Program-made: the position numbers and the translations under genes
The notes under the pieces: generated by a model
What the model was told of the DNA's origin: nothing
Database searches by the model: none
Seen by the model: only the letters and a program-made list of their open reading frames with translations
Source of the DNA: Rhodohalobacter sulfatireducens
GTDB taxonomy: Bacteria > Bacteroidota > Rhodothermia > Balneolales > Balneolaceae
DNA: 64,000 bases
Reading direction: 5' to 3'
Assembly (NCBI RefSeq): GCF_022012475.1
Contig: NZ_JAKLWS010000002.1
Span: forward strand, 124,001 to 188,000
In this document: positions 1 through 64,000 of the stretch, piece by piece
How the letters are laid out: each line of letters begins with the position of its first letter
Position numbering within the stretch: position 1 is the first letter of the stretch

Positions 1-1
1 T

Positions 2-625
2 GATCACGGTGAATTGTGTTGGTTGAAGTGGAAAGCGGATATAGAATCAGACAAAATTATATTTTCTGTTGATAGTGAAGTTCTTCCCATTCACTTTCAG
101 AGAACTCTTCATTTCCGGGAATCGCAGCTAACCTGGAGTTTCAATTTGCAAAACAAGGGGGAGGAACTCTTGCCGTTCCAACATATTATTCATCCGCTCA
201 TCAAATTGACTGAAATAAAGACTCTGCAGTTTCCAGATTTTGCTTCACTTTACAGTGAGTCTGGAGAAGAACTTGATCTTACAACATCAAATGAACTCAG
301 TGTTTTTCTTCTTTCAAGAAAAAAAGGAGAAACATATATGCTGTATTTGCATAGTCCGGAAGAGAGTTCAATTCATTGGACGTATATAAATGGTCTGAGA
401 GTCCAGATGAAATACCCTAATGATCTATTCACTTCTATCGGAATTTGGTGGAATCACCTTGGGTATCCCGATGAAGATGGATGCAGGAGAGATGAATGTG
501 CTTTTGAACCGATTCCCGGGTCATCAAGCAAACTGGAAGAGGCAGTGGAGGAAGGGCGTTCCCAATGGGTTGAACCGGGGGATATGAAATCCTGGGATAT
601 TGTCTGGTCGCTGGATTTCGAGTAA
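2..625 (+). CDS. Aldose epimerase (galactose mutarotase)-like protein, 5' end outside the window
   Basis: The reading frame is already open at base 2 (it starts DHGEL), so the true start lies upstream and only about 207 C-terminal residues are visible. The opening DHGE resembles the conserved DHGE/DHGxxW turn of galactose-mutarotase-like beta-sandwich proteins, and the later FEPIPG segment fits the conserved EP motif near the active site of aldose epimerases. There is no signal peptide in the visible part. A strong Shine-Dalgarno and only 25 bases separate it from the aldolase-like gene, followed by a sugar kinase, so a role in making the right sugar anomer for this operon is plausible. The family call rests on short motifs only. 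Confidence 0.55.
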   Translation, partial: DHGELCWLKWKADIESDKIIFSVDSEVLPIHFQRTLHFRESQLTWSFNLQNKGEELLPFQHIIHPLIKLTEIKTLQFPDFASLYSESGEELDLTTSNELSVFLLSRKKGETYMLYLHSPEESSIHWTYINGLRVQMKYPNDLFTSIGIWWNHLGYPDEDGCRRDECAFEPIPGSSSKLEEAVEEGRSQWVEPGDMKSWDIVWSLDFE

Positions 626-640
626 TAGGTCGCCAATATA

Positions 641-648
641 AAGGAGGT
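641..648 (+). promoter_or_regulatory. Strong ribosome binding site of the aldolase-like gene
   Basis: AAGGAGGT lies two bases before the ATG at 651. It is close to a perfect anti-16S match, unusual in this window where most genes have weak or no Shine-Dalgarno, and it fixes the start. Confidence 0.6.
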
Positions 649-650
649 AT

Positions 651-1658
651 ATGCCACTAATTTTAGATCGGGCAGACGTACTGGATGTTTATGATTACAC
701 CAGGCAGAAAAAATGGGTTTTACCGACCTTCAACTCGGAAAATTTAACAACTACCGAAGCAATTTTGAGTGCGGTTTCTGAGTATGGGGAATTTATTGGT
801 ATTAACAATCTCCCGATTATTGTTGGAATCACAAATACTTATAAGGATCGCCCACAAGCTGTTTACTACACGCATACAAAGCGTTGGGATATTGGATTAA
901 AGCTATTCTTACAAGATCTGAAAGTCCTGACAGATAAAGGGTCTGCTTTTGAACACCTTCGCGTGATGGTTCACCTCGATCATATCATCTGGGATGAAGA
1001 CAGAGATCTGCTTGGATGGGATATGAGCCAGTTTTCCTCCATCATGTATGATGCATCCACACTGCCGTTTGAGGAAAACATAAGAAAAACAGCCGCTTTT
1101 GTTGAGCAGTTTGGGCAAGAAATTGTGATTGAAGGAGCATGTGACGAAATACAGAAAAGTGGGGGAATGAATGATCCGTTAGGGCTTACAACTCCAGAGG
1201 TGGCAGTGAGATATCAAAATGAAACCGGTATTGATATTCTTGTACCAAATCTGGGGACTGAACACAGGTCGAAAAAATCGACTTTGAAATATCATGGTGA
1301 GTCGGCAAGACAGATATCAAATCAAATTGGAAAAGTTCTCTGTTTACACGGCTCTTCATCTGTATCAAAAAAGCATTTGGCTAATCTTTATGAGGATGGT
1401 ATCTGTAAAGTTAACATGTGGACGGCTTTGGAGAGGGAAAGTACAAAGGCATTATTTGAAGAGATGGTTAAAAATTCAGCAAAAGTAGTTGGACCTGAAA
1501 TGACAAAGACATTAATAGCCGATAAAATTTTAGCAGAACCTGTTGACTTCCAGGACACGCAGTCCATTAAATACTTTACAACCCTATATAGACAGGAGAT
1601 CATATTTAGAAAAATGAAAGAAATAATAACTCACTATTTAAAACTTTGGTATAGATAA
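651..1658 (+). CDS. Class II (zinc) aldolase-like protein, FbaA/GatY/KbaY superfamily with altered active-site motifs
   Basis: This cytoplasmic protein of 335 residues has the landmarks of class II ketose-bisphosphate aldolases in order: HLDH at 108-111 (zinc and catalytic region), MYDAS at 132-136, EGACDE at 161-166 where the family has a zinc-ligand Glu, GTEHR at 202-206 (family usually GTxHG, zinc His kept), LHGSSS at 232-237 (family LHGGSG, phosphate binding) and KVNMWT at 253-258 (family KINVxT). The metal ligands look intact, but the glycines of the phosphate loop are replaced, so the substrate may not be the usual bisphosphate. It is followed by an FGGY kinase 38 bases downstream, and together they could phosphorylate and cleave an unusual ketose. 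Family is fairly sure; substrate unknown. Confidence 0.75.
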   Translation: MPLILDRADVLDVYDYTRQKKWVLPTFNSENLTTTEAILSAVSEYGEFIGINNLPIIVGITNTYKDRPQAVYYTHTKRWDIGLKLFLQDLKVLTDKGSAFEHLRVMVHLDHIIWDEDRDLLGWDMSQFSSIMYDASTLPFEENIRKTAAFVEQFGQEIVIEGACDEIQKSGGMNDPLGLTTPEVAVRYQNETGIDILVPNLGTEHRSKKSTLKYHGESARQISNQIGKVLCLHGSSSVSKKHLANLYEDGICKVNMWTALERESTKALFEEMVKNSAKVVGPEMTKTLIADKILAEPVDFQDTQSIKYFTTLYRQEIIFRKMKEIITHYLKLWYR

Positions 1659-1695
1659 CAAAAGCCGTTTTTAAAAAAAGAAAAGTTAGCCAACC

Positions 1696-3195
1696 ATGAA
1701 TTTTCTTGGAATAGACATAGGGACAAGTGGATGCAAAGCAGCCGTATATAATGAAAAGGGAGAACTCATGGCTGAATCAAGAAGGCCTTACGAGGTTGTC
1801 TTTTCAAAGGGGGGAGCGGCAGAGTTAAATTCTGGTGAAGTTATAAAAAAATGCTTCGAATCGATTCGTGAATGTACTGATCTAATTGAAAAGGGATCAG
1901 TTAAGGCATTGAGTATTAGCAGCCAGGGGGAAGCGTTCACAGCGGTCGGCTCAAACAGAGAAATTTTAAGTAATGCAATGATTTCGTCAGACACCAGGTC
2001 GGCACCCTATATCGAACCTTTAGTGGATGAGATTGGAGAACAGAGACTTTATGAGATAACTGGCCATACCGCTCAACCCATTTTCACCCTGTTTAAGTTG
2101 CTTTGGTTTAAATCGAATAAGCCGAAGATATGGGAGAAAGCACGATATTTTCTCTGTTTTGAGGATTTATTGCAACTATTTCTGGGGGTAGAACCAACTA
2201 TAAGCTGGTCATTAGCAGGCCGAACCATGATGTTCGATGTACAAAAGCATAACTGGAGTCATGAAATTTTGGAGAAAATAGAATTAGAACCTGGAAAATT
2301 AGCAACTCCACAACAATCAGGCTCAATCGCAGGGTATGTTTCAGCGGAAGTGGCCAGTAAGATAGGACTATCCAATGATACAATAATTGTAAGTGGAGGC
2401 CATGACCAGGGATGTAATGCGCTTGGTGCGGGAGTTACAAAAGAGGGAGTTGCCATGTTGGCAACTGGTACGGTAGAATGCATAACAGCAGCATTTAATA
2501 AACCGATTTTTAATGAGAAGCTTATGCTCAATAATCTATGTACATATGACTACGTACTCCCGGACAGCTACTCGAGTATTGCATACCATTTAACCGGCGG
2601 GAATATTCTACATTGGTTCGCCCGGGAATTTGGTCAGCAAGAAAAAGAAAAAGCAAAAACAAATGAAAAGGATTATTATACCCTTCTGCTAAATCAAATT
2701 GATCTTACACCAACCGATCTGCTGGTCCTGCCCTATTTCACAACATCCGGCACACCGCACTTCGACAGGAAAACGAAAGGAACTATTTATGGATTAAGGC
2801 TAAGAACGAAAAGATCTGAAATACTGCAAGCATTACTTGAGGGAGTCATGTATGAGATGAAGGTAAACCTTGAGATCTTAGAAAATGCCGGATACAAAAT
2901 TAAAAGATTTCGAGCAGTAGGAGGAGGGGCAAAGTCGTTGAAGTGGGTCCAGCTAAAAGCCAATATAATAGGGAGAGATATAGAGGTTTTAAGTGTCAGA
3001 GAAACAGGTTGTTATGGTTCAGCAATGCTTGCTTATTCTGCTTTTGAAAGCACTGCTCTGTTTGACATTGCGAAAGAGTGGGTAAAACCCAGAAAAACGA
3101 TTATTCCCAATAAAAAATATGAAGAAGAATACCAGTCGAAATTCTCCTCTTATAAAAGACTGTATTTTTCTTTGAAAGAGATGATTTCTACTTAA
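1696..3195 (+). CDS. FGGY-family carbohydrate kinase (xylulokinase-like)
   Basis: An ATP-dependent sugar kinase of 499 residues, the usual FGGY length. The N-terminal phosphate-binding loop GIDIGTSG is at residues 5-12, the SISSQGE segment near 73-79 matches the sugar-site region, SGGHDQG at 233-239 carries the catalytic base Asp237, and AVGGGAKS near 407-414 is the adenosine-binding loop of the second domain. No signal peptide, so it is cytoplasmic. It follows the aldolase-like gene on the same strand and probably shares its transcript. Substrate cannot be told from sequence alone: a ketopentose or ketohexose made by an upstream isomerase would fit, such as the D-xylulose made by the isomerase at 29.9 kb. 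Confidence 0.85.
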   Translation: MNFLGIDIGTSGCKAAVYNEKGELMAESRRPYEVVFSKGGAAELNSGEVIKKCFESIRECTDLIEKGSVKALSISSQGEAFTAVGSNREILSNAMISSDTRSAPYIEPLVDEIGEQRLYEITGHTAQPIFTLFKLLWFKSNKPKIWEKARYFLCFEDLLQLFLGVEPTISWSLAGRTMMFDVQKHNWSHEILEKIELEPGKLATPQQSGSIAGYVSAEVASKIGLSNDTIIVSGGHDQGCNALGAGVTKEGVAMLATGTVECITAAFNKPIFNEKLMLNNLCTYDYVLPDSYSSIAYHLTGGNILHWFAREFGQQEKEKAKTNEKDYYTLLLNQIDLTPTDLLVLPYFTTSGTPHFDRKTKGTIYGLRLRTKRSEILQALLEGVMYEMKVNLEILENAGYKIKRFRAVGGGAKSLKWVQLKANIIGRDIEVLSVRETGCYGSAMLAYSAFESTALFDIAKEWVKPRKTIIPNKKYEEEYQSKFSSYKRLYFSLKEMIST

Positions 3196-3330
3196 TGATA
3201 AGTATTCGTTAAGTATTTGAAAATTTTACTATAAAAGCCCTTCCATTACTTACATTTCTTTCTCCGAATTTATGAAAGCTAATTTATTTAGGCTTTTAGA
3301 TAAAAAAATAAATAAAAATAACATTGATAT

Positions 3331-3358
3331 TTTGCTTTTTACATTATTTGTATTTTTA
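3331..3358 (+). promoter_or_regulatory. Bacteroidota-type promoter of the first susC gene
   Basis: TTTG at 3331-3334, a 16-base spacer, then TATTTTTA at 3351-3358 match the known Bacteroidota -33 TTTG / -7 TAnnTTTG pattern in 7 of 8 positions of the -7 box. The region 3196-3428 has no gene. The spacer is nearly identical to that of a second promoter at 27335. Confidence 0.5.
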
Positions 3359-3428
3359 TTCCTTATATAAATTACGAGCAGATTTCATTTGCTTAAAATT
3401 TCTTACTTAATCTTTAAAAGGTGTAAAT

Positions 3429-6362
3429 ATGGGAAAACAAATACATTCCTTACTGCTAAGGTGGGGGCTCAGTTCGGTTTTGTTGGTGCTGTTGTTAGCA
3501 ACGACAACTCATGCTCAGTTAGTTACTGTTACGGGAACTGTGACATCAACGCAAACAGGTGAAACCTTACCAGGTGTAAACGTTTCTGTTGTAGGGCAAA
3601 CGCAAGGGACTGTGACAAATTTGGATGGAGTTTATGAAATAGAAGTGGAAGGAGATGCAACACTTCGTTTTTCGTACATCGGATTTGTAACACAGAATAT
3701 ACCGGTAAATGACAGAGAAGTCATTGACGTGGTACTCGCTGAAAGTGTTCAGAATTTAGATGAACTGGTTGTAATGGGTTACACAGTTGTGTCCAAACGT
3801 GAAGTATCCAGCTCAGTCGTACAGGTTAGCGAAGCAGACCTCCAGGCAATTACAACTAACGATCCAACCGAAGCGTTAGAAGGTCAGATGGCTGGTGTAG
3901 TTGTTGAGCAATCCAGTGGACGGCCCGGTCAAAATTCAAATATTTTGATTCGAGGTACCGGTTCGATATCTGCAAGTTCTTCTCCTTTATATGTTATTGA
4001 CGGAGTTATTGCAGGTGCCGGTGAAAGAGATGCTGTAGCTCCTACAGATATTGAATCGATCAGTGTATTGAAAGATGCAGCCGCAACTGCTCTTTACGGT
4101 TCACGAGCATCGAATGGTGTAGTGGTTATTACAACAAAGAAAGGTCGTGCCGGTGATACTCGGATAACACTTCGTTCTTCCCGAGGATATAGTACAACTC
4201 TTGAAGGAAATGAAGAATGGATGAATTCGCAGGAATTGTACGATTTTCACCAAAATATGGTTAGTGCCGAGGTTGGTCCTTTCTATAATCGTTCTGAGGT
4301 TACTCAATACAATACCAACTGGCGGGATGTAGGATTTGATACAGGAATCACCCAAATGTACGATGCATCCGTTTCGGGTGGTGATGAATCGACTACATTT
4401 TTTATATCCGGTAATTTTTTCGAGGAAGAAGGAACAAACATCGGAACGAATTATGAAAGAATTTCAGGTCGTGTGAATGTAACACACAACTTTAATGAAG
4501 ATCTACGGGTGGATGCACGAGTGGCCGGTAATTACGGTGTGCGCGATAATGTTGTGACAGGTAATCCTTATACCATCTTAACATTTTCACGTAGAGCTCT
4601 TCCTTGGGATACTCCGTATAATGAAGATGGAACCGTACGAACAGGTACTGAATCGGACTGGTATTCGCGGGATTCAGAAAATCCACTTCATGGAATGCAG
4701 TGGAATACTGATATCGACAAAGTTTCATTTTATTCAGCTGATCTACGTCTCGAATATAATCTTACGAATTGGGCCAGCATAAGTAGTTCGAATCGTTACT
4801 CTCAACGAGATGGGCGCCAGGAGATCTTTCTTGATGCTCGATCAGCAGCCGGTGGTGGCCGAAATGGTTCTGTTGAAAACGAAACCGATCGGTCTACATC
4901 AGTTCTTACATCCAACTTATTGAGTATGAACAAAGGTTGGGCAAACAGTTCATTGAGTGGATTGGTTGGTTTTGAGTATCAGGAAAACCGATTTGAATTC
5001 ACCAATTTTCTGGGTGGCGGGTTGGCGCCGGGCTTAACCATTGCCGACGCTGCTGCAGTACCTTTTGATGTAGGCGGAGACATTGGCGAAAGTGCTTTTC
5101 AATCCTATTTAGCTCAGGCTGAGTATGAGTATATGGAAAAATATATTGCCACGGTATCATTCCGCAGAGACGGATCTTCGCGATTCGGTTCTGAAAATAG
5201 GTATGGTAATTTCTATTCTGTAGGTGCTTCTTGGGTACTTAGCCGGGAAGAATTTCTTGCTGATATAGATGCAATCGATCAATTAGCACTTCGTGCCAGT
5301 TATGGTACAACGGGGAATGCAAGTATTGGTAATTACGAGGCCCAGGGTCTATACTCGTTTACGAGTAATTACATCGGTACTCCGGCAAGTTTTCCATCGC
5401 GTGTTCCCAATTCAAACCTTACATGGGAGGTTGCGAAAACCTATAACCTTGGAGTTGATGTGGCTCTTTATAACAGGGTAAACATGTCTATTGATGTTTA
5501 TCAGCGAACCAATGAAGATCTTCTCCAGAATGTAACACTACCAGGAACCAGCGGTATCGACGACCGGATTTTAAATGTTGGTTCTGTTGAAAACAAAGGG
5601 ATCGAGTTAGCTATCAATACACAAAATATCCAGAGTAGAGATTTCAGCTGGACAACTTCGTTTACACTTTCAGCCAACAAAAACAGGGTAAAAGAACTTT
5701 ATGACGGTCAGCCAATTGATAACGGCGATTTCCGAATTGAAGAAGGTTTTGATATAAATACCTTTTATCTGAGAAAATGGTATGGAGTTAATTCGCAAAC
5801 AGGGGCTCCTCAGTGGGTCAATGCCGATGGATCGATTACAGAGGATTATGGTGCCGCAGCTCCGCAGCTGGCGAGTGCTACAACTCCTGATTTCCGTGGT
5901 GGACTCCGTAACAGATTCCAGTACAAAAACTTTAGTTTGGACACCTTCTTTACATACGTGTCTGGATCCAAAGGATATTATGATACAGGTATAGATTTTG
6001 GGGCTTACCTTACCACGAACTACCGTAAGTTGAGACCGGGTGAAAGTTACTGGCAACAACCAGGTGACGAATCTCACTTCCCTGCAAATGTTGTAGGTGG
6101 AAATAACAGTGGTCACCTTGAATCATCGCTCTTCATTTATGATCGATCTTATATTCGATTAAGGAGTGCACGATTAAGCTACACCTTGCCTCAGGATCTC
6201 TCATTTATGAATGCTGTAGGTTTACGCAATGCACTTCTATATGTGAATGGTGAGAACCTTGTGACATTTACTGACTGGCCGGGAAGAGATCCAGCAGCTT
6301 CGGACGACAGTTCGTATCCACTTGCCCGTACCTTCCTATTCGGAATTGAACTCGGCTTTTAA
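3429..6362 (+). CDS. SusC/RagA-family TonB-linked outer membrane transporter (first pair)
   Basis: An outer membrane TonB-dependent importer of 977 residues. A signal peptide (about 1-29, ending THAQ) is followed by a carboxypeptidase-regulatory-like domain (about 33-115, with ETLPGVNVSV and FSYIGF), then the plug domain with LYVIDGV and GSRASNGVVVITTKKG (about 185-245), then a long barrel ending in Phe, as outer membrane barrels do. The SusD partner starts 35 bases downstream. No anti-sigma interaction domain is evident at the N terminus, so control through an ECF sigma/FecR pair is unlikely. The glycan is unknown; the GH109-like run downstream on the same strand is the natural place to look for its user. 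Confidence 0.95.
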   Translation: MGKQIHSLLLRWGLSSVLLVLLLATTTHAQLVTVTGTVTSTQTGETLPGVNVSVVGQTQGTVTNLDGVYEIEVEGDATLRFSYIGFVTQNIPVNDREVIDVVLAESVQNLDELVVMGYTVVSKREVSSSVVQVSEADLQAITTNDPTEALEGQMAGVVVEQSSGRPGQNSNILIRGTGSISASSSPLYVIDGVIAGAGERDAVAPTDIESISVLKDAAATALYGSRASNGVVVITTKKGRAGDTRITLRSSRGYSTTLEGNEEWMNSQELYDFHQNMVSAEVGPFYNRSEVTQYNTNWRDVGFDTGITQMYDASVSGGDESTTFFISGNFFEEEGTNIGTNYERISGRVNVTHNFNEDLRVDARVAGNYGVRDNVVTGNPYTILTFSRRALPWDTPYNEDGTVRTGTESDWYSRDSENPLHGMQWNTDIDKVSFYSADLRLEYNLTNWASISSSNRYSQRDGRQEIFLDARSAAGGGRNGSVENETDRSTSVLTSNLLSMNKGWANSSLSGLVGFEYQENRFEFTNFLGGGLAPGLTIADAAAVPFDVGGDIGESAFQSYLAQAEYEYMEKYIATVSFRRDGSSRFGSENRYGNFYSVGASWVLSREEFLADIDAIDQLALRASYGTTGNASIGNYEAQGLYSFTSNYIGTPASFPSRVPNSNLTWEVAKTYNLGVDVALYNRVNMSIDVYQRTNEDLLQNVTLPGTSGIDDRILNVGSVENKGIELAINTQNIQSRDFSWTTSFTLSANKNRVKELYDGQPIDNGDFRIEEGFDINTFYLRKWYGVNSQTGAPQWVNADGSITEDYGAAAPQLASATTPDFRGGLRNRFQYKNFSLDTFFTYVSGSKGYYDTGIDFGAYLTTNYRKLRPGESYWQQPGDESHFPANVVGGNNSGHLESSLFIYDRSYIRLRSARLSYTLPQDLSFMNAVGLRNALLYVNGENLVTFTDWPGRDPAASDDSSYPLARTFLFGIELGF

Positions 6363-6397
6363 ATGAATCTTAATATCAAAACAGAAAACAAAAAACT

Positions 6398-7966
6398 ATG
6401 AGACAATTAAAAATAGTTTTAACAACAGCAGTGCTGTCATTGATACTGTTCTTCAGTAGCTGTGATATTGCGCGCTCTCCGTATGACGGTATCCCGGTAG
6501 ATCAGGCGCTTAGTTCTGTGCAGGGAATCGAAGATGTAACCAGGGGTAACTACGCTTATCTCAAAGATGAGACACGTAGTACGTATGGCCTGGTAATGAT
6601 GCTTTATCAGCCGGGTGATTACCGATCAGACGATCTGATGATCAGCGGTACCACATCCAACAGAATGATGCTTACTTACAATTATCTGCATAATCCCAAC
6701 ATGCCGAATACATCTAACATGTGGAGGCGGGGATACAGGTTAATTTATAATGCAAACACTGTAATTGAAGCAATTACTCCGGGCGAATCACCTGATTTGG
6801 ATCAGTTGCGAGGTGAAAATCAATTTCTTCGTTCATTGATGACACTGCATCTTGTTACAGCTTTTGGCCGGCCCTATAGCCACGGTCGAGATAATCTCGG
6901 AGTTCCTATTATGCGAGAGCCTGATCTTGAAGCTCAGCCAGCTCGGGCTACTGTGGGTGAAGTGTACGATTTCCTGGTTCAAGATTTGACAGAAGCGGCA
7001 AACCTTATGGGTTCTGAAAAATCAAGTGCTTTCGGTACAAAAGAAGCTGCTTTGGCTCTCTTATCTCGAGTATATCTTTATATGGAAGAGAACCAGAATG
7101 CCATTTCAGCTGCCGACCAGGTTATCAGTTCAGGCCGATATGAATTGGTGGATGGAGAAACACTACCAAATTACTTCACATTCAGCCCGGTAGCTGATGC
7201 AAGATCTGAATCCATTTTTGCCATCCGTCACGTTATGCCGGCGGATGATCATGGTAGAAGTCACGGTGTTGGATCAATGATCTATCGATCACCATCCGGC
7301 TCTGGTTGGGGCGAAAACTATGCCTCTAAAACATATCGCGATCTGATCAACAAGTGGCCATCTGATGTTCGACGCCAATTCGTTGAACCACAATATCAAA
7401 TTGTAAACGGTGATACACTAAGACGAGATGACGGATTATACCAATATGTTGAAAGAAATGGTTTTCCACGTTTTTATGTCACAAAGTTCTGTTGCCAGGA
7501 AGGCACGGAGATGGGTAACTCACCCGAGTTAATTCGATATTCGGAAGTCTACTTAAATAAAGCAGAAGCATTGGCAAAACTGGGACAAGATCAGGCTGCA
7601 CTCGATATTGTAAATATGTTGCGGGAGCGAGCTCAAATCCCTCAAGCCGGTATGTACTCATTGAGTAATTTGGGAGATCATGACACTGTTCTAGATGTTG
7701 TTCTGGAGGAGCGACGCTTAGAACTCTTTATGGAAGGTCATCGGGCCCACGATCTATTTCGTAATAAACGGGATCTATTCAGAGATTATCCCGGAACTCA
7801 CTTGGCTCCCGGAAACCCCGGTGTTGATTTGAGCCGAGGACCGGTTGATCCATATACAGGTATACAAGGTATACAGCATATTCCGTGGGATCATAACAGA
7901 ATTATATTCCAAATTCCTGAAGAGGAGATTGCGCTGAATCCGAACTTGCAGCAAAATCCAATTTAA
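6398..7966 (+). CDS. SusD/RagB-family glycan-binding lipoprotein (first pair)
   Basis: A surface lipoprotein of 522 residues that caps the SusC barrel and captures glycan. The lipobox FFSSC gives the lipidated Cys22. The N-terminal half holds the SusD tetratricopeptide-like helices (FLRSLMTLHLVTAFGRPY near 147-164 is typical), and the C-terminal RagB part holds YLNKAEALAKLG and LEERRLELFMEGHRAHDL, both strongly conserved in the family. It is the last gene of the SusCD transcript, as a strong terminator follows 16 bases later. Confidence 0.95.
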   Translation: MRQLKIVLTTAVLSLILFFSSCDIARSPYDGIPVDQALSSVQGIEDVTRGNYAYLKDETRSTYGLVMMLYQPGDYRSDDLMISGTTSNRMMLTYNYLHNPNMPNTSNMWRRGYRLIYNANTVIEAITPGESPDLDQLRGENQFLRSLMTLHLVTAFGRPYSHGRDNLGVPIMREPDLEAQPARATVGEVYDFLVQDLTEAANLMGSEKSSAFGTKEAALALLSRVYLYMEENQNAISAADQVISSGRYELVDGETLPNYFTFSPVADARSESIFAIRHVMPADDHGRSHGVGSMIYRSPSGSGWGENYASKTYRDLINKWPSDVRRQFVEPQYQIVNGDTLRRDDGLYQYVERNGFPRFYVTKFCCQEGTEMGNSPELIRYSEVYLNKAEALAKLGQDQAALDIVNMLRERAQIPQAGMYSLSNLGDHDTVLDVVLEERRLELFMEGHRAHDLFRNKRDLFRDYPGTHLAPGNPGVDLSRGPVDPYTGIQGIQHIPWDHNRIIFQIPEEEIALNPNLQQNPI

Positions 7967-7981
7967 TAGGTAGCGGATCAG

Positions 7982-8017
7982 AAAAGGAGCATTCCAATAA
8001 AAGGGATGCTCCTTTTT
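7982..8017 (+). terminator. Rho-independent terminator after susCD (first pair)
   Basis: A 14-pair stem (7982-7995 with 8003-8016, one T-G wobble, core AAAAGGAGCAT/ATGCTCCTTTT) closes a 7-base loop and runs into TTTTT. It separates the SusCD transcript from the orphan lipoprotein gene. Confidence 0.9.
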
Positions 8018-8168
8018 GTTTATCAAACAGTTTTTAAAAAATACAATTACTTTATTTGATCTTTACAGAAAGATCAGGTATCGCCAAGAAATAAGAGAGC
8101 TTTCTATTATGAATATCACCGAAATAGATATTCTCAGGGTTAATAATCTCACCAAAAAAAGCACGAAT

Positions 8169-8831
8169 ATGATTAAAGGAGTTTCTCCCCTGTTGCTATT
8201 TCTGATTTGTGGATGCAGTTTACTTCGATCCTATAATGAACGAACGTTCAGATTTAATTACGATGGTGATGATTACGAAATTGTGAGTAAAGTACAGGGA
8301 GAAGAGGTTTTGGAGAATGTGCTGCTGAGGCACAGTGATAGCGGAGAAGTTGTTTTAGAAGCAATTGACGAAAATTCAGATGGAGAACTAGATGAATTAC
8401 GTCTTGGGGGGGTAACACTAACTGAAGCTAATAGAATATACTACATTGGAATTGAGCAGGCATTGGAGAGTGGTAATCTCGATTCCAAAAACGATTTAAG
8501 ATTATTTGAGTTTAGTGACTCAAATCAAACCTATAAAATTGAAACGGTAGGTTACAATGATTATACATCTCGAAGAAGAATGGTATACGGTTATTTGAAG
8601 GAAGTAGTTGTCTTTAATCGATTCACAATCATTCAAAATGAAGATGGTACTGAAATAGTAATGAGAGATATGGATGCAAACGGAATCCTGGACACTATCA
8701 TAGCCCCTGAAAACCTAGATCTTTCGGATTACTATGACATCTACAGAGATATTCTCGACAAGGGATTGAGTAGCGATAAAATAATTATAAGAGAACAGAT
8801 GTATATCGTTTTGCCTGTTGAACGTATTTAA
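8169..8831 (+). CDS. Orphan lipoprotein of unknown function with two EF-hand-like Asp loops
   Basis: I do not recognise the family. An in-frame upstream ATG at 8016 falls inside the terminator hairpin; starting at 8169 instead gives a clean lipoprotein signal (MIKGVSPLLLFLICGC, lipid Cys16) and a protein of 220 residues. Two segments, DENSDGELDEL near residue 77 and DMDANGILDTI near 174, have the DxDxDG spacing of calcium-binding loops, suggesting a metal-stabilised exported protein. The protein is acidic and has no further membrane segment. It stands alone between a terminator and a non-coding stretch, so its link to neighbours is uncertain. Confidence 0.65.
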   Translation: MIKGVSPLLLFLICGCSLLRSYNERTFRFNYDGDDYEIVSKVQGEEVLENVLLRHSDSGEVVLEAIDENSDGELDELRLGGVTLTEANRIYYIGIEQALESGNLDSKNDLRLFEFSDSNQTYKIETVGYNDYTSRRRMVYGYLKEVVVFNRFTIIQNEDGTEIVMRDMDANGILDTIIAPENLDLSDYYDIYRDILDKGLSSDKIIIREQMYIVLPVERI

Positions 8832-9045
8832 GGAGAAGGGATATATAGAGAGTTAATCATCCTTTTGATAAGGCAAAAATTGAGTGATTAAAAATGAATC
8901 GAAAGAGCTTAAGCACACCTAATCCTTGCTATTGCATATTGATTTAAGGTTAAAGCAAATTTATTCCAAATATTCAGATAAAAAGCTTTGAAAAAGAAGA
9001 TTGTTTGTAAAAAATAAAAATATGAAACATTATACCCTTTTTTTA
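8832..9045. other. AT-rich non-coding spacer
   Basis: No supportable gene. A weak imperfect palindrome (TTAATCA near 8863 with TGATTAA near 8892, enclosing CCTTTTGATAAGG) may end the preceding lipoprotein transcript. The rest is AT-rich without recognisable structure. Confidence 0.4.
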
Positions 9046-9073
9046 TTTGGATTTTTAAATTTTTGTACTTTCA
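9046..9073 (+). promoter_or_regulatory. Candidate promoter of a short transcript
   Basis: TTTG at 9046-9049, a 16-base spacer, then TACTTTCA at 9066-9073 fit the Bacteroidota pattern with the same spacing as the susC promoters. It would start RNA near 9080, a few bases from a 24-codon ORF. Confidence 0.4.
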
Positions 9074-9088
9074 TTACTTAATGAAACA

Positions 9089-9163
9089 ATGTATTACAAC
9101 AAATTTATTAAAAAGTTAAATGCTGAAGAGGAATTCGGAGGAAGAAGGAGTGGCGGTCAATGA
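9089..9163 (+). CDS. Possible 24-residue peptide gene
   Basis: A very short ORF (MYYNKFIKKLNAEEEFGG, then RRSGGQ) sits between a promoter-like motif and a terminator-like hairpin 22 bases after its stop. The sequence has a basic start, an acidic middle and a Gly/Arg-rich end with GG dipeptides, loosely like a peptide with a double-glycine leader, but it is too short to judge and there is no clear Shine-Dalgarno. The transcript could equally be a small non-coding RNA. No modification or export genes are adjacent. Confidence 0.25.
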   Translation: MYYNKFIKKLNAEEEFGGRRSGGQ

Positions 9164-9185
9164 AAAATGAATAGTTGCGCCCAAA

Positions 9186-9232
9186 AGCCATCCGGGTTTT
9201 GTGATATGGTAGAATCCGGATGGCTAATTTTT
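9186..9232 (+). terminator. Terminator-like hairpin ending the short transcript
   Basis: A perfect 10-pair stem (AGCCATCCGG at 9186-9195 with CCGGATGGCT at 9216-9225), a 20-base loop, then AATTTTT. The loop is long for an ideal terminator, but stem and T-run agree on the plus strand. Confidence 0.6.
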
Positions 9233-9342
9233 ACTACGGCTCCATAAAGTCTTTTAGCGGATTTGATAACAATAGGTCTTTAAGATTTTCGGGTATTCAA
9301 TGATTAATCAAAACATTACAAATTAAATTAAAAGGTAATCGC

Positions 9343-10692
9343 ATGAGCAATCAATTCGACAGAAAGGATTTTCTGAAAATTTCATCGGCAGCAATGGGAG
9401 GTGCAATGCTAACTTCTATGGGTTTATCACAAATCTCCTTTGCAAAGAAAAAAAATGTTTTGAACCAGGATAGTCCCGTTCGTCTTGGCTTTGTTGGTAT
9501 AGGCGGACGCGGCCAATGGCATCTAAGTTCGGCTCTTGGAATTCCGGGTGTCCAGGTTCCGGCGATATGCGAAATCAAACCAGAGCGGTTATATACAGCT
9601 AAGCGATGGGTTGAAGAATCCGGTCAGCCAACTCCAACATTGTATGGAGCGGATGAAGATGAAACTGCTTTCAAGAAAATGTGCGAGGAAGAAGATCTTG
9701 ATGCTATTATCTGCTCAACATCATGGAAATGGCACGCCCCGATTGTTCTTGCGGCTATGAATAACGATAAACATGCCGCCTGTGAAGTGCCGCTGATGCT
9801 TACTCTGGATGAAGCCTGGGAAATTATTGAAACCCACGAAAGTACGGGTAATTGGGCGAGTACTGTATTAGGTGGCTTTCCGGATGTAACTCTTTTAAAT
9901 ATGATTCGCCGGGGATTGCTGGGTGATATGATTCATGCTGAAGGTGGTTACATTCACGATCTTCGATTTGTGAAGCATGCCCCGGATGAGGAACCATGGA
10001 GATTATGGCATTCCATCTACAGAAACGGGAATCTCTATCCGGACCATCCGATGAGAACGATCATGCCGGCCCTGGATATTAATCATGGTGATCGAATTGA
10101 CTACCTGATCTCTATGAGTTCTAAAGCTGTAATGTTGAATGACTATGCGGCCGATCAATATGGAAAAGAACATCCATATGCTACTAAAGAGATGAAGCAG
10201 GGAGATTACAATGCTTCACTGATTCGAACGGTTGACGGCAAGATGATCACCCTGAATTTCGATACGAATACTCCACACCCGAGAGGAAACTATCGCTTCC
10301 AGGGTACCAAAGGCGTCTACCTGAGAGATCGTGGTACCAATCGAATTTATGTTGAAGGACAAAGTCCGGAATCACATGAATGGGAACCGGCTGAGAAATA
10401 CAGGGATGAGTATGAATCACCAATCCTGAAAAATTATGATCCACCGGAACGAGTCGTTGAAATTCGAGGCCACGGAGGCTCAAACCGACAGACTTCCATC
10501 AACTGGACAAACCTGGTTGAAGCGATCCGAAACGATACCTCACCATATATAGACACCTATGATTCCGTTACAAGTAGTGCCGTTTCAGCAGTCACGGAAC
10601 AGTCGATAGCAGAAGGTTGCCGTCCGGTAGATTTTCCTGATTTTACTCGTGGAAAATGGCAAAACAGAACACCAATTCTTGCAACAGCATAG
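9343..10692 (+). CDS. GH109-like NAD-binding glycosidase (Gfo/Idh/MocA fold), copy 1
   Basis: A protein of 449 residues with a Tat-like leader (DRKDFLK then a hydrophobic stretch; RK rather than RR) and a Rossmann NAD motif GIGGRG at 52-57. True Gfo/Idh/MocA dehydrogenases have a catalytic Lys in an EKP motif; here it is EVP at 148-150. The pattern instead follows GH109 alpha-N-acetylgalactosaminidases, which hydrolyse glycosides with bound NAD: GGYIHDLR at 201-208, RNGNLYPDHP at 227-236, DINHGDR, GHGG near 376 and a C-terminal PDFTRGKW. I infer a periplasmic NAD-dependent glycosidase, substrate unknown. First gene of an 11-kb run; the next gene starts 17 bases on. Alternative: an ordinary exported oxidoreductase. 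Confidence 0.7.
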   Translation: MSNQFDRKDFLKISSAAMGGAMLTSMGLSQISFAKKKNVLNQDSPVRLGFVGIGGRGQWHLSSALGIPGVQVPAICEIKPERLYTAKRWVEESGQPTPTLYGADEDETAFKKMCEEEDLDAIICSTSWKWHAPIVLAAMNNDKHAACEVPLMLTLDEAWEIIETHESTGNWASTVLGGFPDVTLLNMIRRGLLGDMIHAEGGYIHDLRFVKHAPDEEPWRLWHSIYRNGNLYPDHPMRTIMPALDINHGDRIDYLISMSSKAVMLNDYAADQYGKEHPYATKEMKQGDYNASLIRTVDGKMITLNFDTNTPHPRGNYRFQGTKGVYLRDRGTNRIYVEGQSPESHEWEPAEKYRDEYESPILKNYDPPERVVEIRGHGGSNRQTSINWTNLVEAIRNDTSPYIDTYDSVTSSAVSAVTEQSIAEGCRPVDFPDFTRGKWQNRTPILATA

Positions 10693-10709
10693 TTAAGGAG
10701 GATGATTAA

Positions 10710-11852
10710 ATGAGTAACAGAAGAAATTTTCTAAAAAAAACAGGATTGGCAGGATTAGGACTCACCGGTTTAGGGTTTCTTGGGTCAAGTTCAACCCAGG
10801 CTAAATCAACGAAACTGACCGAAGAACAGGTTACGGGTGATCTTAGGTTGCTGGATTGGGAACCCATACCACAGCTTGTTGTGGAAGAGACGATTATCAA
10901 AAAACCGAAATTCCCGGTTATTGATATCCATAACCATTTGCGAAACCTGGACAGAACCCAGGAGTATCTCGACGTAATGGATGAAGTAGGAGTTTGGAAA
11001 GTTGTGAGTTTGGATGGAAGATCTGAAGACGGCTTTTACAAAGAGCACCTGGAAGTCTCAAACAGTGTGGGCGAAGATCGATTCATCATATTCTACCGGG
11101 TAGATTACAGTAGAATTGATGAACCTAATTATGGTGAGGATGAAGCAGACAGGCTTGAGCAAGCAGTTGAAGCGGGACTTCGGGGAATTAAGGTGTCTAA
11201 ATCACTTGGATTACGCTACAGGGACGCGAGCGGAGAATTGATTCGAGTGGATGACGAACGTCTTGATCCTGTTTGGGCGAGGGCCGGTGAATTAGGTATT
11301 CCTGTTTTGATGCACATCTCAGATCCAAAAGCATTTTTCACCCCGATTGACCGGTACAACGAGCGTTACGATGAATTGGGTGCACATCCGGACTGGGGAT
11401 TTTCAGGGCCTGAATTTCCCGGGAAAGAAGAGCTGCTTCGGCAACGAAATCGTGTTTTTGAACGCCATCCGGATACAACATTCATAGCCACTCATATGGC
11501 AAACTTGCCGGAAGAGTTGGGCAGAGTATCCATGTGGTTAGAAAAATATCCGAATATGTATGTAGATATAGATGCCCGAATCAGTGAGTTGGGACGTCAG
11601 CCGTATACAGCCCGTAAGTTTATGATCAAACACCAGGACAGGGTGCTTTTTGGAACTGATACTGCTCCGAATGTTGAGGCTTACAGGGTTTATTATCGAT
11701 TCCTGGAAACGGATGACGAATATATCAATGCAGATCCAAGCCACCATCGACAAGGCCGCTGGAGAATTTACGGTTTATACCTTCCGGATGATGTGTTAGA
11801 AAAAATCTACAACAAAAATGCTCTAAAAATATTCGCAGAATTCAAAGGCTAA
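10710..11852 (+). CDS. Exported amidohydrolase (PF04909-type TIM-barrel metal hydrolase), copy 1
   Basis: A protein of 380 residues with a twin-arginine leader (NRRNFLKK at 3-10, then a glycine/leucine-rich stretch). The TIM-barrel amidohydrolase metal ligands are visible: HNH with His74 and His76, MHISDP with His202, THMAN with His262, and FGTD with Asp317. This superfamily includes sugar lactonases and decarboxylases of the 2-pyrone/fuconolactone type, so hydrolysis of a lactone or ester from the neighbouring sugar enzymes is possible; that is inference. It lies between two GH109-like copies with gaps of 17 and 39 bases, so co-transcription is likely. Confidence 0.8.
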   Translation: MSNRRNFLKKTGLAGLGLTGLGFLGSSSTQAKSTKLTEEQVTGDLRLLDWEPIPQLVVEETIIKKPKFPVIDIHNHLRNLDRTQEYLDVMDEVGVWKVVSLDGRSEDGFYKEHLEVSNSVGEDRFIIFYRVDYSRIDEPNYGEDEADRLEQAVEAGLRGIKVSKSLGLRYRDASGELIRVDDERLDPVWARAGELGIPVLMHISDPKAFFTPIDRYNERYDELGAHPDWGFSGPEFPGKEELLRQRNRVFERHPDTTFIATHMANLPEELGRVSMWLEKYPNMYVDIDARISELGRQPYTARKFMIKHQDRVLFGTDTAPNVEAYRVYYRFLETDDEYINADPSHHRQGRWRIYGLYLPDDVLEKIYNKNALKIFAEFKG

Positions 11853-11891
11853 GTCGATTTAAAAAATTCAATTAATAAATGGGATATTACT

Positions 11892-13241
11892 ATGAGTAAA
11901 AAATTAGACAGGAAAGGTTTTTTGAAAATGTCCACTGCCGGATTGAGTACATCTGTTCTGGCCGGGATGGCCTTATCCAAACCGGTTGTTGCAAAAAATA
12001 GAACAAATCAAGGGCGGCCAATTCGTCTTGGATTTGTTGGAATCGGCGGACGTGGAACGTGGCACCTGAGTGCTGCACTTGGAATTGAGGGAGTTGAAGT
12101 ACCCGCAATTTGTGAAATTCGAGCGGATCGATTGGAAAATGCAAAAAATATGGTTGAGGCGTCCGGAAGGCCTTCCCCAACTTTGTACGGGGAAGGCCCG
12201 ATGGGCGAAACAGACTTTGAACGGCTTTGTGCTGAAGAGGATCTGGATGCAGTGATTTGCTCTACCTCCTGGAAATGGCACGCCCCGATAGTCCTGGCCG
12301 CCATGAACAATGATAAGCATGCAGCCTGCGAAGTACCTCTGATGCTGACCCTTGACGAAGCCTGGAGAATTGTTGAGACATATGAGAAAACGGGAAAATG
12401 GGCGAGTACTGTTTTAGGTGGTTTCCCTGATGTTACCCTTTTGAATATGATTCGTCACGGAGTTTTTGGGGAAGTTCTGCATATTGAAGACGGATACGTA
12501 CATGATCTTCGATTTGTAAAAAATAATATAGAAAGAGAACCATGGAGACTCCAACATTCTATCGATCGAAACGGGAATTTGTATCCCGATCACCCCATGA
12601 GAACGATTATGCCGGCGATGGATATCAATCATGGCGACCGAATCGACTTTTTGGTTTCCATGAGCTCGAAAGCAGTGATGCTGAACCGGTATGCTGCTGA
12701 ACAATTTGGAACAGACCATCCCGATGCCACCCGTACAATGAATCAAGGAGATTATAACGCTTCCCTGATTCGAACGGTGAACGGAAAAATGATTACACTC
12801 AATTTCGATACAAATACACCTCACCCGAGAGAAAGTTTCCGGCTCCAGGGAACAAAAGGTGTTTATGAAGATGGAGCAGATGTTGAAACGATCTATCTCG
12901 AAGGGCCGAGCCCGGAATCTCACGAGTGGGAATCTGCTGAGCCCTATCTCGAAGAATACGAACATCCGATGCTCAAAAATTATAATCCTCCACCTCGTGT
13001 AGGTGGTGCTATTGAAGGACACGGCCGGCGAATGGATCAAACGCCTATTAACTGGCATAATCTGATTATGGCGATTACAGAAGGCACTCAGCCCTATATC
13101 GACACCTACGATTCTGTAACAAGCAGCGCCGTCTCTGCTGTTACTGAGGCATCTGTTGCAAACAATGGGCGACCTGTAGATTTCCCTGATTTTACGAAAG
13201 GAAAATGGAAAGAAAGGACTCCAATATTTATGGAGGCCTGA
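11892..13241 (+). CDS. GH109-like NAD-binding glycosidase, copy 2
   Basis: A close paralog of the copy at 9343, also 449 residues. It has the same DRKGFLK leader, the NAD motif GIGGRG near 51-56, EVP at 147-149 in place of the dehydrogenase EKP, and the GH109-like series GYVHDLRF, RNGNLYPDHPMRT, DINHGDR, an HTPHPRE-like segment, GHGRR and PDFTKGKW. Long blocks such as STSWKWHAPIVLAAMNNDKH are identical to copy 1, so the two arose by duplication within the cluster. They differ near 100-110 (an extra GPMG) and in the C-terminal third, which could change substrate choice. Probably periplasmic. Substrate unknown. Confidence 0.7.
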   Translation: MSKKLDRKGFLKMSTAGLSTSVLAGMALSKPVVAKNRTNQGRPIRLGFVGIGGRGTWHLSAALGIEGVEVPAICEIRADRLENAKNMVEASGRPSPTLYGEGPMGETDFERLCAEEDLDAVICSTSWKWHAPIVLAAMNNDKHAACEVPLMLTLDEAWRIVETYEKTGKWASTVLGGFPDVTLLNMIRHGVFGEVLHIEDGYVHDLRFVKNNIEREPWRLQHSIDRNGNLYPDHPMRTIMPAMDINHGDRIDFLVSMSSKAVMLNRYAAEQFGTDHPDATRTMNQGDYNASLIRTVNGKMITLNFDTNTPHPRESFRLQGTKGVYEDGADVETIYLEGPSPESHEWESAEPYLEEYEHPMLKNYNPPPRVGGAIEGHGRRMDQTPINWHNLIMAITEGTQPYIDTYDSVTSSAVSAVTEASVANNGRPVDFPDFTKGKWKERTPIFMEA

Positions 13242-13281
13242 TTAACGTAACCCTCAACAACTAAAATGATTAAAATAGTAG

Positions 13282-14733
13282 ATGAAAAGTAATAGAAGAG
13301 ATTTTTTAAAAACGGCCGGTTTAGGTTCTCTCGGAGTATTTGGAACCGGAATTTTGGCAGGTTGTACCACACAGGAAGAGGTTGAATCCAGGCTCAGCCA
13401 GGTGAAAGAACAGGCTTCGCGCCAATATACTCAACAATTTAATATGCATGGGTATGCAGCACCGGCTCTGGATGTTGTTAGAGTGGGCATGACCGGGGTT
13501 GGAAATCGCGGATCAGGTACGGTTCGCAGGCTTGCCAGTATTGAAGGAGTGGAGATTGTTGCCGTCAATGACCTTGAAGAGGACCGCGTAAATGAGGCGA
13601 TTGAATCGATCTCAGAAACCCACAGTCCAGAGGGCTATTACGACGGTGAGGATGACTGGAGACGAATGTGCGAACGGGATGATATTGATCTCATTGCAAT
13701 AGCGACACCCTGGCATCTGCATACCGATCAGGCTGTATATGCCATGGAAAATGGAAAACATGTTTATACCGAACTTCCGGCTGCTCAAACCATTGAAGAC
13801 TGCTGGCGATTGGTAGAAACGTCAGAACGAACACGACGACACTGTGTTCAAATGTCAGGATCCTGCCACTCGGGTGATGCAGCTTATGTATTGAATATGG
13901 TTCGAAATGGTGTTCTCGGCGAGATCGTCCACGGCGAAGGCGGGTACATCCACGATTTGATGAACCGTTACAATTTCTCCAAAACCATGTACCACAACCT
14001 GTGGCGACTGAAAGAGAATATTGATCGTCATGGAAACTTGTATCCGCAGCATGCATTGACTCCCATGGCTCAAATGATGGACCTGAATTACGGTGATCAG
14101 ATGAGTTACCTGGTGTCCATGCAATCAAATGATTTTAATATGGCTCAGCGTGCCAGGGAATTGGCTGAAGAAGATGAATTTTGGGAACCGTATGTAGGGC
14201 GTGATTATCGCGGAAATATGAATTCAACCCTAATCCGTACTCATAAAGGTCGAACCATACTGATTCAACACGACGTTACAACGCCTCGTCCCGGAATTCG
14301 ATTTAATTTAATCGTTGGATCTGTTGGAACATATCATGCTCGGCCCGGTCGTCTTGGATTTAGTTATGATGATGGTTGGATTCCCCAAGAGGAGTATGAA
14401 GCCCTGATGGAAGAATACACTCCCGAAATCGTAAGAAGATTTAATGAGATGCGAGAACAAGCCGTGGAAACAGGCCGCGCAGAACGCTCTTATGCAAGAG
14501 TCAATGCTACAGACTGGAGGTTAATCGACAGTTTAAGAAATGGCCTGCCGGTGGAAATGGATGTATATGATGCGGCTCTCACAAGCTCAGTAATTCCTTT
14601 AAGCGAATGGTCGGTTGCAAATAAATCCGCATCAATCGATGTACCCGATTTTACTGCCGGAGCATGGGAAACGAATGAGCGCGGAATGCGTGTGAACCTG
14701 GAATCAGGTGGCGGTACAACACGTATCCGATAG
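13282..14733 (+). CDS. GH109-like NAD-binding lipoprotein, copy 3
   Basis: A 483-residue protein with a twin-arginine leader (NRRDFLKT) and a lipobox LAGC giving Cys28, so it is probably a Tat-exported lipoprotein. GVGNRG at 72-77 binds NAD. The EKP position reads ELP (164-166), again without the catalytic Lys. GH109-like landmarks are GGYIHDL at 220-226, HGNLYPQH at 250-257, DLNYGDQ, QHDVTTPRPG and PDFTAGAW. It belongs to a second subgroup, shared with the copy at 16030 and only distantly related to copies 1 and 2. A long hairpin separates it from the amidohydrolase downstream. Substrate unknown. Confidence 0.68.
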   Translation: MKSNRRDFLKTAGLGSLGVFGTGILAGCTTQEEVESRLSQVKEQASRQYTQQFNMHGYAAPALDVVRVGMTGVGNRGSGTVRRLASIEGVEIVAVNDLEEDRVNEAIESISETHSPEGYYDGEDDWRRMCERDDIDLIAIATPWHLHTDQAVYAMENGKHVYTELPAAQTIEDCWRLVETSERTRRHCVQMSGSCHSGDAAYVLNMVRNGVLGEIVHGEGGYIHDLMNRYNFSKTMYHNLWRLKENIDRHGNLYPQHALTPMAQMMDLNYGDQMSYLVSMQSNDFNMAQRARELAEEDEFWEPYVGRDYRGNMNSTLIRTHKGRTILIQHDVTTPRPGIRFNLIVGSVGTYHARPGRLGFSYDDGWIPQEEYEALMEEYTPEIVRRFNEMREQAVETGRAERSYARVNATDWRLIDSLRNGLPVEMDVYDAALTSSVIPLSEWSVANKSASIDVPDFTAGAWETNERGMRVNLESGGGTTRIR

Positions 14734-14751
14734 GAAAATGACGTGTTCGAG

Positions 14752-14791
14752 GGCATCCATATTTTTTAGAAATAATGAAAATGTGGATGCC
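14752..14791 (+). terminator. Intercistronic hairpin, possible weak terminator or attenuator
   Basis: GGCATCCATATTTT (14752-14765) pairs with AAAATGTGGATGCC (14778-14791) over 14 positions with one wobble, around a 12-base loop, followed by TGTTTAATTT rather than a clean T-run. It may cut read-through or stabilise RNA inside the cluster. Confidence 0.5.
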
Positions 14792-14826
14792 TGTTTAATT
14801 TGAATAATATTTTTAAGGAGAAGGAT

Positions 14827-15996
14827 ATGAGCTATTCTAAATCAATACATTTGTCAACAATACTATTGCTAAGTATCACAGTACTGTTCATTCATAGTTG
14901 TTCACAAAATCAAAACCAGGATTCATACTACAGTCAAAGCGATGATTCAGGCCTGCTGGACACACTTTTATTGAAAGACTGGATGCCTGAATCGGTTCAT
15001 AATGTGCCAAAAACTGAAATAACAACAGCACAATACCCGATTATTGATATGCATGCCCATGATTATGCAAAGACAGAAGAAGAATTGGAAAAACGCATTG
15101 AAATAATGGATGCTACCGGTATCGAACGGTCTTTAGTACTAACCAAAAAAACTGGTGCTGCTTTTGAATCTGTTTATGCCTTGTATTCAAAATATCCGGA
15201 TAGGTTCGATGTATATTGTGGAATTGATTATACAGGGTATGAAGAGGAAGGTTGGAGCCAAAAAGCTGTCGAGCAAATTAGACGTGATGTCGAAGCTGGT
15301 TGCGAAGGTTTTGGAGAACTGCATGATAAAGGCGAGGGAATGACATCTGCTCCCGGAATGCACCCGGATGATCCAAGAATGGACTTAATATGGCAGACTG
15401 CTGCAGAAATGAATTTGCCGGTTAACCTTCATGTGGCCGAACCCATTTGGATGTACGAGCCTATGGATTCAACCAATGACGGGCTTACTCGGGCATATAC
15501 ATGGAGAGTTCAGAATCAGGATCAAATTGTTGGGCATGACGGGATGATTGAAATCTTAGACAGAACATTAGAGCGCCATCCCAATACAACATTTGTAGCA
15601 GCCCACCTTGCGAATACCAGTAACGATTTTTCTCTTTTAGCTAATCTTTTTGATAAGCATGAAAACTTTTATGCCGACATCTCGGCTCGATTTGCAGAGT
15701 TTTCTACGATTCCAAGGACAACAGCTGCTTTTTTTGAAAAATACCAGGATAGGATTGTGTACGGAACTGATTATGGTTTCGAGACTTTTCCGGATGATCC
15801 CTCAAAACCCTATGGCAATAACACCACTACGGAAGAAATGTTGAGGATGACATTCCGCGTTCTTGAAACTGCGGATGAACATTTCTATATGACAGATCTT
15901 GTTGGATACAAATGGCCAATGTACGGATTGGATTTAAGTGACGAGGCGTTGCAAAAAATCTATCGTGACAATGCCCTGAAGATATTGAGTAATTAA
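14827..15996 (+). CDS. Exported amidohydrolase lipoprotein, copy 2
   Basis: An ATG at 14827 is chosen over an in-frame TTG at 14800 because AAGGAGAAGG lies just before it and it gives a clean lipoprotein signal (lipobox FIHSC, Cys25). The 389-residue protein has the amidohydrolase ligands HAH (His76, His78), NLHVAEP, AAHLAN and YGTDYG. It is more divergent from copy 1 than expected for a recent duplicate: the middle carries its own GCEGFGELHDKGEG segment. Metal-dependent hydrolysis at the outer face of a membrane is expected; the substrate is not evident. It sits between two GH109-like lipoproteins and is followed by the next one after 33 bases. Confidence 0.8.
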   Translation: MSYSKSIHLSTILLLSITVLFIHSCSQNQNQDSYYSQSDDSGLLDTLLLKDWMPESVHNVPKTEITTAQYPIIDMHAHDYAKTEEELEKRIEIMDATGIERSLVLTKKTGAAFESVYALYSKYPDRFDVYCGIDYTGYEEEGWSQKAVEQIRRDVEAGCEGFGELHDKGEGMTSAPGMHPDDPRMDLIWQTAAEMNLPVNLHVAEPIWMYEPMDSTNDGLTRAYTWRVQNQDQIVGHDGMIEILDRTLERHPNTTFVAAHLANTSNDFSLLANLFDKHENFYADISARFAEFSTIPRTTAAFFEKYQDRIVYGTDYGFETFPDDPSKPYGNNTTTEEMLRMTFRVLETADEHFYMTDLVGYKWPMYGLDLSDEALQKIYRDNALKILSN

Positions 15997-16029
15997 CTGT
16001 ATGAACTGATTGCTTCATGGATAACATAA

Positions 16030-17460
16030 ATGAATAGCAGCAGAAGAGATTTTTTAAAAAAAGCAGGTTTAGGTTCTTTGGGTGTGGTAGGATACGGTCT
16101 TTTGGCAGGATGCAATTCACCGGAAGATGCTGAATCCACTCTTCAAAATATCCACGAGCAGGCAAACAGGCAGTATTCTCAGCAATTCAATATGCACGGA
16201 TTTGCAGCACCACCACTTGAACGAATTCGGGTAGGTGCTGTAGGCCTGGGAAGCCGTGGAACCGGAAATATGAGACGATTTGCGCGAATGGAAGGGGTAG
16301 AGATAAGAGCCCTTTGTGATTTGGTGCCAGAACACGCTGAACGAGCTGCCTCCTCCATCAGCGAATATCCGTATAAGCCGGAACTATACTCAGGAAGTGA
16401 AGACGCCTGGAAAGATCTTTGTGAACGCGATGATTTGGATTTGGTTATCATTGGAACTCCCTGGAGGCTGCATACACCCATTTCGATTTATGCCATGGAA
16501 AATGGAAAACATGCTGCCTCAGAAGTGCCAATATCAGTTACTGTGGAAGAAAGCTGGCAATTAATTGAAACTGCGGAGCGAACTCAGAAACATTGCATGA
16601 TGCTTTCGAACCCAAACTACGGCGATTTCCAGATGATGACTCTTGCAATGGCCAGGGAAGGATTTCTGGGCGAGATAATACATGGAGAAGGTGCATACAT
16701 CCATGACCTGATGCGCTCTCACCTTTTTACTACTGATGCCTATCACAATTTATGGCGGCTCAAAGAAAATGCCAGCCGGAACGGAAATCTGTACCCTACC
16801 CACGGCCTGGGTACGATCTGCCAGGTGATGGATATTAACAACGGTGACAAGATGGATTTTCTGGTATCCGTTTCGACGAAGGATTTTATGATGAGCGAAA
16901 CGGCCCAAGAGATGGCTGAGGAAAACCCCGTTTTTGAACCATTTGTTGATGCAGATTTTCGCGGAAATATGAACACTAGTATTATAAGAACTGAACAAGG
17001 CAGAACCATTGTGTTGCAACATGATGTAACATCACCGCGACCGGGTGTTCGATATGATTTGATCAGCGGTACCAAAGGAATTGCACAGGCACGCCCCGAA
17101 CGATTTGCATACGATCACGATGGATGGGTCCCGGATGAAGAATACAGGGAACTCCAAGAGCGATTCAGGCCGGAAATCAGCAAACGGGTTGGAGAAATAG
17201 CCAAAGAGATGGGAGGCCACGGGGGCATCGACACTCTAATGACCTGGCGGCTTGTGGATTGCCTCAGAAATGGGATTTCCCTGGATATGTCTATTTATGA
17301 TGGCGTTTTATGGAGTGTGATAGCCCCGCTGAGTGAATGGTCTGTAGCCCATAACGGCATGCCGATTAAAGTACCGGATTTCACAGCTGGTTCATGGCAG
17401 ACAAATGAACCGCTAATGGATATAGAGCTCGAACTAGGTGGCAACACTCAAATTTTATAG
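16030..17460 (+). CDS. GH109-like NAD-binding lipoprotein, copy 4
   Basis: A 476-residue paralog of the copy at 13282, with the same twin-arginine and lipobox leader (SRRDFLKK, LAGC, Cys28). GLGSRG at 72-77 binds NAD and EVP at 165-167 replaces EKP. GAYIHDL at 221-227 has Ala where the other copies have Gly, and NGNLYPTHG at 251-259 is exactly the form I remember from characterised GH109 enzymes. QHDVTSPRPG, GHGG and PDFTAGSW follow. Overall this is the copy whose histidine motif looks closest to classical GH109. Substrate unknown, and alpha-N-acetylgalactosaminidase activity is only one option. Confidence 0.7.
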   Translation: MNSSRRDFLKKAGLGSLGVVGYGLLAGCNSPEDAESTLQNIHEQANRQYSQQFNMHGFAAPPLERIRVGAVGLGSRGTGNMRRFARMEGVEIRALCDLVPEHAERAASSISEYPYKPELYSGSEDAWKDLCERDDLDLVIIGTPWRLHTPISIYAMENGKHAASEVPISVTVEESWQLIETAERTQKHCMMLSNPNYGDFQMMTLAMAREGFLGEIIHGEGAYIHDLMRSHLFTTDAYHNLWRLKENASRNGNLYPTHGLGTICQVMDINNGDKMDFLVSVSTKDFMMSETAQEMAEENPVFEPFVDADFRGNMNTSIIRTEQGRTIVLQHDVTSPRPGVRYDLISGTKGIAQARPERFAYDHDGWVPDEEYRELQERFRPEISKRVGEIAKEMGGHGGIDTLMTWRLVDCLRNGISLDMSIYDGVLWSVIAPLSEWSVAHNGMPIKVPDFTAGSWQTNEPLMDIELELGGNTQIL

Positions 17461-17487
17461 ATCTTAAATCTTATGGTTGGAATAAAG

Positions 17488-18666
17488 ATGAATTACAATA
17501 CGATGATGTACAATAAATCTCATTTTATTTTTGCGCCAATATTCTTGTTGGCTTTAGGAATCTTTTCCGGATGTGTTGAAAAAGGTGTGCAGGATGAAGT
17601 GCAATATTACACCCAAGAGGATTACGATTTAGTGAATAAATTCAATTCTCATGTTCACCTCTATACACCAGACAACACCTATATTAATAAAGCGGTTGAC
17701 GATAATTTTAAATTACTCTCTTTTCTTTCATCATCACCGGGCACAACCGGCAGGATTTCAGTACCCGAACAGGAGGAAGTTGTGATGGATCAGATCGAGA
17801 ATTATCCTGAGAACCTGTTTTACGCAACAACTATTTTAGATCCCTACAGTTTTAATGAGCCTGACTGGGTGGAAAACACGATTGAACATCTGAGACAGTC
17901 GTTTGAGAATGGAGCGGTTGCAGTAAAAATCAGGAAAAGTATTGGGATGGAAGTCAGAAAGCCCAATGGTGAATTTGTTACAATCGACGATCCGAAGTTT
18001 GACCCGGTCATCGATTTCATAGCTGAAAATGATAAGACATTGATTGGTCACATTGGTGAACCTAAGAATTGCTGGCTTCCTCTGGATGAAATGACCGTTG
18101 GAGGGGATCGGCAGTATTACAGTGAAAATCCTCAGTATCACATGTATCTGCATCCTGAATATCTGTCGCATGAGGAGCATATAGAGAAAGTAGAAAATAT
18201 GCTGAGAAAACACCCTGATGTGCGATATGTTGGAGCCCACCTTGCCAGCCTGGAATACGATGTGGATGAACTTGCCAAAAGACTCGATATGTTTCCTAAT
18301 ATGGCCGTAGATATGGCTGAACGGATTTCACACTTTCAGTACCAGGCCGCAGACGACTGGGAGAAGGTTCGGAATTTTATGATCAAATATCAGGATCGGC
18401 TTATTTATGCAACGGACGATGGCATGTACGGGCCAAAACCACATTTTGGAGCCGAACTTACCGATGAATCGCAACGAACAGTTGATCAGATCAGGCAAGC
18501 TACAGAGGAAAACTACCGGCGCCACTGGAAATTTTTTACAGATGAAGGTGCTATGACAGCGCCAAAACTTCCTGAAAGAGAATTCAAAGCATTGAGGTTA
18601 CCCAAAGAAGTAGTTGATAAAATTTACATAAAAAATGCTGAAAAGTGGTTTCCCGATATTCTTTGA
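17488..18666 (+). CDS. Exported amidohydrolase lipoprotein, copy 3
   Basis: The start at 17488 is favoured over ATG 17473 because GGAATAAAG precedes it. It gives 392 residues with a lipobox FSGC (Cys29). Amidohydrolase ligands: HVH at 55-57, GHIGEP and GAHLAS for the later histidines, and YATDDG for the final Asp. The block NPQYHMYLHPEY between the third and fourth ligands is shared with the amidohydrolase at 31711, its nearest relative in the window, rather than with copies 1 and 2. A 74-base gap precedes the GMC oxidoreductase. Function in detail unknown. Confidence 0.8.
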   Translation: MNYNTMMYNKSHFIFAPIFLLALGIFSGCVEKGVQDEVQYYTQEDYDLVNKFNSHVHLYTPDNTYINKAVDDNFKLLSFLSSSPGTTGRISVPEQEEVVMDQIENYPENLFYATTILDPYSFNEPDWVENTIEHLRQSFENGAVAVKIRKSIGMEVRKPNGEFVTIDDPKFDPVIDFIAENDKTLIGHIGEPKNCWLPLDEMTVGGDRQYYSENPQYHMYLHPEYLSHEEHIEKVENMLRKHPDVRYVGAHLASLEYDVDELAKRLDMFPNMAVDMAERISHFQYQAADDWEKVRNFMIKYQDRLIYATDDGMYGPKPHFGAELTDESQRTVDQIRQATEENYRRHWKFFTDEGAMTAPKLPEREFKALRLPKEVVDKIYIKNAEKWFPDIL

Positions 18667-18740
18667 TATACTTTTACAGTCGAATAACAGTTTAATTACT
18701 ACCCTCTAAAATGAATTAGAAGTAAAATCTACAGCTCTTA

Positions 18741-20456
18741 ATGGAATATATTGGCAAGTCTCAGGATGAACGAACGTACGATGCAATTGTAATTGGTTCA
18801 GGGATGAGTGGCGGTTACGCCGCTAAAGAGCTCTGTGATAACGGTGTAAATACCTTGGTGCTTGAAAGGGGTCGACCGGTTAAACATGGAGAGTATCCAA
18901 CCGCAACGAAAGATCCCTGGGAGATTGATAACGCGGGACGGCTGCCGCAGGAGATGCTTGAAAAAAATCCGATCATCGCCAAGTGCTATGCTTACGACAA
19001 AACCACCGAGCACTTTTTTGTGAAAGATGAGGAACAGCCGTACATCCAGGAAAAACCGTTCGACTGGATTCGAAGTTACCAGGAAGGTGGTAAATCCCTG
19101 GTGTGGGCTCGAGGCTGCCAGCGATGGAGTAAATACGATTTTGAAGCACCCGGCAGAGATGGATATGGAATCGAGTGGCCGATTACGTATGATGATTTAG
19201 CCCCCTGGTACTCAAAAGTTGAAAAGTTTGCCGGGTGGAGTGGAAATAAAGATGGGCTCGAACATTTTCCGGATGGTGAATTTTTACCTCCTTTTGAATT
19301 CAACTGTGTGGAAGAGCATATGAAGGAGAAGATCGAATCTGCCTTTAAAGATCGATATTTCATCCAGGGGCGTTGTGCACACCTTACAGAACTTAAAGAT
19401 GTACACAGGGAACAAGGGCGAGGACAGTGCATGGCAAGGAATCTGTGTCAGCGCGGTTGTCCATACGGAGCGTATTTCAGTTCCAACTCTACGACACTAC
19501 CCTGGGCAATGAAAACCGGGAACCTGACGATTCGTACACATTCAGTCGTGCATTCGATTATCTATGATAAAGACAAAAAGAAAGCGGTTGGGGTAAGAGT
19601 TGTTGATGCAAATACAAAGGAGATGTCGGAATATTATGCACGCATCATTTTTGTGAATGCAGCATGCCTTAACTCGAATATGATTTTACTGAACAGCAAA
19701 TCAGAGCGATTTCCAAACGGGCTTGGCAACGACAGCGGAGTTTTGGGCCACTACATTGGCTTCCATAATTACCGTGGCAGAATGAGCGGTACTATCGATG
19801 GATTTGAAGACAAGTATTACTACGGAAGAAGGCCAACCGGTCCGTTGATTCCACCCTTCAGAAATGTTTTTGAACAAGAAAGTGATGCGGATTTCCAGGG
19901 TCGATATCATATCTCTATTGGTGCGGGGCGCTCAGGCTGGACTCGTGGAATGAGGTCTGATAAGATCGGAACTGATCTCAAGAAAGAACTCCAGGAACCC
20001 GGTGGCTGGAGAGTTGGCGGACGAATGTCCGGCGAGGTGATTCCAAGGTACGAAAATCACATACGCCTCAGTGAAACAGAGACAGATGAATGGGGTTTCC
20101 CTCAGCTGGTCTTCTCTATCGATTATGGAGAAAATGATGTGAAAATGATGGAAGATTACCTCGAAAAGGGATTGGAAATCATGGAAGCAGTGGGTGTAAA
20201 AAATATTAGGACGAGTGATAACAATCAGAATCCTGGCCTGGATATCCACGAGATGGGAGGGGTTCGAATGGGTAAAGATCCAAAGACATCAATCCTGAAC
20301 AAATGGAACCAGGTTCATTCCTGCGAAAATGTATTTGTAACAGACGGTGCGTGTATGACAACTGTATCTACTCAAAATCCCTCGCTTACCTTTATGGCAA
20401 TTACAGCAAGAGCAGCAAATTATGCAGTAGAGGAGATGAGTAAGGGTAACTTGTAA
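18741..20456 (+). CDS. GMC-family FAD oxidoreductase
   Basis: A 571-residue flavoprotein of the glucose-methanol-choline family. The dinucleotide-binding motif GSGMSG is at 19-24 with the adenosine-binding Glu42 in VLERGR. A cysteine-rich insert (CMARNLCQRGCPYGAYF) is typical of the GMC dehydrogenases in Bacteroidota, and the C terminus has VTDGACMTT followed by STQNPSLTFMAITARAA, the conserved FAD/active-site region. It probably oxidises a sugar or sugar alcohol hydroxyl. No signal peptide is seen, unlike all genes before it, and no small gluconate-2-dehydrogenase subunit 3 partner is encoded next to it. It closes the 9-20 kb run. Confidence 0.85.
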   Translation: MEYIGKSQDERTYDAIVIGSGMSGGYAAKELCDNGVNTLVLERGRPVKHGEYPTATKDPWEIDNAGRLPQEMLEKNPIIAKCYAYDKTTEHFFVKDEEQPYIQEKPFDWIRSYQEGGKSLVWARGCQRWSKYDFEAPGRDGYGIEWPITYDDLAPWYSKVEKFAGWSGNKDGLEHFPDGEFLPPFEFNCVEEHMKEKIESAFKDRYFIQGRCAHLTELKDVHREQGRGQCMARNLCQRGCPYGAYFSSNSTTLPWAMKTGNLTIRTHSVVHSIIYDKDKKKAVGVRVVDANTKEMSEYYARIIFVNAACLNSNMILLNSKSERFPNGLGNDSGVLGHYIGFHNYRGRMSGTIDGFEDKYYYGRRPTGPLIPPFRNVFEQESDADFQGRYHISIGAGRSGWTRGMRSDKIGTDLKKELQEPGGWRVGGRMSGEVIPRYENHIRLSETETDEWGFPQLVFSIDYGENDVKMMEDYLEKGLEIMEAVGVKNIRTSDNNQNPGLDIHEMGGVRMGKDPKTSILNKWNQVHSCENVFVTDGACMTTVSTQNPSLTFMAITARAANYAVEEMSKGNL

Positions 20457-20766
20457 TAAACCTCAGTTCGGGATAACAATGAATAAACTGTCGTTATTTA
20501 GGTTCTTATTTTGAATTCACGTTAATTAAGTATCGACAAAATAGCGTTTTGCTTTTAAAGGTAAGCTTATCAATTCAGCTAAAGCTCAAGAAAGAGTTAT
20601 ATTCGGGAGCTTATTTATAGGTAGTAACTTTGATTTATAAGAGTGGAGAGAGCTGAATAGCCAATTGTAAAATTATCATAATTCGTCACCTATCTATACA
20701 AATTCAATCCTGAAAAGATAGTAATTTCATACTTTAGTGTAAGATTATCTTAATAAGGCTTTCGGC
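20457..20766. other. Intergenic region upstream of the export operon
   Basis: No gene is supported in these 310 bases. TAACTTTG at 20625-20632 is a perfect -7 box (TAnnTTTG) with TTCG 19 bases before it, and TACTTTAG at 20730-20737 is a second, weaker candidate closer to the adaptor gene. Either could drive the tripartite export operon. Confidence 0.35.
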
Positions 20767-22065
20767 ATGGAATTTAAGAAAAAATACCTGTATCCAATTG
20801 GTTTACTGTTGGCTATGTTCATCATCTGGCTAACAATAGGCTCTGAATCATCTGATGAGAATGTAATCTATACAGAACCGATCGTAGGCTATTTTGAAGT
20901 AACGATAACATCAAGCGGCGAGCTCCAGGCTCAAAATTCAACGAGTATTAGTGCCCCGGAAAATATGAGGCAGTTTCGGATCAACAATGTTCCGATTCTT
21001 AATTTAGTGCCGGAAGGTACAGTTGTAGAAAAGGGAGAATTTGTTGCGGAACTGGACCGTTCAAGTCTCTCCAACACACTTCAAGATGCCCAGTTGAGTT
21101 TGGAAGAGGAGGAAACACAGCTTGAGCAGGCTAAACTTGATTCAACACTTACCCTTTCCGCAGCGAGAAATAATATAGTAGATCTTGAATATTCAGCCGA
21201 ACAGGCCAAGCTCGTGGTTGAGCAATCTCAATATGAATCCCCGGCAGTACAGCGCCAGGCTCAAATTGAATATGAACAGTCAGAACGCCGATTACAACAG
21301 GCACGGGAGAACTATCAAACACAGGTAAAGCAGGCTGAAGCCAATGTAAGAGGAAGAGAGACCGAAGTTCAGGAAGAGAGAAATGATGTGCAGCGAATCC
21401 AGGAGATTATGAATCAATTTACCATCTATGCTCCCGAAAATGGGATGGTGATTTATAAGCGAAATCGTGACGGCTCAAAAGTAAAAGTGGGGAGTTCTAT
21501 CAGTGCTTGGGATCCTACAGTGGCAGAATTGCCCGATTTCAGTATTATGGAGTCGTTGACATACATCAACGAGGTTGATATACAGAAAGTGAGAACAGGT
21601 CAGCGAGTAGATCTTGGCTTGGACGCCATGCCTGAAAAACAGTTGACAGGCCAGGTGACAAGTGTGGCAAATATTGGGGAGCAGCGGCCAAACTCAAACT
21701 CAAAAGTGTTCCAGGTGACGATTCGCGTAAATGAAGCCGACAGTACACTTCGTCCGTCAATGACCACAAGCAACACCATTCATATTAGTTCAGTTGACAG
21801 CGCTCTTTACGTCCCCCTGGAAACCATTCATGCATATAATGATATGGATGTTGTTTTTAAGAGAGAGGGGCAAAGTACAGTGATGCAGCAAATTGTAATG
21901 GGGATTATGAATGAAAATGATGTGGTTATTCACGAGGGGGTTGACTTGTCCGATCAGCTTTATCTTTCGCTTCCGGTTGATACAACAGGTATTGAGCGCA
22001 GATATCTGCCATCGGAGATTTTATTAGAGTACGAGACTCCTGAAGAGATTGCACAGCAAGAGTAA
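20767..22065 (+). CDS. Periplasmic adaptor (membrane fusion protein) of a tripartite efflux system
   Basis: A 432-residue HlyD/MacA-type adaptor. One N-terminal membrane segment (about 8-24, IGLLLAMFIIWLTIG) anchors it, followed by a first barrel/lipoyl half (ISAPENM), a long Gln/Glu-rich coiled-coil hairpin (about 110-215), the second lipoyl half (IYAPENGMVIYKRN) and beta-barrel domains. It would bridge the inner membrane permease encoded 51 bases downstream and the TolC protein after that. Cargo is unknown; MacA-like adaptors serve peptides, lipids or macrolides. Confidence 0.9.
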   Translation: MEFKKKYLYPIGLLLAMFIIWLTIGSESSDENVIYTEPIVGYFEVTITSSGELQAQNSTSISAPENMRQFRINNVPILNLVPEGTVVEKGEFVAELDRSSLSNTLQDAQLSLEEEETQLEQAKLDSTLTLSAARNNIVDLEYSAEQAKLVVEQSQYESPAVQRQAQIEYEQSERRLQQARENYQTQVKQAEANVRGRETEVQEERNDVQRIQEIMNQFTIYAPENGMVIYKRNRDGSKVKVGSSISAWDPTVAELPDFSIMESLTYINEVDIQKVRTGQRVDLGLDAMPEKQLTGQVTSVANIGEQRPNSNSKVFQVTIRVNEADSTLRPSMTTSNTIHISSVDSALYVPLETIHAYNDMDVVFKREGQSTVMQQIVMGIMNENDVVIHEGVDLSDQLYLSLPVDTTGIERRYLPSEILLEYETPEEIAQQE

Positions 22066-22116
22066 ACAGGTATTCTCTTTTGAATATTTTGACACGAAAC
22101 TTCAAAACGGATTCTT

Positions 22117-23451
22117 TTGCTTAAAAAGTTAATCTACAACTTTGATATAGCCCTTGAGGCCATCAAGCAGAATACCATGAGATCTTTTCTGACCTCGTTG
22201 GGTATAATTTTTGGGGTGGCTTCGGTAATCGCAATGTTGGCCATCGGACGAGGAGCCCAGCAGGAAGTGCTGCAACAGATGCAACTATTGGGCACAAATA
22301 ATGTGATTGTTGAACCGGTTGTTCGGCAGGTTGAGGGAGAAGTGCAACAGGTTGATGGTGTTGCTCAGGAAGAGAACCGTTACTCGCCCGGCCTAACTCT
22401 CGAAGATATGCAGAGTATCGTGCAGAATATTTCAAATATTGAATCGGTGAGCCCCGAGATTGTATTTGATACAGAGTTTATTCGCAACGGAAGACTTCGA
22501 TCCGGCAAGCTGATTGGTGTTAGCCAGGAGTATTTTGACATCAACAGCTTTACGTTTGCTGCAGGTGGTACATTTTCTGATATTCAGGTGAGGGATTCGG
22601 AACCGGTTTGCATTATTGGATCTGATATTGAGAACCGGTTTTTTGCCGGTGAGAAAGCGCTGGGGCAAAAGATTAAGGCCGGCGATATTTGGTTTACGGT
22701 TGTTGGCGTGCTGGAAAAGAGAGAGATCAGTACAGAGAATATCGAGAACCTCGGCATACGTAACTACAATCTGGATATTTATACTCCGGCTACAACGGTT
22801 CTCCTCAGGTACAAGAACAGGGGGATGTTAACAGGGCAGGATATTCAATCGGCAGCTGCAAACAATGGGGCGGAGAATACAACAACCATAGGCCAGAACT
22901 ATCACCAGTTAGACAAGTTGATAGTAAGGGTGAGTGACAATCGTTACAGTGTGCCCATTTCAGATATTATTCGCCGTATGCTCACGCGCAGGCACAACGG
23001 TGTGATTGATTTTGAAGTGATTGTACCCGAATTATTACTTCAACAGGAGCGGCGAACCCAGAGTATTTTCAATATCGTGCTGTCTTCTATTGCATCCATT
23101 TCGTTGATTGTGGGCGGGATTGGAATCATGAATATTATGCTGGCATCTGTGGTTGAAAGGATTCGGGAGATTGGCGTTCGAAGAGCGGTCGGTGCGCTTA
23201 AGCAGGATATAAAATTCCAGTTTCTAACAGAGGCACTGGCGATCTCTATTACGGGTGGAATTATTGGAATCATATTGGGGATCGCTTTCAGTTACCTGAT
23301 AGAAATAACGGCAGGTATTCAGACCATTGTTACGATTTTATCCATTTTCATCTCATTTGGCGTAGCCATGAGCATTGGCGTGATATTCGGTTATTTCCCT
23401 GCGAAACGGGCGGCAGAGCAAGATCCGGTTAAATCTCTTCATCATGAATAA
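22117..23451 (+). CDS. MacB-like ABC permease without ATPase domain
   Basis: A 444-residue inner membrane permease starting at TTG (no better start is visible). It has the MacB order: first membrane segment (SFLTSLGIIFGVASVIAMLA), a periplasmic MacB-PCD domain (about 50-300), then the FtsX domain with three helices (SIASISLIVGGIGIMNIML, then two more) and the conserved ERIREIGVRRAVGA coupling segment. MacB itself carries an N-terminal ATPase, and split systems usually encode one next door; here none is adjacent. The ATPase must be supplied from elsewhere. Its end overlaps the TolC gene by 8 bases, so the two are translationally coupled. Confidence 0.88.
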   Translation: MLKKLIYNFDIALEAIKQNTMRSFLTSLGIIFGVASVIAMLAIGRGAQQEVLQQMQLLGTNNVIVEPVVRQVEGEVQQVDGVAQEENRYSPGLTLEDMQSIVQNISNIESVSPEIVFDTEFIRNGRLRSGKLIGVSQEYFDINSFTFAAGGTFSDIQVRDSEPVCIIGSDIENRFFAGEKALGQKIKAGDIWFTVVGVLEKREISTENIENLGIRNYNLDIYTPATTVLLRYKNRGMLTGQDIQSAAANNGAENTTTIGQNYHQLDKLIVRVSDNRYSVPISDIIRRMLTRRHNGVIDFEVIVPELLLQQERRTQSIFNIVLSSIASISLIVGGIGIMNIMLASVVERIREIGVRRAVGALKQDIKFQFLTEALAISITGGIIGIILGIAFSYLIEITAGIQTIVTILSIFISFGVAMSIGVIFGYFPAKRAAEQDPVKSLHHE

Positions 23452-24916
23452 CTCTTTTCAAATCATCCTGATATTATTATTGATTACCATTCTCCTGCCT
23501 GCAGGAGTAGCGGCCCAGGAGTTCGACCTTGGTACGTTGACACTTCAGGAGTCCATCGAACTTGCACAGGAAAACAGCCCGGTTGCCAGGGCTAACAGGT
23601 ATTCACTCATTTCCAGCCGATGGGCGTTTGAATCGTTCAAGGCAGATCTTTATCCAAGTCTTTCACTCAGTGGGGATGCTCCGAATTTTAACAAGAGTAT
23701 TTTTACAAATCGTTTGGATGATGGTACTCTTACTTTTGCTTCACAGCGCCAGTCGGATGCTTCAACATCTGTTAGTATCGATCAAAACATTTTACCATCG
23801 GGTGGTCGCCTCTCCCTTTCATCAGGCATTACCCGCCTTGGAATTTTTGCAGGAGAAAACACCTACAGATGGCAGAGTACACCGCTTGTTGTCGGGCTTC
23901 AACAGCCGATATTTCAGTTCAATAATTTAAAATGGAGAAACCGCCTCGAGCCGCTTCGTTACGAGATTGCCCAAAAGGAGTTTGTCCAGGAAATGGAATC
24001 CCTGGCAGTTCAGGTTACCGATGGTTTCTTTGATATATTCCTGGCAAGAATAAATGTGGAAAACGCAGAGTTTAACGTAGCGCGAAACGATTCAATTTAC
24101 ACCATTTCACAGGGACGATACCAGGTTGGGAATATAGCTGAAAACGATCTTCTTCAGACCGAATTAGCTCTGAGAAATGCAGAATCTTCACTGACCAGAT
24201 CCCGGATTGAATACCAGCGAGCTCTGAACAATTTTAAGATTTTACTGGGTTATACAACAGACGTAAGCCTGAGTCTGGAAGCGCCAAATGAACTGCCGGA
24301 TGTCGACGTAGATATTGAACTGGCAAAGCAGTTGGCGTACGATAATAACAGCGAAGCCCTTACCTATCGCTTTAATGAAATTATAGCGGATCGGGATTTT
24401 GCGGAGGCAAAAAATGAGGCCGGATTTTCTGCAACTCTTCTGGCTAATTATGGCTTAAATCAAACTTCTACAGATTTTAAAGACCTGTACAGCAATCCTC
24501 AAAACAGGCAATTTATTACAGTTGGTTTTAATATCCCGATATTCAATTGGGGGAAAGCGCGGGCGGAAGTCAATGCTGCCCGAAATCAACAGCGGCAGGT
24601 GGCAAACAGCATTGAGTACCAGCGGAACCAGTTTCTTCAGGAAGTGGAATACCAGGTGAGTCAATTTATTCAGCTCAAAGACCAGGTCTTGTTAGCCGCT
24701 CAATCAGATACTATTGCACAGCGGAGATATGAAGTCGCACAAAACCGGTATCTCATCGGCAGGATTGATATCACAAATCTCTTTATCGCCCAAAACGAAA
24801 AAGACGCAGCTCGGCGGGCTTACATTCAAACATTAGGTGACTATTGGATGGGGTGGTATGCACTGCGTCAGCTTACCTTGTACAACTTTCGCGAAGATGA
24901 GATGATCGCGTATTAG
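23444..24916 (+). CDS. TolC-family outer membrane channel
   Basis: A 490-residue outer membrane efflux protein with a signal peptide (about 1-24, ending VAAQ). Two repeats of the OEP fold are visible: LTLQESIELAQENSPVARAN at the first helix start and the later LAKQLAYDNNSEALTY; the NDLLQTELALRNAESSL and NRYLIGRIDITNLFIAQNEK helices are typical. The start codon lies inside the end of the permease gene. With the adaptor and permease it forms a complete envelope-spanning path except for the ATPase. The operon ends in a convergent arrangement 31 bases from the next gene. Confidence 0.92.
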   Translation: MNNSFQIILILLLITILLPAGVAAQEFDLGTLTLQESIELAQENSPVARANRYSLISSRWAFESFKADLYPSLSLSGDAPNFNKSIFTNRLDDGTLTFASQRQSDASTSVSIDQNILPSGGRLSLSSGITRLGIFAGENTYRWQSTPLVVGLQQPIFQFNNLKWRNRLEPLRYEIAQKEFVQEMESLAVQVTDGFFDIFLARINVENAEFNVARNDSIYTISQGRYQVGNIAENDLLQTELALRNAESSLTRSRIEYQRALNNFKILLGYTTDVSLSLEAPNELPDVDVDIELAKQLAYDNNSEALTYRFNEIIADRDFAEAKNEAGFSATLLANYGLNQTSTDFKDLYSNPQNRQFITVGFNIPIFNWGKARAEVNAARNQQRQVANSIEYQRNQFLQEVEYQVSQFIQLKDQVLLAAQSDTIAQRRYEVAQNRYLIGRIDITNLFIAQNEKDAARRAYIQTLGDYWMGWYALRQLTLYNFREDEMIAY

Positions 24917-24947
24917 TGTGAGTAAAACAGAATTTGAAGAAGACTAA

Positions 24948-27086
24948 TTACATTCTGCCAATTTGATCAAGATACGCGAAATATTTTTCAAATCCTTTTC
25001 GTACATGATCAGGTGATGATTGAACCAGGTGAACCATGTTATCAGGAAGAGGAAGAACTTCCGGTTGATTATCAAAAAAGATTCCGGCTGCCTGTATAGT
25101 AACAGCTTGATCAAATCTGCCAAGTTTCTCTACTAATATTTCAAGAGATCCTTCGGATAACTCAACCAAATCTTTTGCATAGTCATAAGCTGAATTCTTT
25201 TCTCCATTCCCGTCTTCATCAAGCCAAACAGCACCGGTGGCCCCAATCACAGAAGGATTCCAATCAATAGTGTCAGGTTGATAGGGACGAGCAATCGGCC
25301 AATACGCGCTTTTTATTCCGGGGCCCCTGGCAATGGCTACCAGGAAAGAATCATGTTCATAGTTTTCGAGTGTCCAGGAACCTTCCCATTTTGTACCAGC
25401 CAAATTATTTGAGTCGATTTTTTCTGATCTGACAATTTCACCATTCCTGTATAACTCAATCACATTAGCATCAACCCAATCGGGGCCTTGTACTTTTACA
25501 TGTACATTGATTGAATCATTGACAGGGGCAAGATTTCCAGGGCCATATGCTCCATTAACTGTTATTTCCGTAAAGAGTCCCATCCCAACAGATATATTTC
25601 CCTGAACTATCTTTTCTGTAATTTCTTCGATATTTATGCTCGAAGGGTCTTCATCCGGATATTGAATGAACGTTCTGGCCTGGCCCACGATATATCGATT
25701 CACATCATGAGCATCACTGCTACCCACCGGAGTTACATGATAGCCCCGGTTTGTCATCGAAAACCAATCCCTAAAAAGCTGCATCATATCCGATTGGTGC
25801 GCTCCGGAGTTGACCACTTCCATCGCGTTAAATTGAGGATATAGTCCCTCTCGGAAATTACCCGTTAGCGCATTGAAATGTTCTTGATTCAGAGGTGTAA
25901 ATCCGCCATGATTATCGCGCCCGTGGTTTAAAATCACAACCGATACATCAGGGGTATCATAGATATCAGTGAATAACGAGTTCCAATCTTCAATTTGAGA
26001 TTCGGGTGGAGTCGCTCCTTTTTCAATAGGAAAAACATTAAAATGTCCTACAGGAGTTGTTACTTCATTTCCAGTAACTGTTGTGAAATAGTCCGTCATT
26101 CTCAAGTTCGATGCAACTCCTGAATAATCAACGTGTTGATTATGCTCAGTTGCTATTGCCAGTTCAATTCCCTCGCCAGCAATGGTCAACATTCGCTCAT
26201 CAGCAGTTGCATCACCATGACCGGAGTGAGTAAGGGTATGAATATGAGTATCACTGCTGATATATCCTTTTGTATCAATCTCACGCCGGATGGATAGTGT
26301 TTTGTGAAATGATTGATTGTTCTCAGTAATCGAAACCTTCGTTGAATCTAACCCATATTCCATTCCTCTACCTGCGTATATCGTATAGTTGCCCGCCGGA
26401 AGTCTAAACGTTGCAGTTCCGTTTCCGGTGTAGATCACTCCCGGTCGAACAGCAAGTGTATTATTTGATGATGCGCCGACCGTTTGGAGTGAATTGGTAT
26501 TACTAACAATGGTAATTCTTGAGGGGATGAGACGTTCCGAATCTTCGTCATTGACATCTATTCTAATACTTCCCGCATTTAGAGTTCTACTCAAAGGTTG
26601 TTGATATATATTGATGTTGCCAACCAAGATATCATCAGGTACCCGGTTTGCCTGATGGATGACAAGCTCATTTTCACCATTTTTTAGAGTTCCGGCAGGA
26701 ATTGGGAAATAAACGGTTAGATCATTTTCGTTCAGGTGCAAATTGCTCAAATGAGAATTGTTCAGGTCAATTTGCCAGTTTTGTTTTACATTCAGCTGCC
26801 GAACCTGAAGTGTAAATTCTGTTTGATTCTTTTCTGCACTGAATTGAATTTGAAGCTCCTCTTGATCTGCATTTGGTGGGAATTCACTCCATTCACGAGT
26901 GTCGGTTGTTCGCAGATGATGCAGATCCGAATCTAATTGAATTACATTTTTTTGAGCAACGAGAGTTGGAACCATTAAGATGAGAGAAATCAAGCTCAAA
27001 ATCAGAGTTTCCAGAAAGAGAGAATTGACAGATGGGCTGTTTTTAAATAAAGGTCGGATTCTCAAAAACTGGATAATGTTCTGCAT
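24948..27086 (-). CDS. CehA/McbA-family PHP metallohydrolase
   Basis: A 712-residue exported protein. The N terminus has a membrane/signal segment (about 28-44, ending VAQ) and about 200 residues of beta-rich domain. The PHP-type metal core follows: HIH at 281-283, EH at 314-315, HFNVFP near 348, NHGRDNHGG at 387-395 and SDAH at 457-460. CehA/McbA proteins hydrolyse phosphoester, carbamate or similar bonds; most members are uncharacterised. A C-terminal domain (about 500-710) binds no motif I know. It is transcribed opposite to the flanking genes and shares no operon. Substrate unknown. Confidence 0.8.
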   Translation of the reverse strand: MQNIIQFLRIRPLFKNSPSVNSLFLETLILSLISLILMVPTLVAQKNVIQLDSDLHHLRTTDTREWSEFPPNADQEELQIQFSAEKNQTEFTLQVRQLNVKQNWQIDLNNSHLSNLHLNENDLTVYFPIPAGTLKNGENELVIHQANRVPDDILVGNINIYQQPLSRTLNAGSIRIDVNDEDSERLIPSRITIVSNTNSLQTVGASSNNTLAVRPGVIYTGNGTATFRLPAGNYTIYAGRGMEYGLDSTKVSITENNQSFHKTLSIRREIDTKGYISSDTHIHTLTHSGHGDATADERMLTIAGEGIELAIATEHNQHVDYSGVASNLRMTDYFTTVTGNEVTTPVGHFNVFPIEKGATPPESQIEDWNSLFTDIYDTPDVSVVILNHGRDNHGGFTPLNQEHFNALTGNFREGLYPQFNAMEVVNSGAHQSDMMQLFRDWFSMTNRGYHVTPVGSSDAHDVNRYIVGQARTFIQYPDEDPSSINIEEITEKIVQGNISVGMGLFTEITVNGAYGPGNLAPVNDSINVHVKVQGPDWVDANVIELYRNGEIVRSEKIDSNNLAGTKWEGSWTLENYEHDSFLVAIARGPGIKSAYWPIARPYQPDTIDWNPSVIGATGAVWLDEDGNGEKNSAYDYAKDLVELSEGSLEILVEKLGRFDQAVTIQAAGIFFDNQPEVLPLPDNMVHLVQSSPDHVRKGFEKYFAYLDQIGRM

Positions 27087-27334
27087 GTCGTAAACTAATG
27101 TTTAATAGAATATTTTCTTCTTATTGAATAAGCAAGTGATGTTTCTGATCAGACCAATAGCGTATGAAGCCATCATATTCACCATTACATGCTTATTATG
27201 AATCAAAAAAACCAATGAGTCACAAATCGGCGGTACTCTAATGCAGAAGAATTCTTCATGGGACAATTGATAAAAAATTCTACATAAAAGAAAGATGGCA
27301 GTTCAAATAAAATAAATAAAAAAAGGAATATAAC
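27087..27334. other. AT-rich intergenic stretch
   Basis: No gene is supported between the divergent metallohydrolase gene and the promoter-like motif at 27335. It presumably holds the metallohydrolase promoter on the minus strand, but I cannot point to a convincing motif. Confidence 0.4.
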
Positions 27335-27362
27335 TTTGTTTTTTTCATTATTTGTGATTTAA
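27335..27362 (+). promoter_or_regulatory. Promoter-like motif nearly identical to the susC promoter region
   Basis: TTTG at 27335-27338, a 16-base spacer, then TGATTTAA at 27355-27362. The 32 bases from 27335 match those from 3331 at 26 positions, including 14 of 16 spacer bases. The -7 box has G instead of the second A, so it may be weakened, and the gene it would serve is decayed. Confidence 0.4.
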
Positions 27363-27471
27363 TTCATTTTTAGTAGACACTTGAAGATACAGGTTAAGTG
27401 CTATAAAAAGCGGGTCAGAGGTGTTCAATGCAACTGCTAATGTTTTGAGTTGAGTTTAAAGTTCGATCAAT

Positions 27472-27780
27472 ATGGATAGGAAACAGTTTATTAAACAGAG
27501 ATCCTTAGCCGGTGTTGGCTTGTCGGTTATGCCATTCTCTGTAAAGCGATCAGAGTTCAAAGAAAGGTAAAATCCAAGAGTAAAAAAGAAAGTAATCGTA
27601 ACCGGTGCAGGGATTACGGGTTATATTGTGCCTGTGAACTTATGAAGCTCGGACACGAAGTTGTTGTTTTAGAGGCATCGGGGCGTTATGGTGGTACTGC
27701 TCTTTCTGTACATGATGGTTCTTGGGCATTGAGTTATCATGAGTACTTTGCTTGGAATTTTAAACCTAACGTGAGGGAAT
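27472..27780 (+). pseudogene. Decayed flavin-dependent oxidoreductase (amine-oxidase type), N-terminal remnant
   Basis: A start at 27472 encodes a Tat-like leader (DRKQFIKQRSLAGVGLSV) but hits an in-frame stop at 27568. The same frame then continues KKKVIVTGAGITG, an FAD-binding GxGxxG motif, and after a one-base frameshift near 27620 the protein continues in another frame as CACELMKLGHEVVVLEASGR and YGG, the classic adenosine-binding end of the FAD motif. Similarity fades after about 27770, just before the ATG of the next gene. So there is one nonsense change, one frameshift and loss of more than three quarters of the gene. It probably once encoded an exported amine-oxidase-like flavoprotein. 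Confidence 0.75.
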
Positions 27781-29862
27781 ATGAAAACCTATACAGTATT
27801 AACAATTCTGGTATTACTACTGAATGTTGCTTGCATAACAGAACAAGAGCCAACTATTGAAAGTGGTGGTTTTGCACTGATTTTTAATAATCAGCTTTAC
27901 ACTAATATAGATTATAAAAGTGCTGAAGAACCTCTAATAGAAGGTTTTCAGCCATCTGAAATTTTAAAAATCAATGGAGAAATAGTAAGTGATTTTGAAA
28001 AAACAGAGAATAGGAGGGAATCCATCAATGATGAGATTGGCACAGGAAGTCGCTTAATCATAAGTGGTGAAATAAATCAAAATTTATATAATTTCAGAAA
28101 AACCGTAACTGCTACCGCTTACGATAATATTCCTGACCTGATCATTACCCAGGTGGAATATGAAAATCTTGGAGATGAACCTGTTGAAATCCAGGGATGG
28201 GAAAACAATCGGTATATCGTTAGTGAAATTCCTCAAGATGGTTCCGAAACAAATTTCTGGTCCTTTCAGAGTGGTTCCTACCCAACAAGACAAGATTGGG
28301 TGTTACCAGTTGGTGATGATTTCTATCAAAAAAATTACCAGGGAATGAACTCATCGGATTATGGAGGCGGGATCCCTTTGGTTGACCTTTGGCGTTCGGA
28401 TGCAGGTTTAGCCGTTGGGCATAGTGATCTTGAACCGCAACTGGTTTCATTACCGGTACATTCGAAAAATCATGAATCGGGTGTTCAGATTTCTGTTGCA
28501 TTTGATGCAGATAGTGTATCAAACCAAAAAATGAAAAAGAATTTAGCTCCGGGTGAACGTTTTTTCACACTGGAAACCTTTGTTGCGGCACACAATGGTG
28601 ATTTTTTCTCTTCTATCGAAAAATACAGGGCACTACTGCAAAGAAAAGGTGTACACTTTTCCGAAGCACCGGATACCGCATATGAACCGATTTGGTGCGC
28701 ATGGGGATATGAGCGAAATTTTACAGTTGATCAGGTTGTCAACACACTTCCAAAAGTAAAGGAGCTGGGTTTTGAATGGGCTGTTCTGGACGATGGTTGG
28801 CAGATAGCTGAGGGGGATTGGCGAACCAATCAGAAGTTTGCTGATGTAACGATGAAAGAGTTCGTTGATCAAATACATGATCAGGGCTTGAAAGCTAAAC
28901 TATGGTGGGCTCCGTTAGCGGCAGATCCGGGTTCAGATATTCATGAAAATGAACCTCAAATGCTGCTGGTAAACAAAGGAGGAGATTATCAGCGGATAAC
29001 CTGGTGGAATAGCCATTATTTAAATCCGGCGCTGAATTCAACCAAGGAGTATCATAAACAACTGGTTGAAAAATTTATCAATGAATGGGGATATGACGGA
29101 TTAAAAATTGACGGACAGCATCTGAATCAAGTGCCCCCGGATTACGGGCATGAGAACAGCCAGAATTATCCTGAGAAATCTGTTGAAGAACTCCCTGATT
29201 TATACAAAGTAATTTATGAAACGGCACTCAGTATTAAGCCCGATGCGGTTGTTGAGATATGTCCCTGCGGAACTTCAATTTCATCGTTTATAACTCCGTT
29301 TATGAATCAGTCCGTTTCATCTGATCCTCTGAATTCCTGGCAAATTCGGCTGAAGGGAAAAACCTATAAAGCATTGATGGGAAGAGATGCTGCGTATTAT
29401 GGAGATCATGTGGAGTTAAGTGATAATCGAAGTGATTTCGCATCAACCGTGGGAATAGGCGGTGTTATCGGAACCAAATTTACATGGCCGGAAGGTGCAG
29501 ATCCTGAGGGTAAACACGTACTTACAGCAGAAAAGGAAGCCTTGGTTTCTAAATGGATGAATATTTATAAAATGTACATGCTGCCAAAAGGAAATTATCG
29601 TGGAGAGCTGTATGATATTGGTTTTGATTACCCTGAAGCACACGCAATAGAAAAGGACGGAAGCATGTATTACGCTTTTTATTCGGATGCTTTTAATGGA
29701 TCTGTTGATTTAAGAGGGCTCAATGAGCAGTTAATTTATGAATTAATTAACTATGAGACGGGTGAAATCATTGGAAATATTGAGAAATCAGAAACCCATA
29801 TCATTCAGGCACAAATAGATGATCATTTACTCATTAAAGCTCAGCCAATATCATCGATATAA
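27781..29862 (+). CDS. GH36-like alpha-galactosidase lipoprotein
   Basis: A 693-residue lipoprotein (lipobox NVAC, Cys18). After an N-terminal beta-sandwich (about 25-290) comes a clan GH-D TIM barrel: WCAWGYERNF near 305, VLDDGWQ at 335-341, LKIDGQ at 441-446 with Asp444 as the predicted nucleophile, and EICPCGTS near 492-499, the counterpart of the Cys/Gly loop of GH36. A short C-terminal beta domain ends the protein. It would release alpha-linked galactose or a related sugar in the periplasm or at the cell surface. It starts directly at the end of the flavoprotein remnant, and the isomerase gene follows 91 bases later. Confidence 0.82.
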   Translation: MKTYTVLTILVLLLNVACITEQEPTIESGGFALIFNNQLYTNIDYKSAEEPLIEGFQPSEILKINGEIVSDFEKTENRRESINDEIGTGSRLIISGEINQNLYNFRKTVTATAYDNIPDLIITQVEYENLGDEPVEIQGWENNRYIVSEIPQDGSETNFWSFQSGSYPTRQDWVLPVGDDFYQKNYQGMNSSDYGGGIPLVDLWRSDAGLAVGHSDLEPQLVSLPVHSKNHESGVQISVAFDADSVSNQKMKKNLAPGERFFTLETFVAAHNGDFFSSIEKYRALLQRKGVHFSEAPDTAYEPIWCAWGYERNFTVDQVVNTLPKVKELGFEWAVLDDGWQIAEGDWRTNQKFADVTMKEFVDQIHDQGLKAKLWWAPLAADPGSDIHENEPQMLLVNKGGDYQRITWWNSHYLNPALNSTKEYHKQLVEKFINEWGYDGLKIDGQHLNQVPPDYGHENSQNYPEKSVEELPDLYKVIYETALSIKPDAVVEICPCGTSISSFITPFMNQSVSSDPLNSWQIRLKGKTYKALMGRDAAYYGDHVELSDNRSDFASTVGIGGVIGTKFTWPEGADPEGKHVLTAEKEALVSKWMNIYKMYMLPKGNYRGELYDIGFDYPEAHAIEKDGSMYYAFYSDAFNGSVDLRGLNEQLIYELINYETGEIIGNIEKSETHIIQAQIDDHLLIKAQPISSI

Positions 29863-29953
29863 GTAAGGGGTTATCAAATGACCAAATATTTGCTCAATGT
29901 AAATTGGGTAGATTATCACAAATTAATGGGAATTATTACTATAGAAAGACACT

Positions 29954-30517
29954 ATGAAAAGATCTGAGATTAATGCAGCCATAGAAAAGGCTACAAGATG
30001 TTTCAGCGAACATCACTGGAATTTGCCTCCAAACCCAAAATGGGATGTAACTGATTTTGGATTAGGTGATTTTAAAAGTGCAGGATTAGTACTGATCAAT
30101 TTGTGTGAGGAAGATGAGTATTGTGAAAAGTTGATGTATGCCGAGAAAGATCAAGTAACTCCTGCACATACTCACAAGATAAAAAAGGAAGATATCATTT
30201 GTAGAAATGGGGAGTTAATTGTCCAGGTATGGGCAGGTCAACCGGGAGAGTGGAATTCCTCTTTCAAGATGAAAGTAAACGGAGAGTATACCTCAATTAC
30301 TTCCGGGGATGAAATCAAGCTTTCAAGAGGGGAGCGAATCACACTCGTGCCGGGTGTTTATCATAAATTTTTCCCTACTTCTGACGAGTGCATCATAGGA
30401 GAGGTGTCTACGGCAAATGATGACCTGAATGATAATTTCTTTTCAGATCCGGAAATTGGCAGATTCTCGTCAATAATAGAAGATGAAGATCCGATCGTAA
30501 AACTGGTTAACGAATAG
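29954..30517 (+). CDS. D-lyxose/D-mannose ketol-isomerase (cupin)
   Basis: A cytoplasmic cupin of 187 residues, the usual size of D-lyxose isomerases. The metal-binding set is visible: His72 and His74 in PAHTHK, Glu79 in KKED, and His137 in VPGVYHKFFP. The family turns D-lyxose into D-xylulose and D-mannose into D-fructose. It lies behind the alpha-galactosidase gene, and the FGGY kinase at 1.7 kb could phosphorylate its ketose product. The 90 bases before it hold only a 21-codon frame that I do not regard as a gene. It converges with the acyltransferase gene, 19 bases away. Confidence 0.85.
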   Translation: MKRSEINAAIEKATRCFSEHHWNLPPNPKWDVTDFGLGDFKSAGLVLINLCEEDEYCEKLMYAEKDQVTPAHTHKIKKEDIICRNGELIVQVWAGQPGEWNSSFKMKVNGEYTSITSGDEIKLSRGERITLVPGVYHKFFPTSDECIIGEVSTANDDLNDNFFSDPEIGRFSSIIEDEDPIVKLVNE

Positions 30518-30536
30518 AATACTGAGTACGAGAATA

Positions 30537-31664
30537 TTAAATAGAGATGAAAATCTTTCTCTTGTATAGGAAATAGGTGATATACCACATCAACCCAAGT
30601 ACAATGGAGGCTGTAATTACATTGATCCACGCTCCCGGAATTGAGACGATTCCCAAAATATCACTCGTGAATACGTCAACGAAATCGTAAAGCCAGTCCA
30701 CTGCGCCAAATTCACTGAACAGGTAGATGAAAAGTGGGTTCATCCCTACAATTGCAAAAAACCGACCCGTACTGATATATTTCTTTTTCACATCGAAAAG
30801 ATAGAATGATCCGGCTAATGCCAAAAGGCACCATCCACCGCTAACGATTGTAAATGAGGACGTGGAAATTCGTTTGATGATTGGAGTGACAAACGGATCC
30901 ATCAAATAACCCAGGAGTGTCAAACCCACGCCAAATAGAAGTAGTTTTTTTAGTTTTTCTGAAACTTCAAATTTGTTGGTGATTAAGAGCTGACCGGCAA
31001 TAACGCCCCAAATTGTGTGAGCCGCTGTGGGAAGTGCGTTGATTGCAACCCAGTGTCCGCCGCTAAGTTGCCCCATCAAGATAAGGTCCATCCAGGCGCC
31101 GAAATTTTTGTCGGGCGTAAATGGTTGGGTGAAGCCATCAACCCAGAAAAACCTGTAAAGAAGCTCGGTTAGCAATATAAGTCCTATCGAAAAACTGATC
31201 TGGAATTTCCAGCTCTTTCTCATGATCAAAAATGCAACCAAATAGGTGAAAGAAAGCTGTGCCAGAACATTCCAAAAATGGAAAGAGATTCTTCCGGCAT
31301 ATGTGCTTTGAATCATTACGCCAAGTAGGAGGAGCATAAACGACCGGAAAAGTACGTGTTTGAAAGTCTTATTCCATGAATCCCCTCGAGCCCACCTTTT
31401 CCCTAACGAGATTGGCATCGCTACGCCGACAATAAACATGAAAAAGGGTTGGACAAGGTCCCAGAACCGGAGTCCATTCCACGGGTGATGATGAAACTGT
31501 TGACCTATAACGCTGATTATGCTTCCTTCAAAGTAGGAAACGTTGATTGCGTACCAAAGGGCGGCTCCCTCAGCAATCAACAGGAACATGGTTAAGCCTC
31601 TGTAAAAGTCGAGAGATAACAAGCGGCCGTAATCGTCAAGTAAGGATTTATCGATTTTAGCCAT
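30537..31664 (-). CDS. NagX/HGSNAT-type membrane acyltransferase (DUF5009)
   Basis: A 375-residue inner membrane protein with about ten helices. The opening LLSLDFYRGLTMFLLIAEG is the hallmark of the heparan-alpha-glucosaminide N-acetyltransferase-like family, and NGLRFWDLVQPFFMFIVGVA is its second conserved block with the HHHPW segment just before it. Bacterial members (NagX) are found in aminosugar loci and are thought to act on sugars across the membrane; the reaction is not proven for most. It is transcribed with the amidohydrolase upstream (46-base gap). Its presence fits the N-acetyl-sugar theme given by two PIG-L deacetylases and the GH109-like genes. Confidence 0.82.
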   Translation of the reverse strand: MAKIDKSLLDDYGRLLSLDFYRGLTMFLLIAEGAALWYAINVSYFEGSIISVIGQQFHHHPWNGLRFWDLVQPFFMFIVGVAMPISLGKRWARGDSWNKTFKHVLFRSFMLLLLGVMIQSTYAGRISFHFWNVLAQLSFTYLVAFLIMRKSWKFQISFSIGLILLTELLYRFFWVDGFTQPFTPDKNFGAWMDLILMGQLSGGHWVAINALPTAAHTIWGVIAGQLLITNKFEVSEKLKKLLLFGVGLTLLGYLMDPFVTPIIKRISTSSFTIVSGGWCLLALAGSFYLFDVKKKYISTGRFFAIVGMNPLFIYLFSEFGAVDWLYDFVDVFTSDILGIVSIPGAWINVITASIVLGLMWYITYFLYKRKIFISI

Positions 31665-31710
31665 GATGTTGCCGTTTTTGACTTCGTTTCATTTCATGTA
31701 AAACTGGTGA

Positions 31711-32865
31711 TCAGAGTCCGAGATTTGGAATCCGGGTTCTCGCATTTTCATGATAGAGTTTGTCAACAACTTCTTTCGGCAGTTTTAGCCCCTGGAAACT
31801 TCCTTCAACCTGCCAAACTTCAAGTGTGTTATCCGTTACAAAAAATTCCCAGTCGCTTCTCCAGGTATCTGCTGCGAGTTGTCGTACATCTTCGGGATCA
31901 GATGAATCATAAAGCTGTAAATCCGTTGAGTAAAGGAATCGATCCTGGTATTTGATAAAGAAGTCCCGAAGAGCTTCGCGATCTTGCTGAGCCAAATACT
32001 GCAGATGTGGAATTCTGTGAGCCATGCCTAAAATCATATTTGGATACTTATCCAGGTGTTCACTCATCATCTCTAAGCTCCACTCCATACTTCCGAGGTG
32101 AGCGCCGAAAAAGGTCAAACCCTGGTTTTTGTCAAGCATAGCGTTGCGGGAAGCAATGATCTCTTCGTAAGAGGGATACTCCGGGTGTTGATACATATGA
32201 TACTGTGGATTGTTTTCGAAGTAATCGCGGTCGTTTGCTACGGTCATTTCTTCAAGAGGCAGCCAACAGTTTCTAGGTTCACCGATATGTCCAAAAAGTG
32301 GGATATTCTGGTCATTGAGATATTGAAAAATCGGATCAAATTGTGGATCGTCGATCATCACGAAATCGCCGTTTTCATCTCTCAACTCCATACCGATATT
32401 TTTCCAAACCTTTACGCCGATTGCACCATTTTCAAAAGACTGCTCTAAATAATCCAATGTGTTTTGTTGCCAGTTCTCAGAATCATTAAATCCTTCAAGT
32501 GAAAAAGCGGAAGTATAGGCGAGACGTCCTGCATATTCATTTTGTAAATTCAGTGCTACTTCCTGTTGAACAGCTACCGGGTCTCTTCCACTTGCAACAT
32601 TCAGTGTGACCATCTTTACGTTATCCTCAATGCCCTGCTCAATAACAATGGGATTTGCCACATTCAGATGAACATGGGCATCAATTTTCTCCACAGTCTT
32701 GAAATCTTCAACGGTGTAAAAATTGTCTTCTGCACTTTCAGTCTGTTCATTTTGACAGGCAGAAAAAAATAATATTGTGATGAAAATTGTCAGAGAGTAG
32801 TAAATACTTGTAAGACTCATTGAAAATTTTGTGGATTGGAGAATACCTAGTAAAATTTTATTCAT
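31711..32865 (-). CDS. Exported amidohydrolase lipoprotein, copy 4
   Basis: A 384-residue lipoprotein; lipobox FSAC. An internal ATG at 32820 would leave a more ordinary signal peptide (lipid Cys22) and is a good alternative start. It is the nearest paralog of the amidohydrolase at 17488, sharing GHIGEPRNCWLPLEEMTV and NPQYHMYQHPEY. Metal ligands HVH, GHIGEP and GAHLGS are present; the last Asp is in YSTDLQ, while the preceding segment has GMAHRIPH where the paralog has DMAERISH. It lies far from the 9-20 kb run and next to the acyltransferase. Metal hydrolase, substrate unknown. Confidence 0.8.
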   Translation of the reverse strand: MNKILLGILQSTKFSMSLTSIYYSLTIFITILFFSACQNEQTESAEDNFYTVEDFKTVEKIDAHVHLNVANPIVIEQGIEDNVKMVTLNVASGRDPVAVQQEVALNLQNEYAGRLAYTSAFSLEGFNDSENWQQNTLDYLEQSFENGAIGVKVWKNIGMELRDENGDFVMIDDPQFDPIFQYLNDQNIPLFGHIGEPRNCWLPLEEMTVANDRDYFENNPQYHMYQHPEYPSYEEIIASRNAMLDKNQGLTFFGAHLGSMEWSLEMMSEHLDKYPNMILGMAHRIPHLQYLAQQDREALRDFFIKYQDRFLYSTDLQLYDSSDPEDVRQLAADTWRSDWEFFVTDNTLEVWQVEGSFQGLKLPKEVVDKLYHENARTRIPNLGL

Positions 32866-32904
32866 TGGTCAATGGTTGGGTTAATAAGTACAAGACTGTA
32901 AAAC

Positions 32905-32932
32905 GTAAGTTATTAAATGAGCTCTATTCAAA
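32905..32932 (-). promoter_or_regulatory. Candidate promoter of amidohydrolase copy 4
   Basis: On the minus strand TTTG (32932-32929), a 16-base spacer and TAACTTAC (32912-32905) fit the spacing seen at other promoters here. The -33 box lies inside the end of the CBM9-like gene. Confidence 0.35.
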
Positions 32933-33718
32933 AACGAGTGTTCCGTAATTGTAGATATCATGGAAATTGGTTGTAACAGGCTGCCATGTCCAGCTGGTTG
33001 ATCCATGATCATAATCAACCCGATACATGTTAGCCCGCCACGTTGTACCGGATTTGGGGATTCTGTTTTTTAATGGAATCAGCAATTCGAAAGGGATAAA
33101 GAATTCGGCTCTCCACTCATCAATTATCTCTCCGCTTGCAATCATTCCGCCAGTGGCAGATGTTTTGTGAATTGCTTTTCTGGAGTCACCATCGCTATAG
33201 CTGTATTGAAAAGGTACCCAGTGGGATTGGCCTGTATCGGTTTTGGATACTAGAAGGGGCAGTTCATAGTTTAAAGGTGACAGTTCATATTCAAAGTACA
33301 GTTCTTCACTTTCACTTGGCCAAAGAAAAACTTCCACAACATCCTCTCTCCATATCTCTTCAAAATGAGAGGTAATTGTTGCAGAGACCAGGTCATCATC
33401 ACATCGAAATAGAAAGTAAATTCCTGTGTCTGAATAAAGAACCTTAACGAATGTTGTCCTTTCGTTATCATTTTCGTGATTTGCCCGTTGTGTAAGTTCA
33501 ATCCAATTGGTTTCCGACCAGTTATGGGATGATCCATCGCCAGTTACTGAAAAATCATCAGTCTTCTGAACCTGTACTGTAGAAAGAGCCTGTGCAATCA
33601 AGGGGTGGGTATTAAATAAAGCTATAAAAATTAAAAATGGAATAATCAGCACTTTATATAAAAATGAACCCTTAGACCTTACAGTGGAAGTTCTGAAGGT
33701 GAGATTTTTAAATACCAT
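32924..33718 (-). CDS. Secreted CBM9-like / DOMON-type carbohydrate-binding protein
   Basis: ATG at 33718 is preferred over an in-frame TTG 90 bases upstream, giving 264 residues. A signal peptide (about 20-44, ending LIAQ) is followed by one beta-sandwich domain of the CBM9-like type: the order TKVLYSDTGIYFLFRCDD, WREDVVEVFLWPS, YFEYELSPLN and a C-terminal WRANMYRVDY is characteristic of this domain as found in exported proteins of Bacteroidota. No catalytic module is attached. It may bind glycans at the surface. The long region upstream contains the candidate small RNA on the other strand. Confidence 0.75.
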   Translation of the reverse strand: MVFKNLTFRTSTVRSKGSFLYKVLIIPFLIFIALFNTHPLIAQALSTVQVQKTDDFSVTGDGSSHNWSETNWIELTQRANHENDNERTTFVKVLYSDTGIYFLFRCDDDLVSATITSHFEEIWREDVVEVFLWPSESEELYFEYELSPLNYELPLLVSKTDTGQSHWVPFQYSYSDGDSRKAIHKTSATGGMIASGEIIDEWRAEFFIPFELLIPLKNRIPKSGTTWRANMYRVDYDHGSTSWTWQPVTTNFHDIYNYGTLVFE

Positions 33719-33891
33719 AGTTTTTAGTTGATAAAGTTCAATAAAAATATATGAAATATGCTTAAATACATAGTTAAAATAAAAACATACGTAAATATTA
33801 ATACCCAAAGAAAGAAAAAATAATTAATACTAAATAATTATCTTTTACTATTTGTATATAATTTTTCGATTACTTACTTTATTTGGCACAG

Positions 33892-33899
33892 TAGCTTTG
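33892..33899 (+). promoter_or_regulatory. -7 box of a candidate small RNA promoter
   Basis: TAGCTTTG is a perfect match to TAnnTTTG on the plus strand, about 70 bases before a terminator and with no plus-strand gene. A second candidate, TTTG-N16-TACTTACT at 33851-33878, lies just upstream. Confidence 0.45.
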
Positions 33900-33905
33900 T
33901 TCACT

Positions 33906-33998
33906 AAAGATCGATATTCAAGTATGCTCTATATACTTGTTGAGACGATCATTCATACCATCTAACCCCAGTTACGTAGCTGTAATTGGGGTTTTTTT
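33906..33998 (+). ncRNA. Candidate structured small RNA of about 93 nt
   Basis: Between two minus-strand genes, the plus strand shows a perfect -7 box, then a foldable segment: GATCG (33909-33913) pairs with CGATC (33946-33950) around an inner stem CAAGTAT (33919-33925) / ATACTTG (33933-33939) with a 7-base loop. A strong terminator follows at 33964-33998. No ORF of useful length starts after the promoter. The T-run is only on the plus strand, so the hairpin cannot be the end of the minus-strand deacetylase gene. This fits an independently transcribed small RNA; family unknown. Confidence 0.5.
33964..33998 (+). terminator. Rho-independent terminator of the candidate small RNA
   Basis: AACCCCAGTTAC (33964-33975) pairs with GTAATTGGGGTT (33982-33993) with one wobble around a 6-base loop, and seven T residues run from 33992. 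Confidence 0.85.
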
Positions 33999-34127
33999 AT
34001 TTTATGAATATGAAATATTAACCAGTGATTAAAGGAAGGGTACCATATAGATGTTATTCATAATCAGAATCATCCTGTGATTACTGATCTTTTTGCGCTA
34101 ATTTCTAATCGGGATTTCAAGAGTCGA

Positions 34128-34985
34128 TTACTTTCTTTCTTTATTGAGCATCGGAAATAGTCTTCCTATTTCATCGTCGGTGGGTTGGTGGCCGTATTCT
34201 GCAATTTCAAATGCCTCAATCTTGCTAAATGAAAGCCGGTTGATCTTCTCTTCATTACCATACCATTTTCTCAATGAATTCATAAACTCAGAGGGTATCT
34301 GATTATCTTGTCCCAACCAATTGTTAAGCCATTCAGCAAGCCATCTTTTTTTGTCATCAGAATCATCGGGCACATGTTCTAATAACCCTTGAGTCCATGG
34401 CAGCCACTCGTAAAATTGAGATTTGTGGGCATCCATAGCGTCAATCTTTTTAGAAAAAGTCTTGGTAATGTCGATTGTGATATCAGGATTGAATGGATTC
34501 GGTTTTTGAAAAGGATCTTGCATGTAGAGAAAAACTGGATTTTTCTTCAGAGGCTCTTCATCAGGAACTACATTCGGAACGATCACTAAATAGGCTGCAT
34601 CCATGACTAAAATGCCGGCATATCGGTGGTCCGGGTGATAATCGTTGGGCCTAAGGCCAATTACCAGGTCGGCCTTCCAATCTCTGATCTCTCTTATTAC
34701 TTGGTGTCGAATATGTAATTTTGGAAGTAGTTCAGCATCATGATTATTTAGAATCGAATACTCATCAATTCCTAACCTATTCTTAGCTTCTTGTGCTTCT
34801 TTATGGCGGATTTTAGCTAATTCGCCACCTCCTTTTTCATGATGTCCCGCATCACCATTTGTTAACGATACAAATTTTACCGAATGGCCCATTTCAGACC
34901 AGAGAGCAGCAGTTCCTCCCATCTTAACTTCAGCATCATCCGGATGAGCAAATATTGCAATAATTCTGAGTTTATCTTCCGACAT
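34128..34985 (-). CDS. PIG-L (LmbE)-family deacetylase, cytoplasmic
   Basis: A 285-residue zinc deacetylase. AHPDD at 13-17 and YHPDH at 116-120 hold the expected zinc ligands (His14, Asp17, His120), and Asp16 is the likely general base. PIG-L proteins remove N-acetyl groups from amino-sugar conjugates. No signal peptide is present, unlike its relative at 48766, so this one works in the cytoplasm. It is the last gene of a minus-strand operon with a TIM-barrel isomerase, a Gfo/Idh/MocA dehydrogenase and an MFS importer, suggesting catabolism of an imported acetylated sugar or glycoside. Confidence 0.88.
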   Translation of the reverse strand: MSEDKLRIIAIFAHPDDAEVKMGGTAALWSEMGHSVKFVSLTNGDAGHHEKGGGELAKIRHKEAQEAKNRLGIDEYSILNNHDAELLPKLHIRHQVIREIRDWKADLVIGLRPNDYHPDHRYAGILVMDAAYLVIVPNVVPDEEPLKKNPVFLYMQDPFQKPNPFNPDITIDITKTFSKKIDAMDAHKSQFYEWLPWTQGLLEHVPDDSDDKKRWLAEWLNNWLGQDNQIPSEFMNSLRKWYGNEEKINRLSFSKIEAFEIAEYGHQPTDDEIGRLFPMLNKERK

Positions 34986-35013
34986 ATCTATTGATATTAT
35001 TAATGAGTCAAAT

Positions 35014-36045
35014 TCAGTTGTTATTATCGGTTACTGCTTTTTGCAAACCTGCTAATACATACTCCATATATTGTTTTGTATGGATTGCCATCAAATCGAT
35101 CTCCTCGGCAGTATTTGGCATGCCGAGATAGGATGGGAATATATTTTCGTACGTCAGTGTAATCGTTTTTCCTGTGAATGCTACGGGCGAGAAAAGCTGG
35201 TAGTGATCAATTTCACCAAAACCCGGTGCAGAAGTTGTTTTTGTAGGGAAGTTACGACAGTCTTTTAAGCAAAAACCGGAAATGAGATCAGCACATGTTG
35301 CTATGTCTTGAACTGGATCCACTGACTGGTACCACATAACGTTGCCGGCATCGTAGCTCATATGAATATTGGGATGATTTAGCTCTCGAATAATCTCTGA
35401 AAGAGCTTCCCCGGTCCCGGTTGTTTCTCCTCCGTGCTGTTTTAGTAGAAAAGTAACTCCATAGTCTGCTGCGATTGGTGCAAGTTCTTGAAATCTTGGT
35501 ACCCATAATTCCGGATCGCCTCCATCTGTAGGGCCAAATACAAGAACATATTTTAATTCAGCTGCTGATGCTTGCTTAATTCTGTTGGTTAATAATTCGA
35601 CAGCATCATCTTGGTCAGGATAAATAGTCGAAAACATCTGGACCGGTTCAAGTCCCATATCCCTGCATCTATTTGCTAGTTCTTCTGCCTCGTCAGGAGT
35701 TGCGGTTTCTGCCAGTACTGGTTGATTTTCGCCATTCTCGTTTCTGTGACGGGTCCCCCAAGCAACATAATTATAACCGGCTTTCTTTATTCCCTGCAAT
35801 GCTCGTTCAAGTGGGAAATTTCTATACGCTAAAGTCATGCATGCATGAATAAACTGTGTAGGTTCTTTATCTATCTGGAGGTTCAGACTGTGATTCAATG
35901 AATTTACAGAATTGGCCAGGGCGGCACTTTCGTTGAAAAGTGAACTTGCAACTGTACCTGTAGTTAGTGCTGTTAGTCCAACAAAACTTTTCTTAATAAA
36001 AGATCTGCGACTAGATAAAGATTCTTTTTTGTTTTTTTGATTCAT
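35014..36045 (-). CDS. Exported sugar phosphate isomerase/epimerase-like TIM barrel
   Basis: A 343-residue protein with a twin-arginine leader (SSRRSFIKKS at 11-20 and a hydrophobic stretch to about 45), then an AP-endonuclease-2/xylose-isomerase-like TIM barrel. LKQHGGETTG (where many members have the metal-binding Glu), SYDAGNVMW with a likely ligand Asp, and CLKDCRN are visible. Members with Gfo/Idh/MocA and DUF1080 partners have been linked to 3-keto-sugar chemistry; that role here is inference. It is 28 bases from the deacetylase gene and 26 from the dehydrogenase gene, in one operon. The exported location contrasts with its cytoplasmic operon partners. Confidence 0.78.
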   Translation of the reverse strand: MNQKNKKESLSSRRSFIKKSFVGLTALTTGTVASSLFNESAALANSVNSLNHSLNLQIDKEPTQFIHACMTLAYRNFPLERALQGIKKAGYNYVAWGTRHRNENGENQPVLAETATPDEAEELANRCRDMGLEPVQMFSTIYPDQDDAVELLTNRIKQASAAELKYVLVFGPTDGGDPELWVPRFQELAPIAADYGVTFLLKQHGGETTGTGEALSEIIRELNHPNIHMSYDAGNVMWYQSVDPVQDIATCADLISGFCLKDCRNFPTKTTSAPGFGEIDHYQLFSPVAFTGKTITLTYENIFPSYLGMPNTAEEIDLMAIHTKQYMEYVLAGLQKAVTDNNN

Positions 36046-36071
36046 ATCCCGGGTTGTAGATTAATATCTGT

Positions 36072-37157
36072 TTAATTTATGGGTACAATCTTTTTAGTTC
36101 GTACGGATTCATCACATGCCAAAACGATTTTTAATGTCTGTACAGCGACTTTTAAGTGCTCTGATAGGTCAATATCTTCCTGTATCGTTTTCAGGAAATA
36201 TTTTTGCTCATAATAGCACAATTCATCGTGACCCGGCTCATTCTCTATATCAACAATTTCATCATCGTTGATCAGTTTTCCATGTTGATCTGTTTCTGAT
36301 GAGTGAAGGTGAAGCTGCCTTACTATACCATGTTCTTCTATATCTGCTGATTTCCCGCGGGGTTGATCAAAAGTGTTTTTCCTGATACTAACACTTCCTT
36401 TTGGGCCGAAAACGTCTTTAACAAAATATGCATATTCACTTACCATAGGTCCCCAGCCTGATTCATACCATCCTACCGATCCGTCTTCAAATACAACCTG
36501 AAGCTGACCGTAATTATACATATCCTCGTTTATCTCTTCAGATAAACGAGCTCCTATGGCATGAACCTGAACGGGATCCGATTGAGTCATCTGGCACATC
36601 ATATCAACATAATGAACACCACAATCTACTATGGGCGACATGACATCCATTAAATTCTTGTGAACTTGCCACTCAGATCCAGTGCTCTGCTGATTTAAAT
36701 TCATTCTCATTACGAGAGGCTTTCCGAGCTTTTTCCCTTCTTCAACAAACTTTATCCAACCGGGATGATGTCTTGCAATGTAACCGACTAAAACTTTTTT
36801 GTTAGCTTTTTCAGCTGCTTCGACTACTTTTTCTGCATCTTCCACTGTCTCAGCAAGTGGTTTTTCTACAAAAACATGTGCACCGCTTTCAAGTGCTTTA
36901 ATTGAGTACTGAGCATGTGTGCTTGCATAGGTATTAATAGAAACAGCATCCGGTTTGGTTTCTTTAAGAGCTGTTTCAAAATCACTGAAAGTTGGAATAT
37001 TACCACCCAACTCATTTGATAACCTTTTTCTGCTTTCGGGGCCTCGGCTGACGAGCCCAACGATATTAAAACCATCCAATCGGTTATAAGCACGAGCATG
37101 GGATGTTCCCATATTCCCGCAACCAACGACTAATATATTGTAGACTTTATTACTCAT
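36072..37157 (-). CDS. Gfo/Idh/MocA-family dehydrogenase, cytoplasmic
   Basis: ATG at 37157 is chosen; a TTG 69 bases upstream adds a stretch without homology features. The 361-residue protein has the NAD motif GCGNMG at 12-17 and an intact EKP at 98-100 with catalytic Lys99, so it should be a working NAD(P)-dependent sugar or sugar-acid dehydrogenase. DCGVHYVDMM is the usual substrate-site segment. There is no export signal. It is the only cytoplasmic member of eight Gfo/Idh/MocA-fold proteins here. It lies between the TIM-barrel gene and the MFS importer, so it probably oxidises what that carrier brings in. Confidence 0.88.
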   Translation of the reverse strand: MSNKVYNILVVGCGNMGTSHARAYNRLDGFNIVGLVSRGPESRKRLSNELGGNIPTFSDFETALKETKPDAVSINTYASTHAQYSIKALESGAHVFVEKPLAETVEDAEKVVEAAEKANKKVLVGYIARHHPGWIKFVEEGKKLGKPLVMRMNLNQQSTGSEWQVHKNLMDVMSPIVDCGVHYVDMMCQMTQSDPVQVHAIGARLSEEINEDMYNYGQLQVVFEDGSVGWYESGWGPMVSEYAYFVKDVFGPKGSVSIRKNTFDQPRGKSADIEEHGIVRQLHLHSSETDQHGKLINDDEIVDIENEPGHDELCYYEQKYFLKTIQEDIDLSEHLKVAVQTLKIVLACDESVRTKKIVPIN

Positions 37158-37243
37158 TCTTTTTTTCTTTTGGTTTAAAATTGAGGTGATGAATGAATGA
37201 GAGAAAGGCTGTTTATTAAATTTCAATCAGCCTTATCTTTCAG

Positions 37244-38497
37244 TCAGATATTTATATCCGCTGTTGATGTAGACTTATCCACAACCCTTTCTTTGAAAAA
37301 TATTATGAAGATCGTTAGCACTACAGCGGCTAAAACGGCTGGTAGAATCCAAAATGATTCCCAGTTGCTTAATGTCATTGATGTGGCATCTCCAAGCAGA
37401 TTGTTATAACTAATTCCTGCTAACTGTGCACCAATAAGCATACCTATGCCATATGTAAGGAGTACTAATAAACCTTGAGCCTGCCCTCTTATTTTATCGT
37501 TTGATTTCATGTCTACATAAATATGACCTGTTACATAGAAGAAATCATAGCAAATACCGTGTAAAGCGATTCCGGATAGAATCATCCATGTAACCTGGTC
37601 AGTAGCACCGGCAGCAAATAGTGCATATCTGACAACCCAGGCAAACATTCCAACACCTAACATCCATTTAACTCCAAGCCGAATAAAAAAGAATGGCATG
37701 AGAAGCATGAATATGATTTCAGAAAACTGGCCAATCGTTTGTACGGCAGCAAGATTTGTAAAGCCAGTATCATTCAGGAAAACTTGAGTAAAGTTAAAAT
37801 ATGCAGCTAAAGGGATCGAGATAAGGAGTGAACACATCAGGAAAATGTAAAAAGAACGACTACCCAACTGTTTGAAGGCATCAATTCCAAAGATACTTTT
37901 CAATGAAACGGGAGTGTTGGAGCCTTTAGGAGGAGTATGAGGAAGGGTAAATGCATAAACACCCAAAAGTAGACTAAAAAGAGCTGAGAGGAATATTGGC
38001 AGTGATGTTTGCTCCGGTTTCAGCCCATTTGAAACAAATATCCCCAATCCAAAGCTAACGACCAGGCCGGCAATGATCCAACCCATAGTGCCAAAAACCC
38101 TGATTACGGGAAATTCAGATTGTTGGTCATTAATATGGTGAAAAGTGATGGAGTTAGATAAGCTCAAGGTGGGCATGTAACACAAGCAATGCCCAAATAT
38201 CAAAAGAATAAAGAGAAGAGGGTAATCAGAAGCAAATGGAGCAGAAAACATAAAAATGGCGCCAATGATGTGAAGAATCCCAAGGACCTTTTCTGTAGCA
38301 AAGTATCTGTCAGCTATTAAACCTACTATAAAAGGTGCAATGATTGCGCTTATAGGGTTCACAGTGTATGGCCAATGGGTCAAATTCCCCATCCCTTCAT
38401 TACCCATATAGATAGCAATAGATGTGTACCATGCCCCCCAAATAAAAAATTGGAAAAACATCATAATGCAGAATCGGGCAATGGTGGTTTTTTTCAT
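37244..38497 (-). CDS. MFS transporter, nucleoside:H+ symporter (NupG)-like
   Basis: A 417-residue inner membrane carrier with about 12 helices. FCIMMFFQFFIWGAWYTS at the N terminus and FIVGLIADRYF after helix 2 are signatures of the NHS/NupG branch of the major facilitator superfamily. In Bacteroidota such carriers are often placed in sugar loci and may carry glycosides or nucleosides. It is the first gene of the minus-strand operon that continues with dehydrogenase, TIM barrel and deacetylase, so it is the probable entry step of that pathway. Confidence 0.82.
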   Translation of the reverse strand: MKKTTIARFCIMMFFQFFIWGAWYTSIAIYMGNEGMGNLTHWPYTVNPISAIIAPFIVGLIADRYFATEKVLGILHIIGAIFMFSAPFASDYPLLFILLIFGHCLCYMPTLSLSNSITFHHINDQQSEFPVIRVFGTMGWIIAGLVVSFGLGIFVSNGLKPEQTSLPIFLSALFSLLLGVYAFTLPHTPPKGSNTPVSLKSIFGIDAFKQLGSRSFYIFLMCSLLISIPLAAYFNFTQVFLNDTGFTNLAAVQTIGQFSEIIFMLLMPFFFIRLGVKWMLGVGMFAWVVRYALFAAGATDQVTWMILSGIALHGICYDFFYVTGHIYVDMKSNDKIRGQAQGLLVLLTYGIGMLIGAQLAGISYNNLLGDATSMTLSNWESFWILPAVLAAVVLTIFIIFFKERVVDKSTSTADINI

Positions 38498-38545
38498 TTT
38501 ATGTATTTAGATATTACTCTTTTTTAAGCATTACATAGTTAAAAA

Positions 38546-38572
38546 AGAAAGTAAAAATAAGTTTGAACGCAA
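38546..38572 (-). promoter_or_regulatory. Promoter of the minus-strand MFS operon
   Basis: On the minus strand TTG (38572-38570), a 16-base spacer, then TACTTTCT (38553-38546), about 50 bases before the MFS start codon. Same spacing as the divergent susC promoter. Confidence 0.45.
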
Positions 38573-38740
38573 CATAAAAATAAATTTAACGTCTATTTGC
38601 ATTAGAAGGAGATTAAAAATTTTATTTGAGAATTTATTTAACTAAAAATTTTAATTTATTCTTGTTTTTTAATAAAAAAATGAAGTAAAATTCAAAGATG
38701 AGAAGTAAAAATTATTTATAGTCAGATATCACTTTTTTTA

Positions 38741-38767
38741 TTGACTTATAACTTTTTTTTAGTTTTG
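38741..38767 (+). promoter_or_regulatory. Promoter of the second susC gene
   Basis: TTG at 38741-38743, a 16-base spacer, then TAGTTTTG at 38760-38767, a perfect TAnnTTTG. RNA would start near 38774, leaving a leader of about 115 bases. With the minus-strand promoter at 38546 it makes the 391-base gap a divergent control region. Confidence 0.55.
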
Positions 38768-38888
38768 TTATTAGTGTAGATCAGAAAATATATGTATAAA
38801 AAAAAATTCTGATTTCAGTAATCAAAAACCTTAACCCAAACAAGACCATCTAATCAAAAAGAACTGAAAGGATTGTGAGGACTTAATT

Positions 38889-41800
38889 ATGAAGAATAAA
38901 TTACTATTAACATTAATATTAACATTTGCTTTTGTAGGCTTAGCCTTTGCGCAAGACGTATCCGTTGAGGGTACTGTTACAGATGCTGTATCCGGTCAGG
39001 AATTGCCGGGAGTGAATGTAGTCATCCAAGGTACATCCACCGGTACAACTACTGGAATGGATGGATCATTTTCTTTAAATGTTGACGGCCCCGGGACGGT
39101 TTTAGTTTTCTCCTATATAGGCTATGAAGCTCAAACTATATCAATTACCTCTTCACACATTAGTGAAGGCCTTGATGTTGAACTTCAAGAAGATGTAGCA
39201 CTACTTGAAGAATTGATTGTGGTAGGGTTTGGAACTCAGGAGAGGGCCGACGTTACGGGTGCTGTTAGCTCAATTCAGGGAGCAGAAGTTGAAGGGAGGC
39301 CGTTAACCAACCCTGCGTTAGCGCTGCAAGGTATAACACCTGGTTTACAAATCCAATACGGAGGTGGTCAACCGGGAGAGGAGAATACAATAGCCCGGAT
39401 TCGAGGTACCGGTACATTGAATAATGCAAATCCACTTGTATTAATTGATGGTGTGGAGCAATCCTTATCAACCGTTGAGCCAAGTGCAATTCAATCAATT
39501 TCAGTTCTAAAAGACGCTGCATCAGCCTCGATTTATGGGTCAAGAGCTGCGAACGGAGTTATTTTGATTGAGACGAAACGAGGTCAATCGTCGGGTATGT
39601 CTGTAACTTATAACAATCACATCGGTGTGCAGAACTTACTGGGTTGGCCAGATAGTGCGGGCAAAGAAGACTGGATGAGGTTGGAGAATGAGGCCCAGGT
39701 AAATGCGGGTGGACAACCTACGTATAGTGAAGATTACATTCAGAATGTTGTTGCCGGTACAAACCCGCTTCAATATCCTTGGGCCGAATGGGAAGAAGGT
39801 GTCTTTCAAGATAACGCATTTGAGCAAAATCACGCCTTGTCAATCTCAACAGGAAGCGATATTGGCAGAATCTATGCTTCGATGAACTATACAGACACTG
39901 ATGGAGTGATCCAGAATTTTAATAACAAACGGGCAAGTCTTCGTTTAAACACGGATTTTTATCTCAGAGATGATCTTACTCTGACTACAAACCTGCTTTA
40001 TCGAAATAGAAATGTAACCGGGCCGGGTTTTAGACCCCAAAGAATAACTCAGGGAATTCTGCATATTAACCGGAATGCAATTATGAGTTTTCCGGATGGG
40101 CAAGATGCAACAGGAGACCTGTTATTCGGAAGCTGGAATCCATTTATAATGGCTAATTCCGGTGAGACTCAACGATTGAGTAATGATATTCTCGGTAAAG
40201 TAGGCCTCAGATATCAATTAACCGATTATTTAAATATCGAGGGTGATTTTACCGCAAATCTTATCAATACGGATGAAACTATTTTCCGTGAATCAAGATC
40301 CGGAATGATTCATCCGGTTACCGGACAAACTGTAGCTGCAAGTGGTTGGTTTGGAACCAATACATTGCAAGAAGCAAACTACAGCAAGGAAGAGTTAAGC
40401 CAGAGATTGTATTTAAATTATGACCAAGATTTTGGCATCCATGATATAAGTGGATTAATTGGTTATGAAGAAATTTATAATAGCTCTGAAGTGACTTCTG
40501 CAGGACGTGCAAATTTCTTCAATAACGAGTTGCGAGATCTTAGTGCAGGGGATGCCGGTGATCAGCGCACATGTAGGTCGTACAACGATCCGGGTGAATT
40601 TGCTGGAAGCTGTTATAATAATGAATGGAGATTACGATCATTCTTTGGACGTGTGAATTACTCCTATGATGATCGATATTCGGTTCAAGCCAATCTTAGA
40701 TATGATGGTTCGTCAAGATTTGGTGATGGAAATCGATGGGGACTCTTCCCTTCTTTCTCTGCCGGTTGGAGAATTTCCAGTGAAAGTTTTATGGATGAAG
40801 TTGACCTGTTTAGCAATCTCCGTTTGAGAGCTTCATGGGGACAGCTTGGTAACCAAGAAATTGGATTGTACCAATTCATGAACATCTACAACCTGAATCA
40901 GCCCTATCAGTTTAATGGCAGTGTTACACCCGGAGCGGCTGTAACAAGTGCAGGAAACCCAAATATTACCTGGGAAACCACAACCATGAGTAATATTGGT
41001 TTGGATTTAGGGTTTGCAGATGACCGAATTGAGGTTATTGGTGAATATTTTTGGAATTACACCGAAGATATTTTGTTAGACCTTCCAATTCCGGCGACTA
41101 TCGGTGTAAGCCCGCCTACGCAAAATGCAGCTGAAGTATCGAATGTAGGTTGGGAATTGCAAGTGAATTACAATAGTCAACCCCGAATGGATCAAGGGTT
41201 CCAGTATACTGTTGGTGTAAGCTTTTCAGATGTTGTGAATACAATTGAAAGTCTGAGCGGTGAGGGACCATTCTTCCCGGATAAATTTACAGTATGGGCT
41301 GAAGGACATTCCATCAACTCATTGAGAGGTCTTCGATCTCCGGGACTCTATCGAAGTCAGGCAGATCTGGAACAATATCCAGCTACTGTGAATCCAAACG
41401 TTGGAGTTGGCGACATTATCTATGAAGATCTGAATGGTGATGGTCAAATCTCCCAGTCATTCGGTGAAAATGGAGACCAGTATATCATGGGTAATGAAGA
41501 TCCCAGGTATGAGTTCGGAATTAACTTTGGTGCTTCTTTCAAAGGGTTCGATTTCTCTATGTTCTGGCAGGGTGTTTTACAGCAGAAACATACACTCGAT
41601 GGAGCGCTGATGGAAGGACCAAACTGGCAAAACTATATTCCGGCAGTTATGGCTGAAGAAACATACCACCCAGAAAGGAATCCGGAAGGTACGTGGCCTA
41701 TTGTAACGGCAGGTAATACCTGGAACTTACAGGAATCAGATTTTTGGATTCAGGATACGAAGTATCTGAGATTGAAAAACTTTCAGCTTGGTTACACAGT

Positions 41801-41960
41801 CAATCAGTCGTACTTAAGAAATCTTAGAGTCTTTGTTACCGGTGAAAACCTCATAACATTTACTCCGACTGACCTGTTTGATCCAGAAACACCCAGAGGG
41901 CGAAGTCAATTCTTCCCTCACACCAAGAAAGTTGCCATGGGCGTTAACGTAACATTTTAA
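38889..41960 (+). CDS. SusC/RagA-family TonB-linked outer membrane transporter (second pair)
   Basis: A 1023-residue outer membrane importer. Signal peptide 1-21 (LAFAQ), carboxypeptidase-regulatory-like domain (about 24-100, QELPGVNVVIQG and FSYIGYE), plug domain with VLIDGVEQ and GSRAANGVILIETKRG (about 110-235), then the barrel ending VNVTF. It differs clearly from the first SusC in plug and barrel, so it should take a different glycan. The SusD partner starts 21 bases later, and Gfo/Idh/MocA and DUF1080 genes follow on the same strand. The minus-strand MFS operon diverges from it. Confidence 0.95.
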   Translation: MKNKLLLTLILTFAFVGLAFAQDVSVEGTVTDAVSGQELPGVNVVIQGTSTGTTTGMDGSFSLNVDGPGTVLVFSYIGYEAQTISITSSHISEGLDVELQEDVALLEELIVVGFGTQERADVTGAVSSIQGAEVEGRPLTNPALALQGITPGLQIQYGGGQPGEENTIARIRGTGTLNNANPLVLIDGVEQSLSTVEPSAIQSISVLKDAASASIYGSRAANGVILIETKRGQSSGMSVTYNNHIGVQNLLGWPDSAGKEDWMRLENEAQVNAGGQPTYSEDYIQNVVAGTNPLQYPWAEWEEGVFQDNAFEQNHALSISTGSDIGRIYASMNYTDTDGVIQNFNNKRASLRLNTDFYLRDDLTLTTNLLYRNRNVTGPGFRPQRITQGILHINRNAIMSFPDGQDATGDLLFGSWNPFIMANSGETQRLSNDILGKVGLRYQLTDYLNIEGDFTANLINTDETIFRESRSGMIHPVTGQTVAASGWFGTNTLQEANYSKEELSQRLYLNYDQDFGIHDISGLIGYEEIYNSSEVTSAGRANFFNNELRDLSAGDAGDQRTCRSYNDPGEFAGSCYNNEWRLRSFFGRVNYSYDDRYSVQANLRYDGSSRFGDGNRWGLFPSFSAGWRISSESFMDEVDLFSNLRLRASWGQLGNQEIGLYQFMNIYNLNQPYQFNGSVTPGAAVTSAGNPNITWETTTMSNIGLDLGFADDRIEVIGEYFWNYTEDILLDLPIPATIGVSPPTQNAAEVSNVGWELQVNYNSQPRMDQGFQYTVGVSFSDVVNTIESLSGEGPFFPDKFTVWAEGHSINSLRGLRSPGLYRSQADLEQYPATVNPNVGVGDIIYEDLNGDGQISQSFGENGDQYIMGNEDPRYEFGINFGASFKGFDFSMFWQGVLQQKHTLDGALMEGPNWQNYIPAVMAEETYHPERNPEGTWPIVTAGNTWNLQESDFWIQDTKYLRLKNFQLGYTVNQSYLRNLRVFVTGENLITFTPTDLFDPETPRGRSQFFPHTKKVAMGVNVTF

Positions 41961-41981
41961 AAAATTTTAAAAGATATAATT

Positions 41982-43529
41982 ATGAATAAGTATCTAGTAT
42001 TCACACTCTTAATTGTAGTCGCATTTTTTACTGCTTGCGACGATGGATTAGATATGTTGCCAACAGGTTCTGTGTCAGAGGACATTTATTGGCAAAGGGA
42101 AAGCGATGCCGTTACTGCGGTAAATGCAGCCTATGGTGAGCTTGATGATCAGACAATGATTAAACAGCTTGATGCCGTAACCGATATTGGTTTCAGGGCT
42201 GCTTCCGGTCCCGGAACCCTTCACGATGTGGGTGCCGGTAATATCGACCCTTCCAACAGTGCCATCGAAAGCATTTGGAATCGGTATTACAGAGGTATAA
42301 GAAAAGCTAATGACGTGATAGCCAATATCGATCAGATCGAAGTTGGAAATCAGGATGTTTTGAACCGTGTCGAAGCAGAAGCCAGGTTTCTGAGAGCCTA
42401 TTTTTATACTCAGTTATCAAGCCTGTGGGGAGGAGTTCCTTTAATTACAGAACCCATCAATATCGACGAGCGAGTGGGCAGAAGTGATAAACAGCAAATC
42501 GTAGACTTTGTGGTCTCTGAGTTGGATAATATTATCAGCAATAACTCACTTCCTATAGCTTACAGTGGCGATAATATTGGAAGAGCAACCATTGGTGCTG
42601 CACATGCACTTAAAGCAAGAATTGCTATTCGAAATAACAATTGGACAATGGCAAGAGATGCTGCAAAAGCCGTGATGGATCTCGGTATCTACAGCTTATA
42701 TCCAAGCTACAGCGGACTCTTCCAGTATGAAGGTCAAAATTCATCTGAAATTATTTTTGACCGACAATATGCACAGGGCGGCGATGTCTATGGTGCGTTT
42801 GGATATTCTGCTGCCTCTATAGGTGGAAGTTCGGTTGTAGAACCTGTTCATAAGTTGTATGAACTGATGGAATTTAACGGGCCGCAAAATCCGGACGATC
42901 CTTATGAAAATATTGATCCAAGATGGGACGCCACGGTATACTATACCGGTGCTCCTATTGGTAATTCCATCTATGATTCTACCCCCGATAGCCCTACAGC
43001 TGACAGAATTCTGGTTAGTGAAGGTGCAACGGATCACGGGTACAACCTGAAAAAATGGGTTGACTGGGAAAATGACAATGCCAACCCGGGTAATGGTTCA
43101 ATAAATTTAATTCATATCAGATACGGTGATGTCTTACTCATGTATGCTGAAGCAAAAATTGAGTTGGATGAAATCGACCAGTCTGTCTACGATGCTATTA
43201 ATGCAATACGTCAGCGTCCGACTGTTGAAATGCCGGCTATCACATCCGGTAAGACTCAAGCTGAAATGAGAGAAATTGTTCGCAATGAACGGGCAGTTGA
43301 ACTCGCTTTTGAAGGGCTCAGGTTATTTGACATTAACCGTTGGGGTATTGCCAGTGAGAAAGAAGGTTTAGTGCGAGGGGCGTATTTCAGAAATGATGCT
43401 GGTGAATGGTACCTTCATGATACCGGTTTTACACGCAGCTTCAATTCTAGCAGAGATACACTTTGGCCAATACCAATTGATGAAATGAATAGTAACTCGG
43501 CGATTACTACCAATAATCCCGGTTATTAA
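41982..43529 (+). CDS. SusD/RagB-family glycan-binding lipoprotein (second pair)
   Basis: A 515-residue surface lipoprotein with lipobox FTAC (Cys19). RKANDVIANIDQ, EARFLRAYFYTQLSSLWGGV and the C-terminal MREIVRNERAVELAFEGLRL are typical SusD segments. It forms the lid of the preceding SusC. A clear terminator follows 13 bases after the stop, so the exported oxidoreductases downstream need their own start or read-through. Confidence 0.95.
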   Translation: MNKYLVFTLLIVVAFFTACDDGLDMLPTGSVSEDIYWQRESDAVTAVNAAYGELDDQTMIKQLDAVTDIGFRAASGPGTLHDVGAGNIDPSNSAIESIWNRYYRGIRKANDVIANIDQIEVGNQDVLNRVEAEARFLRAYFYTQLSSLWGGVPLITEPINIDERVGRSDKQQIVDFVVSELDNIISNNSLPIAYSGDNIGRATIGAAHALKARIAIRNNNWTMARDAAKAVMDLGIYSLYPSYSGLFQYEGQNSSEIIFDRQYAQGGDVYGAFGYSAASIGGSSVVEPVHKLYELMEFNGPQNPDDPYENIDPRWDATVYYTGAPIGNSIYDSTPDSPTADRILVSEGATDHGYNLKKWVDWENDNANPGNGSINLIHIRYGDVLLMYAEAKIELDEIDQSVYDAINAIRQRPTVEMPAITSGKTQAEMREIVRNERAVELAFEGLRLFDINRWGIASEKEGLVRGAYFRNDAGEWYLHDTGFTRSFNSSRDTLWPIPIDEMNSNSAITTNNPGY

Positions 43530-43542
43530 TAAATTCAAAAAT

Positions 43543-43574
43543 ACCCGTGGCAGTTACAAAGTCACGGGTTTTTT
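43543..43574 (+). terminator. Rho-independent terminator after susCD (second pair)
   Basis: ACCCGTG (43543-43549) pairs with CACGGGT (43563-43569) around a 13-base loop and six T residues follow. Confidence 0.8.
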
Positions 43575-43606
43575 AATATGAATAATATCTAAAGCTTTTC
43601 TGAATT

Positions 43607-44959
43607 ATGGAGAAAAATAAACAATCCCGAAAAGATTTTTTATCAACACTTGCTTTAGGTTCTGTAGGTGTGATAAGTGCTTCTTCTTTTTTAACAAGCT
43701 GCGGGAGTACCAATACTATCAGTGAACCTTTTGTGTCAATGTCCGAACAAGCTCCGGATGGAGAGACCTTAAGAGCGGGTCTTGTTGGTTGTGGAGGCAG
43801 AGGTACAGGTGCGGCCGTCAATTTTCTGGATGCCGGACCCAATCTTGAAATCGTAGCATTGGCTGATGCATTTCAGGATCAATTAGATAAATGTAGAACA
43901 AATTTACAGCGCGCAAGAGGGGTTGAAATTGCGGATGAGAACTGTTTTGTAGGTTTTGATGCCTATCAAAAAGTAATTGATTCGGGAGTTGACCTGGTCT
44001 TGTTTGCTACACCACCATATTTTCGTCCGGAGCACGTAAAAGCGGCTATTGATGCCGGAAAACATGTTTTCCAGGAGAAACCGGTTGCGGTAGATCCGGT
44101 TGGTGCCAGGTTAATGGAGGAAACAGCAGCCAGAGCACGAGAAAAAAATCTGTGCATGGTAAGTGGCACAATACGTCGTTATCAAAAAGATTATGTAGAG
44201 ACACAGAGACGTGTTCGTGAAGGTTTTATTGGAGAGGTTGTTGGTGCTGATATTAAGAGAAATGGAGGTGCACTCTGGTGGGTTGAGAGAAAACCGGGTT
44301 GGTCGGATATGGAATATATGCTTCGCAATTGGGGAAATTTCGCTTGGTTGTCGGGTGATCACATTGTAGAAATGTTTATTCATGAATTAGACGTAATGAG
44401 CTGGCATGTGGGAAGTCAACCGGTTAAAGCCTTTGGATATGGAGGCAGACAACAGCGAATATCCGGAGATCAATTCGACCAATTTAGTATAGTGTACGAA
44501 TATGAAAACGGTAAAAAAGTACACTGTGCCACTCGCCAAATAAATGATTGTGATAATGGAAGAGAACAAGTAATTACAGGTACAAAAGGGTATGCTGATG
44601 CAAGTGGTACTCTTTATGATCATGACGGAAATGTAATTTGGGAGTATCCACATCCTGATGAAGGCACTGAGTCCATCTGGACGGTTCCTAACCCGTCTGT
44701 TCAAGAACATGTTGAGTTAATTACCGGGATTAGAACCGGCAATTATATCAATGATTCAGATGAACAAATTAAGTCTACTCGAATTGCAATCATGGGCAGA
44801 ATGGCTGCTTATACAGGCAGAGAAATCACATGGGATGAAATTCTTACCTCCGATTTAAGATTAGGTCCAAGCAGTGTTGAATTTGGGCGATCTTATGAGA
44901 TTCCGAATGAACCTCCTAAAGTTGGAACTGCACCTGCACCGGCCAACAGGTACAGCTGA
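43607..44959 (+). CDS. Exported Gfo/Idh/MocA oxidoreductase with intact EKP, copy A
   Basis: A 450-residue protein with a leader (SRKDFLST) and lipobox LTSC (Cys32), so probably a lipoprotein. GCGGRG at 61-66 binds NAD(P), and EKP at 157-159 keeps the catalytic Lys158. RRYQKDY, a WWVERKPGWSDMEYMLRNW block and SGDHIVEMFIHELDVMSWH follow, the last holding the substrate-site histidine and Asp. Such exported members are thought to keep their cofactor tightly bound, as in periplasmic glucose-fructose oxidoreductase. With DUF1080 genes downstream it may oxidise a glycoside at C3; that is inference. Confidence 0.85.
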   Translation: MEKNKQSRKDFLSTLALGSVGVISASSFLTSCGSTNTISEPFVSMSEQAPDGETLRAGLVGCGGRGTGAAVNFLDAGPNLEIVALADAFQDQLDKCRTNLQRARGVEIADENCFVGFDAYQKVIDSGVDLVLFATPPYFRPEHVKAAIDAGKHVFQEKPVAVDPVGARLMEETAARAREKNLCMVSGTIRRYQKDYVETQRRVREGFIGEVVGADIKRNGGALWWVERKPGWSDMEYMLRNWGNFAWLSGDHIVEMFIHELDVMSWHVGSQPVKAFGYGGRQQRISGDQFDQFSIVYEYENGKKVHCATRQINDCDNGREQVITGTKGYADASGTLYDHDGNVIWEYPHPDEGTESIWTVPNPSVQEHVELITGIRTGNYINDSDEQIKSTRIAIMGRMAAYTGREITWDEILTSDLRLGPSSVEFGRSYEIPNEPPKVGTAPAPANRYS

Positions 44960-44995
44960 TTACTTCAAACTTAGTAACTACCGATATTCTATAAC

Positions 44996-46363
44996 ATGAA
45001 AGATAGCAAACAGGGTAGAAGAGAATTTTTAAACACATTTGCAAAAGGAACTCTCGGAGCATTTGGAGCAACGGGTTTACTTTTCAAAGGTTCAAATGCC
45101 ACAAGCAGTAAAAACCATTATCTACCAAAAGCCCCAATGATTCAAAGTCAGGCTCCTGACGGGGAATTAATAAGGGCAGGTTTAGTTGGATGTGGTGGCA
45201 GAGGAACCGGGGCGGCCATTAATTTTCTTGATGCGGGTCCTAATTTGGAAATTGTTGCCTTAGGCGATGTTTTTCAAGATCAACTAGACAAATGTCGAGA
45301 TAACTTGAAAAGGGGCCGTGGAGTGGAAGTTGCGGATGAAAACTGCTTTATAGGTTTTGACGCCTATCAAAAAGTAATAGATTCAGATGTAGATGTCGTC
45401 TTATTTGCTACTCCGCCTCATTTTAGACCACAACATGTAAAAGCAGCTATTGAAGCCGGCAAACATGTGTTCCAGGAAAAACCGGTTGCCGTAGATCCGG
45501 TTGGGGCTCGTATAATGATGGAAACCACTCAAAAAGCCATAGATAAAAAACTAAATATGGTAAGTGGTACAGCCTTACGCTACAGTAAAGATTATATCGA
45601 AACTCACAAGCGAGTTTCTGAAGGTATGATTGGAGAAATTATTGGTGGACAGGCAGTACGTAATGGGGGTGCATTGTGGTGGGTTGAACGTAAACCTGAA
45701 TGGACTGATTTAGAATATATGCTTCGTAATTGGGGCAATTTTACGTGGCTATCCGGAGACCATATTACTGAGCAGCATATCCATCATCTTGATCTGATTA
45801 ACTGGCACATTGGAAAAAATCCCGTGCGGGCATACGGATACGGAGGAAGACAGCAGAGAATATCAGGTGACCAATTCGATTACTTTAGTATTGTGTATGA
45901 ATATGAGAATGGCATAAAAGTGCACGGAGCCACTCGTCAGATTAATAACGCTGAATCAGGTCGGATTGAGATGATAAAGGGAACCAAAGGTTATGCAGAT
46001 TGCGGAGGTACCATATACGATTATAATGGTAATATACTTTGGGAATATCCCTACCCGGATGCTAATGAAACTAATTCCGAGTGGGAAGTTACAGACCCGT
46101 TTGTTCAGGAACACGTAGAACTGATCACCGGTATTAGAACCGATAAGTACGTTAACGATTCTGAGTTACAGGTGAATTCAACTCGTATGGCAATTATGGG
46201 ACGTATGGCTGCTTATACAGGGGATGAGATTACGTGGGATGAAATCCTGAATTCGGATATGCGCCTTGGGCCTGAAACATATGAATTTGGCAACGTTTCG
46301 AGTATCACAGAAAAACCCCCGGTGCAGGGAAGTTCACCAGCCCCCGCTAACCGGTATTCATAA
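44996..46363 (+). CDS. Exported Gfo/Idh/MocA oxidoreductase with intact EKP, copy B
   Basis: A 455-residue tandem paralog of copy A; most of the length aligns without gaps. The leader has a true twin arginine (GRREFLNT) but no lipobox Cys, so it is probably soluble periplasmic while copy A is membrane-anchored. NAD motif GCGGRG near 65-70, EKP at 161-163. Differences include QHIHHLDLINWH for copy A's MFIHELDVMSWH and LRYSKDY for RRYQKDY, both around the substrate site, so the two may differ in substrate or direction. The gap to copy A is 36 bases; a DUF1080 gene follows after 49. Confidence 0.85.
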   Translation: MKDSKQGRREFLNTFAKGTLGAFGATGLLFKGSNATSSKNHYLPKAPMIQSQAPDGELIRAGLVGCGGRGTGAAINFLDAGPNLEIVALGDVFQDQLDKCRDNLKRGRGVEVADENCFIGFDAYQKVIDSDVDVVLFATPPHFRPQHVKAAIEAGKHVFQEKPVAVDPVGARIMMETTQKAIDKKLNMVSGTALRYSKDYIETHKRVSEGMIGEIIGGQAVRNGGALWWVERKPEWTDLEYMLRNWGNFTWLSGDHITEQHIHHLDLINWHIGKNPVRAYGYGGRQQRISGDQFDYFSIVYEYENGIKVHGATRQINNAESGRIEMIKGTKGYADCGGTIYDYNGNILWEYPYPDANETNSEWEVTDPFVQEHVELITGIRTDKYVNDSELQVNSTRMAIMGRMAAYTGDEITWDEILNSDMRLGPETYEFGNVSSITEKPPVQGSSPAPANRYS

Positions 46364-46412
46364 AGCAAAATTTCACATCTTTTTAAAATTCTTAGACAAA
46401 GCATCATGGCTC

Positions 46413-47165
46413 ATGAATCGTAGAAAATTTGCTAAAAATCTCCTGTTTGGATCGCTTTCGTTTGGAGGTGCAAATGCCTTAACGAATTTGGGCAACAGAG
46501 CCCGGGATGAGGAAACAGATGCCTTCAAATTCAAAAAATTGTTCAATGGAAAAAACTTGGACGGTTTTGTTGATGTAAACACGTCTGCAGATACCTGGTA
46601 CGTGGAGAATAGCATATTGAAATGTACTGGCGATCCCATCGGTGTCATTCGTACTGAAAAACAATACGAGAATTTTGTTCTTGATATAGAATGGAGACAT
46701 ATGGAGCCGGGGGGGAATTCCGGCGTTTTTATTCTTGCGGATGGAGAACCATATGAAGAAAGACCTTTTCCAACAGGTTTAGAAGTTCAAATGGTTGACC
46801 CGGGAATTGCAGAAATTCGAGATATCGTTGAGGATTATGCACATGGCCAATTGTTTCCGGTCAGTGGTTTAACAGGTACTACACCGGATCATCCATTTGA
46901 AATAAGTCCGTCGAGAAGTAATCCTCTTGAATTCAGGGTAAATGGCGCAGGAGAGTGGAATAGATATTTACTGACGTGTGTAGATGGTGTAATTAAACTT
47001 TCAGTAAATGGGAAGTTTATTAATGGAATGCGATCTGAAAAGCGCAAAAAGGGTTATATATGCCCGGAATCAGAAGGGTTTGAAGTGCACTTTAGAAAAA
47101 TTGATATCATGGAGCTTCCCGGAGGTATATTGGGTGCAGATCAATCGGCCCCGATTGTAGAATAA
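46413..47165 (+). CDS. DUF1080 (3-keto-disaccharide hydrolase family) protein, copy 1
   Basis: ATG 46413 is chosen because it begins a proper leader (NRRKFAKN); an in-frame ATG upstream overlaps the previous gene. The 250-residue exported protein is a concanavalin-like beta-sandwich of Pfam PF06439: [14 protein letters not shown] near the start, [28 protein letters not shown] and the C-terminal [13 protein letters not shown]. Family members act on 3-keto glycosides. Here it follows two EKP-type oxidoreductases that could make the keto group. The twin-arginine leader matches that of the oxidoreductase before it, suggesting export as folded proteins to the same compartment. Confidence 0.85.
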   Translation: MNRRKFAKNLLFGSLSFGGANALTNLGNRARDEETDAFKFKKLFNGKNLDGFVDVNTSADTWYVENSILKCTGDPIGVIRTEKQYENFVLDIEWRHMEPGGNSGVFILADGEPYEERPFPTGLEVQMVDPGIAEIRDIVEDYAHGQLFPVSGLTGTTPDHPFEISPSRSNPLEFRVNGAGEWNRYLLTCVDGVIKLSVNGKFINGMRSEKRKKGYICPESEGFEVHFRKIDIMELPGGILGADQSAPIVE

Positions 47166-47232
47166 ATATGAATTGAATGTTTTCCATCTTTAAATCTCAG
47201 TCTATTTGTTTAATTACCCTTATATCATTTCT

Positions 47233-47958
47233 ATGAATCAATATAAACTATCTTTCTCGCTATTGGTATTACTCACAATTCTCTGTTTTATGGGATGTGT
47301 TGGAGAGAAGGGAGAAAATGATTTCAGAACATCGATGGAGCTTGAAAATGATGGTTACGTTGCATTGCTGGGAAATAATCTCAATGCATGGAAAGGCCAG
47401 ATAGCTGAAGATCCGAGAGAGATACCGGAATTAACGGAGGGCATGAATGAAACCGAGTTACAGCAGCTGCTATCACAAGTAAATGAGGAGACATTTACCC
47501 ACTGGTACATGCAAGACGGGATGCTATTATACGACGGTACTCGTGATATAGGTAACATTGAGACCATTGAGGAATATGCAGATTTCGAATTGGTAATGGA
47601 TTGGAAAATCGGCCCTAAAGGAGATAGTGGTATTTTTTTGAGAAATATGCCGCAAGTGCAAATTTGGGATCCTCACCATCAAGGGGTTGGTTCCGGAGGG
47701 CTTTATAATAATGATCCGAATGTTGAACCCATAGTTACTGCCGATAAGCCGGTGGGTGAATGGAATAGAATGGTTATAAGAATGGTTTCCGATTCTGTTT
47801 GGGTACAGCTTAATGGGGAGATGGTAGTGGACGGTGCTATACAAGAAAATTATTGGGCAAATTATGAAAGGCCGGCTCCCGCAGAAGGTCAAATAGTATT
47901 ACAAAGTCATGGTACTCCTTTATGGTTTAAAAATTTATACATCAAAGAACTTAACTAA
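47233..47958 (+). CDS. DUF1080 family lipoprotein, divergent copy 2
   Basis: ATG 47233 is preferred over a TTG at 47206. The 241-residue lipoprotein (lipobox FMGC) belongs to the same superfamily but a different subgroup from its two neighbours: LLGNNLNAWKG, FELVMDWKIGPKGDSGIFLR and PQVQIWDPHHQG replace the corresponding blocks, and the end is LQSHGTPLWFKNLYIKEL. The QIWD segment and adjacent HH are strong candidates for the active site. It lies between copies 1 and 3, which are close to each other, so it was not made by simple tandem duplication. Probably works in sequence with them or on another linkage. Confidence 0.82.
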   Translation: MNQYKLSFSLLVLLTILCFMGCVGEKGENDFRTSMELENDGYVALLGNNLNAWKGQIAEDPREIPELTEGMNETELQQLLSQVNEETFTHWYMQDGMLLYDGTRDIGNIETIEEYADFELVMDWKIGPKGDSGIFLRNMPQVQIWDPHHQGVGSGGLYNNDPNVEPIVTADKPVGEWNRMVIRMVSDSVWVQLNGEMVVDGAIQENYWANYERPAPAEGQIVLQSHGTPLWFKNLYIKELN

Positions 47959-47967
47959 CAGGTCATT

Positions 47968-48732
47968 ATGAACAGAAGAGAATTTACAAAGCGTGTCTTA
48001 AAATCAACTACAGCAATTACAACATCTTATTTGGGTGCTAACGCACTTTTTTCAGACAATAGTAATGCTGCTGAATATCAAAATGGTGATTTACAATTCA
48101 AACCTTTATTCAATGGTAAAAACCTGGACGGTTTTGTTGATATGAATACCTCTCCCGATACATGGTGGGTTGAAGACGGATTGTTGAAGTGTACCGGCGA
48201 ACCGATTGGTGTTATGAGAACAGAGAAACAGTATGAAAATTTTATACTGGATATCGAGTGGAGGCACATGAAACCCGGAGGAAATTCAGGCTTTTTTGTA
48301 TGGGCGAATGGCACACCACATGCAGACACACCGTTCCCAACTGGAATGGAAGTTCAAATGCTGGATCCTCAATGGGCAGAAATTAATAATCGATCAGATG
48401 AATATGTTCATGGGCACCTATTCCCGGTGATGGAACTGGAAGGAACAACTCCGGATAACCCATCCGAAATTGCAAGGGGTAGAAGCTATTCACTGGAAAA
48501 AAGGGTAAATGGAACAGGAGAGTGGAATCGATATATCGTGGTTTGTGTCGATGGGACGTTAAAACTTTCTGTAAATGGTAAATTTGTAAATGGAATACGC
48601 TCACCGGAAAGAAAAAAAGGGTATATATGTCCTGAATCTGAGGGTTCAGAGATCCATTTTAAGAAAATTGATATTATGGAATTACCGGGTGGTGTTATCT
48701 CTGAAGATCAAATTGCACCGGTTGTAGGCTGA
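47968..48732 (+). CDS. DUF1080 family protein, copy 3
   Basis: A 254-residue close paralog of copy 1, with leader NRREFTKR (twin arginine) and the same blocks [46 protein letters not shown] and [13 protein letters not shown]. Only 9 bases separate it from copy 2, so the three DUF1080 genes are one transcript. [14 protein letters not shown]-like C-terminal text is shared with copy 1. Differences cluster in the middle ([20 protein letters not shown] versus its equivalent), around the likely substrate groove. Confidence 0.85.
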
Positions 48733-48765
48733 AAATCATCAAATCATATTCTAATTAGCTAAATC

Positions 48766-49650
48766 ATGCGGATACTCTGTTTAACAATCATTTATTTATT
48801 GGTTAGTTGTGGTAGTATTATGTCTCAAGACGATACCGACAAACTGAGAATCATTGCATTTGGTGCCCACCCGGATGATTGTGAAATTTCAGCAGGTGGA
48901 GTTGGAGCATTATGGGCAGAAGCGGGACACGCTTTTAAATGTGTTTCAATGACAAATGGAGATATAGGACATTTTGGAATGTCAGGGGGAGAACTAGCCA
49001 TTAGGAGGATGAAAGAAGTCGAAGCTGCTGCTGAGATTTTAGGAATAGAAACCGAAGTAATGGATGTTCACGACGGTGAATTGATGCCCACACTAGAAAA
49101 CCGAAAAAAAGTTACAAGGCTCATTCGTGATTGGCAGGCAGATATAGTGATGGTACATAGAAGATATACATATCATGCCGATCATCGATATAGCGGTATT
49201 TTGGTGGATGATTCCATAATACTTGTAGAAGCAAAATTCTTTACTCCCGACACACCTCCACTACCCCGAAGTCCTGTAGTTCTCTATTACAGTGATAATT
49301 TTCAAAGGCCATTGCCATTTGAACCAGATTTGGTCGTTGGTATAGATGATGTTATTGACAAAAAAAGAGAGGCGTTAGAACAGATGCCTTCACAGTTTTC
49401 TGACATTGATTCATGGACATATGGACGAGCTGATAATCCGCCTGAAGACGAATCTACCCGTTTGCGATTGAGGATTGATAATTTGATGAATCGAAGTGTA
49501 GATGTCGCAGATAAGTACAGGGCTATGCTCATCGAATTATATGGTGAAAATGATGGGAATAGAATTAAACACGCTGAAGCATTTCAAGTTTCTGAATACG
49601 GACGAGCTGCGACAACTGAAGAACTCAAAGCTCTATTTCCAACCTTCTAA
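48766..49650 (+). CDS. PIG-L (LmbE)-family deacetylase, exported
   Basis: A 294-residue zinc deacetylase related to the one at 34128 but with a leader and lipobox LVSC (Cys15), so probably a periplasmic lipoprotein. AHPDD at 34-38 and YHADH (Pro of HPDH replaced by Ala) give the zinc site. MTNGDIGHFG matches the LTNGDAGHHE loop of the cytoplasmic relative. It ends the DUF1080 run and could remove acetyl groups from amino-sugar substrates before or after cleavage. A long perfect hairpin follows 4 bases after the stop. Confidence 0.87.
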   Translation: MRILCLTIIYLLVSCGSIMSQDDTDKLRIIAFGAHPDDCEISAGGVGALWAEAGHAFKCVSMTNGDIGHFGMSGGELAIRRMKEVEAAAEILGIETEVMDVHDGELMPTLENRKKVTRLIRDWQADIVMVHRRYTYHADHRYSGILVDDSIILVEAKFFTPDTPPLPRSPVVLYYSDNFQRPLPFEPDLVVGIDDVIDKKREALEQMPSQFSDIDSWTYGRADNPPEDESTRLRLRIDNLMNRSVDVADKYRAMLIELYGENDGNRIKHAEAFQVSEYGRAATTEELKALFPTF

Positions 49651-49653
49651 AAA

Positions 49654-49696
49654 GTTCAACATGCTGTAATTGAATAAAAGTTACAGCATGTTGAAC
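49654..49696 (+). terminator. Perfect 16-pair hairpin after the deacetylase gene
   Basis: GTTCAACATGCTGTAA (49654-49669) pairs perfectly with TTACAGCATGTTGAAC (49681-49696) over an 11-base loop. The bases after it (TGCTTTATC) are not a clean T-run, so it may stabilise RNA ends or terminate weakly. Confidence 0.6.
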
Positions 49697-49749
49697 TGCT
49701 TTATCATTCTGTTCATCAAAAAATACTTTTAAAGAAGTTTTCTCTTTTC

Positions 49750-50745
49750 ATGGTACAAAGTATTCGTAATGAATCTGTTAATAGATCGATCGTAAAATTT
49801 TCAATCCTCACATCCTTAATTACTTTACTTTTTACCCATTTTCTGCACGCTCAAAGTTCATTTGTTCCGTATAACGTTGATATCAACGCTCCTATTCAAA
49901 TGGTTCCAATAGAAGGCGGCACATTTGTTATGGGAGATGAGAATGAAAATTCACAACAAGTAGATGTTGAAGTCAATTCTTTTTGGATGGGTTCATATGA
50001 AATTACCTGGGAGCAATACTATCAGTTCTCAACTGAGGTAATGAGCAATTTACAGGAAGAGAGTTTGCCGGGTGCCGATATAGGTGTAAATGCTGATGTA
50101 ATTTCATTACCGACCCCTCCATATGTTGACATGAGTTTCGGAATGGGGACGGATGGATACCCGGCAATTAGTATGACTCATTATACAGCATCAATGTTCA
50201 CAAAATGGTTGACTGCAAAAACGGGAAAATTTTATAGACTCCCCACCGAAGCTGAGTGGGAGTATGCTTGTAAAGCGAATGATGAAACCATAGATCTAAA
50301 TCTTAAAGAACAAGTTTGGTACAGGGAGAATAGCAACCAAACTTATCAGAAAGTTGGTACAAAAAAGCCAAATCAATTTGGGCTTTATGATATGCCCGGA
50401 AATATAGCAGAGTGGACAACTGATCAATTTTACCAAGACTATATCCATAAAATCGAAAATATGGGTTCAGAACCAGTCAAAAATCCATGGTTTAAACCTA
50501 CAGAGTTATACCCGAGAGCTGTGAGAGGGGCGTCGTGGATGGATGCTGAATCGGAGGTTTCTTGTAACAAGAGGAGAGCTTCAAACTCTGACTGGAAAAG
50601 GTTGGATCCGCAAATACCCAAGAGTTTGTGGTGGCATACAAGTGCACAATTCTTAGGGTTTAGGATCGTAAGGCCATTAAATGAGCCAACACCGGAAGAG
50701 ATGAAGAAATATTGGCCTGAAGAAATAGATGACTTTGGAAGATAA
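49750..50745 (+). CDS. SUMF1-fold (formylglycine-generating-enzyme-like) exported protein, probably not a true FGE
   Basis: A 331-residue protein with a signal peptide (about 1-34, ending LHAQ) and one SUMF1 domain: PIEGGTFVMGDENE, YEITWEQYYQF, RLPTEAEWEYACKA, GLYDMPGNIAEWT and the end RGASW to FLGFRIVRPL. True FGEs have two cysteines after RGGSY (CxxxxC). Here the first is Asp (RGASWMDAE) and only a later Cys (SEVSCNKRR) remains. So the fold is sure but sulfatase activation is doubtful. A sulfatase with a Cys-type site is the next gene, 178 bases downstream. Confidence 0.8.
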   Translation: MVQSIRNESVNRSIVKFSILTSLITLLFTHFLHAQSSFVPYNVDINAPIQMVPIEGGTFVMGDENENSQQVDVEVNSFWMGSYEITWEQYYQFSTEVMSNLQEESLPGADIGVNADVISLPTPPYVDMSFGMGTDGYPAISMTHYTASMFTKWLTAKTGKFYRLPTEAEWEYACKANDETIDLNLKEQVWYRENSNQTYQKVGTKKPNQFGLYDMPGNIAEWTTDQFYQDYIHKIENMGSEPVKNPWFKPTELYPRAVRGASWMDAESEVSCNKRRASNSDWKRLDPQIPKSLWWHTSAQFLGFRIVRPLNEPTPEEMKKYWPEEIDDFGR

Positions 50746-50923
50746 TATTTCAATTAAATATCGGGGCTTTAATGATGATTAAGTTGTCGTTCGAATATAA
50801 AGCCTGGATTCTAAACGTGAAGGGTCAGTAAACATGAATTTATTATTCTAGCCTAAGCATTTACGCCCTTTATATGCTATTATAGATGCAACTTTATTGC
50901 TAAAGGGTAAATTAAGATTGTTT

Positions 50924-52402
50924 ATGTATAAGTCGATTAGCTTTATTTCTCATCTAATTTTAATACTATCATTTACAGTTGGTTGTGCACAAAAACCTCC
51001 CAAAGATGAAATACAAAAACCAAACATCATCTATATCCTTGCTGATGATTTGGGGTATGGTGATTTAGGGAGTTACGGCCAGGAAAACATCAAAACACCC
51101 AATTTGGATCGTATGGCCGAAGAGGGAATGCGATTTACTCAGCATTATTCGGGGAGTACGGTATGTGCCCCTGCACGGTCGATTTTGATGACAGGCCTGC
51201 ATTCGGGACACGCTCCCATAAGGGGAAATAATGAGGTGTTGCCGATTGGGCAATACCCATTACAGTATGGTACTCAAACGATACCAAAAGTTTTGAAGGA
51301 TGCAGGTTACGCAACCGGTGCATTCGGAAAATGGGGGCTTGGATATCCAGGATCAGAGGGGATGCCGTCATTGCAGGGTTTTGATACGTTCTTTGGATAC
51401 TTAGGTCAGCGCCGAGCTCATTATTACTATCCCGAGTTTTTGTTTTTGGACCAGAAAGGAAGTGAATTGCAACGTGTACCCCTTGAAGGAAACCAAGTAA
51501 ATGATGATCCCGATCGACATCCGGGATCAGGGCCGCCAATCGTGGCTGAAACCTATGCCCCCGATGTGATCCAGGAACGGGTAATTACATTTATTGAAGA
51601 AAATTCCGATCAACCCTTCTTTATATATCATCCTTCACCCATTCCGCATGCTTCGCTTGAGGTGCCGGATGAATATCTGGAGATGTATCTCGATGAAAAT
51701 GGGGAGAGCATTTTTGAAGAAGAGCCTACGCCACAATCGCACTATGTGAATTCAGAGATGCCAAAAGCAACATACGCCGCGATGGTCACCTATCTCGATG
51801 CCAGGGTAGGTGAAATTTTGGACAAACTTGAGGAGCAGGGTATTAGCGAAAACACATTGGTAATATTCTCAAGCGACAACGGCTCCTATTCTGAAGGAGG
51901 TTACCATTATTCCATGCACAATTCTAATGGGGAATTGCGCGGAGGGAAGCGGGATTTGTACGAGGGCGGAATACGAGTTCCTGTGATTGCTTGGTGGCCG
52001 GGGCAAATCGAAAGAAATCAAACCAGCGATCATATTTCGGGTTTCCAGGATATGATGCCGACATTCACAGAGTTGGCAGGAATCAATGCCCCGGTTGGAA
52101 TTGACGGCATTTCAATGGTACCGACACTTTTGGGAACCGGCGACCAGGAATCTCACGAATATTTATACTGGGAATTTCATGAGCAGGGTGGAAAGCAGGC
52201 CATCCGTAAAGGCGATTGGAAAGCTGTGAGGTTGGGAGTTCGGGAGAACAGAGATGCTCCGATTGAGCTTTACAATCTCTCGGAAGACTTGTCTGAGGAG
52301 AATAATGTAGCCGAGCAGTATCCGGACATTGTTTCAGAGATGGACAGTATTTTTGAAGCGGCGCATATTCCGTCTGAAACGTTTCAGCTTTTTGAAGAGT
52401 AA
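50924..52402 (+). CDS. Arylsulfatase-type sulfatase lipoprotein (Cys type)
   Basis: ATG 50924 is chosen over a TTG 27 bases upstream, giving 492 residues with lipobox TVGC (Cys21). The alkaline-phosphatase-fold sulfatase motifs are present: DDLGYGD with Asp41/Asp42, CAPARS at 81-86 (CxPxR, the cysteine to be turned into formylglycine), GKWGLG, HPSPIPHASLEVP and SSDNGSYSEGG for the later metal ligands. It would remove sulfate from a glycan. Being Cys-type it needs an FGE or an anaerobic anSME; neither a convincing FGE nor anSME is encoded in the window. Confidence 0.88.
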   Translation: MYKSISFISHLILILSFTVGCAQKPPKDEIQKPNIIYILADDLGYGDLGSYGQENIKTPNLDRMAEEGMRFTQHYSGSTVCAPARSILMTGLHSGHAPIRGNNEVLPIGQYPLQYGTQTIPKVLKDAGYATGAFGKWGLGYPGSEGMPSLQGFDTFFGYLGQRRAHYYYPEFLFLDQKGSELQRVPLEGNQVNDDPDRHPGSGPPIVAETYAPDVIQERVITFIEENSDQPFFIYHPSPIPHASLEVPDEYLEMYLDENGESIFEEEPTPQSHYVNSEMPKATYAAMVTYLDARVGEILDKLEEQGISENTLVIFSSDNGSYSEGGYHYSMHNSNGELRGGKRDLYEGGIRVPVIAWWPGQIERNQTSDHISGFQDMMPTFTELAGINAPVGIDGISMVPTLLGTGDQESHEYLYWEFHEQGGKQAIRKGDWKAVRLGVRENRDAPIELYNLSEDLSEENNVAEQYPDIVSEMDSIFEAAHIPSETFQLFEE

Positions 52403-52429
52403 ATCCAAAAAATGACTGAGATTGAAATC

Positions 52430-52846
52430 TCAGGAAGAGATATGTTCATCAATACGTTTAGCAAAAGCTTTGAGATCATGCAGACCTTTATGGCTTATAT
52501 GAAAAACTATGTCCCAATTAATTTCCCTGTAAGCATGAACAGCGATATTTCTAAATCCAACAGCTTTTTTCATTTGGTTCGCAATTTTTGAATCCAGGAT
52601 TTCCATTTCTTCAAGGATCTCAAAGGTTTCACCTAAACTGGTTGGTGCCTGGAACTCTGAATTGGCAATGATGTGAGTTCCAATATCAACACATAATTGA
52701 ACGGCTCTCTCTATATTGACAGATAAAATATCTTGCAGATCAAAATTATCTTGTAATTCTTCGGCAGATTCGGGTCTTTTTTCTTCAATCCTCCTGTAAC
52801 ATCTGCGAAGTGATTCTAGTTTTTCTTTTATGACTCGTTGATCCAT
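52430..52846 (-). CDS. hepT: HepT-family toxin (DUF86, RNase-like)
   Basis: A 138-residue all-helical protein with the HEPN RxxxxHxY motif at Arg99, His104 and Tyr106 (RNIAVHAY). It is the toxin half of the type VII MntA-HepT pair. The start overlaps the end of the MntA gene by 19 bases, as expected for translational coupling. No signal peptide. Its convergent 3' end lies 27 bases from the sulfatase gene. The motif is intact, so it is probably functional. Confidence 0.88.
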   Translation of the reverse strand: MDQRVIKEKLESLRRCYRRIEEKRPESAEELQDNFDLQDILSVNIERAVQLCVDIGTHIIANSEFQAPTSLGETFEILEEMEILDSKIANQMKKAVGFRNIAVHAYREINWDIVFHISHKGLHDLKAFAKRIDEHISS

Positions 52847-53232
52847 TTTTCTCGTCTTTCTTTTAAGATTCGATCATGGTAAGGCATCATGTCGACTTGA
52901 TTATATAGCATTTTTTTTATGAGCTCTGCGTAAAGATTACGATCCGTGCAATAAATTAACTGGCCTTTGGTAATTATTTGGTGCAGCAATGTTCCATTAG
53001 TTTCTTTGAGATCAACAATATCAATCGGCCTGTTAAGGTCTTTAGCTAAAATTTCAACGATGTTGATCAGGATATCTTTCGGAAGTGATTTTCTCCCGGA
53101 AATTGCAAGATCAATATCACTGTCCATTTTTATTTTACCTGTAACAGCAGAACCATAAAGAATTCCCATAGATACATCTGGAAATTGCTCCAGGTTCTTT
53201 TTAATGATTGAGTCTAATGATCTATTCTCCAT
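52828..53232 (-). CDS. mntA: MntA-family nucleotidyltransferase antitoxin
   Basis: ATG at 53232 gives 134 residues; an in-frame TTG 30 bases upstream is possible but less likely. The minimal nucleotidyltransferase motif GSx10DxD is complete (Gly27, Ser28, then Asp39 and Asp41). MntA antitoxins add AMP to a tyrosine of the HepT toxin, most likely Tyr106 of the partner. The pair sits between the sulfatase and the gamma-glutamyltransferase genes with no other defence genes around. Confidence 0.87.
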   Translation of the reverse strand: MENRSLDSIIKKNLEQFPDVSMGILYGSAVTGKIKMDSDIDLAISGRKSLPKDILINIVEILAKDLNRPIDIVDLKETNGTLLHQIITKGQLIYCTDRNLYAELIKKMLYNQVDMMPYHDRILKERREKWINES

Positions 53233-53460
53233 ATATGTTAGATATTGTGCCGCATAATCCAATTGAAATGTAACCTGAATTTTACATAATGGCGAAAAAT
53301 ATAGTTGAAGTAGATATTTCCATAGGAGCAGGTTCGATTTTGAAGATTTATCTTAGAAATCAAACAAATTAAAACAGCTTTTTACACGTTCAGCCTGAAT
53401 TTTATCTGCATTTCTATGATATTGTGTGATTCCAACAGATAAACAATTCCAACATTTTTT

Positions 53461-55167
53461 ATGCTCAGATACATCAAATCTATTGCTCTTCTCTCAATTC
53501 TTTGTCTCAGCTTATTTGTACAAGCAGATGCCCAGGATCGTCTTTCCGGTGAACTATTTACAACCCGGTCGGAAGTGATTGCACGGCATGGGATGGCAGC
53601 TACAAATCACCCATTAGCGAGCCAGATTGCCATTGATATCCTAAAGCAGGGTGGTTCTGCCGCTGATGCAGCGATTGCAGCAAACGCATTCCTGGGATTT
53701 GCTGATCCTGCTATGAATGGAATTGGTGGTGATATGTTCGTGATTATCTGGAGTGAGGAAGATCAAAAATTATATGGCCTGAACGCCAGCGGAAAATCGC
53801 CGGTGAATTTAACACTACAGGATTTGAAAGATCAGGGATTGAGTAGTATACCCGCATCAAGCCCGCATTCAGTTACCGTTCCGGGTACGGTCGATGGCTG
53901 GTTTGAGCTCCAGGAACGATTCGGAAAACTGGATATGGAATCCGTTCTCCGCCCCACTATTGATTATGCTCGCGAGGGAATTGCCGTTACATCAACTATA
54001 GCCGAAATGTATGATTACCTGGAGCGGGATTTGATTCGAGGCTACACCCTGCCGGATGATTTTGACTGGGAGCAAGATCTTCCCAATTTCAGCGAACTGT
54101 ATCGACCGGGTGGTGAATTTCATAATAAAGGAGATGTAAGAATTAACCGTGAGCTGGCGGCAACGTACGAGATGATCGCTGATGAAGGACGCAGCGCATT
54201 CTATGAAGGCGAGATCGCTGAAGAGATTGTTGAGCACGTGCGTGAAAAAGGAGGTTATCTGACGATGGAGGACTTTGAAAATCACTCGTCGAAATGGGTT
54301 GATCCGGTTTCGGTGAATTACCGGGGGTATGATGTATGGGAAATTCCGCCAAATGCACAGGGGATGTCGGTCCTGCAGATCTTGAATATTCTGGAAGGTT
54401 ATGATTTGTCTGAATACGGTTTTGGCAGCCCGCAGCATGTTCACTACTATACAGAAGCGAAAAAACTGGCTTATGCAGATATGAGCAAATATTACGGCGA
54501 TCCGGATTTCAGTGAACTCCCAATTGATACGCTTTTGTCGAAAGAATATGCCGATTTGCGTAGAGAGGAAATCCGTGATGACTGGGTTCAGGATTACGGC
54601 CCCGGCTTGGAAGAAAATAATCACACAATCTACCTGACCGTCGCCGATAATGAAGGAAATATGGTTTCACTCATCCAAAGTAATTCCTGGATGTTTGGCT
54701 CACTGATCACTCCGCCGGATTTGGGATTTGCTCTCCAAAATCGTGGAACAGGGTTTACGCTTGAGGAAAATCATGTAAACACTTATGCATCCGGAAAGCG
54801 TCCATTTCACACAATTATTCCCGCTTTCTTGACAAAAGAAGGAGAACCCTACATCAGTTTCGGACTGACCGGTGGCTCTATGCAGCCTCAGGGTCACGTA
54901 CAAATTTTGCTCAATGTGATTGACTTCGGAATGAACCTGCAAGAAGCAAGTGATGCTCCGCGAATCCGGCATTCAGGCAGCGGAACCGGATCAACGGAAT
55001 TGGAATCAGGGTTTAGTTATGAAACGGTAAGAAGCCTCTTAAAAATGGGCCATGATGTGAAATATGGTTTTGAAAGATTTGGCGGATTCCAGGGGATCAT
55101 GTTTGACGGCACGTTTTACTACGGCGCATCCGAATCCAGGAAAGATGGCCAGGCGATTGGATATTAA
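53461..55167 (+). CDS. Gamma-glutamyltransferase-family Ntn hydrolase, periplasmic
   Basis: A 568-residue protein with a signal peptide (about 1-24, ending ADAQ). GGSAADAAIAANAFLG and NGIGGDMFVI are classic GGT blocks. The autoprocessing/catalytic threonine is Thr389 in NHTIYLTVAD; the residue after it is Ile where E. coli GGT has Thr, as in a common GGT-like subgroup. GGLQPQGH-type text (GGSMQPQGHVQIL) marks the C-terminal half. It hydrolyses gamma-glutamyl compounds such as glutathione, or related acyl amides. It is a stand-alone gene, divergent from the toxin-antitoxin pair. Confidence 0.88.
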   Translation: MLRYIKSIALLSILCLSLFVQADAQDRLSGELFTTRSEVIARHGMAATNHPLASQIAIDILKQGGSAADAAIAANAFLGFADPAMNGIGGDMFVIIWSEEDQKLYGLNASGKSPVNLTLQDLKDQGLSSIPASSPHSVTVPGTVDGWFELQERFGKLDMESVLRPTIDYAREGIAVTSTIAEMYDYLERDLIRGYTLPDDFDWEQDLPNFSELYRPGGEFHNKGDVRINRELAATYEMIADEGRSAFYEGEIAEEIVEHVREKGGYLTMEDFENHSSKWVDPVSVNYRGYDVWEIPPNAQGMSVLQILNILEGYDLSEYGFGSPQHVHYYTEAKKLAYADMSKYYGDPDFSELPIDTLLSKEYADLRREEIRDDWVQDYGPGLEENNHTIYLTVADNEGNMVSLIQSNSWMFGSLITPPDLGFALQNRGTGFTLEENHVNTYASGKRPFHTIIPAFLTKEGEPYISFGLTGGSMQPQGHVQILLNVIDFGMNLQEASDAPRIRHSGSGTGSTELESGFSYETVRSLLKMGHDVKYGFERFGGFQGIMFDGTFYYGASESRKDGQAIGY

Positions 55168-55274
55168 ACCAAAACGGATGCAAGAGAATAGAATTAAGAT
55201 TTTTTAATTACTCTCTTCTTATATTCGACTGTCGATAAATATAAATGGTAAAACAAATTTTTTATATAAAGTAG

Positions 55275-56063
55275 ATGTATAGGTTTTCTGTTTTTGAAAA
55301 GGAATTCAGTTTTCTGGATATCCCGAGCTGCTCAACTTTTAGTTTAATTTTTTTCATTGCGTGTACACTTTCTGCATGTTCTGCATCTCAGCAAACTTCC
55401 GGGGATTCGAATTACGATATCACCAGGCCGGAGAGTACAGATTCAAATCAACGTCTTGAAGAGCTCTACTGGTCTCGAATTGATAGCTCCAAAATGGAGT
55501 TTACTCAGGCGGATGTAGATTTTATGGTCGGTATGATTTCACATCATGCACAAGCGCTGATTATGTCTGACCTGGCTCCCAAAAATAATGCGAGTCCGGC
55601 AATTCAAAGACTTGCATCAAGAATCATCAATGCTCAAAAAGATGAAATTCAATCGATGCAGAAGTGGTTGGGCGACCGAAATCAACCGGTACCGGCCGTT
55701 CAAATTGACGGCTTGATATTAAACATCGTGATGGAGCCAGCAGAAGAAGCAGCATCTTCTCATCAACAAATGTCTCATTCCCATTCGGGCCATTCGGCTA
55801 TGGATCACTCCGGGATGCCGGGGATGCTTACCCAAGAGGAGCTCAATGATTTATCTGAACAGGAAGGGAAAGACTTTGATCGCGCGTTCCTGGAATATAT
55901 GATTGCGCATCATGAAGGAGCCGTGGTTATGGTTGAAAATCTTTTCACCGTAGATGGTGCTGCCCAGGATCAGCAGATATTTCGGTTAGCTTCGGATATC
56001 CAGGCGGATCAAACTACAGAAATTGAACGAATGGAGCTGATGCTCAGGGAAATGAACGAATAA
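55275..56063 (+). CDS. DUF305-family lipoprotein
   Basis: A 262-residue protein whose leader ends in lipobox LSAC (Cys35). Two four-helix DUF305 halves are visible: FMVGMISHHAQALIMSDLA and YMIAHHEGAVVMVENLF, both with the HH pair that is the family hallmark, separated by a Met/His-rich linker (about 160-185, MSHSHSGHSAMDHSGMPGM) that looks metal-binding. The family is often linked to copper or other metals outside the cell. It is 43 bases from the LVIVD gene, forming a two-gene unit with it. Confidence 0.85.
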   Translation: MYRFSVFEKEFSFLDIPSCSTFSLIFFIACTLSACSASQQTSGDSNYDITRPESTDSNQRLEELYWSRIDSSKMEFTQADVDFMVGMISHHAQALIMSDLAPKNNASPAIQRLASRIINAQKDEIQSMQKWLGDRNQPVPAVQIDGLILNIVMEPAEEAASSHQQMSHSHSGHSAMDHSGMPGMLTQEELNDLSEQEGKDFDRAFLEYMIAHHEGAVVMVENLFTVDGAAQDQQIFRLASDIQADQTTEIERMELMLREMNE

Positions 56064-56106
56064 TTCATCTTTAAACAACTAAAAACCAATAAGATAAGCA
56101 CCTTCA

Positions 56107-58119
56107 ATGAAAACGAAGAACCATCTTTTAAGCTTTTATTCAAAAGTTCACAGTAATCCATATCTCAAAATTCTCACCGTATTTATCATATTCGCAGGAT
56201 TGATCAGTTGCTCAACTTCCGGCACTTTTCAAGATGGCGGGCAATCTTCGATTCCTCAATTTTCAGAGGCTAACCGGCCAGACCCTGACCCCAGGGTTGG
56301 TTTAGAACCGGGGGTTTTTGATGCAGAGGAAACCATCTGGAACTTGCAAAAACTCTCATCAACTCCCCCTCCAATCGATTTTATTGGCGGAGTAAACTCT
56401 GATTTAGCTTTCAAAGGAAATTATGTGATCCAGGGAAATTTCAACGGGTTTATGGTTTGGGATATTTCCAATCCGGAATCTCCTGAGCTGGTGGTCGATT
56501 ATCTATGCCCCGCCTCTCAGAGTGATGTGTCCGTTTATGAAGACCTTCTCTTTGTTTCAGGGGAGGGCCTCGAAGGAAGGCTTGACTGTGGTTCACAAGG
56601 AGTTGAAGAGACAGTAAGTGAGGAGCGCCTCCGGGGAATTCGAATTTTCGATATTTCTGATATCAGGAATCCGGAATATATCTCGAATGTACAAACATGC
56701 CGCGGTTCTCATACCCATTCTGTACTGAAAGATCCGGACGATAATGAAAATGTGTATGTATATGTTTCGGGATCAGCTATGGTTCGGCCGGAAGAAGAGT
56801 TGCCGGGCTGCTCAAACTTGATGCCCGATGAGGATCCGAACAGCGCGCTTTTTAGGATAGAGGTCATCCAGGTTCCACTCGACAGTCCCGAGGAGGCGGC
56901 AATTGTAAATTCACCCAGAATATTTGAAAACCTTGAAGAAGCCCCAACCCACGGACTTTCACAAGCAGATATTATGGAGGCAGAAAACAGTGGAAAGTAT
57001 ATAGGTGTTGTAGATGGTGAAAAAAGAATTGTATCTGATCGATATGTAGAACAGTTTTTAAATAATATTGTAGAAGAACGAGGAGGCATGGGAGAGCCAA
57101 CAGCAGCAGACAGTTCCGAATTGCGAGGCCGAATTTCGGAAATGCTTCAGGACGTGGTGGCTGAGCGAGATGATGAAACGGATGGCAGAGGTCCAAATCA
57201 GTGTCACGACATTACGCTTTACCCTGAAATTGGATTGGCCGGCGGAGCATGCGAGGGTTATGGTCTATTGCTTGATATTTCTGATCCTGTAAAACCTGTT
57301 CGGATTGATGCCGTTGCTGATTCTAATTTTGCATACTGGCATTCGGCAACATTTAATAATGACGGCAGTAAAGTTCTCTTTACTGACGAATGGGGTGGAG
57401 GAACACAGCCAAAATGCCGGGTATCCGATCCGATGGAGTGGGGTGCAAATGCAATTTTTACTGTTGAGCAGGATTCCATGGCGTTCAAAAGTTATTTCAA
57501 GATACCGGCCCCGCAAACTTCACAGGAGAATTGTGTAGCTCACAACGGGTCACTCATCCCTATTCCCGGTCGGGATATTATGGTTCAGTCGTGGTACCAG
57601 GGAGGTATCAATATTTTTGATTGGACCGATCCTGAAAACCCCATTGAGATCGCATTTCATGATCGCGGGCCGCTTCATCCGGAGCGATCTGAACTTGGAG
57701 GAAGCTGGTCAGTCTACTGGTATAACGGAAAGATCGTTAACTCTGAAATTGCCCGCGGGTTAGATATTTTTGAGCTCGTACCAAGTGATTTTCTGACTGA
57801 AAACGAGATTGAAGCAGCAAATACAGTGGAGCTCAGTTATTTGAATGCACAGGGTCAACCGAGGTATGAATGGCCTCCAACATTTGTATTGATGCATGCC
57901 TACCTGGATCAACTTGAGCGAAACCGCGAATATGATATGGAATTTATTAACTCTATCAGACAAGGATTGATGGAGGCTGAGCAGGCTGATGATGTGGACA
58001 AGGTATACCTTTTGAATCAACTTGCGAGAAAGTTAGAGATTGAAGCTAACGGTTCAACTAAAAATGGAAAAGCCCGTACCCTGGCTAAAACCATGAAAAG
58101 TATGAGCTCCAGCATCTAA
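56107..58119 (+). CDS. LVIVD-repeat beta-propeller lipoprotein
   Basis: A 670-residue lipoprotein (lipobox LISC, Cys35). LVIVD-type repeats with the pattern G-x-xVWDISNPESPELV recur (about 120, 190, 400, 500, e.g. RIFDISDIRNPEY and LLDISDPVKPVRI), implying a propeller. CHDITLYPEIGLAGGACEG and DEWGGG mark the blades with conserved cysteines and His. A C-terminal helical region (about 600-670) follows. The protein is a regular neighbour of DUF305 genes in related bacteria; the role is unknown. A strong terminator ends the unit. Confidence 0.82.
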   Translation: MKTKNHLLSFYSKVHSNPYLKILTVFIIFAGLISCSTSGTFQDGGQSSIPQFSEANRPDPDPRVGLEPGVFDAEETIWNLQKLSSTPPPIDFIGGVNSDLAFKGNYVIQGNFNGFMVWDISNPESPELVVDYLCPASQSDVSVYEDLLFVSGEGLEGRLDCGSQGVEETVSEERLRGIRIFDISDIRNPEYISNVQTCRGSHTHSVLKDPDDNENVYVYVSGSAMVRPEEELPGCSNLMPDEDPNSALFRIEVIQVPLDSPEEAAIVNSPRIFENLEEAPTHGLSQADIMEAENSGKYIGVVDGEKRIVSDRYVEQFLNNIVEERGGMGEPTAADSSELRGRISEMLQDVVAERDDETDGRGPNQCHDITLYPEIGLAGGACEGYGLLLDISDPVKPVRIDAVADSNFAYWHSATFNNDGSKVLFTDEWGGGTQPKCRVSDPMEWGANAIFTVEQDSMAFKSYFKIPAPQTSQENCVAHNGSLIPIPGRDIMVQSWYQGGINIFDWTDPENPIEIAFHDRGPLHPERSELGGSWSVYWYNGKIVNSEIARGLDIFELVPSDFLTENEIEAANTVELSYLNAQGQPRYEWPPTFVLMHAYLDQLERNREYDMEFINSIRQGLMEAEQADDVDKVYLLNQLARKLEIEANGSTKNGKARTLAKTMKSMSSSI

Positions 58120-58137
58120 AACAATCATTATATTACT

Positions 58138-58171
58138 AGCCGACTCTGAATAACAGGGTCGGCTTTTTTTT
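58138..58171 (+). terminator. Rho-independent terminator after the DUF305/LVIVD unit
   Basis: AGCCGACTCTG (58138-58148) pairs with CAGGGTCGGCT (58154-58164) with one wobble around AATAA, followed by eight T residues. Confidence 0.9.
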
Positions 58172-58206
58172 ATGGATAGCTTACACGGTTTTTATGGCAA
58201 TGTTTT

Positions 58207-59451
58207 ATGGTTGAGCTTTTAATAATAGCGGATGATTTAACCGGGGCCATTGAAACCGGGGTACAGTTAGCGAAACAAGGGATTTCTGCAAGAGTTATTC
58301 ACAATCCAGGTACGGATCTGCATCAATCCTTACAAAAAATAGATTCTACTGTTGTAGTTTATAACACAGAAAGCAGGCATATAGAGCAAAGGTTGGCTGC
58401 TCGAAGAGTAGGACAAGTTGTAAAAATCTCAAGAGAACGAGGAATTAAGCATTTTTATAAGAAAACAGATTCAACGATGCGTGGAAATATTGGTGCCGAA
58501 CTCCAGGCATTTCAGGAGGAAACGGGTCAGAACTCCATTCCATTTATACCTGCTCATCCTAAATTAAAACGCTTCACGAAAGAGGGTTATCACTATATAG
58601 GAGAACAACTTTTACATCAAACAGAGTTTGGTAATGATCCTCTGGAACCAATAGAAATCAGTTTTTTACCCGACTTGCTTCAAAAGCAGACAAATCTAAA
58701 GATCTCTTTGATTTATAAGGCTGGGTATGATTCGCTCCCAAAAATTAATGGAATCCTGGTTTTTGATTGTCAATCAGTAAAAGATTTGGAAAAAATTGCT
58801 ACAGATTTAATAAAAAATAATCTGCATAAATCTATTGCTGGTTCTGCAGCTATGTGTGAATTGACACCGGTTCTTTTCAATCTAAAATCTAAACGATTGA
58901 AACTTCCAGAACTCAATAAACCCACTCTTTTGGTGAATGGAAGTTTGAATAAAATTTCTTTAAATCAGGTGAAATTCGCCCATGAAAAAGGAATAAAAAT
59001 CATCACCTTGCCGGAGCATCTGCTTTCGAGTAAAAATTATAAAAAGGATCCTGATTTCAGGCAAATACTCACTGACATTCATGAGGAGATACAAGCAGGC
59101 AGAAACGTAATTTTGAGTTCATCAGATATCCGGGCTGAACCAAATAATAAGAATAATGATAAAGTTGAATACGAGGTAGTATCAAAACAGATTGGCTCTA
59201 TAATCGCAGAAATTTTCAACGAACTGCATATATCATCACTATTTGTAATTGGAGGTGATACGTTGATGGGAATAATGGATAGGATGAATTGTGATGCTAT
59301 TGCACCGTTAACTGAAATTTTACCCGGGGTTGGCCTTTCGATGGCTTCTGTTAAAAATCAGAGTATTCAAATTCTAACGAAACCCGGTGGATATGGAAAT
59401 AAGGATGTTATCGTACAAACATTCAATGTTATTAAAGAATCAAATCAATGA
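58207..59451 (+). CDS. Four-carbon acid sugar kinase family protein (DtnK/OtnK-like)
   Basis: A cytoplasmic kinase of 414 residues. The N-terminal DUF1537 domain has ADDLTGA at 8-14 and KKTDSTMRGN at 85-94; the C-terminal nucleotide-binding domain has FVIGGDTLMGIMD and LPGVGLS. Characterised members phosphorylate D-threonate, D-erythronate or related acids (EC 2.7.1.219/220 type activity). The stop overlaps the start of the PdxA gene by 4 bases (ATGA). With that neighbour the expected reaction is 4-phosphorylation of a C4 acid followed by oxidation; the exact stereochemistry is not readable. Confidence 0.87.
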   Translation: MVELLIIADDLTGAIETGVQLAKQGISARVIHNPGTDLHQSLQKIDSTVVVYNTESRHIEQRLAARRVGQVVKISRERGIKHFYKKTDSTMRGNIGAELQAFQEETGQNSIPFIPAHPKLKRFTKEGYHYIGEQLLHQTEFGNDPLEPIEISFLPDLLQKQTNLKISLIYKAGYDSLPKINGILVFDCQSVKDLEKIATDLIKNNLHKSIAGSAAMCELTPVLFNLKSKRLKLPELNKPTLLVNGSLNKISLNQVKFAHEKGIKIITLPEHLLSSKNYKKDPDFRQILTDIHEEIQAGRNVILSSSDIRAEPNNKNNDKVEYEVVSKQIGSIIAEIFNELHISSLFVIGGDTLMGIMDRMNCDAIAPLTEILPGVGLSMASVKNQSIQILTKPGGYGNKDVIVQTFNVIKESNQ

Positions 59452-60404
59452 TCGGTATTTCAATTGGCGATGCAAATGGCGTAGGGCCTGAAATTTTATT
59501 GAAAGCTTTTATGAATGAAAAGCTTGGCGGAGATTTTATCGCACTTGGGGACTACTCTGTTTTGAGCTATTGTAATTCACATTTAAAACTGAATGTGAAA
59601 TTGCACAGAATAAAAGATATTCGAGATTACAAACCCGGCTATCTCAATGTGTATGATGTTGGGCTGTTGAGTGAAGGTGACATCTCAATAGGTCAAATTT
59701 CAAAGAAAACCGGGAATGCTTCAATAAAATATGTTGAGTTGGGGACGAAACTTGCACTTGATGGAAAAATTGATGCCTTGGTTACCTTGCCAATCAATAA
59801 AGAAGCAATTCGGCAGACAATTGACGGCTTTTCGGGACATACAGGATTTCTGGCGGATCTGTGCAGCACATCAAATTACACGATGATGCTCGTATCTGAA
59901 AAACTGATTGTAACTCATACATCGACACATCTATCACTGCGTGAAGCGATATCGAAAGTTAAAAAAAAGCGAATTATTGACGTCGCCAAACTTACTGATG
60001 CCGCACTCAAAAAGATGGGTAGATCTGCAAAGATTGCAATTGCCGGTCTCAATCCGCACGCTGGAGAGAATAATTCCTTTGGAAGAGAAGATTCTGAAGA
60101 GATTGTACCTGCAGTAAAAAAATTAAAAGAAGAAGGCTTGGACGTGACCGGACCCATCGCCGCAGACACTGTTTTTTACAGTGCAACAAAAGGCCAATAT
60201 GATGCTGTTGTCTGCATGTATCATGATCAGGGCCATATTCCAATTAAGCTTTTGGATTTTGAAGCGGCGGTTAATGTTACTTTAGGTTTGCCGATGGTAA
60301 GAACTTCTGTCGATCACGGAACCGCATTCGACATTGCATACAAGGGCATTGCATCGACCAAAAGTTTGTGTAATGCATATGATTTAGCCAAGAAACTAAT
60401 TTAA
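59448..60404 (+). CDS. PdxA-type 4-phospho acid-sugar dehydrogenase
   Basis: A 318-residue protein of the PdxA family: [14 protein letters not shown] at the start, [13 protein letters not shown] for the substrate/metal site, AGLNPHAGE with another metal His, and [16 protein letters not shown]. Although homologous to the vitamin B6 enzyme, its coupling to the acid-sugar kinase marks it as the PdxA2 type, oxidising D-threonate- or D-erythronate-4-phosphate with decarboxylation to dihydroxyacetone phosphate. A permease gene follows 13 bases on. The B6 role is the alternative. Confidence 0.87.
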
Positions 60405-60417
60405 TCACCTGCTCAAT

Positions 60418-61359
60418 ATGAAAATTAAAGGAATGATCGAAAAGGTTCCCGGCGGCATGATGGTCATTCCCCTGATATTAGGTACTGTTATAAATAGCTT
60501 TTTCCCCGGTCTTTTAAATATTGGTGGATTCACTACTGCTTTGTTCAAAGATGGCGCCACAGCATTGATTGGAGCTTTTTTATTCTGCATGGGGGCTGGA
60601 ATAAAGTTGAAAGCCGCACCCAAAGTTCTTAAAAAGGGAGTTTCGATTACCTTATCCAAATTTATTGTGGCAATCGGTATTGGTTTAGCCGTGGAAAGTT
60701 TATTTGGAGAAAATGGTTTTTTGGGTTTGTCTGCTCTTGCAATCATTTCTGCTATGAGTAATACAAATGGGGGATTATATGCAGCGCTTGCAGGAGAATA
60801 TGGTGATGAAACAGATGTCGGGGCAATTGCGGTTATATCCATCAATGATGGGCCGTTTTTAACGATGGTAGCCCTTGGTGCAGCCGGGTTGGCAAGTATC
60901 CCATACCTTGCACTTATTGCAGTGATTGCTCCAATACTCATAGGTATGATACTGGGAAACCTGGATGAGGAGTTGCGCAAATTCCTGGTAACAGGCGGGC
61001 CTGTTTTGATACCTTTCTTTGCTTTTGCACTGGGCACCGGACTTGAATTGAACTCATTGATTGATGCAGGAATCCCCGGAATTATATTAGGTATCATAAC
61101 AACGTTTGTAGGAGGGTTCTTTAATGTATTATCTGATAAAGCCGTGGGGGGATCAGGTGTTGCCGGTGCAGCTGCTTCAAGTACAGCAGGAAATGCTGTA
61201 GCTACACCTCACGCTTTGGTCTTAGCTGATCCATCAATGGCTGCATTAGCTGCTATTGCCACACCACTTGTAGCTGCTTCTACGATGACGACAGCTATTT
61301 TAACGCCTCTGTTAACTTGGATGGTCAGTAAAAAATCAGGAAAATTAACTTTGAAATGA
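60418..61359 (+). CDS. 2-keto-3-deoxygluconate permease (KdgT-family) importer
   Basis: A 313-residue inner membrane protein with about ten helices. [42 protein letters not shown] and [19 protein letters not shown] are typical of KdgT. The named substrate of the family is 2-keto-3-deoxygluconate, but the fusion of this gene with the acid-sugar kinase and PdxA genes suggests that it imports the C4 acid handled by them. A 159-base gap with a weak promoter-like motif follows. Confidence 0.88.
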
Positions 61360-61424
61360 AACCAATATGCAATATTCAATACAGGCTCCATTTTTCATTC
61401 CCGGAGATATGGAAGCTTTTTCGA

Positions 61425-61452
61425 TTTTAGAAGCAGAATAAATTTAGTTTTA
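61425..61452 (+). promoter_or_regulatory. Weak candidate promoter before the Gfo/Idh/MocA gene
   Basis: TTTT (61425-61428), 16 bases, then TAGTTTTA (61445-61452): 7 of 8 matches in the -7 box, poor -33 box, in the 159-base gap after the permease gene. Confidence 0.25.
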
Positions 61453-61518
61453 TCCAATTATTTAAATGAGATTCTTTAAATTTTAGAAAATAGAATTGTT
61501 GATATAAGCTCAAATACC

Positions 61519-62829
61519 ATGAAAGACCATAACCGAAGAGAATTTATAAAACTAACATCATTAGCAGTTGCAGGGAGTATGCTACCGTTAAGTGCGTGCA
61601 GAACACAGGGCGAAATGGCTGCAGCAGGAACCGTTGCAGGAGTAGATCCGGAATACAAGCTTAAACTTGGATTAATTGGAGCAGGCGGGCGGGGTACCGG
61701 TGCTGCAAACCAGGCATTAAATGCAGACCCAAATGTGGAACTAATAGCTGTGGGAGATATCTTTGATGACAAAATGAGCCAATCACTGGAAATTCTAAAC
61801 CAGATTCATGCGGATAAAGTGAATGTGCCGGAGGAGAGACGTTTTATTGGTTTTGATGCATATCAAAAAGTGTTAGACTCCGGAATTGATGTAGTGATTC
61901 TTGCTACTCCGCCAACATTTCGCCCCCTTCATTTAGAAGCTTCGGTGGATGCAGGTGTTCATATTTTTTGTGAAAAACCGGTTGCCGTAGATGCACGCGG
62001 GTATCACCGGGTAATAGATGCTGCCAAAATTGCCGAGCAAAAAAACCTGAATCTTGTATCAGGTTTTTGCTGGAGATATCATAATGCGAAGAAGGCATTA
62101 TTTAATAGAGTATTGAATGGTGAGGTTGGTGATATTACATCCATATATACCACGTATAATACCGGTGAACTATGGTCATTTGATCGAAAGCCCGAATGGT
62201 CAGATGCTGAATATCAGCTTCGAAACTGGATCTACTATACCTGGATTTCAGGTGATCACATCGTTGAGCAGGCAATTCACAGCGTTGATTTTATGATGTG
62301 GGCAATGAATGATGCAACACCGGTGAGCGCGATGGGAACCGGTGGACGACAGGTTCGAACAGATAAAAAGTATGGAAATGTTTATGACCATTTCGGAATA
62401 ACCTATGAATTTGAGGGCGGAGTAAAAGGATTCCATTTTTGCCGACAGCAGCAAAATTGTGAAAACAGTTACCATGCAGAAGTTTTCGGTACAAATGGAC
62501 GTGGGGTAGCTGATGTAACACGAGGTGAGCATTTCATTGAAGGTGATAACAATTGGATTTTTAACGGTGAAGAAAATGACATGTACCAAGCTGAACATGA
62601 TGCTCTATTTTCCGCAATCAGGTCCGGGAATATTATTAACCAGGGAGAACAACTTGCCAATAGTACAATGGCAGGTATTCTTGGCAGAATGGCTGCTTAC
62701 ACCGGCAAACGAATAACATGGAATGAGGCGGTTAACTCCGGTCAGCAGTTATCGCATGATATCGAAAGCTGGAATCACTTTCCCGAGATTAATGGAGTAG
62801 CTATGCCGGGTAAGACATCTATAGTTTAA
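61519..62829 (+). CDS. Exported Gfo/Idh/MocA oxidoreductase with intact EKP, copy C
   Basis: A 436-residue protein with twin-arginine leader (NRREFIKL) and lipobox LSAC (Cys27). GAGGRG at 54-59 binds NAD(P) and EKP at 152-154 carries the catalytic Lys153. SGFCWRYHN, KPEWSDAEYQLRNW and SGDHIVEQAIHSVDFMMW correspond block for block to the exported copies at 43607 and 44996, so the three form one subfamily. Probably a periplasmic sugar or glycoside dehydrogenase with bound cofactor. The TIM-barrel gene follows after 28 bases. Confidence 0.85.
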   Translation: MKDHNRREFIKLTSLAVAGSMLPLSACRTQGEMAAAGTVAGVDPEYKLKLGLIGAGGRGTGAANQALNADPNVELIAVGDIFDDKMSQSLEILNQIHADKVNVPEERRFIGFDAYQKVLDSGIDVVILATPPTFRPLHLEASVDAGVHIFCEKPVAVDARGYHRVIDAAKIAEQKNLNLVSGFCWRYHNAKKALFNRVLNGEVGDITSIYTTYNTGELWSFDRKPEWSDAEYQLRNWIYYTWISGDHIVEQAIHSVDFMMWAMNDATPVSAMGTGGRQVRTDKKYGNVYDHFGITYEFEGGVKGFHFCRQQQNCENSYHAEVFGTNGRGVADVTRGEHFIEGDNNWIFNGEENDMYQAEHDALFSAIRSGNIINQGEQLANSTMAGILGRMAAYTGKRITWNEAVNSGQQLSHDIESWNHFPEINGVAMPGKTSIV

Positions 62830-62857
62830 ATTTCCTGTATAAAATAAATCAGTATCT

Positions 62858-63799
62858 ATGAAAAGAATAGAATTTTTAAAAATGGGGACTGCCGGACTAG
62901 TTGCATTAGGATCCGGTTCTGCTTTCAATACCCTTTCAACTCAGCCACAAAAAGTAAAGAATATATCTATGAACGCACCTCTTAAAAAAGCATACATGCT
63001 TGATACATTTCCTTCAGGCGATGACTACACCGTTTTTGAAAAGTTTCAGATGCTGAAAACTGCTGGATTTCATGGCGTTGAGCCGCCCAGCGGAATGGAT
63101 CGGTCCGAAGTGCTTGATGCAAAAGAGGAAACAGGTCTTGAAATTCCGAGTGTGGTTGTTTCTACCCATTGGAATCATCCACTTTCCAGTCCGGATCAAT
63201 CCGTTAGAAAAGCCGGGTTGGATGGTTTGGAAACTGCTTTATACGACGCCAATGAATTTGGTGCATCGACCATTCTTTTGGTGCCCGGAGTAGTTAATGA
63301 TAACGTCTCTTACCGGGATGTTTACCAGAGATCACAGAGAGAAATTAAAAAAATGCTGCCTCTTGCGGAGGAGTTGGAGATCGTGATAGCGATTGAAAAT
63401 GTATGGAACCAGTTTTTGTTGAGCCCATTGGAAGCAGCCCGATACGTCGACGAATTTGAGTCGCACTGGGTAGGCTGGTATTTCGATATCGGGAACATCA
63501 TGAACTACGGCTGGCCTAGCCAATGGATAGAGGTGTTGGGAGATCGAATTGAGATGATCCATATCAAAGAGTTCAGTCGGCAAAAGAGAGACGATGAGGG
63601 ATTATGGAATGGATTCCAAGTCAACTATTTAGAAGGGGATAACGACTGGCCAAAAATCATGAAAACGCTTCAGAATATTGGATACAGCGGTTACGCTATT
63701 GCTGAGCCGGCATATCGGCCGGATGATATTGCACCGGATGAGTTTCTGCGTGATTATGTCTCCACCAGAATGGACAAGATGATCGGGTATTTACAGTAA
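62858..63799 (+). CDS. Exported sugar phosphate isomerase/epimerase-like TIM barrel
   Basis: A 313-residue AP-endonuclease-2-type TIM barrel with a weak leader (KRIEFLKMGTAGLVALG). Metal-site candidates are visible: AIENVWNQF (Glu), WYFDIGNIMNYG (Asp), MIHIKEF (His and Glu) and AEPAYRP (Glu). It pairs with the exported oxidoreductase directly upstream, as the other TIM barrel at 35014 pairs with its dehydrogenase. Isomerisation, epimerisation or elimination of a keto sugar is likely; exact reaction unknown. Confidence 0.83.
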   Translation: MKRIEFLKMGTAGLVALGSGSAFNTLSTQPQKVKNISMNAPLKKAYMLDTFPSGDDYTVFEKFQMLKTAGFHGVEPPSGMDRSEVLDAKEETGLEIPSVVVSTHWNHPLSSPDQSVRKAGLDGLETALYDANEFGASTILLVPGVVNDNVSYRDVYQRSQREIKKMLPLAEELEIVIAIENVWNQFLLSPLEAARYVDEFESHWVGWYFDIGNIMNYGWPSQWIEVLGDRIEMIHIKEFSRQKRDDEGLWNGFQVNYLEGDNDWPKIMKTLQNIGYSGYAIAEPAYRPDDIAPDEFLRDYVSTRMDKMIGYLQ

Positions 63800-63844
63800 T
63801 TTTTTATCTGATTATTATTTTCCCTCATTGAGCTACGCACAAGT

Positions 63845-64000
63845 ATGAAGATATTCTAGTCTATTCTATTGGCTATACTGGTTTGTTTTTTTGTGGTCAC
63901 CGGATAGCTTTTCTGATGAAAGCGCTTTTTTAATCGATGAAGATCGGTTTAATTCATTGGCTAACAATGCGAATCAAAATTCTCAGAACTGTTTCGATGT
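63845..64000 (+). other. Possible secreted-protein gene with a broken start, running off the right edge
   Basis: ATG 63845 starts MKIF, then a TAG stop, then SILLAILVCFFVVTG in the same frame, which looks like a signal peptide interrupted by a stop, and a second stop at 63905. Another frame is open from 63849 to the window end and reads SPDSFSDESAFLIDEDRF. Either a degenerate gene start or chance; too little is in view to decide. Confidence 0.25.

Follow-up and report, generated by a model that had tools for sequence, protein, structure and literature searches.

GH109-family proteins and PF04909 amidohydrolases alternate in a candidate amino-sugar utilization island of Rhodohalobacter sulfatireducens

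In a 64,000-nucleotide stretch of the Rhodohalobacter sulfatireducens genome (the window), four GH109-family proteins (G1–G4) are encoded in alternation with three amidohydrolases of the PF04909 family (A1–A3; Table 1). As this pairing recurs in other bacteria and adjoins galactosamine-breakdown genes, the cluster probably represents a new version of amino-sugar catabolism. We propose, with a probability of roughly 0.45, that it makes up the exported half of an island for the use of amino sugars, most likely of the α-GalNAc type, with the amidohydrolases removing an acyl group. The preliminary description had envisaged a metal hydrolase that opens or trims a released sugar; from the genomic context, the more specific reading is amino-sugar (galactosamine) catabolism, possibly involving deacylation. 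Further, as judged from the alignment, one GH109 branch in the cluster has its usual catalytic loop replaced.

Table 1. Features of the cluster and its upstream side, in positions of the window
Feature	Coordinates	Strand	Description and matches
Class II aldolase	651-1658	+	PF01116; part of upstream sugar operon
FGGY sugar kinase	1696-3195	+	PF00370/PF02782; XylB-like match below curated cut-off
SusC1	3429-6362	+	SusC-like TonB-dependent receptor; PF07715, PF13715
SusD1	6398-7966	+	SusD-like lipoprotein; PF07980, PF14322; conserved with SusC1
Terminator-like hairpin	9186-9225	+	17 pairs; between SusCD side and G1; consensus match
G1	9343-10692	+	exported GH109-family protein, loop His kept (GHGG) by alignment; PF21252 1.9e-47; 2IXA 8.4e-62
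A1	10710-11852	+	Tat-type exported amidohydrolase; PF04909 1.3e-28
G2	11892-13241	+	GH109-family, G1 paralog (71% identical), loop His kept (GHGR); PF21252 1.2e-50; 2IXA 5.3e-62
G3	13282-14733	+	GH109-family, clade without GGHGG loop; PF21252 2.7e-35; 6T2B 4.1e-71
A2	14800-15996	+	lipoprotein-type exported amidohydrolase; PF04909 4.1e-23
G4	16030-17460	+	GH109-family, intact GGHGG (His397); 6T2B 5.9e-96
A3	17473-18666	+	lipoprotein-type amidohydrolase; PF04909 7.9e-11
GMC FAD oxidoreductase	18741-20456	+	no leader; PF00732/PF05199

The seven open reading frames are all present as previously laid out, consecutive on the plus strand in the order G1-A1-G2-G3-A2-G4-A3. The spacing of 17–93 nucleotides given for them nearly holds: the gaps from G1 to A3 measure 17, 39, 40, 66, 33, and 12 nucleotides, the smallest (G4-A3) falling below that range and the fourth widening to 93 if A2 is taken to begin not at its TTG start codon (14800) but at the in-frame ATG at 14827. 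By eye, A1, G3, and G4 display an RRxFLK (Tat-like) leader and G1 and G2 a weaker R-K form, and lipobox-like cysteines are seen in A2 and A3 as well as in G3 and G4. A further gene, overlooked in the preliminary description, belongs to this module, namely that of a GMC oxidoreductase situated 74 nucleotides 3' of A3. We infer that the module is co-transcribed.

The repeated pairing of the two families is conserved outside the source genome: a PF04909 match lies within 3 kb of 39 of the 64 GH109 matches in 58 related genomes (random placement, 2000 draws: mean 0.72, maximum 8), and the pairing also occurs in KSB1, Flavobacteriaceae, and Acidobacteriota; among 80 named GH109 loci, only four show it within 3 kb. 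The earlier suggestion that the SusCD pair upstream could feed the module is likewise supported by an order conserved in five of the eight genomes with a GMC ortholog, and a SusC1 ortholog lies directly 5' of the module in four relatives (G004, G008, G012, and G025), in one of which (G008) the order FucI-like gene, unclassified gene, aldolase, FGGY kinase, and SusCD also recurs. The FucI-like, FGGY, and aldolase genes beside SusCD1 suggest a second, non-amino sugar. The terminator-like hairpin preceding G1, which had escaped the first reading, is a consensus match only, from a scan that as a whole gave fewer sites than shuffled sequences.

The link to galactosamine comes from an operon of the same contig (C61:106330-112576), some 21–27 kb 5' of G1, which brings together genes for an AgaS-family protein (3e-104; 348.9 bits versus an NCBIfam cut-off of 529.2), a PfkB protein as tagatose-6-P kinase (2e-52), a PF01116 tagatose-bisphosphate aldolase (3e-85), and a GatZ/KbaZ-like protein (9.3e-32), with a leaderless PF04909 relative where the AgaA/NagA deacetylase would be expected. 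AgaS (TIGR02815, E≤2.1e-78; above the curated cut-off in none of 20 genomes) is found in 18 of 20 genomes, and in 17 of these 18 no more than 7 kb separates it from a GH109 match; the 20 had been chosen for GH109 and amidohydrolase genes sharing a contig at a distance of about 12 kb or less, which means that this linkage was not blindly sampled. The mapped operons of the type AgaS - PfkB/KbaZ - PfkB - GatY-type aldolase have the PF04909 relative as their final enzyme gene; the AgaS operon of G241 has a different make-up, that of G005 has no amidohydrolase and a NagA-like gene 1.3 kb away, and in G036 AgaS lies 21 kb from GH109, with no operon amidohydrolase. NagA, for which TIGR00221 was the sole search model, is missing at better than 1e-40 in 14 of the 18 AgaS genomes, and because NagA coexists with the operon amidohydrolase in three genomes (G000, G004, and G019), its replacement is not exclusive. 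Neither A1–A3 nor the operon amidohydrolase matched any NCBIfam model at E 0.001, including TIGR00221, which makes them at most analogs of AgaA/NagA and not members. In the amidohydrolase tree, A3 falls in the half that holds the AgaS-operon amidohydrolases, and A1 and A2 in the separate half. NagB-like and PfkB genes adjoin GH109 upstream of the window, and PIG-L deacetylases in the region could perform deacetylation. In E. coli, agaA and nagA are interchangeable and agaS is required, according to the account in PMC3668189.

Orthologs of the GMC gene (at least 80% identity) are present in 8 of the 58 genomes and lie in the module in all eight; among solved structures, the protein comes closest in sequence to dehydrogenases of fructose (large subunit, 6.4e-31) and glucose. 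The adjacent PF13618 small subunit of an FDH/GDH-type GMC dehydrogenase complex is absent, all six PF13618 genes of the genome lying elsewhere than on contig C61. Both the constancy and the kinship of this gene would fit an alternative that we regard as rather unlikely, wherein a sugar freed by GH109 is oxidized by the GMC enzyme to an aldonolactone that the PF04909 proteins, as lactonases, then open; an amidohydrolase of COG3618, a group that includes sugar lactonases, is indeed among the A1 fold matches (4DO7, Z 18.0). However, dihydroxybenzoate decarboxylases score at least as well as 4DO7 in that comparison, the GMC gene has neither a leader nor an adjoining small subunit, and the mapped stretches of the amidohydrolase-bearing AgaS operons contain no GMC gene, G015 alone having one close by, on the opposite strand.

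GH109 enzymes have been studied for the conversion of the blood-group A antigen and mucin breakdown. Each of G1–G4 contains the Glyco_hydro_109_C domain (PF21252, E 2.7e-35 to 1.2e-50) and PF01408 above their curated cut-offs and matches the GH109 structures 2IXA and 6T2B over the full length (E 8e-50 to 6e-96), which upholds their earlier identification as GH109-like as opposed to ordinary dehydrogenases. The equivalents of AmGH109A Tyr226 and His259, whose roles are treated in PMC10755693, are present in 169 and 170 of 170 aligned GH109 proteins, respectively, and are invariant in the eight copies of this genome (Y203 and H235 of G1). The loop catalytic histidine (His404 of AmGH109A) is retained in G1 (GHGG), G2 (GHGR), and G4 (His397 column). 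At the loop site of G3, a RSYARVNATDWR stretch with Tyr404 and no histidine replaces GGHGG; MAFFT aligns Thr, and HMMER (against 6T2B) Arg, to the catalytic-His column, and there is no His in the 18 residues before RSYARV or within it. Hence, the four proteins are not equivalent, and the view of them as four redox-type glycosidases is too simple. G3 belongs to a single GH109 clade without the GGHGG loop (n=16), with YxxVxxxDWR at the loop site in 16 of 16 members versus 0 of 152 GGHGG-type (loop His) proteins, and with an amidohydrolase within 3 kb in 15. In six of the 16, a His stands two positions ahead of the invariant Tyr and could serve as an alternative loop His. By its residues, G3 is best classed as a GH109-clade protein and not as a GH109 enzyme.

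The missing loop of G3 also enters into a second, decidedly unlikely alternative, that G3 or the GMC enzyme produces 3-keto glycosides, with eliminated or 3-keto products as substrates of the amidohydrolases, in a variant of oxidative glycan breakdown of the BT2158/BT2159 type. Consistent with it are three 3-keto-disaccharide hydrolases encoded in a SusCD locus about 20 kb downstream, the weak match of G1–G4, in their N-terminal part only, to the NCBIfam BT_2158 glycoside 3-dehydrogenase model, and the existence of GMC-superfamily glycoside 3-oxidases, as presented in PMC10646112. Yet the BT_2158/BT_2159 scores are 19–56 bits against curated cut-offs of 750 and 650, whereas the GH109 C-terminal domain scores far above its own, and the module itself contains no 3-keto-disaccharide hydrolase.

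A1–A3 match PF04909 at 101.1, 83, and 42.7 bits, respectively (cut-off 26.4; E 7.9e-11 to 1.3e-28), and A1 residues H74, H76, H202, H262, and D317, which from the known fold we take to be the metal ligands (HxH, H, H, and D), are conserved in 45–47 of 47 rows, the rest being gaps. We know of no activity for this subfamily. Comparison of the A1 AlphaFold model (pLDDT 79; closest chain 3IRS, Z 21.5) returned decarboxylases and proteins of unknown function as the closest solved relatives and did not single out a deacetylase. Sequence profile and fold alike place dihydroxybenzoate and carboxyvanillate decarboxylases nearest among the named solved relatives, which would accord with decarboxylation or hydration of an acidic sugar (e.g., a uronic acid or uronamide) freed by GH109, but these relatives are distant (profile E 9e-6 or weaker, structural identity about 15–22%) and the AgaS-pathway context calls for no decarboxylase, making this very unlikely. 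Least probable is a duplication-rich region that merely gathered two exported families, as might be argued from all eight GH109 genes of the genome lying on a single contig and from the many genomes with A1-like genes and no GH109 nearby (in a phylum sample, no GH109 match lies within 3 kb of 83 of the 96 family matches), because the pairing recurs in several families and phyla and in two parts of the GH109 tree, with the GMC order retained.

We accordingly return to the exported half of an amino-sugar island, for which SusCD1 would import an oligosaccharide, and the exported G1, G2, and G4, with bound NAD, would cleave terminal α-linked N-acyl-galactosamine-type sugars by C3 oxidation, elimination, hydration, and re-reduction. 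The exported A1–A3 might then act on the released sugar or the glycan, taking off its N-acyl group (or some other amide or ester), the sugar passing to the cytosol and the AgaS/PfkB/tagatose-bisphosphate aldolase route. G3, with its rebuilt loop, may address a different linkage or act as a C3-dehydrogenase, and the GMC flavoenzyme may oxidize a sugar of the same pathway. The GH109 proteins assayed in PMC11992087 and PMC12269599 are N-acetylgalactosaminidases. More tentatively, and with considerable doubt, two conjectures may be advanced jointly: that the GH109 clade with the invariant-Tyr loop catalyzes some other NAD-dependent reaction, working in tandem with an exported PF04909 hydrolase, and that this PF04909 subfamily is a sugar N-deacylase replacing AgaA/NagA in many genomes of the phylum, its exported paralogs deacylating GalNAc-type sugars outside the cytosol. 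A loop-replaced natural GH109 subfamily, nearly always beside a metal hydrolase, would show re-tuning of the redox glycosidase fold; were the PF04909 proteins deacetylases, they would supply a step that galactosamine catabolism lacks in genomes without NagA and would give a function to a large group whose present annotation is simply 'amidohydrolase'.

BT2158-type proteins of Bacteroides are exported and linked to glycan use. The oxidative/3-keto glycan breakdown that they typify shares with the present module the Gfo/Idh/MocA NAD proteins, but the module is without a 3-keto-disaccharide hydrolase, and the model scores of G1–G4 fall far under the cut-off. With the PF04909 decarboxylases and COG3618 lactonases, A1–A3 share the fold, with the HxH…H…H…D set conserved in their family, but they bear exported/lipoprotein leaders and show at most 22% identity in structural matches. 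The B. theta PUL BT4240-4250 resembles our system in uniting SusCD, a GH109 α-GalNAcase, and GalNAc catabolism in one locus, and 'amidohydrolase' is absent from the main text of PMC11992087, in which it is described. As in the aga/gam operons of E. coli and others, an AgaS-family isomerase, PfkB kinases, a GatY-type aldolase, and a KbaZ-like protein are encoded in one operon, but here SusCD adjoins in several genomes and a PF04909 gene stands in place of the NagA-type gene. Finally, EmNagA (2IXA), AmGH109A (6T2B), and BT4243 correspond to G1–G4 in full length, Rossmann and GH109 C-terminal domains, and Tyr226/His259 equivalents, and to G1, G2, and G4 in the loop histidine, whereas the present cluster has four paralogs alternating with PF04909 genes and accompanied by a GMC gene, including one from a clade with Y-x-x-V-x3-DWR in place of GGHGG.

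The pairing of GH109-family genes with PF04909 amidohydrolase genes recurs outside Rhodohalobacter sulfatireducens (G000): a genome search for conserved adjacency set aside the possibility, raised in the preliminary description, that it is confined to this organism. Across 58 related genomes, a PF04909 match lies no more than 3 kb from 39 of the 64 GH109 matches, where random placement averaged 0.72 and peaked at 8 (with PF04909 matches entered for the 19 GH109-bearing genomes only, leaving out two weak ones, G016:C226:7398 and G019:C112:12078, both on contigs without GH109); all 39 come from nine of those 19 genomes. Gene maps display the order SusCD-(G-A)n-GMC, where G and A are the GH109 and amidohydrolase genes and GMC an FAD oxidoreductase gene, in G000, G004, G008, G012, and G025 (in the last in pieces on separate contigs), while in G005, G016, and G019 the G/A genes occur with GMC and an adjacent SusCD pair was not seen. 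GMC orthologs of at least 80% identity are present in eight of the 58 genomes, always in the module, with the next matches (at most 72%) lying elsewhere. Beyond the taxonomic order to which the organism belongs, adjacency was recovered in G241, G245, and G316 and more loosely in G181; among the named loci it was seen in L034, L035, L037, and L068 (Fodinibius sediminis, Balneolaceae). In a sample of 296 genomes of the phylum, an amidohydrolase lies within 3 kb of 15 of the 108 GH109 matches, which is a lower bound, as at most six amidohydrolase candidates were scored per genome. The A1 ortholog of G005 contains two stops inside the match and may be broken, and a gene for an AbiEii-type nucleotidyltransferase lies about 2 kb downstream of the A1-G1 pair of KSB1 (Table).

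Two stronger versions of the association were rejected. That all GH109 genes are paired is contradicted by the 80 named loci, with an amidohydrolase profile match in five and within 3 kb in four (L034, L035, L037, and L068), a count in which some loci are short and the profile, built from the family's own amidohydrolases, would miss other PF04909 members. That the amidohydrolase always accompanies GH109 is contradicted by the phylum sample, where 13 of 96 matches (lower bounds) have a GH109 within 3 kb; the family occurs in at least 70 of these 296 genomes, mostly with GH109 not nearby.

Coordinates of the features in the window, on its contig (C61), and in related loci
Feature	Position	Strand	Content
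SusCD1	window 3429-6362, 6398-7966		SusC1, SusD1
Unclassified ORF	window 8016-8831		271 aa
Seven-gene run	window 9343-18666	+	G1-A1-G2-G3-A2-G4-A3
GMC	window 18741-20456	+	FAD oxidoreductase
A4 cluster	window 30537-38497	-	fourth PF04909 protein (A4), CBM9 protein, PIG-L, AP_endonuc_2 and Gfo/Idh proteins, nucleoside-symporter-like transporter
Second SusCD locus	window 38889-52402	+	two Gfo/Idh proteins, three 3-keto-disaccharide hydrolase (PF06439) genes, PIG-L deacetylase, FGE-sulfatase-domain protein, sulfatase
Island, first part	within C61:99-144 kb		NagB-like, NagA-like, then amidohydrolase-EamA-aldolase-PfkB-KbaZ-like-AgaS operon
Island, middle	within C61:99-144 kb		one GH109, EamA, NagB-like, PfkB, amidohydrolase, two GH109, FucI-like gene, unclassified gene
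Island, end	within C61:99-144 kb		the window's aldolase, FGGY, SusCD, seven-gene run
FucI-like gene	L002:10332-11714 (C61:122.3-123.7 kb)		
Extra pair	C61:214.7-217.4 kb		amidohydrolase-GH109
KbaZ-like gene, G000	L001:16150-17364		AgaS operon
PfkB gene, G005	L150:3264-4247		AgaS operon
A1 ortholog, G005	G005:C9:178199-179218		
GH109 gene, G019	L148:9359-10798		
AbiEii-type gene, KSB1	L034:13484-14296		

The seven plus-strand genes stand in the order originally described, with gaps, by their listed starts, of 12-66 nt, close to the 17-93 claimed. Pfam cut-offs are exceeded for GH109_C and the Gfo/Idh/MocA NAD domain in the four G genes and for PF04909 in the three A genes. GMC starts 74 nt past the end of A3, and a PF13618 small subunit sought for it was not found nearby. 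Upstream of G1, a profile search of the window recovered a class II aldolase, an FGGY kinase, the SusCD pair, and an unclassified ORF. The 511 nt between this ORF and G1 contain a terminator-like stem of 17 pairs (window 9186-9225), the only element noted from a promoter/terminator scan whose site counts fell below the shuffle means. The ORF, lying between SusD1 and the hairpin, has no match among the Pfam and NCBIfam profiles or, by BLAST at 1e-15, in the relatives' gene maps.

The reading of G1-G4 as ordinary dehydrogenases, offered at the outset as a refuting case, did not hold: in phmmer searches of solved structures all four match the GH109 structures 2IXA and 6T2B over their full length (E of 8e-50 to 6e-96), while 3-dehydrogenase models match the N-terminal part only, at scores far below cut-off. 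Work on AmGH109A assigns His404, Tyr226, and His259 to catalysis (PMC10755693); according to the title of that article's reference 22, the catalytic acid-base resides in a GGHGG loop. Counted by hand on the alignment (offset 25), these residues correspond to the GGHGG His, the YIH Tyr, and the YPTH His, respectively. The Tyr226 and His259 equivalents are invariant among the eight GH109 copies of G000; the GGHGG His is kept in G1, G2, and G4 (His397 in G4) and missing from G3.

In a 169-row GH109 tree (a quick method with SH-aLRT support only and some long branches), the rows without this His form one side of a single branch with support 99, namely 17 rows, of which 16 are distinct, L027 being a truncated copy of G3 itself; some of the 16 are near-identical (e.g., L149 and L152). 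Fifteen of these 16 have an amidohydrolase within 3 kb versus 27 of 91 His-bearing rows, a comparison that left out 61 rows with too little flank; the lone exception is the G019 gene L148:9359. That gene lies near NagB-like and NagA-like genes. Tyr404, Val407, and D411-W412-R413 (G3 numbering) of the altered loop are conserved in all 16 members, so this clade is not decaying, and the pattern YxxVxxxDWR is found in 16 of 16 versus none of the 152 proteins that retain the loop His. The residue two before the invariant Tyr is His in six members, Arg in nine including G3, and Gly in one; hence, it is safer to say that the clade lost the loop than that it lost the histidine, though G3 itself has no His at that loop. 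On this sequence-based tree the loop replacement is a single event, so its link with amidohydrolase adjacency counts as a single evolutionary case that many descendants have retained, not as a series of independent ones. G1/G2 and G3/G4 fall in separate parts of the tree, the former together with proteins from KSB1 (L034), Cerina litoralis (L037, Flavobacteriaceae), and Candidatus Solibacter (L035 and L036, Acidobacteriota); thus, the pairing is present in two parts of GH109.

All eight PF21252 genes of the 5.1-Mb G000 genome are on C61, of which the window covers positions 124001-188000 and whose 99-144-kb stretch reads as an amino-sugar island. The sole NCBIfam match of the FucI-like protein is the sulfoquinovose isomerase SftI (76 bits versus a cut-off of 700), and its gene, followed by the unclassified gene, the aldolase, and the FGGY kinase, would make up a further sugar route beside SusCD1. 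The second SusCD locus resembles a 3-keto-type oxidative glycan locus, with its Gfo/Idh proteins scoring far under the NCBIfam 3-dehydrogenase cut-offs. G005, G008, and G012 likewise carry an A4 ortholog close to the G-A module.

In G000 and most relatives mapped, an AgaS-family isomerase is encoded in an operon together with a GatY-type aldolase and either PfkB kinases or a single PfkB plus a KbaZ-like protein, and the final enzyme gene of this operon (C61:106330-107379 in G000) codes for a PF04909 relative that lacks a leader. The G241 variant combines AgaS, a KbaZ-like protein, a sodium symporter, and the amidohydrolase, a recognised aldolase being absent from the mapped stretch. Of 20 genomes selected because GH109 and the amidohydrolase lie close together, 18 have AgaS (E of at most 2.1e-78); a GH109 lies within 7 kb of it in 17 of the 18, and 17 also have an amidohydrolase of the A1-A3 family no more than 5 kb away (differing in type from the operon one in G005 and G025). 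NagA matches better than 1e-40 are limited to five of the 20 (G000, G004, G005, G016, and G019), leaving 14 of the 18 AgaS genomes without such a NagA; G005 lacks the operon amidohydrolase and has a NagA-like gene 1.3 kb from its AgaS operon. In E. coli, according to PMC3668189, agaA and nagA are interchangeable and agaS is required. Taken together, the AgaS linkage, the NagA distribution, the G005 case, and the E. coli precedent make it plausible that the operon amidohydrolase is a deacetylase and possible that the exported ones are deacylases. In G005, a PfkB kinase occupies the place of the KbaZ-like protein of G000, with its first ~25 residues close to the N-terminus of the latter, possibly a gene swap or recombination.

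The amidohydrolase tree (long branches flagged) has two halves: A1 and A2 group with the copy at C61:215 kb and with relatives whose neighborhoods lack GH109, whereas A3 and A4 group with the AgaS-operon copies; accordingly, the argument from the operon copy is weaker for A1 and A2 than for A3. The predicted fold of A1 (pLDDT 79.1, pTM 0.78, residues 1-49 poor) resembles PF04909-type barrels (3IRS, Z 21.5, rmsd 3.0 Å over 240 residues), with decarboxylases, phosphotriesterases, and a COG3618 protein within a few units of the top score, so the modeled fold does not name its reaction.

Setting out from the observed gene content, homology, residues, order, and linkage, we infer each reaction step of the following scheme. 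SusCD1 would import an α-amino-sugar oligosaccharide, which G1, G2, and G4 would hydrolyse through the redox mechanism of GH109, using bound NAD, and A1-A3 would take off acyl or related groups. G3 might act on another linkage or halt at the ketone, and GMC might oxidize a pathway sugar. EamA-type transporters would bring the sugar inward, with AgaS and the tagatose route completing its breakdown.

The open-access literature searched yielded no description of a repeated exported GH109-amidohydrolase pairing, of the rebuilt-loop GH109 clade, or of a PF04909 gene in the AgaA slot. A cockroach paper mentions GH109 and an amidohydrolase in unrelated contexts, and the D-aminoacylase-type GlcNAc-acid deacetylase of PMC12017989 belongs to a family different from the PF04909 amidohydrolases described here. 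GH109, PF04909, GMC, and the aga route are themselves already known.
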